Positions 1-64,000 of a stretch of 64,000 bases of DNA are shown here, one piece after another. Below the pieces are notes generated by a model that worked only from the letters and a program-made list of their open reading frames with translations, did no database searches and had not been told where the DNA came from. The first letter of the stretch is position 1. Each line of letters opens with the position of its first letter. A program made the position numbers and the translations under genes. This stretch comes from Sphagnum magellanicum. Its lineage: Eukaryota > Streptophyta > Sphagnopsida > Sphagnales > Sphagnaceae. The stretch spans positions 11,748,146 through 11,812,145 of the forward strand of contig CM038921.1 of the NCBI GenBank assembly GCA_021904315.1, in the 5' to 3' direction.

Positions 1-1640
1 TCTTCCCAAACCCCAACCCACATTCATCACACTTTTGCATGAAAAGTTTACTCTCTATGAATGAAATACATGGCAATCAACAAAGGCATTTCCTCACTAT
101 GAATGAATTATATGGCAATTTATACAGGCCTCTCCTCTATATGGATGAATTATCCAGTAGTAGACACATGCATTTGTATTTCCTCTATTCAATTGAATCA
201 TGCGCCAACAATCAAAAAAGGAAGTGAATTCTGTAGCAACCCAGCGTGGGTGGTGAGATCAGATGTGCCTTCAACTGAAAACTGTTATTTTGATTTGCAT
301 GTTCATTGTTGGATTTGTGGCTTCAAAAAATCAGAATAACTTATTTTTCCGGACAATTTTAGTTGCTTTTTTTATCCCCCTAAACTAAAAAATTTGGGAA
401 ACTTTTTGTTTTCTTGTGTAAATGTGACTAATTCTGGTTATTTTTGGAAATCCACTTTGATTGTTAAAATGGTCAAAAGCTTTTCACAAGACGATTCTAG
501 ATCACAAAATTGGCCTATAAATATAAATAATAAAAATTAAAAACCTGATCAGAATAGTGAAAAGGAAATCAGTTGAGGAATCCAGAAAATGGGTGATTAG
601 TACACTAATAGGTGAAAGCTTTAAAGCACACCACACCACAAATTTCATTAGTCACTGCACAACAAGCAAAAAGCTTTTGATCAAGTGAGAGACAAATTAC
701 CCTCACTACTAGGTGATGTTGCATACCTGGTGAATTTTCTTTCGCCCAAAGAGCAGTTTGGTGGTAAGGAACGAATTATTAGCTACAACTATCAACAAGC
801 TTCTGGAATAATTATACATCAGCAATACAAAGAATGACATTTTTGCTTGCATTGCGTTGAGCCTTCCACTGAAGCAGGCAACGATCACTACTGAACAACA
901 AAGGAATAACTAAGAGAAACAGCCAACTTGAACACCAATGACAACCCCAATACTTACAGTCCAAACAAAAGTAGGAAAGAGCTTGTGTGATAACAGTTTC
1001 ACCACAGCCTTTTAATCATTTCATCATACTACTGGACAATATAGACTGAAGCAAGCACCATATGATAACGGTGTCACCTTACAAGATGCTGTAACAACTT
1101 CATTCCACCGGATCTGCTGCTCTCAAAAAAGGGGAAACCTCAACCCAAACAGTTGCACTACCTGTACATCTCTGTTGGAGGAGGATGAGTGAAGACACTG
1201 GGATCAATAAAAATAAGTCAACAATACAGAGACTATTTCCTCATGCATTTCTCTCAGAACTAAGTTAGCTGACACATCAACATAGTGCTGCATGCACCAA
1301 GAGAAAAGAAAAATTTCAAACTACAGACACATTATGAACTGTGAGCCAGAAAATGACTCAACACAGGCCACTTCCTGCCTCCCTGGGAGCTACTATATGC
1401 AATATTTGCAGCAATTCCTCATCTACACATGTGGTTGCTATTAAGAAACTATGGCAAACCTTCTGCATTCCATCATCTGTGCATCAACAAGATGCCAAAT
1501 CAAGCCTGCTGGATGAAAGGGCAACCACTCCTATATCTACAACAGTTGGTGGAGGATTGTTCAAACACCTATGATAATCAGACCTTTGTTATCAACAAAA
1601 TTTGCAAGAGAAAGGGGAAAAACCTGCAAATTTGACGAAT
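1..1640. other. Intergenic / 3' flank of NHX, no gene seen
   Basis: No open reading frame here resembles a known family, and the short ones have no convincing splice context. The first 200 bases hold a loose repeat of an ATGAATGA..CATGGCAAT-type word. The part next to 1647 is probably the 3' untranslated region and terminator of the NHX gene on the minus strand. No clear poly(A) signal was fixed. Confidence 0.5.
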
Positions 1641-1646
1641 CTGAGA

Positions 1647-4600
1647 TCACTCTTCTGAGTTAGAATCCTCAAAGGGTTCATCTTCAGGTATGGTTGGTCG
1701 TCGAGAGACTTGCCGAACAAATCCACGACCTCCGAACAAAGGTCTCATGTAAGCATCATCAAAATTCCTCCACACCCGATGAATACCTGATGTTGAGGCA
1801 CCCAGAAGTGCAGTTATAGAACTAGGACGTCTAAGGCCATTTATGATGAAGTTACCCCCATTGTGTTCTTGATTTGCCTCTGAGGCGCCCAAGAGCAGAG
1901 GAACATGGATATCAGAATCAACTGAAACGTCTTTCGGAGAAGGTGGATCTGAGTCTTCACGATAAAGTGTTTTCAGGCGAGCAGGAAGTAACCACCCTAT
2001 CAAGGGCTTGGTGGCTGTGCCAAACACCTGCAACAACAAATCACTTAGCCAGTCTCCAAATGTAAATTTACTTCAGATTGCATTTCCAGCCCATTTTAAG
2101 GGATTTTTGTATTGCAGACTCCTGACCATAACTTGTGTGGTTTCTCATCACACCTCTAGAGCTTACTGTGCTGATAGTAAACCTATAGCCTAGAGACAAA
2201 AAGATCACGTTGTCATTGAATATGTGCTGAATTTTAAAGCATGCCTCACTCAATAAAGGTGCCTGTGACATCAAATCAAGAGCATGTCCTCTGATGTCAG
2301 GTAACCCCCTAGACACTGATCAAGTAACTGAGCCCTTACCACCGTAATACACATTACACCAGTTAATGATCAGTCGTTGAGGGATCACACAGTAGTCTGC
2401 TCAAGTGTGACTTGTGGCTACCACCTCTTGCCACACTTCAGCAGGTTAAATTAGGCAATGCAATTAGTAACTACTACATGATGGAATGTTTGTGAAGGTC
2501 ACAAATGGTGAAGTGCCAAGAAGAGCTGGAGGACTTGAATGAGCAAATTTGCAAAGGCTTTATCTTAAGATGCTGTGGCTCACAATTGTACTGAAGAGGA
2601 CAATGGTAATAGTTGTGGTGATGACTGTAGCTTCATCTGAGCTTCTTGTGCGACCACCTTCTGTGAACTGCAGGAAGACACGTTCCAATATTAGTTTTCA
2701 TGACTCCAGAAGGCCTCCGACAGACCTCAGGGCACATTATTTGACCAAAACCACATGAAAAGCATGGAATGATTTAATCATCTTCTCCTAATCTTGAGTC
2801 CATTGCCTATTTGAAATGAAATTTAAAAGTTTGAATTAGGTCCAGTGGGCGGGTCAGAGAAGCAACAGAACCTCCAGGACTATGATCCTTAATCATGAGA
2901 AACTAGGAACTAAAAAAAAACACTACTGAAGACTCCCTAAGCAGCACAGCCCCATGAAGGTAGGCAGTAAATGCGTTCTCATGAAGCTAAGGAAAGCAGA
3001 TTTGTCTGCCACATCCTTGGCAACAGAATTATTAACTAGCTTAGCAAGAAAAGAGGAATGGTCAGAGTTATCAATCACTGCAAAACTCAGCATGTGAGTG
3101 TAATCTTGAAGAGACATCCTAGCACATATTTGGCCCGAAAGAAAAAGCTGGCATGAAGACAAACAGTGGATGAAGGCAAAAGTGTGATTTTGTGCTCTGC
3201 TTTTACCACATAGGTCAAAGACTCAGAGAGTGGAAGGCAAAGAGGAAGGTTACCTGATTGAATGCCAGGGCTATGGATACAGCTCCCCGCATTAATCCAG
3301 CCCACCAGATAATGACCTGCACACAGTCTATTCAACTCAGTTTGAAGTTGAAACCTGGTATACACACTGTATTGCAACTCACAGGAATGCACATCTGTTG
3401 TTTTCAGGGACAGCCCAAAAACCAGAAAAAAATAAGTGTTCCTATCCATGTCTCACAAGAACTGCAGACATCATAAACAATTCCTCCACCAATTGCATAG
3501 CTGACAATTATAACAGCTGAGGACAATAATAACAATCTAGATATTAGGTGAAGTCTGTAGCCAGAATACATGTATTTGAAAACATATTACTGTGGATATC
3601 AGGAAGTTGCAGGTGTGGAAATAGCTTCCAGATTTACAGACCTCCAACAGATGACAAGTTTGACCCTAAAGGAAGACTTTAATGGTTAGTGGGGCTTGGC
3701 AACAGCTTCAACAGAAATCTAGCTCGCCAATATAATGTTACTTGATGCTTTCCATCAAATATTTACCCATGGGATACACATCTTGCTGCTCAAGCTTATT
3801 TACACAACCAAATCCAAATGTGGAAACCAGCCTCAACCCAAAGCTAAACCCTTGCCATCTCAACAAAATTGGAATGAATTCCTCTTACATCAATGTATCC
3901 TGATGTAAACTACAACAACTAAACTCTACAACTAAACTAGATTCAGCAATTCACTACCTAAAATTCTGAATAAGTACCAGGACACAAAGAAGCTCTTGGT
4001 CAATCACAGGTTTGCCTAGGCTTTTGATCCAAGTTGTACATCAGCTCTTCATAAACAGTTCAACCCTTGTGTTGGAATCTCTCAATCCAAATTTGCAATG
4101 AGTAACAAATGAACACATACGACAGAGGAGGAAACTTTCTATCAGAAAACATCCATCCATACAAAGGTTGGCAGTTGGAACCTGATGGCGTAGGCTTATT
4201 TTGGTGGTGGGACTTTTGGTCCAGTAGTTGGAGAGGGCAGAGAGGGGGAAAACAAAAGCTGCTCTGCCCACCAAAACCAGTAAAAGCAGGATGCCAAAAA
4301 GGCCCAGAAATTCACCAACACTGCAGACATAATGAGATAGGACACTCATTAGGATGGCACATGATGCAAATCTCTCAACACAAATGTCACATTGTGCCTG
4401 GTTACATGTGCTGGTGCTGGACCTGCAGCCATAAATTCCACTGAAAAGCAGACAAAAAACCAGAATGTCACCCCTAACTTTGCCTGCACCATGCAGAGAG
4501 AGACAACATGAACATGCATTGACAGTCATCACATTGTAGCATTCACACCCATTCATGAGACAATTATCCACAACAGCTGTAGAAATTAACAGGCACACTG

Positions 4601-7600
4601 AATCAGTAAAATATTATTACCTCGTTTTGCTCATCCTCCATTTGTCGACATCCAGTGCATCCATACCAACATAGAGAAAGATGAAAGTCTCTGCAATGAA
4701 AGACATGGTTGCAAAAGAATGCCTGCAACCATGTTGTCCTAATTAGCTGGATACAAGACCTCATGTCACCCTGGAAAAATGAAGGAACATAGCAACAGAA
4801 CATCACCCACAGGTATTTCTCCAAAGAGAGTTGAATAAATAAAGCAAAAGAGAAGTACTTTGTTGCTATCCGTGAGGCCTCAGTGACATTGTGCCATGTG
4901 TAGTGAGACATGACTATGCCACAAAAGAACACTGTGAGAATGCCACTCAAGTAACAGAGCTGCACATGTGGATGATTCAAGTGAGAACAAGGGACATCAT
5001 CAACATAATGGATAATTCACAATGATCAACTGCACTCCAAGGCACCTTAATGTGAAGTTCTTCGCCAACAATGCTTAGATTGAAAAATAATAAAGGCAAT
5101 GGCATTGCACTTGAGGGTCAAACCTCTGCCAAAAGGTAGGAGAGGTAAGCCATGAGTGTCATGATTGCAATCTCACGATCTGTGGAGTGCCTACATTTGA
5201 ACATGTGAGAGGGGAAAGGTTGAAGTCAGATTCTACCTGAGCCAGATGTATCACTGTTCTCACAGGAAATGATCTCTCAAGCTGCTTGCCATTCAAATAT
5301 GAGATTTGAAAGCAGAAAAAACTCACCTACCAAAATACAATGTCTTGATGATATATGCGCTCAAAAGTCCTGCCTGCATTGTTCCAACACAATGAAATTT
5401 AGAATGACCATAGTATGAGCCAATCACACTTATACACAGTTGCAAATTCTGTTCCCTCTACGAATTAAACCTGTGGTTGACAGTCTGAGAATGCAACTTC
5501 ATGCAAATTCAGGTTAAGTACTGCACTCAAGACCAATTGGAGCAAGTATCAGATGTGAAAAGAAATGATTTACCGAGACACCAAAAATGGTGCTTGTAAA
5601 GAAGAGATACAGAAAATTGCCCCCAACATCCAGAGCTTCTACAGCTGTGTAAGCATCAAAATTGTAATTTTGAACAGCCCGAAACAGAACCACTGATGTT
5701 GCATCATTTACAACTCCTTCTCCAAACACAAGACTGTAGAGCAGAGGTGTGTCATCCTGGTTCAGGACCTGCAAAGCATTCCAAACAAAAAAGTACATAA
5801 ACACACACAAGCATCCATGAAATTGCAGAGAAATCTTGACAACAACACTCTGAAGGTAACCTGACAATGAGAGCAGTCGTAACCTTAAGAGTGTCTGTCT
5901 CTCAAAAAGTCTCAGGCCATCACTTTCAACATGAATAACAGTGATGAGCTCCCATGACTCCCAACTCACTTTGTCAGCTCCTGAACAGTGGGTATAGATG
6001 AGTGTATATTTCACCCGCAAATATGGGCAAACCATTATACAAACATCTGCATCCTGAGTTTCTGCCACATTTCCCGAAGCTATGGGAACACTCAGGCATG
6101 ACATTGGCTAGCACTGAATAGACATGGCTACACTGTGTGGTCATGGCACATAACCACACTGCTTATAGTCCAATGTGGAATGGTCTGAATACCTGTAGAA
6201 GTAAGGCATAAGCAAGGAGGATTTGGCAGGAGATGCTTGAGGACAAGAGGGCCTACTTGGAGAGTGCAGACAGAGTCAGTTGCAGAAAAGATGGTCCCAA
6301 TTGCTGCATACAAGGGAAGCAACCTGTCAGTTTATGGAGTTCTAATCTTTAGACATACTGAAGCAGGGGTCAAGGGAGATTACACACCAAGATAATCCCA
6401 CAGTGACAGGTGCTTGAGGCCCAGTTTTGGAAACAGATACCTGGTCCCTGCAAGACAGAGATCACCTATGAGTAGAAGTCTGAATATTCTTCCCATCTTT
6501 CAATCAATATTCCTCATGTGCAGCACTCCATAAACAGAAGGTATTTGGAATGAAAAAGATGCACAAGATGGTGAGGCAACATGAAGAGGATAATCCTCAA
6601 ACAAAACTGACCACACTATATAGTCTTCTCACTGTATTTTCAAAAGCATTTTCTTCATAAATGCATACTTATGATTCAATTCAACCTGAATAGTATTGTG
6701 TGATGACAGACAATAAGGTTAGAGAGATTTCAGATCCAACAAAATACCAGCAAACAGGAAAAGAGGAGATCCCAATTCTGAAAACCACAGAAAAAACTGA
6801 GGAGCAGTGTAAACAGTAGTGACAATCTCACGCATGTTCAGTCACCTCCAGCAGCAAAGTATGGTAGTGACCAGCTACCATAATATCCCCATGACTTCAT
6901 CAGCTCCTGGTAGTAGGTGCAGGGCAACACTGGACTAACCAATGTAGTACAGCAGCCTAGGTGGGACGTTATCTGCTCAAAACTTAGGTGACAATTATAT
7001 AGAAGTCTATGTACTGAGTTTCTTTCACATTTTGGGAGCAAAGGGAAGACATGGGCAAGATGTCCCAAGAAATATTTGAAGAGAAAAAGAAGAGAGAAAC
7101 AACACCTAAAGTTTTACAGGCATATTTTGTTGACGAAAATATGGGTTTTGGAAAGCTCCCCACTTGGTATCAAAAAGACCTTGAAAGAATCATTTCAAAG
7201 ATTCCAAATGCAGAAACACCAAACTCATTAAGTCTCTCTGTTAAGCAAACCTCCAGTTTCTTTTTAAAAGATTTTAAGCCTTTACACTTCAAAAGACCAA
7301 TCATGATTGCCATTTTAGCTACAAACAACTCCTTTTGAGCTCCATACAAAGCTTTTAGAACCTATTAAACTGACTATCGGCTACACCCAATAAGGCATAA
7401 TCAGCAACATTAGAATCCACATGAGGTAAATGAATCAACTGCATTCTTTGTACCTGTGTATTTAATGAATACTTGTTCAAAAGGGTTTATGTTTATTAAG
7501 CTATGCTTTCAGTCTTAAGCTTTGCTAGACCAAAGAAATTGCAATGTAAGCCAATTAAGTACAAATTCCTACCACAGGATTTTCCTCTGAAGCAGAAAAC

Positions 7601-8398
7601 AATGAGAGGATGTCACAGCAGGGTCATGTATAGGTACCAGCTGTGATAATGCCAAAGGAGATGAAGACTCCAACTACTCCAAAGAGCATAATTGCCATGA
7701 AGTTGCGAAAAAACTCCTTCTTCTTCACTTGAAACCTGTACCACAACCCTCTAGCTGAAACAGAATTCACAGAAGGAAGAAACCCTGATGAACATCGTTT
7801 GAAGACCAGCTTCAAAGACAGAGGACATGTGATGCAGTCGTGGCTTGGAAAGGAGGGAGGGAGAGACGACACTTACCCAGCATTGAAAATGATAGGAGGG
7901 AGAAGATAGATAAAGAAGAGCTCCTCATCGAACTGCAGAATGTGAGAATTTCGACCCTTGCTTACCAGCAACACAACTACTCCACTACAAAGCCCCTGTA
8001 CAGAGAATGCATAAACATCACCCCATATATGTAGTCAGCATATGATCAGCATTTGCAGGATGCCTAAAGCAGGAAAAGCGTGATGCTCTAGAACTATTTA
8101 TCTATTGCTCGACAGACAGGAAGTCATCGAAGGCAAACTTGACTGCAGCAAACATTCTCAAGCGCGTTTTAGTCTCATCATGACTTGGGGAGAAGAAGAT
8201 GCTCAGCCTTACAAGCAGTAGAGCAGTGATCGACTCGTTCATCCATCGATTCTCCTCCAACAAATGGCCCAGAATTATGCACAGACACAGCAGCGAAACG
8301 AAGACGACGATCTCTATCACGTGCAAGCGATCCCTGTCGTCTGCTACGCCGGACATCGTCGCCAGCAGAGACATCATCAGGTCGAGAAATTTGGCCAT
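1647..8398 (-). CDS. NHX: Class I (vacuolar-type) Na+(K+)/H+ antiporter NHX, 14 exons
   Basis: Electroneutral cation/proton exchanger expected in the tonoplast, loading Na+ or K+ into the vacuole. Exons, high to low coordinate: 8398-8213, 7995-7877, 7735-7638, 6447-6388, 6303-6257, 5768-5574, 5373-5327, 5190-5124, 4959-4859, 4722-4621, 4320-4182, 3316-3254, 2667-2584, 2027-1647. Introns are GT-AG and all phases agree, giving 1689 nt and 562 aa, close to the usual ~540. Visible blocks: GHLLEENRW.NESITAL in exon 1; the amiloride-site motif FFIYLLPPIIFNAG in exon 2; FSATDSVCTLQ in exon 5; LVFGEGVVNDATS in exon 6; HSTDRE in exon 8; FFCGIVMSHYTWHNVTE in exon 9; YVGMDALD in exon 10; WWAGLMRGAVSIALAFNQ in exon 12. 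The ~110-residue hydrophilic tail follows the last membrane segment and is the least conserved part. The start is the ATG in GGCCATGG read in reverse at 8398; an upstream in-frame ATG at 8476 lacks family similarity. Family assignment is secure; vacuolar rather than endosomal placement rests on similarity to class I NHX. Confidence 0.95.
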
Positions 8399-9040
8399 GG
8401 CGGTAGTAACACACGCAGAATTCTTTCTCCCTTTCTCCCCCTCGGTCCAAGAAGCAAATAACCACCACGGCAGCACAGAAGCACAAGAAAGTCGGCTTAT
8501 CTACAGAGCTACTATCGCTCTCACAGGAAACAGAACGGAAAGCGCACTAGAGAAACACAATCTCCGATAGCTAATTGACAAAAAGACTCGTTACTAGGAA
8601 CCGATTTAACAGCTACCGAACCTACAGGAGACAATACGGCACACCACATCACTCCGTGCCCTGGCGGCCTACTCTCTGCCGCCCGCTGGATAGCGATCTT
8701 CGATTCATGCGGTAGTTAGAAGAACATCAACTGCGCTCGATAATCCTGGACTCTCTTTCACGAAGCAACAAAAAACGGGCAACAAGAATTCGTACAGCCC
8801 CGGTACTGCAGTTCCCTTGTACGAAAAAGAACCAACCAAAGAAAACAAAGGAGAAAAGTCGGGGGGTACAGAGATGTGGAATATATTGCGCTTCCTGAAG
8901 ACGACCAGATGCGCCAAGAATTCGAAGAAGAAGCGGCCAAGGCACAGAAGCGGAGCTCCAAGGGTTGTTCTTTCTTTCCCCTTTGGGAAGAGCTCCAGCT
9001 GCAGCAGCGGCAGCAACAACGAGTACAAAGGCGAGGACAG
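8399..9040 (-). promoter_or_regulatory. Probable 5'UTR and core promoter region of NHX
   Basis: Sequence directly upstream of the NHX start codon on the minus strand. It is less AT-rich than the wider flanks and contains CT/GA-rich stretches typical of plant 5' leaders. Overlapping open frames on both strands here look like composition shadows, with no family match. No TATA box or start site could be fixed. Confidence 0.4.
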
Positions 9041-9070
9041 GAGAGAGAGAGAGAGAGAGAGAGAGGGGGG
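9041..9070. repeat. (GA)n microsatellite
   Basis: About 12 uninterrupted GA dinucleotides followed by a G run, about 650 bases upstream of the NHX start codon. GA/CT tracts are common in plant leaders and core promoters, so this may mark the distal promoter, but that is only inference. Confidence 0.9.
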
Positions 9071-9084
9071 CTAAGGCAGGTGTC

Positions 9085-9765
9085 GCTTCGAGAGGACAAT
9101 AATCGAGGAGCCACTAGTGAGAGGACAAAAAGGTTGGGCTTTGGAGAATTTTTGAAGCGTTAAAAAAAATTGGGCTAACTTTCCAGAGGATAGACAATAA
9201 CCGAGGAGCCAAGAGTGAGAGGACAAAAAGTTGGGCTTTGGAGAATTTGAAGTGTTAAAAAAATCAGCATAACTTTCCAGAGGACAGACAATAGTCAAGG
9301 AGCCCATAGTGAGAGGACAAAAGGTTGGGCTTTGGAGAATTTGAAGTGTTAAAAAAATCAGCATAACTTTCCAGAGGACAGACAATAGTCAAGGAGCCCA
9401 TAGTGAGAGGACAAAAGGTTGGGCTTTGGAGAATTTGAAAGTGTTGAAAATTTTGCTATAACTTTACAGACGACGGACTATTACTGAGGAGCCGATAGTG
9501 AGAGGACAAAAGGTCAGGCTTTGGAGAATTTGAAGTGCTTAAAAAATTGGCATAACATTCCAGAGGACAAGGCAATAATCCAGGGGCCAATAATGAGAGG
9601 ACAAAACGTCGGGCTTTGGAGAATTTCAAAGTGTTAAAAGAAGTGGGCATAACTTTCAAGAGAACAAATAAATAATCGAGGGGCCAAATAACAGTGAGAG
9701 GACAAAAGGGTCGGGCTTTGGAGAATTTGAAGTGTTAAAAAGAATTGGATAACTTAAAAAGGGAA
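9085..9765. repeat. Tandem array, ~95-bp unit, about 7 copies
   Basis: The word GAGAGGACAAAA recurs at about 9117, 9217, 9311, 9405, 9500, 9595 and 9695, a spacing of 94-100 bases. Each unit also carries GGGCTTTGGAGAATTT, GTGTTAAAAA and CATAACTTTCCAGAGGAC. The third and fourth copies are almost identical; outer copies are more diverged, as expected for unequal exchange in the middle of an array. Frames open through the array on the minus strand only because of the periodicity and are not taken as genes. It lies 0.7-1.4 kb upstream of NHX. Confidence 0.9.
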
Positions 9766-9913
9766 CTTCGGTCAGTCATTGGCTGCCCAATAATTTTAAG
9801 GACACGGAGAACCACAACGGCCTTTTGGCCAAAACTCATTCCCCATTTTATTTTATTTTGTCCCCTCGACTTCTAAATTACAAGAAACGACGCCCAGAAT
9901 ATGAGGATAACGA

Positions 9914-10104
9914 GCCACGTGTCCTTCGTGACGAGATTTCCTTCTGCTGGTTGGTGTGGTAGTGTGTAACGAACCCATTCATCCCAACGTCATCCATTTG
10001 TTTGGCAGGATGTTTCCATCGACAATATCATCCAACTCTGGATGTGAACGTTGCCTGTAATCGTGTCCGATATCTTTGAACCAATAAAAACAGGACACGT
10101 GCAG
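9914..10104. promoter_or_regulatory. Two ACGTG (G-box/ABRE-like) sites
   Basis: GCCACGTGTCC lies at about 9914-9924 and GGACACGTGC at about 10093-10102. Both contain the ACGTG core bound by plant bZIP factors, and the two are in opposite orientation. They sit 1.5-1.7 kb upstream of the NHX start codon, beyond the 95-bp array. NHX genes are often induced by salt, drought or ABA, so a role is plausible, but the distance makes it uncertain. Confidence 0.4.
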
Positions 10105-10380
10105 TGTTCTACACTTGACAAGTTGAGAAACCCGCTTTTACACTGGTGCCTTTCCAAGAGGGGTCATTGCCAAGCTTTTTTTGTGTGACAGGTCATTTTT
10201 TGCACTTTCTGGCCTTTCTGTCTGAGGGACACTGGAAAATAAATCGCTTTTCATTTTAACACTATCCCTTTTTCTTTTTCTTTTCTTCTCACCAAAAACC
10301 AAAATTTCAACTTGTCTTTTGCACGAATTGAAAAAAACCAAAAGTTCAATGTTTGTATCAACCTTGCAAGCCAACATAAC

Positions 10381-10578
10381 GAGTTCTAGAAAGACCTTGG
10401 TGAAGAAGCTTTCTATAGTGTAACAAGCTCATAGAAATGTCGTCGTAGAGTTCTAGAAAGACCTTGGTGAAGAAGCTTTCTATAGTGTAACAAGCTCATA
10501 GAAATGTCGTCGTAGAGTTCTAGAAAGACCTTGGTGAAGAAGCTTTCTATAGTGTAACAAGCTCATAGAAATGTCGTC
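10381..10578. repeat. Tandem array, 67-bp unit x 3
   Basis: Three almost perfect copies start at 10381, 10448 and 10515 with GAGTTCTAGAAAGACC. Only the last few bases of the third copy differ. Each copy contains TTCTAGAA, an inverted TTC/GAA pair, and further on GAAGAAGCTTTC, so each resembles a heat-shock-element half-cluster. No gene is seen within 2 kb on either side. Confidence 0.95.
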
Positions 10579-10885
10579 CTAGTGTATTTGGAAGGTGCCT
10601 CACCAAGCGCAATTTCCCTCTCCAACTTGGAGCAAGGGATTTCATAGAAGAGTGCTCAGAGGTTCATGTAAGGCAATGATAGATGGAGATGTTCTCAATT
10701 GGCATGAAGAGGAAAGCACTATTGTCAATGCCTCCTAAACCTTAAGCTCTGCCCTCAATTCGTGGGACAGAAGGCATTAATAGCAACACCTTCCCTGATA
10801 TAAAACATGTGTTGTGTAAGGCGGCCCTTATACAATGGTGCCTTACAAGTATGTTGAGGTGCCTTAGAATAACACCATCAATAGG

Positions 10886-10886
<1 letters not shown>

Positions 10887-10930
<44 letters not shown>
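10887..10930. repeat. (GT)n(TA)n compound microsatellite
   Basis: A short GT run passes directly into about 16 TA dinucleotides. It is a simple-sequence tract in non-coding DNA, and the small open frame across it is an artefact of the repeat. Confidence 0.95.
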
Positions 10931-10932
<2 letters not shown>

Positions 10933-12030
10933 TTGATTTTAACATCCAATGTTAATAAAATTATCTACCTTCAACCCCATTGATGAACAATAAATATTAT
11001 GTTAATTATTTTAAATTTGTAGCTAACAATCATATGTGGGCCAATAAGGGTGGCCAATGAATGTCTATTTGAATCAACATGAGATAATAAATTATATATG
11101 GCCAAAGAAAAACAACAATGTTTTTTGCCAAGGTTTTCAGACCCCCACACCATGCGGCCCATTTTTTACAAAGGAGATTGATTTTCACGTCACTATGACA
11201 CAAATATGCAAATATCATCTAGAATGTAACATATCAACATGTTTTCTATTTATTAGTGTAATTGTTTTGCAACATTCATATTCAGGGCCTTTGTAAAACA
11301 CCTCCATATGTGCACAAGGCGCCTTTGCAAGGGTGTTATTTTGATATTTATTGAATAGTAGATCCGTTGTTAATCTTCATTGATGTTAAGTATGTGACCA
11401 TGCATTGGATATCTTAAATAAGGTACAATAGGCATTTTCGACAAAACCACTTGACAATTGTTGTGACCCTCAAACAAGCACAATTTTCAAGGCATTAGAG
11501 GAGCTCAAGAATAATCTAACAAACACAATCAAATCGTATTTATGAACTACTCCTTATTTTTTATTAAGTAGATAGTTTCATTGGTTTAAACAGGTTATTA
11601 TTAACAGTTTGTAATCTCAAATTTAATTTTATGAATGGGGTTGGAAAAAAATCAATAACTACAACTTGGATTCGAGAAATATATTGCAAGGTCACTTATT
11701 GAACATCATATTTTTGCAAAAGGTTTCATAGACATAGTTGAATGATATTGAGTATGTCAAATTGGTATCTCGTGCAAATTTGTCACAAGCATCCATGGAG
11801 ATTATGCCAACATGAAACAGACCATTAACACCTTTGATTGAATTGTTGCAATCATGACAAAATCCTCTTGGTTTTAAAAGATAACCCAATTTCAACACAT
11901 TTTAAAACTATACACGACAATTTGGTAAATTCAATTGAAGTAGACCAAACAATGCACAATCACACATGCAAATAGAAAATTAATAATCTTTATAATAATG
12001 GGTTTAATCTAAATGAAATTTTTTATTTCA
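10931..12030. other. AT-rich intergenic DNA, no gene seen
   Basis: Short frames on both strands are below the length of any recognisable domain, and none resembles a family. It may include the 5' flank of the Harbinger relic that follows. Confidence 0.5.
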
Positions 12031-12034
12031 ATCA

Positions 12035-12760
12035 TTTATTAATTGATTAGGCTCTTCGTTCCACAAATGTTCAACCACATTTCCTTTTAAATTGAAATGT
12101 GTTTGTGGCCTTTCCAACTCTTCAATGTGTTGCATGCACATTTGAAATGTCAGTCCCTACTTTAGTTGTCCTACATTTGCTTATCAAATAGAGGTTCAAA
12201 ATTCCTCTCATTTTCAATTATCATATTATGAAAATGCACACAAGCAATCATGATTTTGTAAAATGTATTAATTTACCATAATCTACAAAGGTTATAAATG
12301 ATGGCAAAGTGAAATCGTAAGATTTCAAAACACCTTTCCACATCATTCTCATGTCTTTTTGTATTTCTACAAAGTGTTTTTCTTTTTGCATCTTGAAGTT
12401 TATATGAAATGATGCCACTAAAATAAATGCCATGTCTTTAGAAGTAATGATGGGGTGTGTTGTTCCATTCACCACAAAATTGAAATCACCACGTCCTCCA
12501 CTCAATAATTTGAAAATTAACAATGATCGATCTAAAACATTGATGTTATTGTTTCCATTGCAAAACTCAAAGAAAATGTGTCAAGTGCAAAAGGATTGAT
12601 TTACAATTGCTCCCAATTTGATGGACCCTTCTTCATTTTTATTCAAGAATTGGTCTAGGAATAATCACACTAATAAGAGCCAAAGCAATTTATAACCATG
12701 CTTTATTTTCCATGTTTTGATGTTGAAAAAATTGCCAATGTTGCAAATCATTCAAAAGCA
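12035..12760 (-). pseudogene. Decayed PIF/Harbinger transposase (DDE) fragment
   Basis: Reading the minus strand and allowing frameshifts gives the C-terminal half of a plant PIF/Harbinger transposase. A KHFVEIQKDMR-like segment runs into NDVERCFEILRF.FAII....RLW, the counterpart of the family block KDVERAFGVLQ.RFAI...ARFW, around 12290-12370. It is followed near 12190-12250 by KIMIACVHFHNMIIENE, the conserved IMHNMIIEDE segment. Stops and at least two frameshifts break it, so it is dead. No terminal inverted repeats or target duplication could be placed. Confidence 0.75.
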
Positions 12761-15700
12761 TTCATGGTAATTTTTTTAATATATTATGAAAACATCTAAT
12801 ATGATTTGGAACAAATATAATGAGGATAAAATATTCAAAAACATCCATTAAACAGTATAACAAATGTTTCTATACATTGTATGGATTCCTATTAATTAGA
12901 GGATTTTTTAAACATGACATATTTTGAAGTAGGTTCTTTAAACATATGTTTATGTAATAGTACACTACAACATCTTAATTGGGTCATTTTTTAATTTCCC
13001 CAATTTTCAAATGGAATATTTTAAAGATATTTTGAAAATATTCCAAACAAATACTCAAGCAAGCAAGTATGGCTCTTATTATATTATTTACATTTGCCTT
13101 ACCAATGGATTGGGAAATTTTTCCACATATAGTGTAGGTAGTTGAAGCTTGCAAGTTCATTTTTGGGAATCTTCAACTTGCATTGATCTAGAATTTTTTT
13201 CAATGTTTACTTTAGTGGATTTTCACAAATAAATCAATCAAAAAATTGCAACCATGACCTACATGAACCATTTGAAACACTCAATTATAATATTATCACC
13301 ATATTCACAATGCTTGTTCACCAAATTGGCACATTTGGGTTTAACCCTATAACTAGAAACCAAAAAGGGTGTCAGATCTTAACATAATCAGTCAAAATCA
13401 AACATTTATGTTTTTATCCCAATTTGAAACCATAATAATCATGACAAGTTGGTTTTTCTTCCCTCACATGAATGTTAAAAAACTTAGAATAAAAATTCAT
13501 TTGATCCAATTTTAAGTTTTGGTTTTAATTTTAAACATTTGAAAATGTACACCTATTGCATTAGAAGGAGTCAATTTTGCAAAAGACTATTAAAAGGGCT
13601 CATATAACAAAAGAATTTTCATTGAAAAAAATAATAGATGAAAAGAACATATTAACCACATTCAAAAAACACTCATAATTTTTTTAATGTGGAATTCTAA
13701 AACTTTAAAAAATCAAAAAGTGTTTCAAAATTACTTCAAATTTTCAAAACTTCAAGAGTCTTTTACCACATATAAATGGGTTATAATGTACATGATGTAT
13801 TAAAAAAAATTATAGTTTAGAATATAATAAAACTAAAGAATGTGAAATTTTAATTTTTAATGATGACTTACAATTTTGATCATTTTTTAAATGAAAAATT
13901 GAATTTGTAAGGAATCTGCACACTTTAAAAATTCATATTTATTCAATAATGATTTTTTTAAAAAGTGATGCATTGCAAAAAAATTTTAAAAAAATTATGA
14001 CAAGTTACAAAAAAATTCATTAAACATTTCATTTGCATGCAAATGTTATTTTTGGGGAAAAAAATTACAATCCTTTTCCATTCGGCTCCTAGTTACAGGT
14101 CTTGACCCATTTTCCATATGCAAACTATTAGAAGGTAGTTGTACACTTTTGGATTGAAAGCAATTTAAATTTGCATTTACAATCCAATTGATGCACAAAA
14201 ATATCATATTTTCAAATGGTTTGAACTATTTTCAAAAACAATTTACCAATCATTATAATGACACCTCAATAAACCTTGACCATACACCAATGAAAGTGCA
14301 AAGTAATCACAAAAAATCCTTTTGTGGCTTTGTTGCCAACTTTGAGCAAATGCTCCAATCATCAAGGCATGGAATCATCATGTTTTGTTGAAGGCTACTT
14401 TTGTTATGTCAATTGCAAGTTTATCCATAGCATTGGTTAAAAAAACATCTTCACAATCTTTAATCTTCCATGTAATCTTACAACTACAAGAGCAGCAATT
14501 GCCTCCACATTATTTGTGCCATTTCGGAATGCAAGGTTTGTGTGTGCAAATGTATGTGAAGAAATGACAATGTCACAATCTTGGATCCGTGACATTGCAT
14601 TTAGAATGAAGTGTTGTCAAGGACAACAATGGTCCACTATTTGGGTTCAAAAGGATTCCTATGCTAACTAAATATTGTGAACATCAAGACAATCTTTAGT
14701 TTAAAATTTAATATTCATTTACCTATGTTCAACAACAACTCCCATGTCTACTACAACTTATTTAAGTTGTTGGATGAAGTGAAATCCCTACCACTTGCAA
14801 CCAAGAATTGTGATGAAGAAAGAAATTTTGCAATTTTTCTTTTTAAATGAGATATTTTCATGAAAATTAAATACACATTATCATCATCACTACCAAATAT
14901 GTTTATTCAAACATACTATAACAATTTAAAAATTCAATAAATTACCAATTTTACTATTAAATTTGATCTTGAAACTAAAATAATTATTCAACATTTGAAT
15001 GTTTAACTAGATAAGGTGTAACAAAATTTGAATTGAAATGTGTTCGTCGTGAAGGTGTGTCTATTAAAAGGTGAATCTCATTTCTTGATTTTATGGCTAT
15101 TCAATTAAAAGGGCATAACCATGTTTGCCATGCCTCTAAGTCAATTCCAACTTAACATTCTTTTTTAACATGATCTTTGAATGTTTTCAATTGTTTCAAG
15201 ATGCGAAATATGATGAGATTGGGTATAATTCAATCCCATCTAAACTAAAATTTATTATAATGGACGTGTGAAATCACTTTAAAATATTTTAGAAGTTCTT
15301 CAAGAATGTATTTCAAGTTGTACGATAAACATGACATGATATTGCCATAACATAACATAAAGTCGTGGATTGAATGTGGTTCACCATTTTCACCTAAAAT
15401 TGTTTTTTGGTTGGGGTGTAGATTTTTATTCCTAAATATTCATATGCACTACATTTGATACCCAAAGTATTGTAAGTATTTTTCATACAAGATGAAAATT
15501 CATTTTTTTAAAAACATTGTACCGATGTTAGAAATATGATGTGTTACAACCAATGGTTTTTGTGAATTTCAATATATGATCTAAATGTATATTTTTTAAA
15601 TCATAATTTTTTCTACCTTTATTGATTTATTAATTCACTTTATAAAGCAATTTCACCTTAGGATTGATCAAAGATTATATGAAATTAGCAATCATGGTGT

Positions 15701-16337
15701 TTTGTTAATGAATTTTGTGACTCAGTAAAGTTATTTCAAGGTTTTGAATTTTTAAAATTATTCATGGTTTGTAGTTTATAACTTTGGTAACAACCAAAAT
15801 GTAGAAAACTTTCATAATCTATAATTTTATTATGGTGGATTAATCTCACAATAGGTTTAAAGTTTTTTTTTACAACCATCCATTGATTGTATATGGTTGG
15901 AGTATTTCAAATGATGTAAAAGTGATGGTTGTGGTTGGATATTATTTCACATTCATAAAAATGTGTTTTGCATAATCATAAAATGTTTATATTTGAAAAA
16001 TCAAAAGATGAATTGAACGTAAAGGATTTGTTACCTATTTAATAACCACTTGAGCTCAATTTATATTTAATAGACCATAAAGTACATTGAATTTCTATTC
16101 CCTTTTGGTTTCCTAACTCATGCATGTTGGATCCAGATATTCAAAGTTTTATGGGCCATTTCACATTTAATTTTAGTAATAAGTTTATTTTTTAATGTTT
16201 TCTTTAATGCTAACATTCATTATGAAAAAAAAGATGTTTTGCAACTAGTCATGCATCTCAATTTTTGAATTGCAATGAACACTTATAACTCACTATATTT
16301 TTTATGTTGTGAGTGTTATCAAACAAGTTGCATGAGT

Positions 16338-16385
16338 TGCAAGGGTTGCAACTCATTGTATATACAATGCAACTCAATGCAACCC
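16338..16385. repeat. Short imperfect palindrome centred on TTGTATATACAA
   Basis: A perfect 12-bp palindrome at 16356-16367 is flanked by TTGCAACTC and GCAACTCAATGCAACCC-like arms that partly pair, so RNA or single-stranded DNA could fold into an imperfect hairpin. The surrounding words GTTGCAA and TTGCAAC recur several times. No element ends were found around it. Confidence 0.45.
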
Positions 16386-16659
16386 AATTGCAACTTTGTC
16401 AAAACTTGACTCATTTTCAACTACTATGTAATTCCACTACAACTACAACCATAACATCATGTTCACATTACTTTCATCCATCCATTAAAATTTGACATGT
16501 GGCACTATGAAGATTTTTGAATTTAAAAAAATAAAATGAAATATTGATCTCCATTGTCTATTATGATTGTTAATGATGGTCTAAGATTATGACACGTGGC
16601 ACAATAAAAACTTTGTCATATTAATTGAATTTTGAAAATAAATAAATAAATACCTATTT

Positions 16660-16800
16660 TAATAATTAAGTAGGTCGATACATAACCATAGGTAGGTAAG
16701 TATATAGTGTAAGTATGTAAAATCCTAAGTTGGTACTTAGCTAGGAAAAAAAATAATACTTACATCATGCTTACATCAATAAACAAGTAGGTAGGAAAGT
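16660..16800. repeat. Small TAGG/TAAG-rich degenerate repeat tract
   Basis: Repeats of TAGGTAGG, TAAGTA and TAGGTCG words. It is a smaller relative of the large TAGG/CCTA cluster at 21.0-21.7 kb. No gene is present. Confidence 0.5.
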
Positions 16801-18476
16801 ACATTTTTTTATTTTATGTTTTGCCTTTAGGGTTAAATTTTTTAAAGCTTATCCCAAAACGACACATGTATTTTATTATGAGAACATAAGAGAAAACACC
16901 TTCCTTATATAGTTTGTGACATAAATAAAACATATGGGTTAAATATATATTTTAGTTATATTTTAGTTGCAAATTGAATTGCAACTACAAAAAGATTTTC
17001 CCATAATCTTTGTGTTTATTTTTCATTATGTAAGTCATATAGTTATATAGTAATTATGTAATATTTATTTATGTGAATTAATTATTTAATATTTAATTAT
17101 ATGGAATAATTATTAAATTAAATAATTAATTTCAGATAATTAATTATTTGAAATAAATAAATAAATATTTGAGAAATAAATCTAAATTTATTTTATTTTA
17201 TTTATTTATTTAAATTAATTAATTATTTTATTTTAGATAATTCATTATCAAACAATTAATTATCTAAATTCATATAATTTGTCATTTATTAATCACAATT
17301 TTTATTTAAAATTTTGGTATCTAAATTAACTAACGAATTAATTATTTGAATAAAACTGATTTATAATTCAGTTTAATATTTAATATTCAGTTTAAATAAT
17401 TAATTCATAATAATTACGTAAATTAAATAATAAATTACTGAAAAATAATTCATTACTAAAAATGAAAAGTTAAATAATAATTTGGGTAGAAAACATCAAG
17501 GTATAAATAAGCATATCCATATTTACACCTGAATTGAGTTTGTAATATAATATACACAATGCTTTTGGTTTCACATTTAAATTAATTATATGTATCCAGA
17601 TAATTAGTTTGTTAATGAATTTCAATCATTAATGATTTGGTAATTATTGATGAGACAATAATTATCTTAATTAATCATTTTAATTCCTTATTAAGTATCC
17701 CCAACTCAAATAAATATTGATCTAATTATTATTTGATGAATAATTTTTTTCTCTATACATCCACATTATTCAGTTTAATTAGCAAATTAATTAATTAATT
17801 AATCTAAAACTAATTATTAAAATTACATTTATTTATTCAGACTATAGTCAATTAATTTGTATAATTAGTAAGTCTGTAATAATTAGGTGTATTAAATGCA
17901 TATAGCATGTAATAATCAAATTATTAAAACAATAATTTTTTTATAAATGTTACATATGAATTTGTGTCTTTATTAAGTTATAAATTGTTGCACAATAATC
18001 ATAACATGGTTGAACACTATTAGTTCAATTGTAGCGCATTAATGGCCCTACTAGTTGTATCAATGGGAATCATAATTGAAACTAGTTGCAAATGTATCCC
18101 ATAATGGATGGTGAAAATGCGGACACATTTACAACAATTCTAAAATAGTTGTCACTTGCAACTACAATGCAATTTTTCAAAAATCAAACATGATTGAATA
18201 CAAATGTATGTAGAGTGTGTACAAATTATTGTATAAAAGACCCATTTTTAACTCATTTGCAGCTATAATATAATTAACTAATTTTATGACATGACAATTT
18301 ATTTATTAATTCCTCATATTTCCAAGGGGATAGTTGCATAATAATTGTAATACTCGAAGGATAGTTGCACAATAATTATATACGAATTGTTTTTTGAGCT
18401 CTAGTTGCAGGGCAATGTGATTTCAACAAACACAATTTCTCATAATGATTGATATCAAAATTTAAAAGAAACCTAT

Positions 18477-18629
18477 CACTACAACAAAAGGTGTCCTATA
18501 CACCAAGTGATTTCATTAGATTTTGAATGAATTCACTAGTTGTAGTGAATAGGGACTAGTGAAGAAGTAATGAATTCACTAGTTTAGTGAATGAGGACTA
18601 GTGAACTGCACCCACATTTTGTAATAGTG
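18477..18629. mobile_element. CACTA-type MITE (153 bp) with TAT target duplication
   Basis: The left end reads CACTACAACAAAAGG; the right end, in reverse complement, reads CACTATTACAAAATG. These match at 12 of 15 positions and fit the CACTAnnACAAAA terminus of plant CACTA (En/Spm) elements. The flanks are TAT on both sides (18474-18476 and 18630-18632), the 3-bp duplication expected for this superfamily. Inside are two copies of TAGTGAAT..GGACTAGTGAA that could act as subterminal repeats. There is no coding capacity, so the element would be non-autonomous. Confidence 0.75.
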
Positions 18630-18632
18630 TAT

Positions 18633-21000
18633 CGTAAATGGAACTTTATGAATAGTTTTAACACCCATATCACAATGTAGAAAGTTATCCAATCGGATGC
18701 AAATTTATGGTTAACCAAATTAATGTGCTCATGCATATAAAAACAACTTAGTGTTTAGGTCAAATGTATATCCTTTGAAATTCAAAACTTATGATTTCAC
18801 ACTTAAACAATGAATCATATTTGAAAATATGTTTAAAGTAGTTTGCTTTGGTGTAAAAGGAATTTCAATGATTACACATCATTAATCTAATGATGATATA
18901 TGGATGAAAGGGGTCATTATAGGCATTTAAATCCAACTTCATTATATGCATTTGTTACACTCTTAAGAAGAATTTAAATGATGAGGAAAATTGTTCATCC
19001 CATGACTAATTCTCGATCTTATGAAGGAATGTATGCCACATCCTTTTGAATTCATAAGATTTGTTGAATCTTAGGAGGTTATAAATTGGATTCAAGAAAG
19101 TTTAAGCCAATATTGGAATTAGTGTAAACATGAAAAAAACTAGTCTATTCCATATAATATATTTCATTCATTAAGTAGTTGATGTTTCAAAATTGTATTC
19201 TTGTTTTTAACTAGTAAAGCCCCAATGCCAATTTTTCTTTCAAATAAAGGTGTCATTAATTCCAATAGTGTTGAAATTTAGACATATTAGTTTTCTTTGC
19301 TTGTCTATTTGGAAGATGTTTGGAGATCACCAAGTAAAAACCAATGGTGGAAAGTTTAAAGTTTTTGTTATTTTTAAGAACATCATTAGTGTAACCTCCA
19401 CATAGCAAAATACAAAGCCTCTTCTTGGGCAAACTATTTATCGAATTCAACATGAATTCGAAGACCCCATTGCATCATGGTAAGTGCAATGAAAAAATGG
19501 TGCATAATTTTTTTTTATGCTTCAATGCGATAGAGCACAACCTTCCAATGTTTAAATTATAGCTTCGAGCTCAATGTTGTGAGCAACACATGTTATGTAA
19601 TTGGATGAATTAGGTGAAACTTCAAACCTTTGTAGCTCAAAACTATATACCTAGAAATAAGTTCCTTTTAAAGGTTGTAACTTATAAGTGTGCAATGTCA
19701 ATCTTCACTAGAACATTGTCACCTTCAAACTATGCAAAACCTTTGTAATGTAGTGTATTGTACTTGTGTGCACATGAAAAGTTCAATTCATTGGGGTTAA
19801 TGCAAATTCTCATTTTGATTAAATGGACATTTGGAGGCAAATGAATTGTTCTTTTAATGCACAACTACAAGCTCGCATTGAAAAGGAAAAAGGAAAGGAG
19901 ATATTGGCAAACCTTTTGGTTGAACAACTAGGGCATGTGATAGCAAAACCTACATTCCCAACTTATGGGAGTTCATAACTTGGGTGATCCCTGAATGTTT
20001 GTCAAGATAAAAAAATAGGGCGCATTCAATTTTTTTTATTACTTTGCACCAACGTTTGTCTATGGTGATAAAATCTTTAGACATTGGTATCACATGGGCA
20101 CTAAACATTGTTTCTCCAAATCATGGATGCAATCAACTATGTGCATGATTTTTATTTCTTGTAAAAACTTGATGCACTTTTCTTGTTTTGGGTTTGTCCT
20201 CCATTTCTAAGTGTATTATTGTTTTGCATATGCTTACATATGGTGAAGTTATAATTGTTGCATATGAGTATTGGAAATTAAACGAAGGTATGACATTAAA
20301 GTATTTATAATGGTTTTCAAGAGCAATTTGAACTTGCTTTGAATCCAATTACTTGAAGCAACCAATCATGATACATGTTTATAAATAATTGAAGATAAAT
20401 GAACATGAAGAGGTCGTTCCTTGTATATTTTAGGAAGCACCAAAAATAAAAAGGTAAATTTTTAATATGCTATGAAATAATGAAATATAATAGGTATATT
20501 TTAGAATATTTTAAGTATATTTTCATAATGAATTATAGGCACCTTATTTTAGTAAATTATAAATTATATTTTATTTCAATAAATTTCACCTTATATTTTT
20601 TGCATGTTGTTTGGAATAAAATGGAAATGACTTCCCTAGGTAAATGAACAAAAGGGTTTCCTTAAAATGTTTGTATCAATTTTATATGCATGCTAGTGTT
20701 GGAGAAATTGTCATGTGGCATGACAAGGGTAATTTCAAAACAAGGACATCCATTAATTAAAAAACACGATTTTTTAAGTTGTCCAAGTTGATTAATTAGT
20801 CTTTTTATATTAATGAAATGTCCATTTTGACTAAAGGTCCACCATATGAACGAACATCGTAGTTATTGATTGATCAATTTGATTAATGATGACCCATTTG
20901 ACTACTTGTTAAATGGGATATCCAATCAACTCAATTGAAAAAACTATCCTTGGTCAAGATGGTGAATGACTTTCTTGTCAAATATGACATTTCATCAAGT
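18633..21000. other. AT-rich intergenic DNA, no gene seen
   Basis: Short frames at 19256-19453 (-) and 20133-20348 (-) do not resemble known domains and have no splice support. The sequence is probably old transposon debris. Confidence 0.5.
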
Positions 21001-21014
21001 TGGACAAACAAAAA

Positions 21015-21730
21015 TGGCATCCTACCTACCTATGTACTTACTACCTACATACCCACTTACAAGTACATACCCATTATGGTACAATACTTAAATAGGTAGG
21101 TACCTTAGTAGGTATGTTGATAGGAACCTACTATGGTAAGTAGGTAGGTACCCACTATGGTACCTAAATAAGGAGATAGGTAGGAGGGTAAGTAAGTAAA
21201 TTTCCATGCATACATACCTACTTACTATGGTCTTTAGTTACCTACCTAATTACACACTATGGTATTTAATTATTTATATTTACCTATATACTTATTATTT
21301 TAAACTAATTACTTAGGTAGGTAGGTACCATGTTAGGTATTTAGGTCATTTTAAGTTAGTGACTATGGTAGGTAGGTGGGTTTAGGTTAGGTTGGTAAGC
21401 AGTTAAATATCCAATATATTTCCTACCTACTAAGCTAACTAGTTAATTTTTTTTTAATTACCATTTTATTTACTTACATAAGTTTATAATATACAATGTC
21501 AGATTTCAAACAAAAAGGTTAACAAAAATTAATAATTTATGAAACTGTAGTCCATCAATAAGAAGTTGGTTTATCATAATGGAGGCGAAAGGTTAAGTTC
21601 AATCCTTAATATTTGTAACCTATATTCATGTTTAGAAGGTTAGGTTAGGTAGGTAAAGCTGGGTAGGTAGGTTAATTAGGCTACCACTTAGTTATCTACC
21701 TTTTTCACCCTACCTACCACTATAATTTTA
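21015..21730. repeat. Degenerate TAGG / CCTA tetranucleotide-rich cluster
   Basis: Words such as TAGGTAGG, CTACCTAC and GGTAGGTACC recur dozens of times over about 700 bases, switching strand sense several times. Exact copies are broken by TATGG and ACTT-containing spacers, so this is a diverged microsatellite field rather than a clean array. The strand switches create many short inverted repeats. Confidence 0.7.
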
Positions 21731-22209
21731 TTTTTGAAAATAAATAAATGTAATTTAATTAATCAAAATGACCAAACAAATGATGCATTGCCTTGCTAAT
21801 CAAAATGACTAGTAAAAAAGACCACTTATTCACAACGAACATTTAAAAATCGACTTGTCCAAAATGATAATAAATTTTTTTTATGGGTATGTAAATGGGG
21901 TCTTTTTTTTACTAAAAAATTCAGTCAAAGAAATCATGTTTTCTACTATTGTAAGCTAGGGTTAGTTTCCACATCGACAAAATGAATAATAATTTTTTTT
22001 CAAAAAATCAATTTTTAAAAAATTTGTTGAAATTATACATTTTCCATAATTTATTATAATATTGTGATATGAATAATGAAATTATTCAGGATGTAGCATA
22101 TGATATTATGATGATTTTCAACATCACAACTTCAATTTTTATAAATTTTCATTTCACTATTTTGAGGATTATTTAATGATGAAATTGACCTTAAGGTAAG
22201 GCAATGATC

Positions 22210-22640
22210 ATTTTGGAGGAATAATAGATTAATTCAAATTTGGCGTGCCTTCTTTGGGTTGCTTGATAACAACAATGATTTGAACATGCTTAATAGGTGT
22301 CCTTTCTTGGAAGATTTGATGGCAATTGAAACAACTAACTTGAAATTCACCATGAATGGATTTACATATTTGTAATGTTATCTACTTGTAGATGACATCT
22401 ACCCATAATGGAATTTCTTCCTACAAACTATCCATGAACCATAAGATGAAAAAAGAACATTTTACTCAAATGCAAAAAGGAGATTGCAAAGATGTGAAAA
22501 AAGCTTTTGGCATTTTATAATCTAAATGGTTAGATTTCATCAAGAGTCCTTATAGATTATGGGAAATAACAACTTAAAACATTATACTTGTTTTGTGTCA
22601 TCATGCACAACATGATTAAACATGAGGTTGACAACAATTT
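22210..22640 (+). pseudogene. Decayed PIF/Harbinger transposase (DDE) fragment
   Basis: With frameshifts allowed, the plus strand reads IWRAFFG.LDNNNDLNML, then a MAIETTNLKFTMNG segment, then DDIYP.W, then MQKGDCKDVKKAFGIL, and ends in an MHNMI-like segment. This is the block order of plant Harbinger transposases (WHAFFG..GSNNDINVL; DGIYPEWATF; ARKDVERAFGVLQ; IMHNMIIED). Several stops and frameshifts prove it is inactive. It is a separate relic from the one near 12 kb and lies in the opposite orientation. Confidence 0.8.
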
Positions 22641-23326
22641 AAAAGATTTGTTTGAGCATGGCACATGAGAAAAGGAGTTAGTTTCAATGATTTTTTAGAT
22701 TTCACTAAAGAGTTAAAAAATTAAAACACTCATTTGCACTTTGGAAACACATCATAGAACATTTATGGGTCATAGAAGGCCAAAATTTATATTGCAACAA
22801 TTGATTTTGCAATAAAATTTGGAGTTTAATGTCAAATTGTCCACATGCATTTCTTATATATTTTCTAAGCAATCTACTAAATCTAACATCAAACACTGAA
22901 CACCATGTGCAATTAGTTTTTAAAGCTCAAAAAATAGTAACAAGTTGTGGACTTTGATAACAATTGGTTCACATAGATCTCAATGAGGGTGGTGGTGGTG
23001 ATCAAATTGATTCGCACAAAAGGTTGAACAAACTAACCACAATGGGTTGAAGCTTGACAACAACATAAAAGTCCAAATGTTCAAAGCAAAAAAATGCAAT
23101 ACAAATTGTGGGGAGGTTACAACACATGGCTATTCATTTGTTTTGAGTGAAGGGATGAATTGGTGCCATAGGGTTTGATTATTACAAATGTGCTAAGTTT
23201 GGTTTGGGTGGAATTAAATCATCATTAACGCTTTTAGAATTCTTTGTGTCATTTCAACACAAAATATTTTCATGCATTGTGAGAGGTGAAAAGGTCCTTT
23301 GGCATAGTGAATAATTGCAATGCAAA

Positions 23327-23810
23327 CTAGTCACTCAAAATCTTTGCTTTAAATCTTATTACACTTGTGGTCGCCCATGCTTGTGCATTTGATGAACCCT
23401 TTTTGAACTTTGTCACCTTTTGATTTCTTTTTTCTTTTTTGTTTCCTTGTGAGCAATGTGGTAGTTCATTAGAAATGTTATTAATCTCAAGTACCTTGTA
23501 GTCACCTCCTTGTTCAACTTTAGTTGCAATTAATATAACTACAGCCTTATGTTTGGGAATGGGTGTTTTCTTGGCCTCCATTGATTTTGACCACCTTGGA
23601 ATGTCCTTTAACAACAACTAACAATGAATGAACATAAAAAAAACTTGCCTCACATGTTGTTGCTTATACAATTCTAGAGCTTCCAATTCTAGAGCTTTGC
23701 CAAAGTGTCCCAAAGTGAACTTCTAGATTCATTCTGAGCAATGATCAAATTGTTGTAACCTACAAACTTGACACAATCACATTTTCTTACTCCCCATTTT
23801 GTTTCCAAAG
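23327..23810 (-). pseudogene. Probable Harbinger-linked SANT/Myb-like ORF1 remnant
   Basis: The minus-strand frame gives ELEALELYKQQHVRQ-like sequence upstream and then LLKDIPRWSKSMEAKK, resembling the AR.LYK...G..F....CW..LKD.PKW segment of the SANT/Myb-like protein that accompanies plant Harbinger transposases. A lysine-rich tail follows. It lies about 0.7 kb from the transposase relic at 22.2-22.6 kb and points towards it, as an ORF1 partner could. The similarity is short, so the call is tentative. Confidence 0.45.
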
Positions 23811-25686
23811 ATCATGTTGGACTCACTCCTCCTTCAACAAGCTTGTGCAAAGCATAATGTGTTACAATCCTTCTCCCAAAACACCATGGAACATTGGACC
23901 ATTTCTAGCTATTGGATCTTGCAACACCGCAAGTATGCTTCACATGAGTTGCCATTCTTCATGGATGCAAAAACAAATCCCCTTTCCCAGACTTGCAGTA
24001 GCAAGGACCTGCACGGTCATTGTCATAGTCAGCTTGATCACTTGTTTTGTAAAGGCAAAAATGGAGCCCAGAGAAAATCATAGAGGGGCCGGGCTTCAAA
24101 TGTAGCATGATTGGGGTGCCCATTCCTTGGGTTTGGTGATGGAGGTAGTAATTTTATTGTTATGGTAACCTTTCATGGTCTACACTACCAATGCTCTAAA
24201 TCTAGTTCTTTGTTTAATTCCCCAGTTTAGTTCCCCCAATCCCAAGTAATCAAGACCACAAGTTTTGTATAAGGGGGGAGGCAATGCTGTCGAGGTATTA
24301 GACCCCACAGAGCTGAGGATGGAGCCTGAGGTTCAACACACTACTTTAGGGTGCCTAGAGTAATGCCCTGAAATTGGCCCAACATAACAAACAAGGGCAT
24401 TCAAGTACGAATGCAGAGAGCTTAGAGACTACTTTGGTGTCACTTATTATGTCCTTTATGTGACAGGACAGTACACCATTGGATGTTAGCTCCCAAGTTA
24501 TATCACGTATCTTGTTGCCTTCTGTATATACCAAACAACTTTTTGCATGTTCCTTCCGAAGGCACAAACACGCCAGCCCTGCCATTAGATAAGATGTTGT
24601 ACATCTATCTACTCTGAACACCAAAAAAATCCATTCCAATATAAACAGTCTAAACACTTTCACTAAAGAAACCAATTCACCTAATGTGAAACCGATTCTA
24701 ATCAGGTAAAACTTCCAAAAGTTGGATCCAATGCAATAGTCTGTGGGCGCAGGGCCCAACAAACAATCGACTATGTTTTGGTAACCAGCTCAATGGCGCT
24801 GGTTACTATGAATAGTTGAGTTACTCACCCTTACAATTTACCTTTTTCAGTTTATATAAGTGAGAGTTGAACTTTAGGCAAATCATATGGGATAAAATTG
24901 AGGTGCTATTGGGAATGTCTTGGGGGAACAACTTGAGAACTCAAGGAACCCCATGGGAACATGATGAGAACATGTTGAAAACACATGGGGAACAATGAAA
25001 AAATTAAAAAAAACTCCCCCATCATCTCACCCCCAAACAAAAAAACTCAGACCATCATGAGTGAATGTTGAGCCTTCCCATTGGCTGCATGAACCCTAAA
25101 CCCTATTTCCAAAACTGTTGGTCACCAGTTTTGGCCAAGGCTAATGGCAGGGGCAGAATGTTGGAGACATAGGCAGGTATGTAGGCATATATTTGTTTTT
25201 CAAAAGGTTGCATGGTAAGTTGTATTAGTTGGGTGTAACCTCTTGGCCCTCCTTTCCCATGCATGCATCATCCGGATGGGGCTTCGGATATGAGTTTTCA
25301 TCCATTGAGAAGATGGTTACACCACTTTCATCCATCAATTTGAGAGTTACATGCTTTTTCATCCATTCACGGGAGGGTTACAATGTCACTCTTGAACCTC
25401 GGAATTGTAGGTTAGATCTGGTTATATCCAGCTTGAGGTCATTTGTTATCGGAAGTACCTTACATGCTCATGTACCTCAGTTATTTCCCATAACTGACAA
25501 CCTCTTGCCTCGGGTTACCTTAACCCATAATCTTCACCTTCAAGATGTGTGTGAATAGGTAGAACTGAACTGCATAGGAATTTCAATTTTTCAAAAGGTA
25601 TATAATTTTTAATGCACAAAACATTTCTTAACCTAATTGGAGGAAAAAATAAATGAAGAAAAATTCCTCAAAACCACAAAATTGGG

Positions 25687-25706
25687 AAAAAAAAAAAAAA
25701 AAAAAA
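25687..25706. repeat. Poly(A) tract
   Basis: Twenty consecutive A residues. No retroposed gene was recognised upstream, so it is listed only as a homopolymer. Confidence 0.9.
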
Positions 25707-26668
25707 CCCTAGGACTCCTATTTGTCCATTTATGCTTTGCCTTCAAGGAAAGTGTTTTTTAATGTGTTTTGTGTGTCACTAATGTTTTTTTGGAGTCATT
25801 CTACATCATTGGTTTGCAAGGACACATAGTTGAAGAGAGTTCCATTGTTGGAATATAACCTTGTGGAAAGTTGAGACTAGAGTTCATTTTTTCTCAATTT
25901 TGTGATCATTAAAAAAAATTATTTTCCCTCCAGAAAATAGAAAAATTAGTCAAAATTCACACTAGGAAAAAGAAAATTGTCCTAAATTTTCCCATTTTTT
26001 TGGGTCAAAATTTGACAAAATTTTTCACAAAGATAAAACACATTGGTTAAGACTTAAGACATCACCAAAAGCAAGAGAGTTTGGAAACATAGGAAGTCAT
26101 TAATTTATCGGTTTTCTTTGATGATATATAGTACAATATAAATTCCAGAAGTCATAAAATGGAGACTAGTATTGGTCTTTCTATGACTGACTTAGTGCAA
26201 TATAAGTAGCAAATATGCCAATGTGATATTTTTCTTCCTACAAGCCTAAGGTTTTTGCACTAGGATTGCATCCACAATAATTCTTTTGGATTTGCAAATT
26301 TTTAAATCTCTCATGCATGGTACAAAATAATACCAACTAAGGACAATGAACTAAAGACCTAATACCAAAATCCCAATTTTCATCCCCTATTTGGAGAATC
26401 AAGTTCCAAAATATTAATGGAATTTTCTTTTTTATATATATACATTGCATACCTAGGCAAATGTGCATTTTTCATTATAGGCAATTCGTCCATAAAACTA
26501 GGTCAAAAAGGAAAATAAATGCATTTTTTTGGATGACATATGTACTAGACTCATACGAAGAAGCTTCACAAAATGTCAATAGGCACCAATACTTGGTTGA
26601 TATGCAAATTTTAGAAGGTACCCACTAGTGATTTTTTATTCAACAAAAAAAAAAGGGAATTTTTTGGA

Positions 26669-26670
<2 letters not shown>

Positions 26671-26699
<29 letters not shown>
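26671..26699. repeat. (ATT)n microsatellite
   Basis: About nine uninterrupted TTA units inside AT-rich non-coding sequence. Confidence 0.9.
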
Positions 26700-27009
26700 T
26701 ATTTTATTTTATTGTTCTTTCCCCTAGTGTAAGTTCAACTAATTGTTGAAGGTTTTGGATCCAGTTCCAGTTCTAGCAAAAGGCTAGTTCCACGGTCCAG
26801 ATCTTGTGGCAATCCCACCAATGGGATGCGGGTTCAGGTCCATAGTATAAGAACCTGAACCATGGGTTTGACACTCCAAACTGGGGTTCCTGCCCAACCC
26901 TGGTACCTACTTCCTTCATCCCAAAGTTGTCTGCATTGGCCACAAGATTTACTTCTGCCCATGTGCAGAGATGCTCGAAGGTCATGCAATATGAAGCAGA
27001 GGAGCCTGC

Positions 27010-27010
<1 letters not shown>

Positions 27011-27040
<30 letters not shown>
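27011..27040. repeat. (ATC)n microsatellite
   Basis: Nine to ten uninterrupted ATC units. The methionine run in a minus-strand frame across it is an artefact of this repeat. Confidence 0.9.
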
Positions 27041-27487
27041 ACATAGTTTGAAGAGACAAAATTTTCATGGGTCACAACCAAAAGGATTAGTGATACTTAA
27101 CTACAAAATTAGAGCTTTTAAGGTTTTAAAAATGTGACACCTCGGGTTTGCTGGAAATGAATTTGAGAAATGCTTACAATCTCAAGAGCAGAGTTGTTGG
27201 TGGAGTAGATGGCAGGCCTAGAGCTTGAAGAATACATGGTGAGCTTGGCAGACAACAATGTCAGCAAATCCTCCATCATAGTCATCTGTATTCTATTCCC
27301 ATGCTCGGTCTCCTACCCCGCACCCAAAAACCCAAACCTCTCAAAAACCAGTGTTTGGCAGGTCCTTTGTTCTTAAGAGAACCTCCGATTTGCACTATGA
27401 CACTAAATTATTCTTTTTGTTTCCAAGGTTTCCCCAGATGATTGATGAGGTCAATAAGTTAGTGTACAACAGAAATGCCAGAAAGTC

Positions 27488-30400
27488 TTATAGAGAATTT
27501 AGTATGACCTTGAGCTTGTGTAGTTTCAATTGCAAACTAGCTGCAAGCTCCTCTTGTTGTTGGATTTTGATATTGAGCATTGCACTCAGTTCTCCTCCTT
27601 TCTCATTCGATACTGGTAAACAAGTCCCAATCCCCAAGTTGCAAATTTGTTTGAATCAATGGGTAAAGTGTTATGTTTTGGAATTAGGTGTACAACAATC
27701 TTCTTCACCTTTGGTCTGACCGATTTAGTTGCTTCCCAGTCAAGCAGCGAAGAAATTATTACTCTACTATAGAAGAAGACAGATCAGAACTTCCAATAGT
27801 CAGTCAGTCAGTCTTCAAGGGTGGTGCCCAGCTGCTTGCTTTGCAGCAAAAGAAAAAATTACACATTGCCCCTGGAGTTTTTTAAGAGGTTTTGGGAAGA
27901 GGTTGATGAACTCCTTACATTGCTCTAGTGCAGTTTCAAGTTGTTGTATTGTAGAACAAGTTTCCTGCAAACATTTACTATCGGCTTCAAGCTCTCTATG
28001 ACAGACCATCACATCTGTCTCCAGTTTCACTTCCTTCCTACATGAAAGAGTTCTCATTATAAGTATGTCAATCAGGTGATCAGCTACTGAGAAAAGAGGG
28101 GAAAAATAAACTATATTATTGAAGTATTGTTGGTCCATCCTTCCTTCCTCCTATTGAAGTGGACCTTGGAGTTCATGCAAGAAAAGTGGGAGTGAGTGTC
28201 ATGCAAGAAAAGCTAACCGCTTGTACACTCCACTGATGTCATTGAAGTGTTTGTTTTTCTCTAAATGCTCCAATTCTATGTCTTGTAGATGGGTCCGAAG
28301 TGCCTTCAGCTCTTTGATTTGGGGACCCAATTTTGCCCCTTGTTCCTTAAGGCTGACATCAAGCTCTGCAAGCTGTTGTCTCACCTTCAACTTTGGCAAC
28401 ATTTCATCATCACCTACATCCACCAAATTTGTCAAGTGCACCTTCAACTCAATTTTCCTGTTTTGTGAAGAACTGCATTTATCCATGTCGGTTGCAATTC
28501 CTCCAATGTCAAGCAATTGTGAACTAAATCCCATCTTCTTGGGTAAAGGTCATAGGTACATCCAGTCTTCTTCACTTTGAGAAATTTAAGCTCCCAAGAA
28601 CCATTCACATTTGGAGCAGTTTTTTCATATGAGAAATGTGACCTGAATGAAGATTGCTGTTGGTAGAATGTGCAACGCATTGAGGTTTTAAGTCAATGAT
28701 TTGTTCCTCAAGCAGTTGTTGAGTGTGCAGAAGTTTTGTGTATTTGTCTGTCATATTATCCATCTCTTGTTTTCGTGCCTTGTAAGTGCTGCTTTTTCTC
28801 CGTAACAGTTCCACATACTGTTTGAAATCCTCTCCTGTTCGCACTGAACTTTTTACCTGCACAACAACTTCCTCTACAAACTTCCTTCAAAACCATGATG
28901 TCCATCCGCATTTACATTGAAGCTTTCCTGTAGAGTCTTTCCTAGACTTTCCTGAATGTTGCAAATGCTGCTACGTATTGGTCAATCAAATGCATGTTTT
29001 TGAGATTCAAATTTCAATGGCACAATTTTTCTTTACATCAGGTTTGCATAGATTGCATTTTCCAATCAGAGTTGGAAAGCCATGAGAATCAAATGGGACC
29101 AAGAACAACAACCTCATTGATGGCTTGATTTTTCTGATCAAGCTCCGCCACCAGTTTGTCTCTCAATTTCATTAAAGTTGCAAGTTTGTCATAAGCTGCT
29201 TGGATTTTATTTGCCACAATGGCACCCATTTGTGCTTGCTGCCTTTGCACCTCATTGCCAACAACAATGTTTCCAACACCATAGCCACCACCACCACCTC
29301 CTTGATGACCATTAAAAGTTTGATCTTTGCCATGTTTCCAATTGAGTTTCTTCACTTCCTCCATCACACCTAACAGCTTCATCTGTACACAATTCCCCCA
29401 TCAAAATGCACAAGGACTCTCTCAACTAATCCGAAACCTGAGCTACACAACAATCGCACTCACATTCATGTTGTGATTGATGTTATGAGTCCTGACGCCA
29501 AAATTATGTACAGGTCATGATCTGCATCAGTTGCACTGTCATTATTGAGCTGTCCCTCTGAACATCAATCACTCGGAAAAAATCAAATAAACTGGAAGAC
29601 TGGAAAAATGGACCTGAAAAACGGACCTGTGTACTCTTGAGTTTGTCATCAGAATCAGAAGAGTGGACAAGAACATCTTGTAGGGCTTGCAATCGGACAC
29701 TCTTTATTTCCACCTCCTGCACCAACATGCCTCATTGTCATGCCATTCTCTCAGTTGTCTGTCTGTTTCAGGAGAATGAATTATAGACAATCCACATTTC
29801 CATCAAAGAAGGATCCTTTAAAATTGTTGGTGGCTAGTAGTACCTTTGGGAGCTTATCTTTGACTAAGTAGCGGAGAAGAGTGCAAGCTTGAGCTATCTT
29901 TTGGAAAACCACATGAATGGGACCACTATTTGCTAACATTTGGGCTTGATGAAGTTTTGATACCATTGTTTCTTGCTTCGCTGCAACAACAGCTCAATTA
30001 CCCAAATCCTTCAAGGGACATAAGTTGAAGTCCAAAAATCATATCACCATCATCATGATCATCATTTTCATCTTCATCCTTGTCTTTGAAAAACACAGAC
30101 ACCACCATTACCACTGGTGCTACACCTTTTTTGGCAAGATTGTTGTTTGTGTGTTTTATAGTAAATTTCTTGGTGATCACAGTTTGAGCATGATCATCAA
30201 GACCTGAGTGAATTGCAAGAGCTTTCTTCTGCTCTTGTATTGCCTTAGTTAGTGATGCTGCCTCTGCTGTCTGCCCTCTTAGTAGTCCAACCACTTCTAC
30301 CATTTCTTCCACTTTTGGCACACCCTAGAAAAGACCATGGAAAGTTGAAACATTAAAACCCACCTTTTTTTCAAGTGATCAAATCTTTGCTTGAAATGTA

Positions 30401-31860
30401 CATAATGAGTTCATGACATATCCAATGTATCCAGGATTGGAACTGATCACCATCTCACAATAGAAGCAGCATGGTGAACAAGAATGACATTAGACTAGAA
30501 ACAATTGCACCCAAGAAGACAAAAAGGGGAACGAAAAATTACAATACTTCACATTGGCTGACTTCAGAAAGTGTGTACCACAAGTTTGGTCCTGAGCTTG
30601 GCAATAGTGGAATTCAGATGCTCGCGCTCCATGACCAGCTCCTCCACTCGCATCTTTACCAAGGCTGGCTCTTGCTCTGATTGGCGCCAACTTACCAATT
30701 TCTTGTGAGTGGTTTTGAAGCGGTCTCTCAAGAGATCATATTGTGCATGCAACATGTTCATATCTTCTTCTAGCAACAACTCTGCGGGGATCTCAACATC
30801 CACCAAAAAGCATGCCAAGTATGCACGTTTTTTGAGCATCTCCATCTGTCAATTCTCCAATGTTTGTTAAGATTTAAAGCAGTTTCAGATTTCACAGCCT
30901 TGAAAAACCAATGATTGAAAAAAGCAAAGATTTTGATCTGATTTTGGGTAGGATTTTGATGCTTTTTTGCGCACATGAATTCTGGGTTCGAGAAATCATA
31001 CCTCAAGAAGTAACCATGTGAGAAGGGGGTATATGATATCACAACTCCCCGATGCAATGCCTTGTCTGAATGACAGCCTATAGAATCCAATTGTTGCACA
31101 TAAACATCCCACTTTTTTTTGCTTCTCATTATCAATGACATCATGTCCATGACTTTGTGCAGATCCTGGTTACTAAGCAAAGTGGTGACTGTGCATGATC
31201 AGGAAGGATATGTAAAGAAACCCATCGACAAGAGGCCGGTAATTTAGCACTCGAAGAAGCTCTATCATCCAGTTTGTTATTGCTTCATCTGCATCAATAT
31301 CCCTTTTCTGCACCTCAAAACATCATGTGTGACAATCAATACAGAAATCATTTGCACCACCTCCTCAATCCCAACAGTCAGTTCTCCAGAGACCACACAT
31401 TCTATTGTGAAAAAGGCAAGAAAACCAAATACTGCAATTCTGTCTTTTCTACAACTATTTTTAATGGCTTGACATCCAAAACCTCTTTTGATCAGCACTT
31501 TGCAGAAGACATGGTGAGGAATAACCACCTGCACTGCAGGCTGAATTGTTGAAAGCACATTGAGGAGCACTTGCCTGAGCTGTTGTGGACTCTTCTGGCT
31601 ACACCAGGCAGCAAACCCATCACACCAAAAACCAATTCTTCACCACACAGCAATGAGCTTCAACACTATTGAATTCCTAATATTGCATTAGATTTTAACC
31701 TAATTGGAGCAGCATGCAACTATACCAAAGAAAATGGAAGGTTGTTTTGGGTTTTGTGAGAGATGATGAGAGATCTAACAAACCAGAACTCTGTGCAGGA
31801 GATGGAGTAGTCAAAAGGCGATACATTTAACAATGCAACAATTTGCTGCACTTCCACCAT
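27488..31860 (-). CDS. IFT81: Intraflagellar transport protein IFT81 homologue, about 13 exons
   Basis: IFT-B core protein; in ciliated organisms it pairs with IFT74 and carries tubulin into growing cilia. Exons, high to low: 31860-31784, 31598-31529, 31307-31222, 31077-31002, 30845-30582, 30324-30204, 29980-29844, 29716-29627, 29382-29113, 28856-28677, 28537-28218, 28037-27919, 27612-27488. Phases agree and give about 644 aa (animal IFT81 is ~676). N-terminal calponin-homology-like part: P.QLRQVLLNVL in exon 2, FRQGIASG..DIIYPLLTWLL in exon 4. Signature LKKRAYLACFLVDVEIP starts exon 5. GEDFKQYVELLRRKSSTYK in exon 10 matches the GDEFKRYVNKLRSKST block of animal proteins. The rest is predicted coiled coil. 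Odd points: a glycine run (HQGGGGGGYG) in exon 9; a missing stretch of ~30 residues before exon 10 that could be an unplaced exon; and an early C-terminus (stop at 27488-27490), unless the GT at 27508 is a donor to an exon not found. Splice ends of exons 5, 10 and 11 are the least certain. In a land plant this implies flagellated sperm. Confidence 0.9.
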
Positions 31861-32394
31861 GGCTCCCCAACTTTTGCTGTCTCTTCTGCTTCTACCCCTC
31901 CCCCAGCAGCCAACACAAGAAAACACACCCACTCTGAAATCCCTCTTCTTCTCTATGAAGAGGCTTCAGGGGACTGTTTTTTTGGGTCTTTGGGTGCTGT
32001 GTCCCAGGGTCAGGACAAGGAGCAGTTACTCTCTTGGATGAATGATTCCCATCCCAAATTCCTTACTTTCATCCTCAAGATGCTTCAGGGGATTGTGATT
32101 TTTTGGGGTCTTTGGCTGATGTGTCCAGGGGTCAGAACAAGGAGCAGTTACTCTCTTGGATGGATGATTCCCATCCCCCAAATTCCTTACTTTCATCCTC
32201 AGGATGCTTACCATCCTCTTTCGTGCCAAGACAGCAACTTACATGATACTACCTATTTTACATCAGGGTATCAATGCACAGGTACCCGTGTGGGACGGTT
32301 CTTTGACTCTGTAAATAACCGCCTGGTTTCAGAAGTAAAGAAGGGGCAGATATTTTTCAGTTCCAGATTTTTTAAAATAAAAAAATCAGAATAA
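31843..32394 (+). other. Uncharacterised open frame divergent from IFT81
   Basis: A 183-codon plus-strand frame overlaps the IFT81 start region head-to-head. It has no domain I recognise. Its centre is a ~120-bp tandem duplication, and the shared peptide theme is ASGDC.F.GSL..VS.GQ.KEQLLSWM. The second copy keeps that theme only in a different frame, so the continuous translation probably does not represent a conserved protein. It could be a real divergent gene with an intron, part of the IFT81 5' leader, or chance. I would not treat it as a confirmed gene. Confidence 0.25.
31962..32203. repeat. Tandem duplication, ~120-bp unit x 2
   Basis: GCTTCAGGGGA begins a unit at 31963 and again at 32082. 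The two units share long stretches such as GGAGCAGTTACTCTCTTGGATG and differ by scattered substitutions and small indels; one indel shifts the frame between copies. The array sits just upstream of IFT81. Confidence 0.9.
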
Positions 32395-32399
32395 AATAA

Positions 32400-34440
32400 T
32401 TTTGATAGGGCACACTCTAAATAATTTCATTACTCATATGAAAATATCATAGTAGATCAAGGAAAATTTAATAATTTCAAGTTTTTTAAATGAATTCATT
32501 TTTTTATAAAAATAATTATTTGTTTTGTTAATGTGCAAATTGACCCTAGCATGATACGGTACCAATTGTTAGACTTAGTGTAATATGGTATAGTTATTAA
32601 TTGTAACATGCCAAAACATAGCATAAAATATTTACATGGACATGAATTATTGTTGAACAAATTAAGATGTGAGATTTGAGTTAATTTCTTGAACATGAAT
32701 TTGCTAGCATTGAAATGGAATGTTCAATTCATGTAATATTAAGCTAGAAAGAAAGTATTTAATTGATCTTCATATATACATGTCGTTAAATAAATATCTT
32801 GCATAAGATAAATTTGGAAAACTCGAGAGACATCAAGTCCAATATGTTAATGAGGAATCTAGGTTTGAATAAAAAAGCAAATAGGAAATCTAACAATATA
32901 AGACACAAGGAGCCACAATATTCTATGAAAAGAAGAAGCATGTCACAAGAGAAAAAATTGTTATTCATTCATTATAAAACAATCCTACCATCCAATGAAC
33001 ATGAAATCCTCACCAAATTATTACCATCATATTATTAAAAAATGTATACTTATTTTTTACAATATAATTGCCATTGAATAGGGCGCTAAGTTTGCAATGG
33101 GGGTGGAGTGTCAATTGGTGCTTGAAGGGTGTACCATTTCAAAGATTTTACAATGAACCTCTTGGTTATAATTAATGTTGGGTGGGTATATCGATGGAAC
33201 CTTGATATATAGACCAATATTTGTCCTGATATGAAAGAATTGAAATGCAATAATTGCATTGTACTAATAGTTGCCTAATATGAAAATTAAAAACGATTCA
33301 TTACTAATACCTATTTAAAATGGAATTTTTATTTTAAAATAATACTAGTAGTAAGATAGTATGATTTTTGTTTTAGCGAATCGATACCAATACTAGGTTG
33401 GTATGAAAATCTTGAAAAGAGTTTGATACTAATATGAGTTGGTTTGTTCAAAAGTAAATACCTACCCGACATTGGTGATAATCATGACACAAATGTCGTG
33501 TTTGTCCCAACTTCAACCAAGATCAATTTTGATTTTTATTGAATTTTGAGTATTTTTTATGATTACATATGTTGATTACCATTTATGTGTAGATTATCAA
33601 ATATCGGTACAAATTTTAACTTTCTTTATAGTAGTAGCCTTCCAAGGGCAACCCATTTCACATATGGCATTTTATTTTCATCTTTGATCACTAGAGGGAA
33701 ACTTGTTGTTTTCAACAAATTTTTGTAAGTTAATAGTGTCATTTATAAAGTATAGTTTTTCTTTTAATGGACAGACACAAATGAAAACAATACCTTCCTT
33801 TCCCCAAATGCTTCATAAACTTGAATTGCAAAAATTGAACATATTTGAAATTGAAATATGTGATTCAATTGCATGATTATAAACAAAATTGTAACCCATG
33901 CGATCATGATGCACCCTCTTCAATCATGTCATGCTCGTACATGACTTCATACATGATGGTTAGTTACGGGCATGCCCATGTGCACTTTTAAGGTTAATGT
34001 ACGGTCTTAGGTGACTGTACATTATTAGGTACTTAGGGTTTCAATTTGTTGGCGACTGTATAAAAGGTTAAGCCCTTCCTTTCTCTTTTTAGTTTTTCTA
34101 AAATTCCTTTATCAACAGAGTTTCCTCCATAATTAGATAGGATTTCTAGATGCTCACGGCGGCCATTACATGGCCACCGTCTATGTACATTACATGTTTT
34201 TCTTTCTTTGCAATTCAATTCTAAAAAAAAATTACTCTTTATTGCTTCATGTTGAAAACAACATGTTTCTTGTGCTTTTGGAGTTCTTGAGTTGTTGCTA
34301 CTAGTGTTGTTACTGGTGTTGTTGGAGGGATCTTGCATTGTTATGTATCTACCAACCAACAAAGTAGGTTTCAAACCTCTTCACCCTTTTTTTTTCTCTT
34401 TCTTACTCTCTTTCTCTTTCTCTCTCTCACGCAGAAATAG
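32400..34440. other. AT-rich intergenic DNA, possible relic LTR
   Basis: No gene is supported; the frame at 34033-34374 (-) matches nothing I know. A TATAAAAGG at about 34059-34067 followed by a CT-rich stretch could be the promoter of an old LTR belonging to the retrotransposon downstream, but no second copy exists beyond its 3' end to confirm it. Confidence 0.35.
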
Positions 34441-34499
34441 AGGAGGTAGTCTTCAAGGAAGGTCTTGAAGTTGTCGAGTAAAAAAAAAACAAAAAAAAT

Positions 34500-34905
34500 T
34501 GCAACGTTGCTACAATGCGAGTTGCAAAGCTCCCATGATGTGAACTACAACACCACCATCATTGTAGCGTTGTCGCGTCACACGTTGCAGCATCACCATC
34601 GTTACAACATTGCCATGTCGCGTGCTGTAACACCACCATTGTTGCAGCGTTATCGCGTCGCACGCTATAGCATGATGCCATCATTGCAATGTTGTTGCAT
34701 TGCACGTTGTAACACCGCCATCGTTACAACGTTGCCATGTTGTGCGCTGCAACACCGCCATCGCTACAGCGTTGCCATGTTGCACGCTGTAACACCGCCA
34801 TCGCTATAATGTTGCCGCGTCGTGCGCTGCAACACTACCATAATAGTGTTGTAGTGCAGCCATCGCTGCAACACAGGGTAGCGAGCTATAACGTTGCCAT
34901 CGTTG
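34500..34905. repeat. Minisatellite, ~40-bp unit, about 9-10 diverged copies
   Basis: Units with the theme CACCATCG-TTGCAGCGTTGCC-ATGTTGCACGCTG-TAA recur across about 400 bases. GCAACACCGCCATCGCTAC and GTTGCCATGTTG are the clearest shared words. Frames stay open in two registers because unit length and composition allow it. It lies about 0.7 kb upstream of the first gag-like codons of the retrotransposon and may be part of its leader or an unrelated array. Confidence 0.7.
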
Positions 34906-35600
34906 TCACATTAGGATGTCCGCTCGACATCTGACTTTTGACGTCCAACGTTTGTCGGCTTTTATGCAACATTAGACGACGTCCGTTGTTGCCCATGAAC
35001 TATTGTCCATAAACTTTCGTCTGACGATTATTGGAATTTTGTCCGATTGTCACCCTACGTCCTATCGTCCTGCAACTGCCATCCTGTGGTCCTGCGTTCT
35101 ACCATCTTGCGTCCTATTGTTCTACTATCCTGCTTTTCCATCCGACGTTTGTTTGACTTTTGTTTGACCTTCGTCCGACCTTTGTTGGACATTCGTTTGA
35201 CCTTCGTGCCACATCTGTTCGTCACGGGTCATTCGCAACGACGCACTGTATTCTTCAAATTGTACATTATGTTAGAATTTTATAACTAGTGCTGTGTATT
35301 ATCGCAAAATTTTGGGGCATGGAACAACACCATGTCCTCGGATGATGAGAGCACTATTGTTTAGTTGAAGCCCAGGTATTAGTTACGAAGTAACACACAA
35401 TCCTTTGAGCCAACTTCTTTAAGCTCACGATCTTCACGACAATACCATCAAACATCTACAACACCACCATCATCTAATATAACTCCTACCAAAAATTCAG
35501 GTTCAGGTTACACTACATCAATAGTACATCAAAATCCATTTGGAGGGGTTAATTAGTGGGGTACACCTGCTGTTACACCTGCTTTCACACCATCACCATA
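34906..35600. other. Probable retrotransposon leader, no gene
   Basis: From 34920 to 35230 the words GTCCGACG, CGTTTGAC and CCTTCGTCC repeat loosely. From 35290 the sequence becomes ordinary up to the gag start. No primer-binding site complementary to initiator tRNA-Met was recognised. Confidence 0.4.
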
Positions 35601-35604
35601 TATT

Positions 35605-36720
35605 TTGCTCCAAGTCGTAACCTCTACACCCATATACACCATGGAGGTCAGCAGTTCCTCTAGGAGCATTGAAAAGTTTAACGGAAGGCCAAGTACCATT
35701 TTTTTGAGGGAGTTCAAGGCAACTTTCTCAATTGTGGTTTGTGAATTAGAGTTCAAGTATGGCGTTAATTACACCAAGGCGTTTGCATTCAAACAATTGG
35801 CCCGTTATGTGCACTATGAGGCATTGGATGTTTACGAACAACATTCTACAAGGATTTTGGGTGTCACCTAGATTCCCAATCCAACTTACGCCACAGCCAT
35901 TGCCACTGCCTTTCAAACTGCATTGTAAGTTGCAATTGCACATCATGGGACTATGCCCAATAATCCAGGCCCGGTACCTACCTCAATAAAAGTAAACCTT
36001 TCTCCTCAACAACTCATTGTTGCTACCACAAACATTCCTCCCACCACCGATGCGCTAGCTTTTGCTCATCCAATGAAGGAATTTTTTCGAGTTCTTGAGT
36101 TGGAAAATCTAGTTAAGAGTTTTGAAAAAATTTTGCAGCTCGCCACCTTTTTTCAACAAAAGGATGAAACCTTGAAAATGCTCTACAATAGGCTTCTCAA
36201 ACTCAAAAAGGATACCCAGAGCATCACAGACCTGAATGCTGCCCACTGGTATCTTCGTTCATTGGAAGGTACTCCATCACTCCATGCGCAAGTTTTGCAA
36301 CGGGTTTTTGCAGAATTTAGAGATTCGTACACTTTGCTGGATGTATATAACATTTATGAAAAGTTGGAATTGGTTCATGCACACTATGAGGCGAATATTA
36401 TGAGGCCTCCATCACGTTCAAAACCTCAGCCTACACTAGTCGCGCCAACCAGATCATCACATTCTTCTTCAAGGGCTAAAATAGTGCACTTGGCTACACC
36501 CATCCTACCTTCTTGCAACTATTGTGGCAATCCTGCCCACAAAGCTAGTGAGTGTAACATTCCTTCCAAGGATCTTTTTATGATTATTGTGGGAAAGAAG
36601 GACATCAGGAAGCTATCTGTTTTGCCAAGTTCTTGAAACAGAAGCAACTTGGATTACCACGGCAAAATCTCTTAGCATCTTCCACTGTCCTTCAACCGAA
36701 AGCCAAGGCACCTTAGCCTT
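35605..36720 (+). pseudogene. gag: Retrotransposon gag (capsid/nucleocapsid), broken
   Basis: A capsid-like region starts near 35641 with SSRSIEKFNGRPSTIFLREF, typical of the F.G....W...F. segment of gypsy gag proteins. It continues from 35953 in the same frame after a stop. A first zinc knuckle, CNYCGNPAHKASEC (C-x2-C-x4-H-x4-C), lies at 36514-36555. A second, DYCGKEGHQEAIC, lies at 36579-36620 but in another frame and with its first cysteine changed to tyrosine. A lysine-rich linker with coiled-coil character follows at 36732-36950. The gene would package the element RNA if intact. Confidence 0.8.
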
Positions 36721-36976
36721 CCACTCAGGCTTTGCCCACCAAGGGTAATTCCAGTAAGAATGCTAAGAAGAAGGAACACAATGCTGACAAGAGGGAGGTG
36801 CTTCAAGCCCATGCAATTCAAGTTCAGACTCTACAAAATGAACTTGAATCATTGAGGGCCCAACTTGCTAATCTAAAAGGCAAGTCCTCCCAACCAGCTA
36901 GTCATGCCCAACATGTACAAGGTTCAGGATCACGGGAGGACCTTTTAGGTCGTTCTATGGCCTCCCACAAGATGCC

Positions 36977-38029
36977 ATGGTTGGGGAGTATGTTTTGTCC
37001 AATGCACACAATTGTAGTATCACACTAGAATTTGCCACTTCTTTTTGCCCTTCCTATGTCGCGACACAAGAGGCTAGTGTGGCACCTAGAGTTTCTGCCA
37101 TTAGGCAAGTAATTCAAATTGATGGACTCGCATCTGGTTCAAGTCCTATTACCAAGGCTAGAGGAGCTCGAGTAATCATGCCACAATCTTTTCGTCCTTT
37201 TAACACGAAAGAAGAACGCACATTTTTGGCGAGGGGGGAGGAGACTACTACACCATAAGCTATTAGGGCATCAAATTTTCGTGTCCCAAGAATACATGTA
37301 CATTAAGAAAACACACAATTTTCCACTGCTTAGCTTATGGAATGCCAACTTCAAATGCGTGAAGTGGTGTAAAAGCTTATGAGTACACCATTGTTTAGTT
37401 ATCAAGATTTGAAGCTAAGCACCAGGGACATAATTACAACACTAGAGGATACCTTGAACACTACATCAGGTCCTCTACCAATCTTTGATCCACATGTTAC
37501 AGAAGTCCCATCCAACACCTTGGAGAGACATTTGATTGGCTCACATGTTGTAGATGGCGTTTGTAATTTGGTCACTAATTCTAGCATGGTTAAATTAGTG
37601 GGTTCTCCTACCTCTGATTCTACATTCACATATCAGAAGGGAGTTAAGAATACTTCATTTGTGGATTTGTTACTCAGCAAAGGTGTTGTGGATAGCCATT
37701 TTCTCCACAAAGTTTCTCATTCATTTCCGAAGGTGGTGCCTAGTAAAAGAACTTCCATCACCACCGAAGTTGCCATTGTTGACAATACTGGGTCATCAAT
37801 CCAAGTGGGAGGACATACACCCAGAGTGGTACATCTTGATACAAGTGCCCAACCAGTGATTCTTGGAGTTCAATTTGCCAAGAAGATGGGCATGCTTGAT
37901 TCTAAACTACGGAAATCTATGTGGCAGATTCGCACTACTAGTGGGAACGTAGAAGAGGTACTTGGGGAAAGCTTGGATTTGATTACACTTAACTTCAATG
38001 AAGGTATAGATCAGGAGTTTTGCTTATAG
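36977..38029 (+). pseudogene. Retrotransposon aspartic protease region, broken
   Basis: Same frame as the downstream methyltransferase and RT. The active-site block is VVHLDTSAQPVILGVQFAKK with its aspartate codon at 37838-37840. The usual D-[ST]-G reads D-T-S-A here, so either the family uses alanine or this copy is mutated. The sequence ahead (37379-37740) is a poorly conserved linker. The frame closes with TAG at 38027-38029 in a region that otherwise continues. Confidence 0.7.
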
Positions 38030-38470
38030 GTCAAATGTTTAGTCACCAATGCCACCAATTATGATGTGTTCATTAGGCAAGAGGTCCTGTTTCCACCAGG
38101 TTTCATTATTGACAACTAGTTTGAACATGCGTATTACCCAGTGGATTGGGAGACTGATGGCCACCACCTGGGATACATACCCCTTGATTTACATGGAAAC
38201 CATAGTCCTATGGCTCACCATTGTATGCTCAAGGAAACACACATTATTTCTTACATCCAACAAGCTAACCACGAGTGGATAGAGGGAGATGGAGAGGAAA
38301 TAGCTTACGCCCAAGCTATTGAAAGCTTGAGGGTGATTCCCACTGACATTCAACATGGACCAGAGGTTTTACAAAGGTTCAAAGCAACCCACGAGCCTTT
38401 GTTCAAAGCTCTGTCTAGTTTTGAGAACATGGAAAGCCATGGCGAACTGATTAAGCTAGTACTTCGTTAG
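38030..38470 (+). pseudogene. Linker between protease and methyltransferase in pol
   Basis: Continuation of the same pol frame with stops. It reads WETDGHHLGYIPLDLHG, then a segment containing CMLKETHIISYIQQ, then GPEVLQRFKATHEPLFKALSS before the stop at 38468-38470. Clear retention of protein-like composition across about 140 codons suggests a functional domain or linker of the polyprotein. I do not recognise a named domain; it could be an N-terminal recognition part of the methyltransferase or the end of the protease unit. Confidence 0.45.
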
Positions 38471-39430
38471 CTAATTGCCTGGACACCACCTAAGGAGGGG
38501 ATTACATTATTAGAGCTCTTTGGTGGTATTGGTATAGGTCTCGAAGCCCTATTATAATCAAGGATGGTGGTTCGGAGGTATTTCTACTTAGACATTGATC
38601 CTACTATAAGGCAAGTGGTGGTATCGAAAATGAAGGAGTTCACAACCAGATTTCCACAACACTTTGCAACCACCGCATGGAAGGTTAGTTTCACATTTTT
38701 GCCCTCTAACATACAATTAATTCAGAAGAAACATATGGAATTACTTGGCTTCGTCGACCTCATCATTTCAAGTTGGGAATGTCAAGGATTTTTAACAGCT
38801 AGATTTGGAAAAGGCTTGAGTGACACAAGATCTGGTCTTTTCACGGACATGATACGATTGATCACCTGGGCTCAATCCATTTCTCCTACACTTGGTTATG
38901 TAATTGAGAACACCCCTTTTTAGCTTGATGAGAGGGAGAAAGTCCAGGAGCATTACACTCTGGTTAAACATTACCTTGGAGAGCCGCTCCTACTTGATGT
39001 AGCATAATGCAGTTCCTATGTGCACTAGTTGCGCAATTGGTGGACCAACTTGGCACCACTCTCAGTTCTGTAGCTAGTTCTGAAATACACTAGCAGGGAC
39101 CCCAACCTGCAAGTTTCTCACATATTGGATGATCAAAGTTCTTACCAACCAGTTACAAGGCAAGAGAAACCTCCTTGGTTTCCTACGAACATAATAGGAA
39201 AACCAAGAGGTGCTTAACCCACCTTTGTCTCCTTCCCAAGAGCACATGCCTTTCAGGGAGATGGACCAAGCCTAGTGTATCGTCATGCTTCAGCCACTTG
39301 GGATGAACCAAGCCCAGAAGAAAGAAAAAGGGCTATGGGGTTCCAAACTGACACTACTAGTCACATTAAGGTGACTAGATTAGAACGTAATGTTCTATTG
39401 GGGAGAGGCATGGACTTGAACTCCTTACAT
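38471..39430 (+). pseudogene. C5-cytosine DNA methyltransferase domain inside the retrotransposon, broken
   Basis: In the pol frame, about 320 codons. Motif I: LLELFGGIGIGLEAL (38507-38551), the SAM-binding loop. Motif II: RRYFYLDIDP, with the acidic pair that would hold the SAM ribose. Motif IV: SSWECQGF at 38771-38794, with the catalytic cysteine codon at 38780-38782; the usual Pro-Cys-Gln is Glu-Cys-Gln here. Then FGKGLSDTRSGLF, similar to the GLSDPRG.LF segment of Dnmt-type enzymes. Motif VI: YVIENTPF, glutamate at 38906-38908 (usual ENV). Motif VIII-like: LLLDVA.CSSYVH.LRNWWTN. Motifs IX/X-like: SPEERKRAMGFQ and LERNVLLGRGMDLNSL (to 39426). The motif order is unpermuted, so it is not DRM-type. 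Closest plausible relatives are Dnmt3-like or retroelement-borne enzymes. At least five in-frame stops make it inactive. Function would be methylation of DNA, possibly of the element itself or of its target site. Confidence 0.88.
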
Positions 39431-39960
39431 GGTTGTTGGTAACTTGTGTACTTTTTCAAATGTACACAACACCAACATTGATTCAATCAGCTTGCAGTTC
39501 TGGCGATGCGACCACATGGCACCCTAACCAAATACACTTACCTATCTTCAACATTCTACATTTCACTTTTAGTGTTGGGGGGGGAGGAGGTACCATGTAA
39601 TTTGACTCAAGTTGTGTCTCATACACTTGGAGGTACATCAGTTTTAAGAGAAATAATTACAACCTTTTATGAATTTGCACAATTGGATAATGGGGAACCC
39701 AATACACCAAGTTCTTCAAACACACTTTCCAATTCCATTCCATGTGTTTCTAACTACCATTTCGTTATGGGGAACTAGCTCACCAAGAAGGACAGAGACC
39801 AAGTCACAAACTTGCTAATTAAGTATGAGAATGTGTTCGCATTCTTAATGAAAGATTTAGGTAAGTGTAAGACCATGCAGTTCTCTATAGACTTTACAGA
39901 TGAAACATCCGTCTATTGGAGGAGGCATAGGTTGAGCAAGCATGAGTGAAAACTGGTAGA
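39431..39960 (+). pseudogene. Linker between methyltransferase and RT in pol
   Basis: The same reading frame continues through stops from the end of the methyltransferase into RT. It holds an open stretch at 39506-39778 (GGEEVPCNLTQVVS..LGGTSVL) and then LTKKDRDQVTNLLIKYENVFA, the region that normally precedes gypsy RT (the counterpart of L...E..L.EL...Y.DVFA). A single uninterrupted frame from protease to RT shows that the methyltransferase is part of the polyprotein and not a later insertion. Confidence 0.7.
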
Positions 39961-40735
39961 TGAAAGATGTAAAGAGCTCCATGAGGCTGGTCTCATTCAG
40001 CCATTAAGTTCTAATTTCGTAGACACTACAGTAATGTTAGCAAAGAAAGATTCAGCTAAACTATGGACTGAGAAAAGGATGTGCGGGGATTATAGGCCTT
40101 TGAACCTCGTTACACCTCAGGATAGGTACCCTATGCCCATCTTTGAAAAATTGTTTGATAGCATTGGAGATTCAAACATCTTCACAATTGTGGATCTAAG
40201 GCAAGGTTTCAACTAGATTGTGCTCGTTGCGAAGGATCACAAGAAAATGACATTCCATGGAAGTAACAAGTTGTGGGAATGGCTTGTGATGCCTTCTAGA
40301 TTGAAAAATGCACTTGTTTTCTTTCAATGAATCATGGCCAAGTTCTCGAAGGGGCAGATTTCCTAAAGTGCTACATAGATGACGTCTTAGTGCATAATAA
40401 CGGACTCTTGCAACACTTGGTTCATCTTGAGGAGTTATTCAAGAGGCTTCATAAATTCAATATGAAGATCCATCCTAAAAAGTGTGAGTTTGCTATCACC
40501 TCAGTAATCTACCTTGGACACAAAAACTTTCCAAATGGTATTATGGTTCATTGGGCCAAAGTAGTAGCCATTTTGGAGATGCTCAATCCTACTGATGTTC
40601 ACACGTTGAAGAGCTTCATCAGACTATGTAATTACTATAGAATTTATGTCCAAGACTTCAATATTATTGCTCATCCTCTTAATGCATTGTTAAAGAATGA
40701 TGGTGTTTGGACATGGAGTGATGAGGTTTAGGAAG
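39961..40735 (+). pseudogene. Retrotransposon reverse transcriptase, broken
   Basis: RT blocks in order: KRMCGDYRPLNLVTPQDRYPMP (40075-40140), FTIVDLRQGFN with the first catalytic aspartate, WEWLVMPSRLKNA (usually MPFGL.NAP), and FLKCYIDDVLVHN with the YIDD box at 40372-40383. IHPKKCEFA and YLGHKNFPNGI follow. A one-base loss near 40335 separates the first and second halves into different frames. The TAG at 40216 interrupts DLRQGFN.I. The set of motifs is that of Ty3/gypsy RT. Confidence 0.9.
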
Positions 40736-41200
40736 CTTTCAACACAATCAAGGAAAAGCTTTTAGAGTTCCCCATTTTAAGAAGACCTGATTTCAACAAG
40801 GTCTTCATTCTACACACTGACTATAGTGCTTTTGGTATTGGAGTTATTCTTGGCCAACTTGATGAAGAAGGTAAGGAATATGTTATCACCTATGCATTTC
40901 GAAGTAACAACAAGGCTAAAAGTAATTACTCTTCATACAAAGGGGAGTGCTTTACTATTGTATGGGTCATCATACATTTTAGGCCCTATCTTTATGGCAC
41001 CAATTTCACTTTGTATACTGACCACCTGCCTATCAAGTGGTTGATGACCAACAATAAGCTTACTGGTAAGTTAGTTCGTTGGGCATTTATACTTCAAGAG
41101 TATGAGTTCAAGGTTATTCACCGACCTAGTATTACACATCAAAATGCAAATACCATGTCATGGAGACCCCTCATTACCTCTGAAGATTTTTCAGAAACCA
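40736..41200 (+). pseudogene. Retrotransposon RNase H, broken
   Basis: After a TAG at 40729-40731 the frame reads ILHTDYSAFGIGVILGQ, the first RNase H aspartate block (usually TDAS..G.GAVL.Q). It continues with YSSYKGECFTIVW, where the glutamate of the active site is visible, and YTDHLPIKWLM with the second aspartate. FKVIHRPSITHQNANTMS closes the domain (usually YRPG..N..AD.LSR). Confidence 0.88.
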
Positions 41201-42590
41201 AGCAAGATTTTGACCAGATTCCAACAACACATGTATCTAATGCATTTAGTTATATCGCACTACTGCAATGTAACCTGGTTGAACATCCCATTGTGGATAT
41301 ATGGGAGGACTTGGACATTTTGAGGTTTCTTCAGCATGGGGAATACCTTCCCCAAATTACATCAAGTCAGCGAGATCACATACAACAACGGTCTAAACGC
41401 TACTCATGGAAGGACAATCACCTCGTTTGTTGCTTACCACAAGGCAACATAGTGGTTCCACCACCACATGAACGGTTTGGTCTTATTCAAAAGGTACACT
41501 CGGAGCTTAGACACTTTAGAGTTAAGCGTACCTATAGCCTTCTCACTCCTCATTACCATTAAAGAGGTATGTATGCTCAAGTCCAAGACGTCATTGCTAA
41601 GTGTGAACAATGTGATAGTGTGAGAACTTCTTTTTCCTTTCGATAGCTCATGCTTTCTCCACTCCTTATTCAGGGCATGTTTTATCGTTGATCATGTGAT
41701 TTAATTAAAGAATTACCACAAAGCTCCAGGGGTAATGTTTACATCATGATTATGATTAAACATTTTTCAAAATGGGTTGAGCTTGTTGCACTACCGGACA
41801 AGTCATCACACAACACCATCTAGATTTTCTTACAATAGGTTCTAAGTAGGTTTAAGGCTTGTGCTGAGTGCCTTACTGATCAAGGATCAAAATTCAAGGG
41901 AGAATTCCAAAACCTACTTGACCATGCTCTCATTAACCACCCTCGGATTTCAAGAGATCATCCCCAAGCTAATGGCCTTGTAGAAAAGATGGTTCAAACA
42001 TGCAAGACAGGACTTTGGAAGATTTACCTCATTAAGAACAAAGAGGATTGGGACCTGGCCCTCCCTTACATCGCCATGGGTTACAGGATGTCCAAACATG
42101 CCTCTTTATTTCATTTCTCTCCTTACTTTTTACTTTTTGGGAAACATCCCATTCCACCATCTTCCATTGTTGCTCAAATGGACCAAGTTGTTGATTTGGA
42201 CTCCCTAGCCACTTGGGCTAGGGTCATTGCAAAAAGCGCTGCTCTATTCAGGAGGGTTATGCCCATGGCCATGGAGAACCTATCCATTACACAACATCGA
42301 AACACCTTATGGTATGCACACACACGAGGTGGCAATTACAAACCTAAGGTGAAACAATTTGATGTTAGTGATTTTGTGTATCTCTAGTGGCAACCCAATG
42401 ATACTCTAAACACTTCTTTTTGTCGCACTATCTTGAAGATTAAGGCAATCAGGCCTTCAGGTGTGTTGGAGTTGCAAGGAGTTGACGGATGCACAAATCG
42501 AAATCATTCCAAAAATTGTACACCCTACCACCTGCCAAACTTGGATCCTACCATCATCACATTGACTTGGATTCCTCCACTTGATTATCC
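41201..42590 (+). pseudogene. Retrotransposon integrase, broken
   Basis: The zinc-binding HHCC region shows VHSELRHFRVKRTY, then CEQCDSVR, so both histidines and both cysteines are kept. The DDE core follows: a first aspartate in DLIKELP after a stop, CLTDQGSKFKGEF with the second aspartate (41870-41910), and DHPQANGLVEKMVQTCK with the catalytic glutamate near 41983. The GKHPIPPSS segment (usual LL.GR.P..P) follows. Stops at 41562, 41645, 41821 and 41837 break the frame. A chromodomain was not seen; a PHD finger stands in its place. Confidence 0.88.
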
Positions 42591-42744
42591 ATGTTAGGTA
42601 TGTCAGAGGACAAACGATGCTAAGCGAATGCTGCTTTGCAATAATTGTAATGGTGGATACCATTTCTTCTGCTTCAAGCCGGAGTTCATTCAAATTCCCG
42701 TTAGCAATTGGTACTATTCATCATGTTCTTTTATAGCACCTTGA
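42591..42744 (+). pseudogene. PHD zinc finger at the C-terminus of the integrase polyprotein
   Basis: In the integrase frame, the sequence runs C-stop-VC, then about 12 residues, then MLLCNNCNGGYHFFCFKP, about 10 residues, then WYYSSC. This is the Cys4-His-Cys3 spacing of a PHD finger, including the aromatic W before the last cysteine pair. The stop TAG at 42597-42599 sits where CxxC needs a residue, and one of the last pair of cysteines is Tyr, so the finger is damaged. PHD fingers usually read histone H3 tails, so this may once have directed integration, as chromodomains do in chromoviruses. Confidence 0.8.
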
Positions 42745-42797
42745 TTCCTACTCAGACCATGCCACGTTTTTCCTAGCTCGGGTTTGGGGGGGGATAC

Positions 42798-44860
42798 ATG
42801 AGAATTTCATCTCAGCCTCCTCTTGTGCATTGTATATACATATGTGCGTGAATATTTTTTTGGTTGATTAGTTTATACCTTTGATTGGCTTTAGTCTTTT
42901 TGTTTAGTAGAATTTACTACGGATTTACACCTTTACGACACCGTACGTCATGACACTACACATCACAACAATCATGACCTTTCCAAAATCATTTAATATG
43001 TTGCAATTTCACTCCAAATGATTCAAAAATCCAAAGTGGTTGTGACTCCAAGAATTGATATGTTAACCGTGGCAACAACTTCTTTTGGTTCCACCTTCTA
43101 TTTGTTATTCATCTTTAGGTTGCACTTGAATTAACAGTCACATCATAACCCCAATGTTTCCATTGTGGAAATAGTCATAACATTCATTCCCACTCTTCCA
43201 TCCACCAAAACACTCTTCAAAGGTATTCTTTTGCAAACCACTTCCACTAGTGATGCACATGTGTCAAATTTAGCTACAGCCGAATGGACTTCCTTTTCTT
43301 GAGGTTTAATGTGATGTGCACTAAGCCCTCCTTACAAGTTTCACCTTGCCACATGAATCATGGCTACCAATTACCCAATGATAGTGTTGACATTTTTGGT
43401 GTTCAAGTCTTTAATAACATACCATTGCTTTTAGCTTGCACAAATGGAAATGTTTTGTTTATAACCTAATCATCTTTGATTTATTTACTTCCCTTTTTCA
43501 CAAGTCATCTCCTTCATTTTCTTATGTTGAGAATGGTGGTTTGCCTGATGTTTACCATGGATGGTATTTGTCCAAACATTTATTTATGTTGTGTAAATTG
43601 TTTTTAAAACTTCAATGTCCAAAACACATTTTTTGCAATATTGTTTGTTGGATCATGCACTATCTTTTTAAAGAACTACAATTTATTGTTTTTGTTTTTC
43701 ATGCATAGTCTAATCAATAAATTTTTTGCATATTTTGATGCAAACTATGCTATGGAAAAATCTTGTAATGGGTGTGTTGTTTTATTTAACAATGACCCCA
43801 TTACATGGTTGAGTTGTTAGCAAACTTGCACATCACACAACACAACATAATTGAATACATTGTTCCATGTGCCGATGATAATCAAGTTGCCATTATCATG
43901 ATTGAAATTTTAAAACTCTCCACAAGTGCATGAAACTTATTGATTAACAATTTCATTTACTTTGTGAGTTTGAATTCAATCATGAAATGTTTACTACTTA
44001 CATCCTTATTTAGGATTAATATGCTAACATTAGAACAAAATTCTTCTATTTAACAACATGCATGTGAAAACCTTTATGGAAAATATATTTACATTAGGCC
44101 CCCACATGGGCGCAAATAAATATAATCCTCCCAACACCTTGAATTTGTTGGTTCTACCCATAGGGAAGAGGCTACACATTGGTGTGGAATTTTGAGGTAA
44201 AATTTTGACTCATAGTTGCCATGAATGTGGAGGTAACAAGTGGATACATTGTGTGCATGACATTTGGAGAGGTTGTTATTTGTTTTATTTTGTTCATTTT
44301 GCACCATGCAACAATTAGGGTTTAGACTTTTGCGTATCATGATTGTTTCCCAATCTAGTTAATGCACATTTGTGGCACCTTTCTTTTATGGTCAAATCTA
44401 TTCTTGGAAATAGTTGCACAAGAATTCTTAAGGTGCATTTCATAGCTTAGTGGTGATGATGTAGGTAGGAAGGCACATTGATGATTATTAGATGATTCTC
44501 ATGATTCTTTTTTAAAATCATGAAATTAAGAGGTGGGGGTGGTCTTTGTATAATAATTTTGCAAAGAATTCTTATGTTTTGATTGTGAGGTTTCAATGCA
44601 TGTCAAAGTTTGCTAATGTTAATGTAGGATGGAAAACACAATGCTGAGGCTTACCAATTTTTTAGTGATTCTTTCTCCATATGATGAAATCACAAGGTGG
44701 GCCTTTCTTTGTTAAATACATATGTTGGTAACAAGCTTGCAATGTTGGAGTCTTTGATCTTGCTTGTTGGTGCCAAGTACTGAGTTACAAATATCTCAAG
44801 TAACTATAACGTGGTAAAAGTATCTTAAGTAACTCGATAAGAAGTTGATATACAATAGAG
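42798..44860. other. Intergenic region 3' of the retrotransposon, no gene seen
   Basis: A sequence starting TGAGAATTTC directly after the polypurine tract could be the start of a 3' LTR, but no matching 5' copy exists in the window. The open frames at 43284-43469 and 43436-43708 (+) do not match a known family. Confidence 0.45.
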
Positions 44861-44869
44861 CTGAAGTTC

Positions 44870-45025
44870 GTATGGGTTGCTAAAGAAGCAACATGGTTCA
44901 CATGGGTTGCTAAAGAAGCAACATGGTTCACATGGGTTGCTAAAGAAGCAACTTGGTTCGCATGGGTTTCAACTGGAGCACAAATTGCTGGCAAGAATGA
45001 ATAAACCCCCAGTACACCACAGCGG
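44870..45025 (-). repeat. Inverted partial copy of PIG-S exon 2 with a 30-bp triplication
   Basis: Read on the minus strand, the frame gives APVETHANQVASLATHVNHVASLATHVN-like repeats. PIG-S exon 2 encodes AAIETHANQVASLA at 46018-46059 on the plus strand. At DNA level GCTAAAGAAGCAACTTGG followed by T[C/T]GCATGGGTTTCAA is the same in both places bar one base, about 1.1 kb apart in inverted orientation, and weaker similarity extends to about 80 bases. The unit CATGGGTTGCTAAAGAAGC.. is then repeated three times with a 30-bp period at 44870-44965. Transcription through both arms could make a hairpin RNA. Confidence 0.8.
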
Positions 45026-45225
45026 TCTGCGGCTTCATCCACCGCTTCTGGAAAACCCTCGAAAGCAGCTCACATGTACGCGGTGCGGTGCGGGCGGGAG
45101 GGCTATTACGCAAGAACAGCAACAAATCTGGACACCGTTAGCACCACGGAAAGCTTTAGCAAGACTGCAATCGCAAAGTACTGTAAACCCAAGAACGCAT
45201 GATCCCAAACGAAAAACGGAAAACT

Positions 45226-45290
45226 GAAACCCTAGGCCAAGAACTCTACCTCCCCAAGTCGTCCCACCATTTAGGGTTTCTCCCTTTCCG
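45226..45290 (+). promoter_or_regulatory. Telo-box-like sites upstream of PIG-S
   Basis: GAAACCCTAGG at about 45225-45235 and TTTAGGGTTTC at about 45271-45281. AAACCCTA boxes are common in promoters of constitutively expressed plant genes near the transcription start. They lie about 330-390 bases upstream of the PIG-S start codon. Confidence 0.4.
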
Positions 45291-45380
45291 ATCTACCCTC
45301 CTCCTCCTCTGCGACCTACATTTTGTCACATTTTTCGACCCAAATAACGCAAGCCGCACTCGCCTGCCTAAAAAATGTCA

Positions 45381-45399
45381 GGAGGAGGAGGAGGAGGAG
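45381..45399. repeat. (AGG)n short microsatellite
   Basis: Six AGG/GGA triplets in the probable PIG-S 5' region. Confidence 0.8.
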
Positions 45400-45613
45400 A
45401 AAGCTGGAGATTTGCAGATTGTTTTTTCTGAAGTTTGGAGATTCTAAGAAGAGGAAATTTCATTTCCCAAGACGATAGATATACCAGCAACATTCAAGCT
45501 TTGCCAGAAACACCCACCCATCTCGCCAAACAGAAACATTAGTTTCACAAGGGAAATCGCCGGAGAGAGAGAGAGAGAAGCAAACTTGGGAGTAGTTTTG
45601 CTGGGTCTTTTGG

Positions 45614-45878
45614 ATGGAGGTAGTAGTAGAGAGGAGCACTCGCTCGACACCACCTGGACGCAAGCGCTTGCTCATCACACTCTCCGTTGTCCTCTCATTC
45701 CTCTTGGGTCTGTTGTTCTGCACACACCCCATTTTCCCATGCAATGCAATTTCTCACAGTGATTTTATTTATGGATGTGTTTGATTGAGAACTTCTTCTT
45801 CTTCTTCCTGCAGCTTCTGTTTTGAAATTGCCTATTCGGAAGAAGAAGGGTCTCCTCCTGCACATGCATTGTGAAACT

Positions 45879-45935
<57 letters not shown>

Positions 45936-48900
45936 TGATGATGCTTTTTATGGGTGGGCACAACAGGTACTCCCTTGTGGTGGAAATCAACAGAAGTTTA
46001 TCGGTCTCCACTCCCATTTGCTGCCATTGAAACCCATGCAAACCAAGTTGCTTCTTTAGCTCTCGCCCTGCCATGTGACCTCCATGTCATTTTTGTTGCC
46101 CTTCCCATACCACCCGAGGAGGAGGATCAGCAGCACTTGCAAGTTGTTGTTGACCAAATTCAGCAGCAGATTAGTATTATACTTGCACACAAAAAGCAAT
46201 TCAACTCTTCGGAAAGTTGTGCATCTGGTTTCCAAGTACATGTCACTCTTGATGCTGAGAATGTGTGTCTCAGGAGCAGATCAGCAGCAGGAGATCAGCA
46301 GAAGAATAAGGTGGCCAAGTTTTGGCCCTGTGGACTTGCCACTGTAGATTCTGACCTGTGGGAGCTGCTACTGGAATCATCATCTGATGATGATAACCTT
46401 GTTGATGAATTCTTCTGGAGCTTTTCTAAGGGTGAATATCTCGCCACAGGTGGTTGCTACACACTGGTGCTTTTTGATGAAGATCTTCTGAACATTTTTT
46501 CAAATGAGAAACCGGGTGAAGCTACTGTGGTTGAGGTAGGAAACCAGGTCAATCCTATCAGCAAAGAAGGCAAAGGGAAGAGGAGGAGGAGGAGGAGGGT
46601 GGTGGGCAAATACAGGCATGCTTGGATGATCGGTCCTGAATTAGGGATTTCGTCCTTTGGAAGAGATGTTGCTTCAGATATAGCAGATCTCGCAGTCATG
46701 TATTTTAGTCATGGGGGAAGATTGACTGGGAAAAATGTGGTTGTGGAGGACAAAGAGGAAAGCATGCCACTGTCGGCTGATGGGAAGGCAATTTTATCCT
46801 TCTCACTTTTGAATGCAGAGCCAAGTGATTGGATCTTCGATTGGTATGCATCTATCCTGAAGCTGCCTGATGCTGTTACTACAATTTTCTTTCTTGTGCA
46901 GATTGCTTGAATCAAGCCTAGAGATCTGTATGCTGGGTCCAACCTAGGATAAGGTGTTTATTCTTTTAAGAAAGAGCCTGATTTTTTCCCTTATGAACAA
47001 CATTGTCATTACGAATCCCACGAGTCTTGAGAGATGTCCTTGTTCAGCAGGGGTGAGTGAGCTTGGATTGTTCATAGGCTTGCTACTTTCCACTGTTGTT
47101 CTCCTGCCATATTTATGTGGGTGAAATTATTAGTTTTTGCAAATGGGAAGTTTTGCATTCTCCTGGCTCTTGGGAATGGTGGAGGAGGAGGATTCATCAA
47201 AACTCATATTGGTTGTGGATTTGGTGATTGGCCTCATGGGGGGAAAAAGGGCCTTTGAGGAGGTGGAGCAGCGTTTTTTGCAACCACTGGTAGAGGCATT
47301 ATGGCCTTTCGCACACCTCTTTGTTGAGAGCCAGGTTTGCATCCTGATACCATTCTGGTGTCAAGGGAGATTACCAAAGCTCATAAAGGGGTTGCTTAGT
47401 GTTTATGGGTGGAATGAAGGTGGCATTTTACTCGAAGTGTGCATGTATATGACAGCTAAGTGGAGTCTATGAAGAGGATGAAAAGTGGGAGGGGGGGAAT
47501 CTTTGGTAGGTTCTGTACTACACACCAAAGGCAGTGCAGTCACATTGGGATGCAGCACTGCAGTCGCATGTGGTGCCCTTCAAGCAGCTTCCATTCTTTG
47601 TAACCCTTTCTCATCCTCCAAATCATTGGGTTTCCACTTACTTCTGCAAATTCTTTTTCCTTCTCCCTTCTCTAGACTTGAGAATCCCGGATTTTGAAGA
47701 TGTTGTTCCCAGTAAATACATCTTGCCACATCCTGCAGATGGATGAAGATACCCAACGGTGCAAAGTAATCCTAGTTGCACAGTTCTTCCTACTAACATG
47801 TCCTTTTGCAGTTCATGGATGTGCTTTGATAAGTGGATTAAGTGCTTGTAGCATTGGAGGTTCATGTTATGAAATTTATGCAGGTTAATGCAAATGAGTG
47901 GCATCTTGACTCATCAAGTGCAGCTGCTGGCCGCTCCAAGCTCCTTCACTTTGCAATGTAACAACCATGACTCATGTCGTAGACCTATGTTGGAATTCCC
48001 TTCACCATGCTGCCTGCAATGGCTTCCATGTCTGTGATATAGTCTCAAATACATATATGGTTTCTCCACATTGCTTGATCCTCTGTTAGCACAGAAATAT
48101 TGAGACCCAACTTGCAAACTGAAATTTTGTCTTGGTGGCAATTTGCTGTAGTTATGTTCCTGCAGCCAAAGAGTGCCCTTTGCACCTGCAATTATCCACT
48201 GGCCGTATTTCACAGACCAATGGTTTCACCTCTCCTGTAAGGAATGAGTGTTCTCCTTTTGCACTTCTTTCAAGTACACTCTTTTGTCCCATTGTACTGC
48301 AAATTTAGCTCAAGTTTATTTAACTAAGTGCAAAGTGCTTTTACTTTTACAAGTTCACATATAACCCTTAAACAATCTCAGAGCTCTGGAGTTGGTGGGA
48401 GAGGAGAGGTTCTATCATGTCCAATGGTTATGGAGATTTAATAGTTCTCAGAAGTCTTTTAGAGCGGTTGATAAGCTGAGTGCAGGTGGCAGGGGTGGGG
48501 TGGAATAATTGTTTGGAATCCACCTGGCTGTTTGGGGAGCTCTACTGATAACTCTACGGCACACCAACTCTCGACTAAGGTCCATCTCTAATACTTCGAG
48601 CCATCTGATTTTGTGGATTGGTAATGCAGTTCACATCTGTGCACCACTATGTGTCTGGGAAAAAATGAATCCAAGCTTTAACACAGGGTTCACATACCGT
48701 GATGTTTTTAGTAACGAGTACTTGCATTGGTGCAGGTGTCAACATCTTTGGTGTTGCTAAATTAGTCAAGAGTATCTCTCTGTGCTACTGGCCTTTTGGT
48801 TGTTAGTTCTGTAGTATGGCATCCTGAACAAACTGAAGAGCTTGAAATGTTGTTGGCCAGGAGTTGGAACCTTTGATTGGAGTGGTTGTGGCACAGTTAA

Positions 48901-50466
48901 GGACTCTTTTTGGTCTACCCCCTACAGTTTTGGATGATAGCAAGACTGACACCTTTGGGGTACCAGCCACTGCTAGAGGCTTTGCTGATTGGTACAACTC
49001 CCTTGCACCTGCCCATACCCATTGTGTGAACATGAAAAAAGAGCTACCTACTGTAAGTTGGATGCATCAAAATGACTGAATTCTTTTCTCAGGGAAGGCA
49101 GAGGTGAAAACCAACAAACAAAGATGGTGTTGGGATGGGGGAACAGGGAAGTGGATGTGTTGCTGCGCAGACGAGCAGTCATGGATGTTCATGCATCGGC
49201 CTCAACTTTGGCATCCCTTTCCCGCCTTGTAATTGTCCTTGCCAAATAATTTTGCTGGCTTGCCTGTTGTCCCTTTGTCTTGTATTCAACATGATGCAAA
49301 TCTTGATGATGTTAGGTTTAGGGTCAGTGGAGTCACTTCATGTGAATGTGTGGCAAGTTCTCTTGGTTACACAAGTGGCAATGTTCTGGTCAAAACAAAT
49401 ATCTCAGTTAAGAGTTCACATCAAAATAGATGGACATAGAAGGGTCTTTGTCACTGCTGCTGGATCCCAATGTAAAGCAACTAAGATTACATAAAACTTC
49501 CAAGGATAGCTCAAATTGGTGCACACTGCTTCAAACTGTCCAATTTTGCACCTTCCATTTGCTTTGTGTAAAAGTAGCTCTCTATTGGATTAGACTGATT
49601 GTGTGATGGAATTGCATTGCAGGTTAGCTCTTTGCCAAACATGGTTATTATGGATGAAATTGGTGATCAGGTACTTCAAACACAAACACTTATATATGTA
49701 CCAGTGTCACCCAAAGGTGTGATTTTATTTGTGCTTCTCTTTGAAGAACTTGGGGAATTTTGAACAGAAGAACTGTTACATATGCCAGGTGACAAGCTCA
49801 TTGACAGCAGCAAAGGCTGCAAGGGAGCATGCAATTTCTGGTGCCTATCACGCAACAGCTGGTAAATTTTTTTGTCTAACCTTTGCTCTTCTTTCTTCTT
49901 GAAGCTTGTTTAGGTTCTTGTTTAAGTGGCTTCTTTGTTTGTTATTACCTTGGGGAGTCTCTGTCTTTGCATATCTACTCAACTGGGTTTTCTACATACT
50001 ATATTGGAACAGATGCAGCAAGGAAAGCAAGGGGATTGGCGGAAGCTGCCTTTTTTCAGCCTTCTATTATGTCACTCCTATACTTCCCTGCGGAGCATCA
50101 GCTGGCCATTTACACGGTACACCCATAACGCTGAATCTTTAACTGCAGATGAAAGGAATATATATGTTTTTCCTCAAAATAAGCTCCTGCATGAACAAAC
50201 AGCAGTCTTAGGCAGGAGCTTCTTGGATTTGTTGATTGAATCTGTTGTGTGGATTCCAGTGTAATTTGAAGACTGGTTGTCAGGAATTGTGATGATGAGG
50301 GAGTTGAAACAATTTTATGCAAAATCATATGGTAACTTGTGGATGGGTTCTGCAGCCTTTCTTTGTTCCAGTTCTACTTCACATGCTTGTTGCTGTAATC
50401 AAAGAGAGCTCACGTTACCGACGGGAGCGGAGAAGTTACCTTAGAGGTCTCCAGAACCAAGACTGA
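45614..50466 (+). CDS. PIGS: PIG-S (GPI17), GPI transamidase subunit, 13 exons
   Basis: Subunit of the ER GPI transamidase that replaces the C-terminal signal of proteins with a GPI anchor; partners are PIG-K/GPI8, PIG-T, PIG-U and GAA1. Exons: 45614-45707, 45967-46843, 47250-47334, 47510-47599, 47884-47957, 48152-48236, 48493-48579, 48861-48991, 49147-49228, 49623-49670, 49789-49861, 50013-50116, 50356-50466. All introns are GT-AG, phases agree, total 1941 nt, 646 aa (human 555). Exon 1 gives a short basic N-terminus and a membrane helix (about residues 18-34) leading into GTPLWWKSTEVYRSPLP, the family's entry motif. ILSFSLLNAEPSDW and EVEQRFLQPLVEAL match SFSLLNPDP.. and the following helix. 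WGGIIVWNPP, ELEPLIGVVVAQLRTLFGL, LPNMVIMDEIGDQ and AAFFQPSIMSLLYFPAEHQ are all family blocks. The last exon encodes the second membrane helix (FFVPVLLHMLVAVI) and a basic tail. A run of basic residues (GKRRRRRRV) in exon 2 is unusual. Most of the protein would be luminal. Confidence 0.95.
45881..45932. repeat. (GA)n microsatellite in PIG-S intron 1
   Basis: About 26 uninterrupted GA dinucleotides just 35 bases before the exon 2 acceptor. Because it lies in an intron, length changes would not alter the protein but could affect splicing, since it takes the place of the normal pyrimidine tract region. Confidence 0.95.
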
Positions 50467-50925
50467 GTTTATTGCACTGTTACTCAAGCATTGATACACA
50501 CAAGAGGATTTGGTAGCACTAAGAAATGTTGGGTTGGAATCTTTAATCAGTGCAACAGCATGTATATGTTTCATAGAGCATTTTATTGACATTGATTTTT
50601 AGGGGCAGTAAAGAGTAGAAATGCTTTAATTGAGGGGATCTCATGTATGGATAAGATTTGCAGTTTTCATAAAATTCATACAGAGTTTGACAACTCTAAA
50701 CATATTCCTCAAGTAGTAGCAGCTGAAAGCTCACTTAGGGGAAGGTTAGATCAAAACAATTTTCTGCCACTGACCAGTTTCTTCAAAGTTGTGCATTTAG
50801 TTGTGACAACTAATGTTTTGGAGCTTTAGAAGCTTTAGAAGCTTTCTAAAAGAAGAAAGAGTTGTAGAAGGTATGCACATTGGTGTTGGTCAAATGCCAC
50901 AATTGATTTCAAGCTTTTTGCTTTT
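50467..50925. other. PIG-S 3' flank / start of Penelope-like element
   Basis: Presumably PIG-S 3' untranslated region at first, then possibly the N-terminal part of the retroelement. Frames at 50647-50829 and 50813-51031 have no domain that can be recognised. No GIY-YIG motif was found. Confidence 0.4.
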
Positions 50926-50928
50926 TTT

Positions 50929-52318
50929 TTGTTTGTTTGTAAAAAGTTTTATGTTTCTTCTGTTTTCTCTGAGCTTAATTCTCCTGTTGGTGCATATGTG
51001 GTCTCCAATCTTGCCCAATCTGATATTCTGAAATTTCATCTCTCTTTTAATAAGGCTCATAATTTTAAAGGTGTTAAGTGTGGCCCTCGTCTCCCCTTTC
51101 TTTGTGCAGTTTGGAAGTTTCATAAAGATCCAATTAAACCTAGATTTATCTGTGCAGCCAGCTCTAGTTCTCTGACTGATGTTTCTAAGTGGCTGTGTTC
51201 TTTCTTCAAAGCTATGTTTCCTACAGTCAATGACCTTTGGGTGTCTAAACTCAAAAAAGCAGATGTTCCTTTTGATAGTAGTTGGATTCTCAATGACTCT
51301 ACAGGAGTGGTGGAGGTAATAAATAATGTTACTCGCTCGAGATCTGAAATTGATAAAGCTTCCCCACTTCTGTTGCAGTCTTTTGATTTCTCAACTCTAT
51401 ACAATAAAATTGACCTAGTGGATCTAAAAGCTCATATGAGAGTTCTGATAAATAAAGTGTTTAATTGGATGCTGAAGCTTCATCGTTTTAAGTTTTTGAT
51501 GGTTCAAAAAACAGCTTTGAACTTTAGGTTTTTGTGGCTGAAAAATGAAGCAGAGATCAATTTGTTTGAAAATCTTCATAGCTTCAAAGTTGCAGAGGCT
51601 TCAGATTTGATCTCTTGGCTGGATTTCTTATTAGACAATTTGTTTCTTTGTTTTGGTCAGGGTGTTTATAAAGAATGCATTGGTATCCCCATGGGTACAG
51701 ATTGTGCGGTCTATTTGGCTAATTTCTATCTCTTCACCTATGAGTTTGATTTCATTAAGCGTCTCTTGAAGAGTAACACATGTCCTGTTGTGCTTCATAG
51801 TTTGTCCTTGGTGTGCAGGTTTGTAGATGATCTTTTTGTTCCTGATTTTCCAGCTTTTGAGAACTTCATGTACCTTTACCAAGACTCTTTTGGTAGCGGC
51901 ATATATCCAAAAACCTCTTGCGAGTTGAATTGTACATCTAAAGGCTTCTCTTGCAATTTTTTGGATCTAACTGTGAGCCAGAGTCCTCAAGGTTTATCCT
52001 GTGACATTTTTGACAAACGCTCTCAACCAGAGTATGCAGGTGTATTCAAATGATTAGAATGCCTCATGTTCATTCCAATATCTCAATGACTGCAAAGCTG
52101 GGGGTTATCAATAGTCAATTTTACAGATTCTTGAGACTTTGTAGTTGTAAGAAGTTTTTTGTCTTCCAGATGGTCAGTCTTATTGTCTTTCTGAAGGCAA
52201 AAGGCTACCCTTTTAAAGTTCTTCTAAAGAGAACTGGAGGGTTGATTCTTAAAGAAAAATTCCTGTTTGGAATTTCCGCTCTTGGCATTTTCAGAATGAT
52301 TTTGCTTCGGGTCATGTA
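50929..52318 (+). pseudogene. Penelope-like element (PLE) reverse transcriptase, one frameshift
   Basis: A 374-codon frame (50929-52053) continues after a frameshift near 52045 in the frame 52050-52319. RT blocks: LPFLCAVWKFHKDPIKPRFI (fingers), LQSFDFSTLYNKIDL (first catalytic aspartate), ECIGIPMGTDCAVYLANFYL (the IPMG block), VCRFVDDLFVPDF (R-[FY]-x-D-D active site), SCNFLDLTV, and after the shift MPHVHSNIS...GVINSQFYRFLRLC, a thumb-like block. This series is typical of Penelope-like RTs rather than LTR or LINE elements. No GIY-YIG endonuclease and no RNase H were seen, so the copy may be 5'-truncated or from an endonuclease-less lineage. It starts about 460 bases past the PIG-S stop codon, on the same strand, and its single frameshift over 460 codons suggests a fairly recent insertion. 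I cannot exclude another class of non-LTR RT. Confidence 0.75.
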
Positions 52319-53500
52319 AGTGGGGAGCTTTCTGTAAACCCACTTGTTCTTAGTGTTTCCCTATTTATTTCCCTTTCTGTCTTTCTTTATTTCTTTGTCT
52401 GGTCTTTGTTGTGGGGTCTGTTGCTAGCCAGTAGTATGGCTGAGTCTTCTTGTTGCTTCTGGAATTGCAGCAGAAACTCAGTTTGCAGGATGGTGCTTAT
52501 CACTGGCCTTTATCCACTGTAGGGAGCTGATGAAGTCAGTGGGGAAGTTGTGGCAGTTAAGTCACTATCATACATACTACTGTTGATGGTCGCTGAACAG
52601 GTGTGAGACTGGCACTTTTGATCATACCGGTGGGTGTTTTTTCATTTTTCGTTTTGTTTTTTGTCTCCCCTTGTTTGGTTCTTTCTGTGGCTTCCTGAGA
52701 AAGTGTTCACTTTGTTGTTTCTTCTTCATCATGAGAATGGAGATTTCTCTATTCTTATGAAAGATATTTTTGCTTTTCTTTTGTGGGGAAGGGTCTGCTC
52801 TGAAGAAGTTGTGACGACAAGTTTTGGAGTCTTTTGTCCTCCAGGATCCCAAGCTTTGGAAGAGCTTTCTAGTTCTTTTTTCCAGAGGAAGGACTTAACA
52901 TCTGCATCTAGAGTTTCCCTGCATCTAGAGTTTCTCAAGTTTCTCAAAGCATAAAGCTCCTGTCTTTCTAGCTAACAAGGCAACACTCTTCTCCTTGTTG
53001 ACAAAGAAGGAAGAAGCTGAGATGTTGAGACAGTGGAAAATAGGCAAATTCAGAGTTGTACAATGAGATGTAGCAAAACACAATATGATTTGTAGCAAAA
53101 TTTGGGTTTGTTATTTGTAATAGAACTGGAGATAACCTTGAGTATCTAAAAGTTTGGTTCTAAACCCTAAACCCTAAATTGCCACTCAACTGTTACTACT
53201 CCGATTTAACTGTCACTAAACTGCTACTGAGATTTTGCAACCAACAACGATGGCGCTCTGCCAGAGCTCTTAATGCAAAACTTCCACTAGTTTCTAAAAG
53301 ACTTCTCACTCCAAAACTCCCAAGATATACATATATTCCATCCTAGACTTCTTGCCTCTGATACCCAGATTCAGATGTTATATCTTTAATATAAATCGGT
53401 ACAAACAAATTGCACTTGCTATCATTTGGAGTTTCTCATGCATTAGGTAGAGCTAGACATCCAGGTAGAAGATACATCATTTTAGGGTACAGAGGAATTT
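52319..53500. other. Intergenic region between PLE and small heat-shock gene
   Basis: A plus-strand frame at 52634-52954 has no recognisable domain and may belong to the tail of the Penelope-like element. A telomere-like motif at 53161-53178 is listed separately. No host gene is seen. Confidence 0.45.
53161..53178. repeat. Short telomere-like repeat (CCCTAAA x ~2.5)
   Basis: TAAACCCTAAACCCTAAA matches the plant telomere unit. It lies about 0.85 kb after the end of the Penelope-like RT and 0.33 kb downstream of the small heat-shock stop codon. Such short interstitial copies are frequent in plant genomes. Confidence 0.8.
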
Positions 53501-53506
53501 GGTCAT

Positions 53507-54121
53507 TTAGCCCACTGTTACCTCGATAGTCCTGGGCCTGGGGGGCTCTGGGGGTGGGATCTTGGGTACCGTAACAGTGAGCACACCGTCATGGCAAGCA
53601 GCTGAAATCCCCTCCTTGTCAGCATTCGCAGGAAGAGTGAATTTGCGCAGGAAGTTACCAGCGCTGCGTTCCATCCGGATGTACTTCACATCGGGACCAT
53701 GCTCTTCACGTTTTCGCTTTCCGGTAATTGTGAGCACATTGTCATTTTCCAACTGCACCTGAATGGGGGCCGGCCAACAGCATACAGCGATTAGAGCTCA
53801 TTCAAGATGCACACAGTTCTCTAAAGACGCTTATAGGGGATAAGCACATAGAAGACCTCTCTGTTTCCCTGTACGGAGTTAAGTATGAATGCAGCACTTC
53901 AATATATGGCACAAACTTGTGGGGCATCGATTTACCTTGATATCTGCGGACTTGAGGCCTGGCATGTCCGCGACGAATACGTAGGACTGGGGATGCTCCT
54001 TGACGTCCATAGCAGTGCTGGCCCTCGCCTTACTGTCACGCACATACTTCTGTGCCGGCGGGTTCAACGATCGCTGTAGCTCGTCTGGGAAGCTGAGGAG
54101 TTGGAACAGCGGATGGTCCAT
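53507..54121 (-). CDS. HSP20: Class II cytosolic small heat-shock protein (HSP20), 2 coding exons
   Basis: ATP-independent chaperone that binds unfolding proteins during heat stress and forms oligomers. Coding exons 54121-53936 (62 codons) and 53758-53507 (83 codons plus stop) join at a phase-0 GT-AG intron to give 145 aa, slightly short for class II (usually ~155). [22 protein letters not shown], then [17 protein letters not shown], then [18 protein letters not shown], then the [17 protein letters not shown] block, then [16 protein letters not shown] is the alpha-crystallin domain in class II form. [15 protein letters not shown] holds the C-terminal I-x-V-type anchor. Upstream in-frame codons from 54322 are non-coding leader. 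An intron in the 5'UTR is likely (donor near 54630, acceptor CTTGCAG near 54183). A heat-shock-element cluster lies further upstream. The intron between the two coding exons is in a position unusual for many plant class I genes but known for class II. Confidence 0.95.
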
Positions 54122-54780
54122 TTTTCGAAATTCTTCAGTAACTGCAGGCTTTGGCGCGGAAGATAGATGACCAGTGTAGGCTGCAAGACAAGGTGCAAAT
54201 GAAACTTGGAAGCAATTTGAAGCGAAACGAAGTAGCAACAAACAGTTACTGAAGACGTGAAAGCAATGATCGGCGATTAAGGTCCTGTTCTCAGCGATCG
54301 CACAGAGGGAGCACTTGTACACTCAACGATCCGCCTACAAGATCTCCGCAATTATAAGTAGCACTAGTAAAGCATGTACTATTGGTAATATGCGGATTAC
54401 AATGAGACAAGAAATTAGCAATCCGTAAAAGCAACATCAAAACTATCAAACTGCAGTATGATCTCAGAAGGAAGAAATTACATCATATACTACAAGTCGC
54501 AACTATTTTCCAAGTGTTTTGGAAGGTTTTGACCGAAAATACAAAGACTACTCTATTAAGCATCTCCCTGCGTATCGAAAAGCTCTAGAAACATCCCCAA
54601 AAAAACGAGGAAAGCGTTAGTAACAAAGCACCTGCCGATGACAGATCGCAATGCAAGTTGTAAGGAGCGCGAAATCGAGGCCGGAATTCAAAGATTTTTT
54701 CGGAAACTTGGGAAGAGGGCGAGCGGGCGGGTTCTCGAATCTCTCTGTAGTCCAGACGGGGTGAGCGAGGAGGGTCCAAG
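54122..54780 (-). promoter_or_regulatory. 5'UTR of HSP20 with probable leader intron
   Basis: Transcribed leader on the minus strand. A donor reading CGGCAG|GTGC near 54632 and an acceptor reading TTGCAG|CCTAC near 54182 would remove about 450 bases. The frame at 54585-54779 (-) falls in the leader and has no family match. A TTTATC-like TATA element is near 54783-54790. Confidence 0.5.
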
Positions 54781-54797
54781 GTAGATAAAGGGCCGGG

Positions 54798-54873
54798 TTT
54801 CTAGAAACCCGCCCGTCCCCGTGATTTCTAGAAACACCCTAGAAACTTCTTGTTCTAGAGAATTCTCTCTGAA
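54798..54873 (-). promoter_or_regulatory. Heat-shock-element cluster of the HSP20 promoter
   Basis: TTTCTAGAAA occurs at 54798-54807 and again at 54825-54834. A continuous run of alternating GAA/TTC pentamers follows at 54842-54873 (GAAACTTCTTGTTCTAGAGA, then AATTCTCTCTGAA). This is a textbook array of nGAAn units for trimeric heat-shock factors, placed directly upstream of the expected transcription start of the minus-strand gene. Confidence 0.9.
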
Positions 54874-54899
54874 ATTGAGATTTTAATTTTTTTTGCTGA

Positions 54900-57800
54900 G
54901 GTACGCAAATGAGATGCCGAACCGAAATGAGATGTCATTTCACCTGGGTAGGTACCCAACTGAGATCAATCATACAGTGTGTGCCTTTGTGAGGTGACAA
55001 ATGATGTGATAAAAAACCACAAAGAAAGTACAACCGGACCTTTATCACTAGGGCACTTTTTTTTTTGGTCAAATATTTTATTTATTTTAGAAAATGATGT
55101 TAGGCAATTTCAAATTTAATTTTTCACAATTTCAATATTTGAAGAACAATTATGCAATGGACACCTTTTGTTGTGTTTATGTAACAATTACCCAAAGGTT
55201 GGGAAAATTAATGTTTTTTTCACAATTTGGGAGTTTGATTTTCAACAATTTTGACGAATATCAATAAAAATATTTCTCTCTTTCTTTTCAACTAGACCTT
55301 TTTTTTGCAAGTTATTTTGTGATGGTGAATGGGTTTTGGTTGAGAAAGTTGGTGTCCTTTTTTTTTCTTTTTTGGCTTTTTGATTATTCATTTACTTGAA
55401 CTTTTGTCCTTTTACATAAATGGGTAATTGAAAACAGAAAAGAAAAGAAAAGAAAGTAAAGACACAAACTTTGCAACTATTTTCTATCTCTTGAAAATTT
55501 TCCAACAAGAGTTTTATAACTATGTTGGTTTTTATTTTTGCAATTTTTTATTTTTCATGAATTTAAAATTTTTTATTTCATTTTTGTAAAAATTAAATAT
55601 AAATAAACTCAATTACATCTGTAACGAGAGAACATTTTACAACTTAAAAAGATCATGATCATCAACATTATCATAACATAATGTACTATTAAACATTTAT
55701 TTATCATTTAATATAAACATCATAACTTTAAAACAAATTGAAAGTTTTCATAAAGAAGATTGTTCATTATGATTTTCTCTTTGTGTATGCAAAATTTCAT
55801 TAAAAAAATCTATTAAAACTAATTTTTTTAATCCCACCAAAACATAGGAAGGAATGGAAAATACCAAACTATATTATAATAAAACAACAAAACAAGGAAG
55901 GAGTGAAAAATGGAAACAAAATGATAAAACTTTTATCTTAAAAGTCCACCAAAAGGAGTTGATGTTTTAGTTTTGTGATAAGTGTTTGTCAAATGAAATC
56001 AAGGCTCAAATTATCATTAGAATGAATTAGGAATGAAAATTGGAGGTGTGTCTTTAATTAATGACTTCAAATTAGTAGTGCATAGATGAAGAAAAAATAA
56101 GTTTGTTAGGTATTTGGGTAAAAATTTTAAGGGTTAAATCACCTTGAAAAAATCTAAAGAAGAGGAGAAAGATGGCACAACTAACTCCACAAGTATTTTA
56201 GTGGGGTGGCAACCTTGGACAAAATTAAGGCTAAACCTCAAGACAATAAGACAAAAAATTCATCCCTTCATATGATTATCCATGTAGCATGGCTTTTGGT
56301 ACATTGATGAAGGTTATCCATAAACATGTTTTGTGACCCTAGTCTTTTGTGCATGACCAAGATTGAGATTGGACTAAAAGAAATCGAGTTGAAAGTAAAC
56401 CTAAGCCATGATGTGAAGCAAAGGAAAAAGGCGAGAGTTTAATTATATGGTAAGGATTTGAGGGCAAAAAAAGCGATAATAGATATTGGAACTAAGTTGG
56501 AAGTTTGTGTGGGGATGAAAAGGTTGCTTAAGTTGCACTCCAAAACCTCTTGAATTGCATTTCCACTTTACACAAGGATTTTTTTTCTTTTGTAGATTCT
56601 TAATTTTTTTAGAGTGAGAATTGAAAGATAAAAATGTGTCCAAATTGAATTATCATGGTACCATTTGAAAGGTTTCAATGAGATTCACAACATACTTGGC
56701 TTGTATTCCCCCAAAAAAAGTGTTTTCCAATAGTTATGAAAGTTTTAATTATCAAATTTTTTTTTGATAAAATGATTCTTGACCATTTCATGTACAATTT
56801 GGAGGAGCAAATGATGCCCAATGAAGAGTTTTAATATTGTAAAGCTCTTAACAAGGGCTATTAAATCATATGTTGTCGCATGTGTTCAAATGAAATGTGT
56901 TTCTTAGGAATTGTGAGTACCCAAAAATCATAAGGAGGCTAATACCTCTACTAAAAATCTAGGTCATGGTTAAATGTGTGTGAGTCCATGATTTCATTTT
57001 GGTCAAAATTACAATAACCACCTTTGATGCACCCTAGGTTTGTTAAATGGTATTGGTGAAATCTCCCCAATTTGGGTTTAGTAACATAATGCAAAAACTT
57101 GAGACACATTCCTTAGCTTTTGACAAGGGAAAAAAAAGTGTGAACTTTTGAATGGATTAGGACAAGGTCTTTAAGTTGAGCTCTTAATCAAAACAAATTG
57201 CTCAAACCAGACAAGAATGTGATTAATGCATTTGAAACTAATATTGGGTTATGGAGTAACCACAAGCTTACACAAACTCTCAGAAGATTCACTATAATCT
57301 AGATTTTGAAGGAGGCATTGCCTTCTTCCTTATAATTTACATTGTAAATATTTATTGCACCTATATTGAAGTGACAAAAATGTAGGGAGTACTAAAATTG
57401 AGAATCTTGGTTTTGCCAAATTATAATTCTTGAATTTCAAGAACTCATAACTTCTTTGAGAAATCAAATTTGACAATCTAAAGCTTTACAATCAATAGAC
57501 ATAATTTGGCAAAGATTTTACATGCCATATCAAGTTCCTCAATTTGACTTGATTTGACCCTTCAAATTATTGTTTGAATGTTTTGGAATCTTGCTATGCA
57601 TTTGCTTCCCAACTTGAATCTCTTGTCTTGTCCTAACCTTGATTGCAAGCCCAACACTAAGGTCATGACAACCCTCATTATTTGTTTATGCAATTGAAAT
57701 GATCAAGAAATGCATGTCAAGAGTGTCACTTTGTTATAGTTATCTTGAAGCTCTCATACCTCAACAAACTTGCCCAAGAATGTGGACTAGGTTTGCAAAC

Positions 57801-58800
57801 TTTCAATACTACATAATCAAGAGTTCACCACCAATATCATTCAATAAACCTGAGGGTATACCAATGCTTGGATCAATTGCCTCATAATTGAGCTATATCC
57901 TTTTGGAAAGTGGAGAGTAACAACAAACAAATGTTGTTTGGGAAGGAAATTTCTAATTTACAAAATGGTGAGCATGAGGTTTACATAGACTTTGGGTCTT
58001 TTCCCTTCATGATCCATTTGTAGCTACTCCTTACCATCCCCAATATTGGATTCCCATTGTTACCCTTGTGTTTTGATCTTTCTAGAGAGCTTTGTGCTAA
58101 TCTTAAACAGGTTTCAAGACAAACATGCCATGCCCAATTTACATTTCACTTTTGCAAACATACCTTAAAAGTAAGGATACCAGATAAAGGTATAAACAAA
58201 ACTACTTCTCCTAGACAAGGACAGGGTAATGAGATGTTGGATCGTGCACGGTAAGACCTTATCTGGCTTTACTATGAAAAAAGATGTGCCTTCGCAACAC
58301 CAGTGTCTACAAACATCAAGATAGAGTTTCAGAAGATAGCTTGATTACGATGCAGTGCAACAGTCATCTGATTACATGGAAACCCAATGGCTCCATCATC
58401 ATGTTAATTCTGTTCTCGCAATGAAAATACTCAGCAGCAACTTTAAGAATGGACAAAGCTGTCTTTGATCAACTCCACTTTGAACCAAGAATGTAAGGAT
58501 CTTTGAGCCACTAAAGACTTTCTAGGACTGAAAGCAATCCATAATAGTTAAGCCACCTGAGTCATCTCCTTCCTGGAACAAAACAAAGAATGCTTGTGCC
58601 AAACATACCTGTGGAATGGACAATTTACAAGAGATCGGCTATGTATCGTCTAATGCTCTCAGTTTGTTGAGGATTTTAAAATCCACCCTACAACTGATGA
58701 TGTTGAAAGGCAAGCCCAATTTTTTGCACCATGTCCATCCATTAGGAGTCACTAGAAACTCACAGCCAGAATTTGCATCAGAACTTGATAGGTGCTTTTA
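54900..58800. other. AT-rich intergenic region, no gene seen
   Basis: About 3.9 kb with no supported coding region. Frames at 56443-56643 (-), 57699-57887 (+) and 58057-58254 (+) show no family resemblance. The last 200-400 bases are probably the 3' untranslated region of the NEF1 gene on the minus strand. Confidence 0.55.
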
Positions 58801-58804
58801 AGAC

Positions 58805-61800
58805 TCAGATAAATTTCATTCCAGAGATCCGAATGTGTCGAGAAACCAGGCTCTGACCTATTGCATACACAATTCCTAACAAAGCTAGTGCTCTTATGCT
58901 GACTATATCTGTGATAATCGCTGCTGGCAGATTCAGCGGTGTGGTCAACATCAAAATATAGTCTGATTGCTTCATGTAGTCCCACATGAAACGGTTGAAC
59001 AGAAAATGATTGGGAATTGTCAATAGTAGCAGCACTGCATTTTTCACTAGGTAAAACAAACCAGGCCCACCTGTCTGCAAACCCCAGTCAGAGTTTGCAT
59101 AACCATGCCAGACCTCTGTCCCCAATCGGAAGGCTCCAGACAGGATCAAATAAATGGAGATAGCAGTGGTCAAAGGGAAATATCGCTGACGATCACCAAA
59201 ACCTGTTGACAAGTTAGTATCCTGGTTTAACAGAAGTAGAATTGGTGCAAGGAAGAATATCGAACGGTCAGAACCACCTGTCAATTCAATGTTCAGTACC
59301 AGGCAAATGCTAAAGCAAAGCAGGGTTGCCACATTGCCAATGGCGGGCATCCATGCACCCTCTGCTGCCAGCTTCTTTACAGTAAATGCGTTGGGTATGG
59401 AAGGTTTGTGCTGCTGAATAAGGTGATGTTTTGGGACGTGTGCACCCCGTGCAACCCTGCCACTTGTCTTCTCAAAGATTTTGTCCCTGATGAGTGATGC
59501 CAACTTCAGTTTGATCTCAAGTGCTATTGCCAGGAAGATGGCTGCATACAACCCCAACAAGGAGACCCGCGACCCCTCCAATGCCAATAACACAACAAAT
59601 CTTTCTTCCTCCCCTGCCTGGTCACTTGCTTGGAACCGGACCTGCCCCTCAGCTACATAAATCACCAGACAAAGAGGAACCAAGAGGAAAAACACCCAGG
59701 GTAGGAAACGGGGGCTTGATGCTGATGGCAAGTGAGTAAAAACCATGAACACTGAGGCACATACCATGGCTCCTACAAGCAATGCATGCAAGAGAGCACC
59801 CTGGGAAAAAAACTGGGCACAGATATAGACCCCAACACTGACTCCCATCCCAATTGCATAAAACAGCCGCAACTCCACTGAGTTCTGAATTGGGAGTGCT
59901 GATGTCAGTGCTGCCAGTGAGGCAACAAGGGTGATAAGAAGCAGCCATGTGGGCCAGGCTGGTTTGCTTGCAAGAGCTCCATAGATTGCCACATTGTCAA
60001 CTGCTCTCTCAGGCATGTGAGCTTTGTCCCACCAAAAGGTCCAGGCTTCAGGAACTGGAGGCTGCATGAAGATGAGCAAGACACCAACTGCTATCACAAG
60101 AACCAATGTTCTTTTGGCTGACTGTACAATCACAATGCAAAACATGTCAGAGCACAATCAAAAAGCAGCAAGCATCTTGTGTATGAATCTAAGATTTGGA
60201 GCCAGAGGCACCTGAGCAATTCTAACAGAAAGTTTCAGTTAAAATTCAGATTTTGCTAGAGTAAGACTGCAAACAAGCAAGCTCACAAGAATTGTTACAA
60301 TGGAATCCCATACCTTGTACCCCTAGAGCAGAGGGAAAAAGTACCTGCAGATGGGAGAAGTGTTGTGTGACAATAGGAGCACTTGCAAGGCCCATAGACA
60401 GTACCAGGCTTCCCAAGAGAAGACCATCTGATGGGACTAACCCAGTCCACCATTGCAAAGCTTCAAATATAGTGAAGCGACACAACCACACTGAAGTGCA
60501 GACTACAGCTGCATGGGCTACTCCTTGCCATGGCTTCATCCTTGATCCTCTGTCCCTGAGACCACAAAGATACATTAGCAACTGTGGGGACTAATCTGCT
60601 GAGACATGAAAACTCTAATCTTCTTTTTAAATTTTAAAAGGACAACATGTGACAGAAAAGGAGGCACAGGAAGTAGTAGGTGTTATAATAAAGACCAGCA
60701 GAAAGGTATTAATCTCAGTAAGGTTGTTAGGAATTTACTTGTAGAGCACAAGTGGTGGTGTGATTGCCAGAAGTAGCAAGGTAGCTGCCCACACCACATA
60801 GTGAGAACTGAGGAAAAACATTGAAAGTTTTGATAGATAGAGGCATATGAGCACCCAAGATGCCAATGGGCCAATCCTCTTGTCTGCTCCCAAACGCCGA
60901 ACCAGCACCAAGCCAACAACAGTGGTGACAACCACCAGGTAACTTGGGTAGACCACGGCATCATCAAAAGAGAAATTGTAAATGCCTGCAAAGTTATACA
61001 CTCGATTCTCAAGGTGGCAAATGATGATTGCATGACCTATGAGCCCAAACTCCGTGAGATACCGCACTTTCTCTGGAAGAAGGGCTAGACCAGGAATGCT
61101 CATTGCCAGGACCGCAGCTGCAATAATGTATCTACACAAGGACTTTAAGGGCACTCCCCCTAGCCAGATGTTTAATGACCAAAAGTTGTGAACCACAAAC
61201 CAGGTTACTGGGACAATTGCTGTTATAACAAATACAGCATAGAAGACTGTATTCTTCTTGAGAAAGAACTGCGATAAGCAGAATGCAGATATGATTGGAG
61301 CCGGCAGAAACTGTGCAGACAAATCACATGTGTTAGGGAACACACTATGTTACATCTACTAGTTACATCTTCAAAATACATTGCAACTATGACTGCTTGC
61401 AATCTCCTAACCCTATCTCTGCTTACAACCTCACAGCAGGCAACAAAATGTCATGTCAGCATTGCATTTACTGTCCACGAATTTAGAGTGTCAAATGTGA
61501 GTGCCAGTCAGTCATCTCTTTTTTAATGCAAGAAGCAGATGCAACCACCACCATGCACAAATCAGTAGCCATACCTTAAGAGGCATTCCAAGCACAAGAG
61601 ATGCGGAAAATGCAGCTGCCACCATAAGAGAAACTAACATTGTAGAGCTTGCTGCATCTCCTATCAACCCAGCTAGATAGGCTCCTAAACCCGCTGCCCC
61701 ACCGACAGCTGCAATTGTGACAAGCAGGTAATTCCAAGGAGGTGGAATTTGTATATATTGGCCAAATGATAAAAACACCACTCTCACTTCCAAGCAGAGT

Positions 61801-62732
61801 ACGACAACCAGTAGTGCAATTGCACCATTCACAAGTCTCACTTGCTGCAGGTGATGCTGATTCTTGTAAAGCCAATTAAGCCCACCCCGTGTGGATGCAT
61901 ACAGCTGGAAGAGCAGCGGGATGAAGAATAGGAGGAGGAGGTCACAGATGGCATTTGCTGACGAAAACAGATGTGCATAATGTGAGCCCACATGAAATAG
62001 AAGAGGTAAAAACATGAGAGCCATAGTATGGAAGCTCGCCTCAAGCTGCCCGGCGATCAAGACATCATCAGCAAACTCACCTCCATAAGCTCTTTCATTC
62101 TTTGTCCGGAAAGAAGATGGGTGAGGTAATGAAAACAGCCAGTACAACTCGAACAAGAATACCATCATATAGTAAGCAGCATTTTCCATGCCAACGGCAG
62201 CTACCACTCCCCATGTCTGGATGGTGCAAGCTGTGAAGGGAATGCAAGCAAAGAGTAGTCGCTCAAGAGCTAGCACAACAGAAGGATTCTCCAGCTGCAA
62301 CCAACGGAACTGTAATGATGCCCATACTCCGATGAGGAACATGAGTTGGAAGGAAACAAAGAAGGCCAAGATGTGCAAAGTAATGGAAGCTGATGCTGAG
62401 AAAGTGGATCCTGACAAAATCATGGCAAAGCCCGTGGCAAAGAGTGAACCCCATATCCCAAACATAGCCCCTTGCTTCAAGTGCAAGGAATCTAGAATGT
62501 AAGACACCATGAGACCCACCGTGAGAGTGGCTAGAACAGGTTTTCCTCCTACCCCTAGTAACAAAATCACGCATGGAACCAAGGCGATTGCCACCCTCCC
62601 ATTGTACTGGAACCCATTGGGGGCAAACCTGGCATCCCCCCCGGCCCTGCTGCGTCTACTACTCCCGCCGTTGCTCATGGACTCCAAGCCTGGGGCCGCC
62701 ATAGCCACCCCGCCGGGTGCTCTGTACGACAT
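58805..62732 (-). CDS. NEF1: NEF1 (No Exine Formation 1)-like polytopic membrane protein, 4 exons
   Basis: In Arabidopsis NEF1 is needed for primexine and the patterned exine wall of pollen and is predicted to be in plastid membranes; biochemical activity is unknown. Exons 62732-61575, 61310-60739, 60555-60345, 60121-58805; phases agree, total 3258 nt, 1085 aa (Arabidopsis about 1120). N-terminus is a short Ser/Gly/Arg-rich stretch, then YNGRVAIALVPC. Family blocks: FLIGVWASLQFRWLQLENPS, ALERLLFACIPF, FFIPLLFQLYASTRGGLNW, VVLCLEVRVVFLSFGQYIQ (exon 1); WFVVHNFWSLNIWLGG.PLKS, MSIPGLALLP (exon 2); RMKPWQGVAHAAVV and FEALQWW.G..PSDGLLLG (exon 3); MQPPVPEAWT, IYGALASKPAWPTWLL, FTHLPSASSP (exon 4). 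Twenty or so hydrophobic segments are seen throughout. The start is the ATG at 62732 (MSYRAPGG); the frame upstream lacks an ATG. Presence in a plant with free sperm suggests a role in the spore wall. Confidence 0.95.
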
Positions 62733-63240
62733 CCCTTCTTCGCTTGTCACACCCTTTTCCGTTCCCCAGCTGCACCCTTTCTACAGCAACAAAAGAGACA
62801 CAAAACAACGCCGAAGAACCCCGTCCATGATCACCTCTTTCTTTCACTGATCTTCACAAAACAACAACAAAACACCCACTCTTTTTTTCACTCTTCTCTT
62901 CTTTCACCGCTTCTCGTCCAGACTACTTACTGCTACCACCAAACTGCGTCAAACTCTCCACAAAACCCAAAGAAATCAATCCACCACTGAGTGCTGCATC
63001 TGAAACATGAACCTGGGGAACAGAAGAAGATCAGAATGTAATGTAAGGCGTGTCCTGATGATCACAATCACAAGAGGAGTTGGACCCAATTTGAGAATTT
63101 CGTTTCTGCACATGAAAACGCTTTCATCTGCGAGCTTGAACTGGTGCAGATGCCGCCATCGCGGTCTACCATCTCTCTGCCGCTGCTGGTGGGAGAGCTC
63201 TCCGCGTTCCTATTCTGCTGGAATTAGGGTTTTTGGGGGC
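62733..63240 (-). promoter_or_regulatory. 5'UTR and promoter region of NEF1
   Basis: CT-rich sequence on the plus strand from about 62870 to 62960 (GA-rich in the transcript sense) is typical of a plant leader. ATTAGGGTTTTTG near 63221-63233 resembles a telo-box. No TATA box was fixed. The frame at 63007-63411 (+) is G/C-rich promoter sequence without family match. Confidence 0.4.
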
Positions 63241-64000
63241 CGCGCAAACCCTATTGCACCTGTTTGGGGCCGATGCGTCTCTAGGGCCGCTGTGCTGCCG
63301 CTTCAGGGCCGCTGGTATCCAACATCTCACACAACTTTAGGGCCATTTCAGACATGGGACCAAAAGTTGAAATCAGCCTCAAGGGCTTTTACACTAGGGA
63401 GTCAAGGCTGAAATAGTAAAAAACTTTTCAATCTGCCCCAAGTCCTAATAAATGCTGAACTTTATGGCCTCATATTGGCCTCAAGGCTGAAAAGAAGGAT
63501 ACCATCAAATTCGGGAGGGCCAATTTGCAACCCTTGGGGCCAATTTGCAACCCAAAAATGCTCAAAGTTGGGCCCTGACTACTAGTGTAAAGCGGCCCTA
63601 AAACTGAAATTGTTGCCAGGTCCCCTACCCTTGGTAAGGTATCCTACCCTTAAATTGCACACAAACCCAAAACCATGCCCTATTATTGTCCTTTGGACTA
63701 TGGGGTACCCCCCACAATGGGGTATGTTTAAAAACCTACAATTTTTTGAACTCTATTATAACACATATATAGTTGCTTTAGTGATGATTTTAAGACTTTG
63801 GATGAGCAAAGTAACACAAAGCAAAGACATTAATTCTCAAACAAACAAACAAACTTGGAGGACCAACAACAAATAACTTTCCCACATGTTTTAAGAGACC
63901 TCCCTTTTGCATAATTTTTCCACATGCTCCCCTTCATAATGGGTGGAACATCCTTTTATTTATTAAAGAAATGCAATTTTTGAACATGGGTACATTAACA
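63241..64000. repeat. Flank with GGGCC-rich degenerate repeats, no gene
   Basis: Words GGGGCCAATTTGCAACCC and AGGGCCGCT recur between 63240 and 63600; the first occurs twice in tandem near 63518-63555. The remainder to the window end is AT-rich. No coding region is supported. Confidence 0.4.

Follow-up and report, generated by a model that had tools for sequence, protein, structure and literature searches.

A DNMT3-like cytosine methyltransferase domain in a Ty3/Gypsy-type polyprotein of mosses and liverworts

We found that a Ty3/Gypsy-type retrotransposon of Sphagnum magellanicum carries, between the protease and the reverse transcriptase (RT) of its polyprotein, a domain of the C5-cytosine methyltransferase (MTase) family that both sequence profile and predicted fold show to be DNMT3-like. 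The element lies in a stretch of 64,000 nucleotides (hereafter the window); in and around the MTase we read all three forward frames and the open reading frames (ORFs) of both strands. Related sequences from mosses and liverworts have the same layout, and this supports the view that the MTase is a standing domain of a Ty3/Gypsy-type polyprotein in land plants. The copy in the window is a dead pseudogene, with in-frame stops and frameshifts.

The element in the window

All parts of the element lie on the forward strand. The gag-like region (35557..36636), read directly in frame 1 and broken by stops, has an uncertain start and contains a CCHC-type zinc knuckle at 36514-36555; Pfam scores zf-CCHC at only E 0.39 on 35929-36633, and in relatives a gag with zinc knuckles lies upstream of the protease. 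The aspartic protease region (37373..38029, frame 2) matches PF13975 at E 0.0099, below the cut-off, while the homologous part of P0032 (recovered proteins carry P numbers) matches it at E 2.9e-7. A linker in the protease's frame (38120..38470) leads to the MTase; it is a single open frame in P0123, P0064 and P0032, and P0123 gives an 82% alignment with window positions 36977-39004.

The MTase domain spans 38471..39490, with an approximate end, and has six in-frame stops inside and one more just upstream. Its motifs I, II, IV and VI and its end blocks, named in an earlier sequence-only reading, are where that reading put them and in the frame of the protease. The same reading had taken 38471..39430 as one frame, which holds to about 39427; at about 39428 the frame of the window departs from that of its relatives, and the last 60 or so bases of the domain are in frame 1 instead of frame 2. 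It had also placed the MTase in frame with both protease and RT, which is correct for the protease side (37373-38470) and for the N-terminal part of RT (39950-40216) and wrong for the rest of RT. In motif IV (WECQGF, 38774..38791) a Glu replaces the Pro before the catalytic Cys.

A run of eight G (39577..39584) marks the MTase-RT junction. Beyond it lie the RT (39950..40728; frame 2 to 40216, frame 1 from 40300), with RVT_1 at E 2.7e-10 on 40300-40728 and a 77-81% alignment to P0122, and then RNase H with the start of the integrase zinc-binding region (40732..41562; PF17917 at E 5.2e-33, PF17919 at E 2e-27). The integrase (41563..42591) is broken by stops and matches rve_3 at only E 0.026, on 41839-42384; it is 54% identical over 182 codons to the integrase of L001 ORF2 (rve, E 1.2e-13), a relative described below. 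A PHD finger follows the integrase at the C-terminus (42592..42726); with one stop read as X, it matches PF00628 at E 1.9e-9. The finger also occurs in P0071 from S. magellanicum (E 8.4e-10) and in L001 ORF2 (E 4.3e-10). The Ty3/Gypsy order of gag, protease, RT, RNase H and integrase is present in L001 and in the window, where gag and integrase are weak.

Comparing 31000-35899 with 42300-48299, we found no LTRs around this degraded copy, just an opposite-strand simple-repeat match and some short fragments attributable to chance. In 34001-36500, neither of two primer-site patterns for initiator Met occurred at up to 3 mismatches. We also considered CpG depletion as a trace of self-methylation and rejected it, since the observed/expected ratio of the element (0.33) is not below that of the window at large, whose 16 blocks of 4 kb range from 0.14 to 0.71, and there is no element-specific signal. 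Thirteen of the blocks lie at 0.14-0.32; the other three (8001-12000, 32001-36000 and 52001-56000) lie at 0.58-0.71. Tandem repeats occupy 9151-9755 (unit of about 94 bases), 10381-10594 (about 67) and 34555-34836 (about 40).

Read through with X at the stops, the MTase domain of the window matches PF00145 at E 1.4e-4 and 21.8 bits, against a curated cut-off of 22, and the less decayed P0124 matches at E 8.7e-13. A match to this family was one of the checks that the sequence-only reading had proposed, and it was found. Of 28 recovered proteins that we scanned, 26 exceeded the PF00145 cut-off; the two exceptions, P0071 and P0187, are patchy gene models and gave no match. Chance resemblance to the motifs is ruled out by the PF00145 match together with a relative at E 1.8e-162.

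By sequence profile and predicted fold, the nearest solved relatives are the catalytic domains of animal DNMT3A and DNMT3B, and the motifs are in the unrearranged order seen in DNMT3. The Pro-Cys-Asn catalytic motif of DNMT3, as printed for DNMT3A, is replaced by Pro-Cys-Gln or Glu-Cys-Gln, so we call the domain DNMT3-like rather than DNMT3. The 50 entries listed include none of DRM2, DNMT1 and DNMT2, which says nothing against them. The structure model, of P0121, has low confidence before residue 81, at 181-200, 231-240 and 311-350, and after 420, and its catalytic loop is poorly predicted (pLDDT below 50 at residues 187-193).

Three further frames in the window deserve mention. On the forward strand, a 404-residue open frame at 50839-52053 has an FVDD core and other RT-like stretches and gives no Pfam match at E 0.01; judged by eye, it could be a reverse transcriptase of the Penelope-like or another non-LTR type. 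A 322-residue frame at 45942-46910 (forward strand) matches PIG-S (PF10510, E 4.2e-16) and probably represents one or more exons of a host gene a few kilobases downstream of the element. On the reverse strand, 5514-6107 has a weak match to a Na/H exchanger (PF00999, E 3.2e-5, 23.4 bits, cut-off 26.2) and is likely a host exon.

Relatives, layout and constraint

A protein search with the window read-through gave 231 matches at E ≤ 10 among 896 candidates, the best of those listed reaching E 1.8e-162 at 84% identity. A profile search gave 557 matches at E ≤ 0.001 among 7995 scored candidates, and a profile of protease plus MTase gave 55 at E ≤ 1e-5 among 7998 scored candidates, the last nine of which (P0191-P0199) are weak and do not imply family membership. 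Among the matches listed, the named moss hosts are Sphagnum compactum (P0051), S. balticum (P0094), S. magellanicum (P0071), S. troendelagicum (P0172) and S. fallax (P0187), and the liverwort hosts are Calypogeia fissa (P0032, P0158, P0173) and Marchantia polymorpha (P0155-P0157, P0159, P0161, P0163, P0164, P0167, P0174, P0175). Judged by these relatives alone, the window would most likely come from Sphagnum or a close relation of it.

Two carriers are filed as bacterial: P0124, in a 'Candidatus Obscuribacterales' record, and the 'Synechococcales' contig L001. Because L001 holds a whole Gypsy pol, we take both as eukaryotic DNA in mis-binned metagenome-assembled genomes (MAGs). L001 is contig CADCWO010000201.1 of a cyanobacterial MAG in a species-genome collection and contains most of a eukaryotic Gypsy element; we judge its presence there to be contamination of a reference genome. 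The search of genome contigs gave two other loci, L002 and L003, both bacterial and 28% identical. Among viral contigs, no relative emerged when element-specific queries were used in two scans, and a trimmed-profile scan gave 18 loci at 27-34% identity, all of them scored and with ORFs read for L004.

Using the L001 domains as probes, we detected a protease in 45 of the 199 recovered proteins, and in 39 of these the MTase follows it. The other six are P0179, P0181, P0186, P0188, P0189 and P0190; five end in the protease or the linker, P0181 departs once it has entered the first residues of the MTase, and not one of the six extends to RT. None of the 45 passes directly from protease to RT, a count obtained with MTase-containing queries, which are biased to MTase carriers and would miss MTase-free sister families. 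Five proteins hold MTase and RT together (P0004, P0085, P0122, P0156 and P0187, the last two being predicted gene models). Taken together, these counts indicate that the polyprotein has the MTase as a standing domain, and the same layout across relatives rules out a one-off insertion. In other words, the search for copies that lack the domain, with the query bias just described, did not refute the sequence-only reading, and its proposal of a land-plant Ty3 lineage with a C5-MTase as a core polyprotein domain is borne out by the PF00145 matches and by the 39 of 45.

L001 is an intact relative, read over 7185 bases of a 9285-base contig, and begins inside gag. Its ORF1 (1162 residues) contains zinc knuckles, protease and MTase, with PF00145 at E 6.8e-12 and PF13650 at E 7.8e-4 only, below the cut-off. 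ORF2 (1047 residues), in the frame of ORF1, contains RT, RNase H, integrase and the C-terminal PHD finger. The two are separated by a TAG followed by CAATCA, which fits UAG-CARYYA, the type I readthrough consensus known in plants from TMV (PMC2754532). We saw this motif in L001 only, and at equal base frequencies a hexamer fits CARYYA by chance with probability 1/512. Three members of the L001 subclade (P0150, P0154 and P0165) have the same end residues as ORF1.

Twenty-four proteins with the Pro-type motif reach the end of the MTase and are without RT, RNase H and integrase. Their ends may be stop codons, contig edges or gene-model ends; 17 of them end 80-149 residues past the MTase (including P0157, P0159 and P0164 of Marchantia and P0158 of Calypogeia), and seven end 12-74 residues past it (Marchantia P0155 after 22). 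In P0122, which is of Sphagnum type, no stop interrupts the junction, and a single frame leads from MTase to RNase H. Where the window has its G run, 3 recovered proteins end in ..GGGTM and 24 continue with ..VPCN, and the junction in Sphagnum-type elements may reflect either recoding or ordinary indel decay.

Two well-supported clades contain both Sphagnum and a liverwort. Clade A had support of 100/100 in both trees; it comprises the window, Sphagnum and P0014, joined in the second tree by Calypogeia P0032. Clade T, with Marchantia, Calypogeia and Sphagnum and the motif PCQGHT, was supported together with P0152, P0153 and P0160 at 99/100 and 98/100. In the first tree, clade A is sister to 16 further rows (95/93); in the second, where both outgroup rows sit on long branches that join each other, its placement is unresolved. 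Forcing A, T, P0152, P0153 and P0160 into one group was marginally rejected (p-AU 0.023); A plus T without those three gave p 1.9e-5, a grouping that omits kin of clade T. The pattern of A and T in these sequence trees would fit two sub-lineages predating the moss-liverwort split or a later transfer between hosts. For one clade-A member, one clade-T member and L001, identities over RT-RNase H are 55, 56 and 66%, and over the MTase 36, 43 and 46%; the clade-T member and L001 are the closest pair by both.

Comparison of codons gives a separate measure of conservation. Between the window and L001, MTase codons agree at 49/66/34% of positions 1/2/3 over 310 codons, and 0 of 2000 permutations were as extreme. 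Both RT pieces, RNase H and integrase have a codon-position pattern like that of the MTase, and the permutations as extreme numbered 7 of 2000 for the protease (76 codons), 29 of 2000 for the linker (30 codons) and 6 of 2000 for the PHD finger (46 codons). This pattern indicates that the element, and the MTase with it, spent most of the history between the window and L001 under protein constraint.

Possible roles of the methyltransferase

Our preferred reading, to which we assign an even chance, is an old Ty3/Gypsy-type lineage whose packaged MTase methylates the element's own cDNA and whose PHD finger guides integration. It starts from the domain content and order, the leaky-stop motif of L001 and the conservation, as read in the sequences. 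By sequence, the polyprotein of the lineage runs from gag through protease, DNMT3-like MTase, RT, RNase H and integrase to the PHD finger. Where the layout is split, as in L001 and probably in some of the liverwort clade, Gag, protease and MTase would be produced together, and RT and integrase would depend on recoding at the junction. Since the MTase would be made with Gag while RT needs recoding, the enzyme would enter the virus-like particle at Gag-like amounts. There, ahead of integration, it would methylate cytosines of the new double-stranded cDNA. The PHD finger, which would read histone H3 tails, would guide the integration step. The likely gain is that a new copy would arrive already resembling methylated host DNA. 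Packaging, cDNA methylation and PHD targeting are the steps that we infer. Self-methylation of cDNA, as proposed by de Mendoza, appears to be the most likely role, with the balance about level. We hold more tentatively to a fuller version, in which the lineage predates the parting of mosses and liverworts and comprises at least two sub-lineages, a leaky stop sets Gag-like amounts of MTase, cDNA is pre-methylated, the PHD finger steers integration, and the sub-lineage with Glu has perhaps changed its chemistry or target.

The catalytic loop bears on the activity of the window's clade. Among the 199 recovered proteins, the catalytic Cys is retained in 119 of the 121 readable motifs IV; in place of the Cys the search pattern accepted just C, Y, R, S or F, with a limited set of adjacent residues, and some losses were possibly missed. 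The residue before it is Glu in 72 of the 121, Pro in 44 and another residue in 5. The Glu carriers are the clade of the window and P0178, with the liverwort P0032 and P0014 among them; within clade A, Glu is present in the window and in 10 of 11 recovered proteins, P0071 being without the motif. Replacing Pro by Glu takes at least two base changes and is thus not ordinary decay, and as the Glu is also common to a moss and a liverwort copy, it was probably fixed while the family was active. The Glu-Cys-Gln loop of clade A suggests that the predicted activity or specificity may differ there. P0178 (ECQGHS), which is outside the trees, has P0127 as its nearest relative over long alignments (52% over 258 residues), and its Glu is either an independent change or a misplacement.

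It is doubtful, though worth weighing, that the MTase was kept for another role, in DNA or RNA binding, RNA methylation or chromatin targeting, with clade A perhaps catalytically dead. The substitution of Glu for Pro in more than half of the readable motifs, liverwort P0032 and P0014 included, would fit such a role, and the SymbioLINE DNMT is reported not to have methylated DNA in yeast and may act on RNA (PMC5890265). However, the catalytic Cys is retained in nearly all motifs readable with our selective search pattern, aligned rows that span the ENV-type motif retain its Glu, and the tree clades other than A have Pro wherever motif IV is readable.

We consider it unlikely that a Dcm of phage or bacterial type, and not DNMT3, was the ancestor of the MTase. 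Such a descent would suit the Pro-Cys-Gln, in place of Pro-Cys-Asn, of clades other than A, as well as the match of P0124 to phrog_116 (E 2.7e-24); profile A5 also scores printed DNMT3A stretches (49.9 and 62.8 bits) and the best phage ORF (52.3 bits) much the same.

That the substrate of the MTase is host chromatin or the integration site instead of cDNA, with the PHD finger as its targeting module, seems to us quite improbable. The window, P0071 and L001 do all have a PHD finger on the integrase side, but it and the MTase are at different ends of the polyprotein, and in L001 they are in separate ORFs. Finally, the window copy is a pseudogene, as would suit a functionless domain that a single copy acquired by chance insertion or by capturing a host gene as a passenger, but we give that reading next to no credence: the MTase has the same position in two well-separated bryophyte clades and further relatives, with a conserved codon pattern, and the shared layout refutes an insertion in one copy, a refutation that does not take in the 'without function' part.

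Known elements and significance

Gypsy elements bearing a DNMT3 were described in 2018 from the charophyte alga Klebsormidium nitens as KnitGypsy-Dnmt3 (PMC5890265), and for retrotransposon DNMTs de novo CG methylation was demonstrated and cDNA self-methylation proposed (de Mendoza et al. 2018, PMC5890265). The sequence-only reading had cited that work for captured MTases in dinoflagellates and Klebsormidium, in agreement with the paper. Like the domain here, that of KnitGypsy-Dnmt3 is of DNMT3 type, without the DRM rearrangement, and inside the Gypsy Pol frame; its key residues are reported as conserved and its repeat structure as DIRS-like, and the main text names no PHD finger (PMC5890265). 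Compared by description, our elements differ in their moss and liverwort hosts, the PHD finger, the gag-side MTase and leaky stop of L001, and the Glu-Cys-Gln of clade A. No Klebsormidium name occurs among the relatives listed in the protein and profile searches. SymbioDIRS-Dnmt3 and SymbioLINE-Dnmt of dinoflagellates are likewise retrotransposon-borne MTases, and the SymbioDIRS enzymes are reported to methylate CG; unlike the Gypsy elements here, they belong to DIRS and LINE elements, reported to be just distantly related to Gypsy (PMC5890265).

Animal DNMT3A and DNMT3B have Pro-Cys-Asn where our domains have Pro-Cys-Gln or Glu-Cys-Gln, and the domains described here are embedded in a retroelement polyprotein. 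Chromoviruses are Ty3/Gypsy elements with a chromodomain, a histone-reading module, at the C-terminus of integrase. The elements described here resemble them in having such a module at the integrase end and differ in that a PHD finger replaces the chromodomain and an MTase is added.

In listings of the open-access literature, we found no earlier report of an MTase-bearing Gypsy element in land plants. One published paper states that such elements are absent from land plants; the literature considered includes Morozov et al. The accessible portions of PMC6338049 and PMC12344493 contain no land-plant report, and those of PMC6453930, PMC9246332, PMC10952607, PMC8616336, PMC9516144 and PMC9915684 do not mention one. 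At the level of sequence, then, a known kind of element is extended into land plants, and three features are absent from the available text of the 2018 account (PMC5890265): the Glu-Cys-Gln loop, the PHD finger and the placement of the MTase on the gag side of a leaky stop. None of the three had been pointed out in the sequence-only reading.

Elements of this kind can be mistaken for host genes in surveys. For example, the UniRef name of S. troendelagicum P0172 is DNA (cytosine-5-)-methyltransferase, and that of Marchantia P0157 begins alike. Plants silence transposons by cytosine methylation, and an element with its own DNMT3-like enzyme would invert this usual picture. The presence of such elements in Marchantia polymorpha, a model plant, makes the use of these enzymes to the element directly testable.
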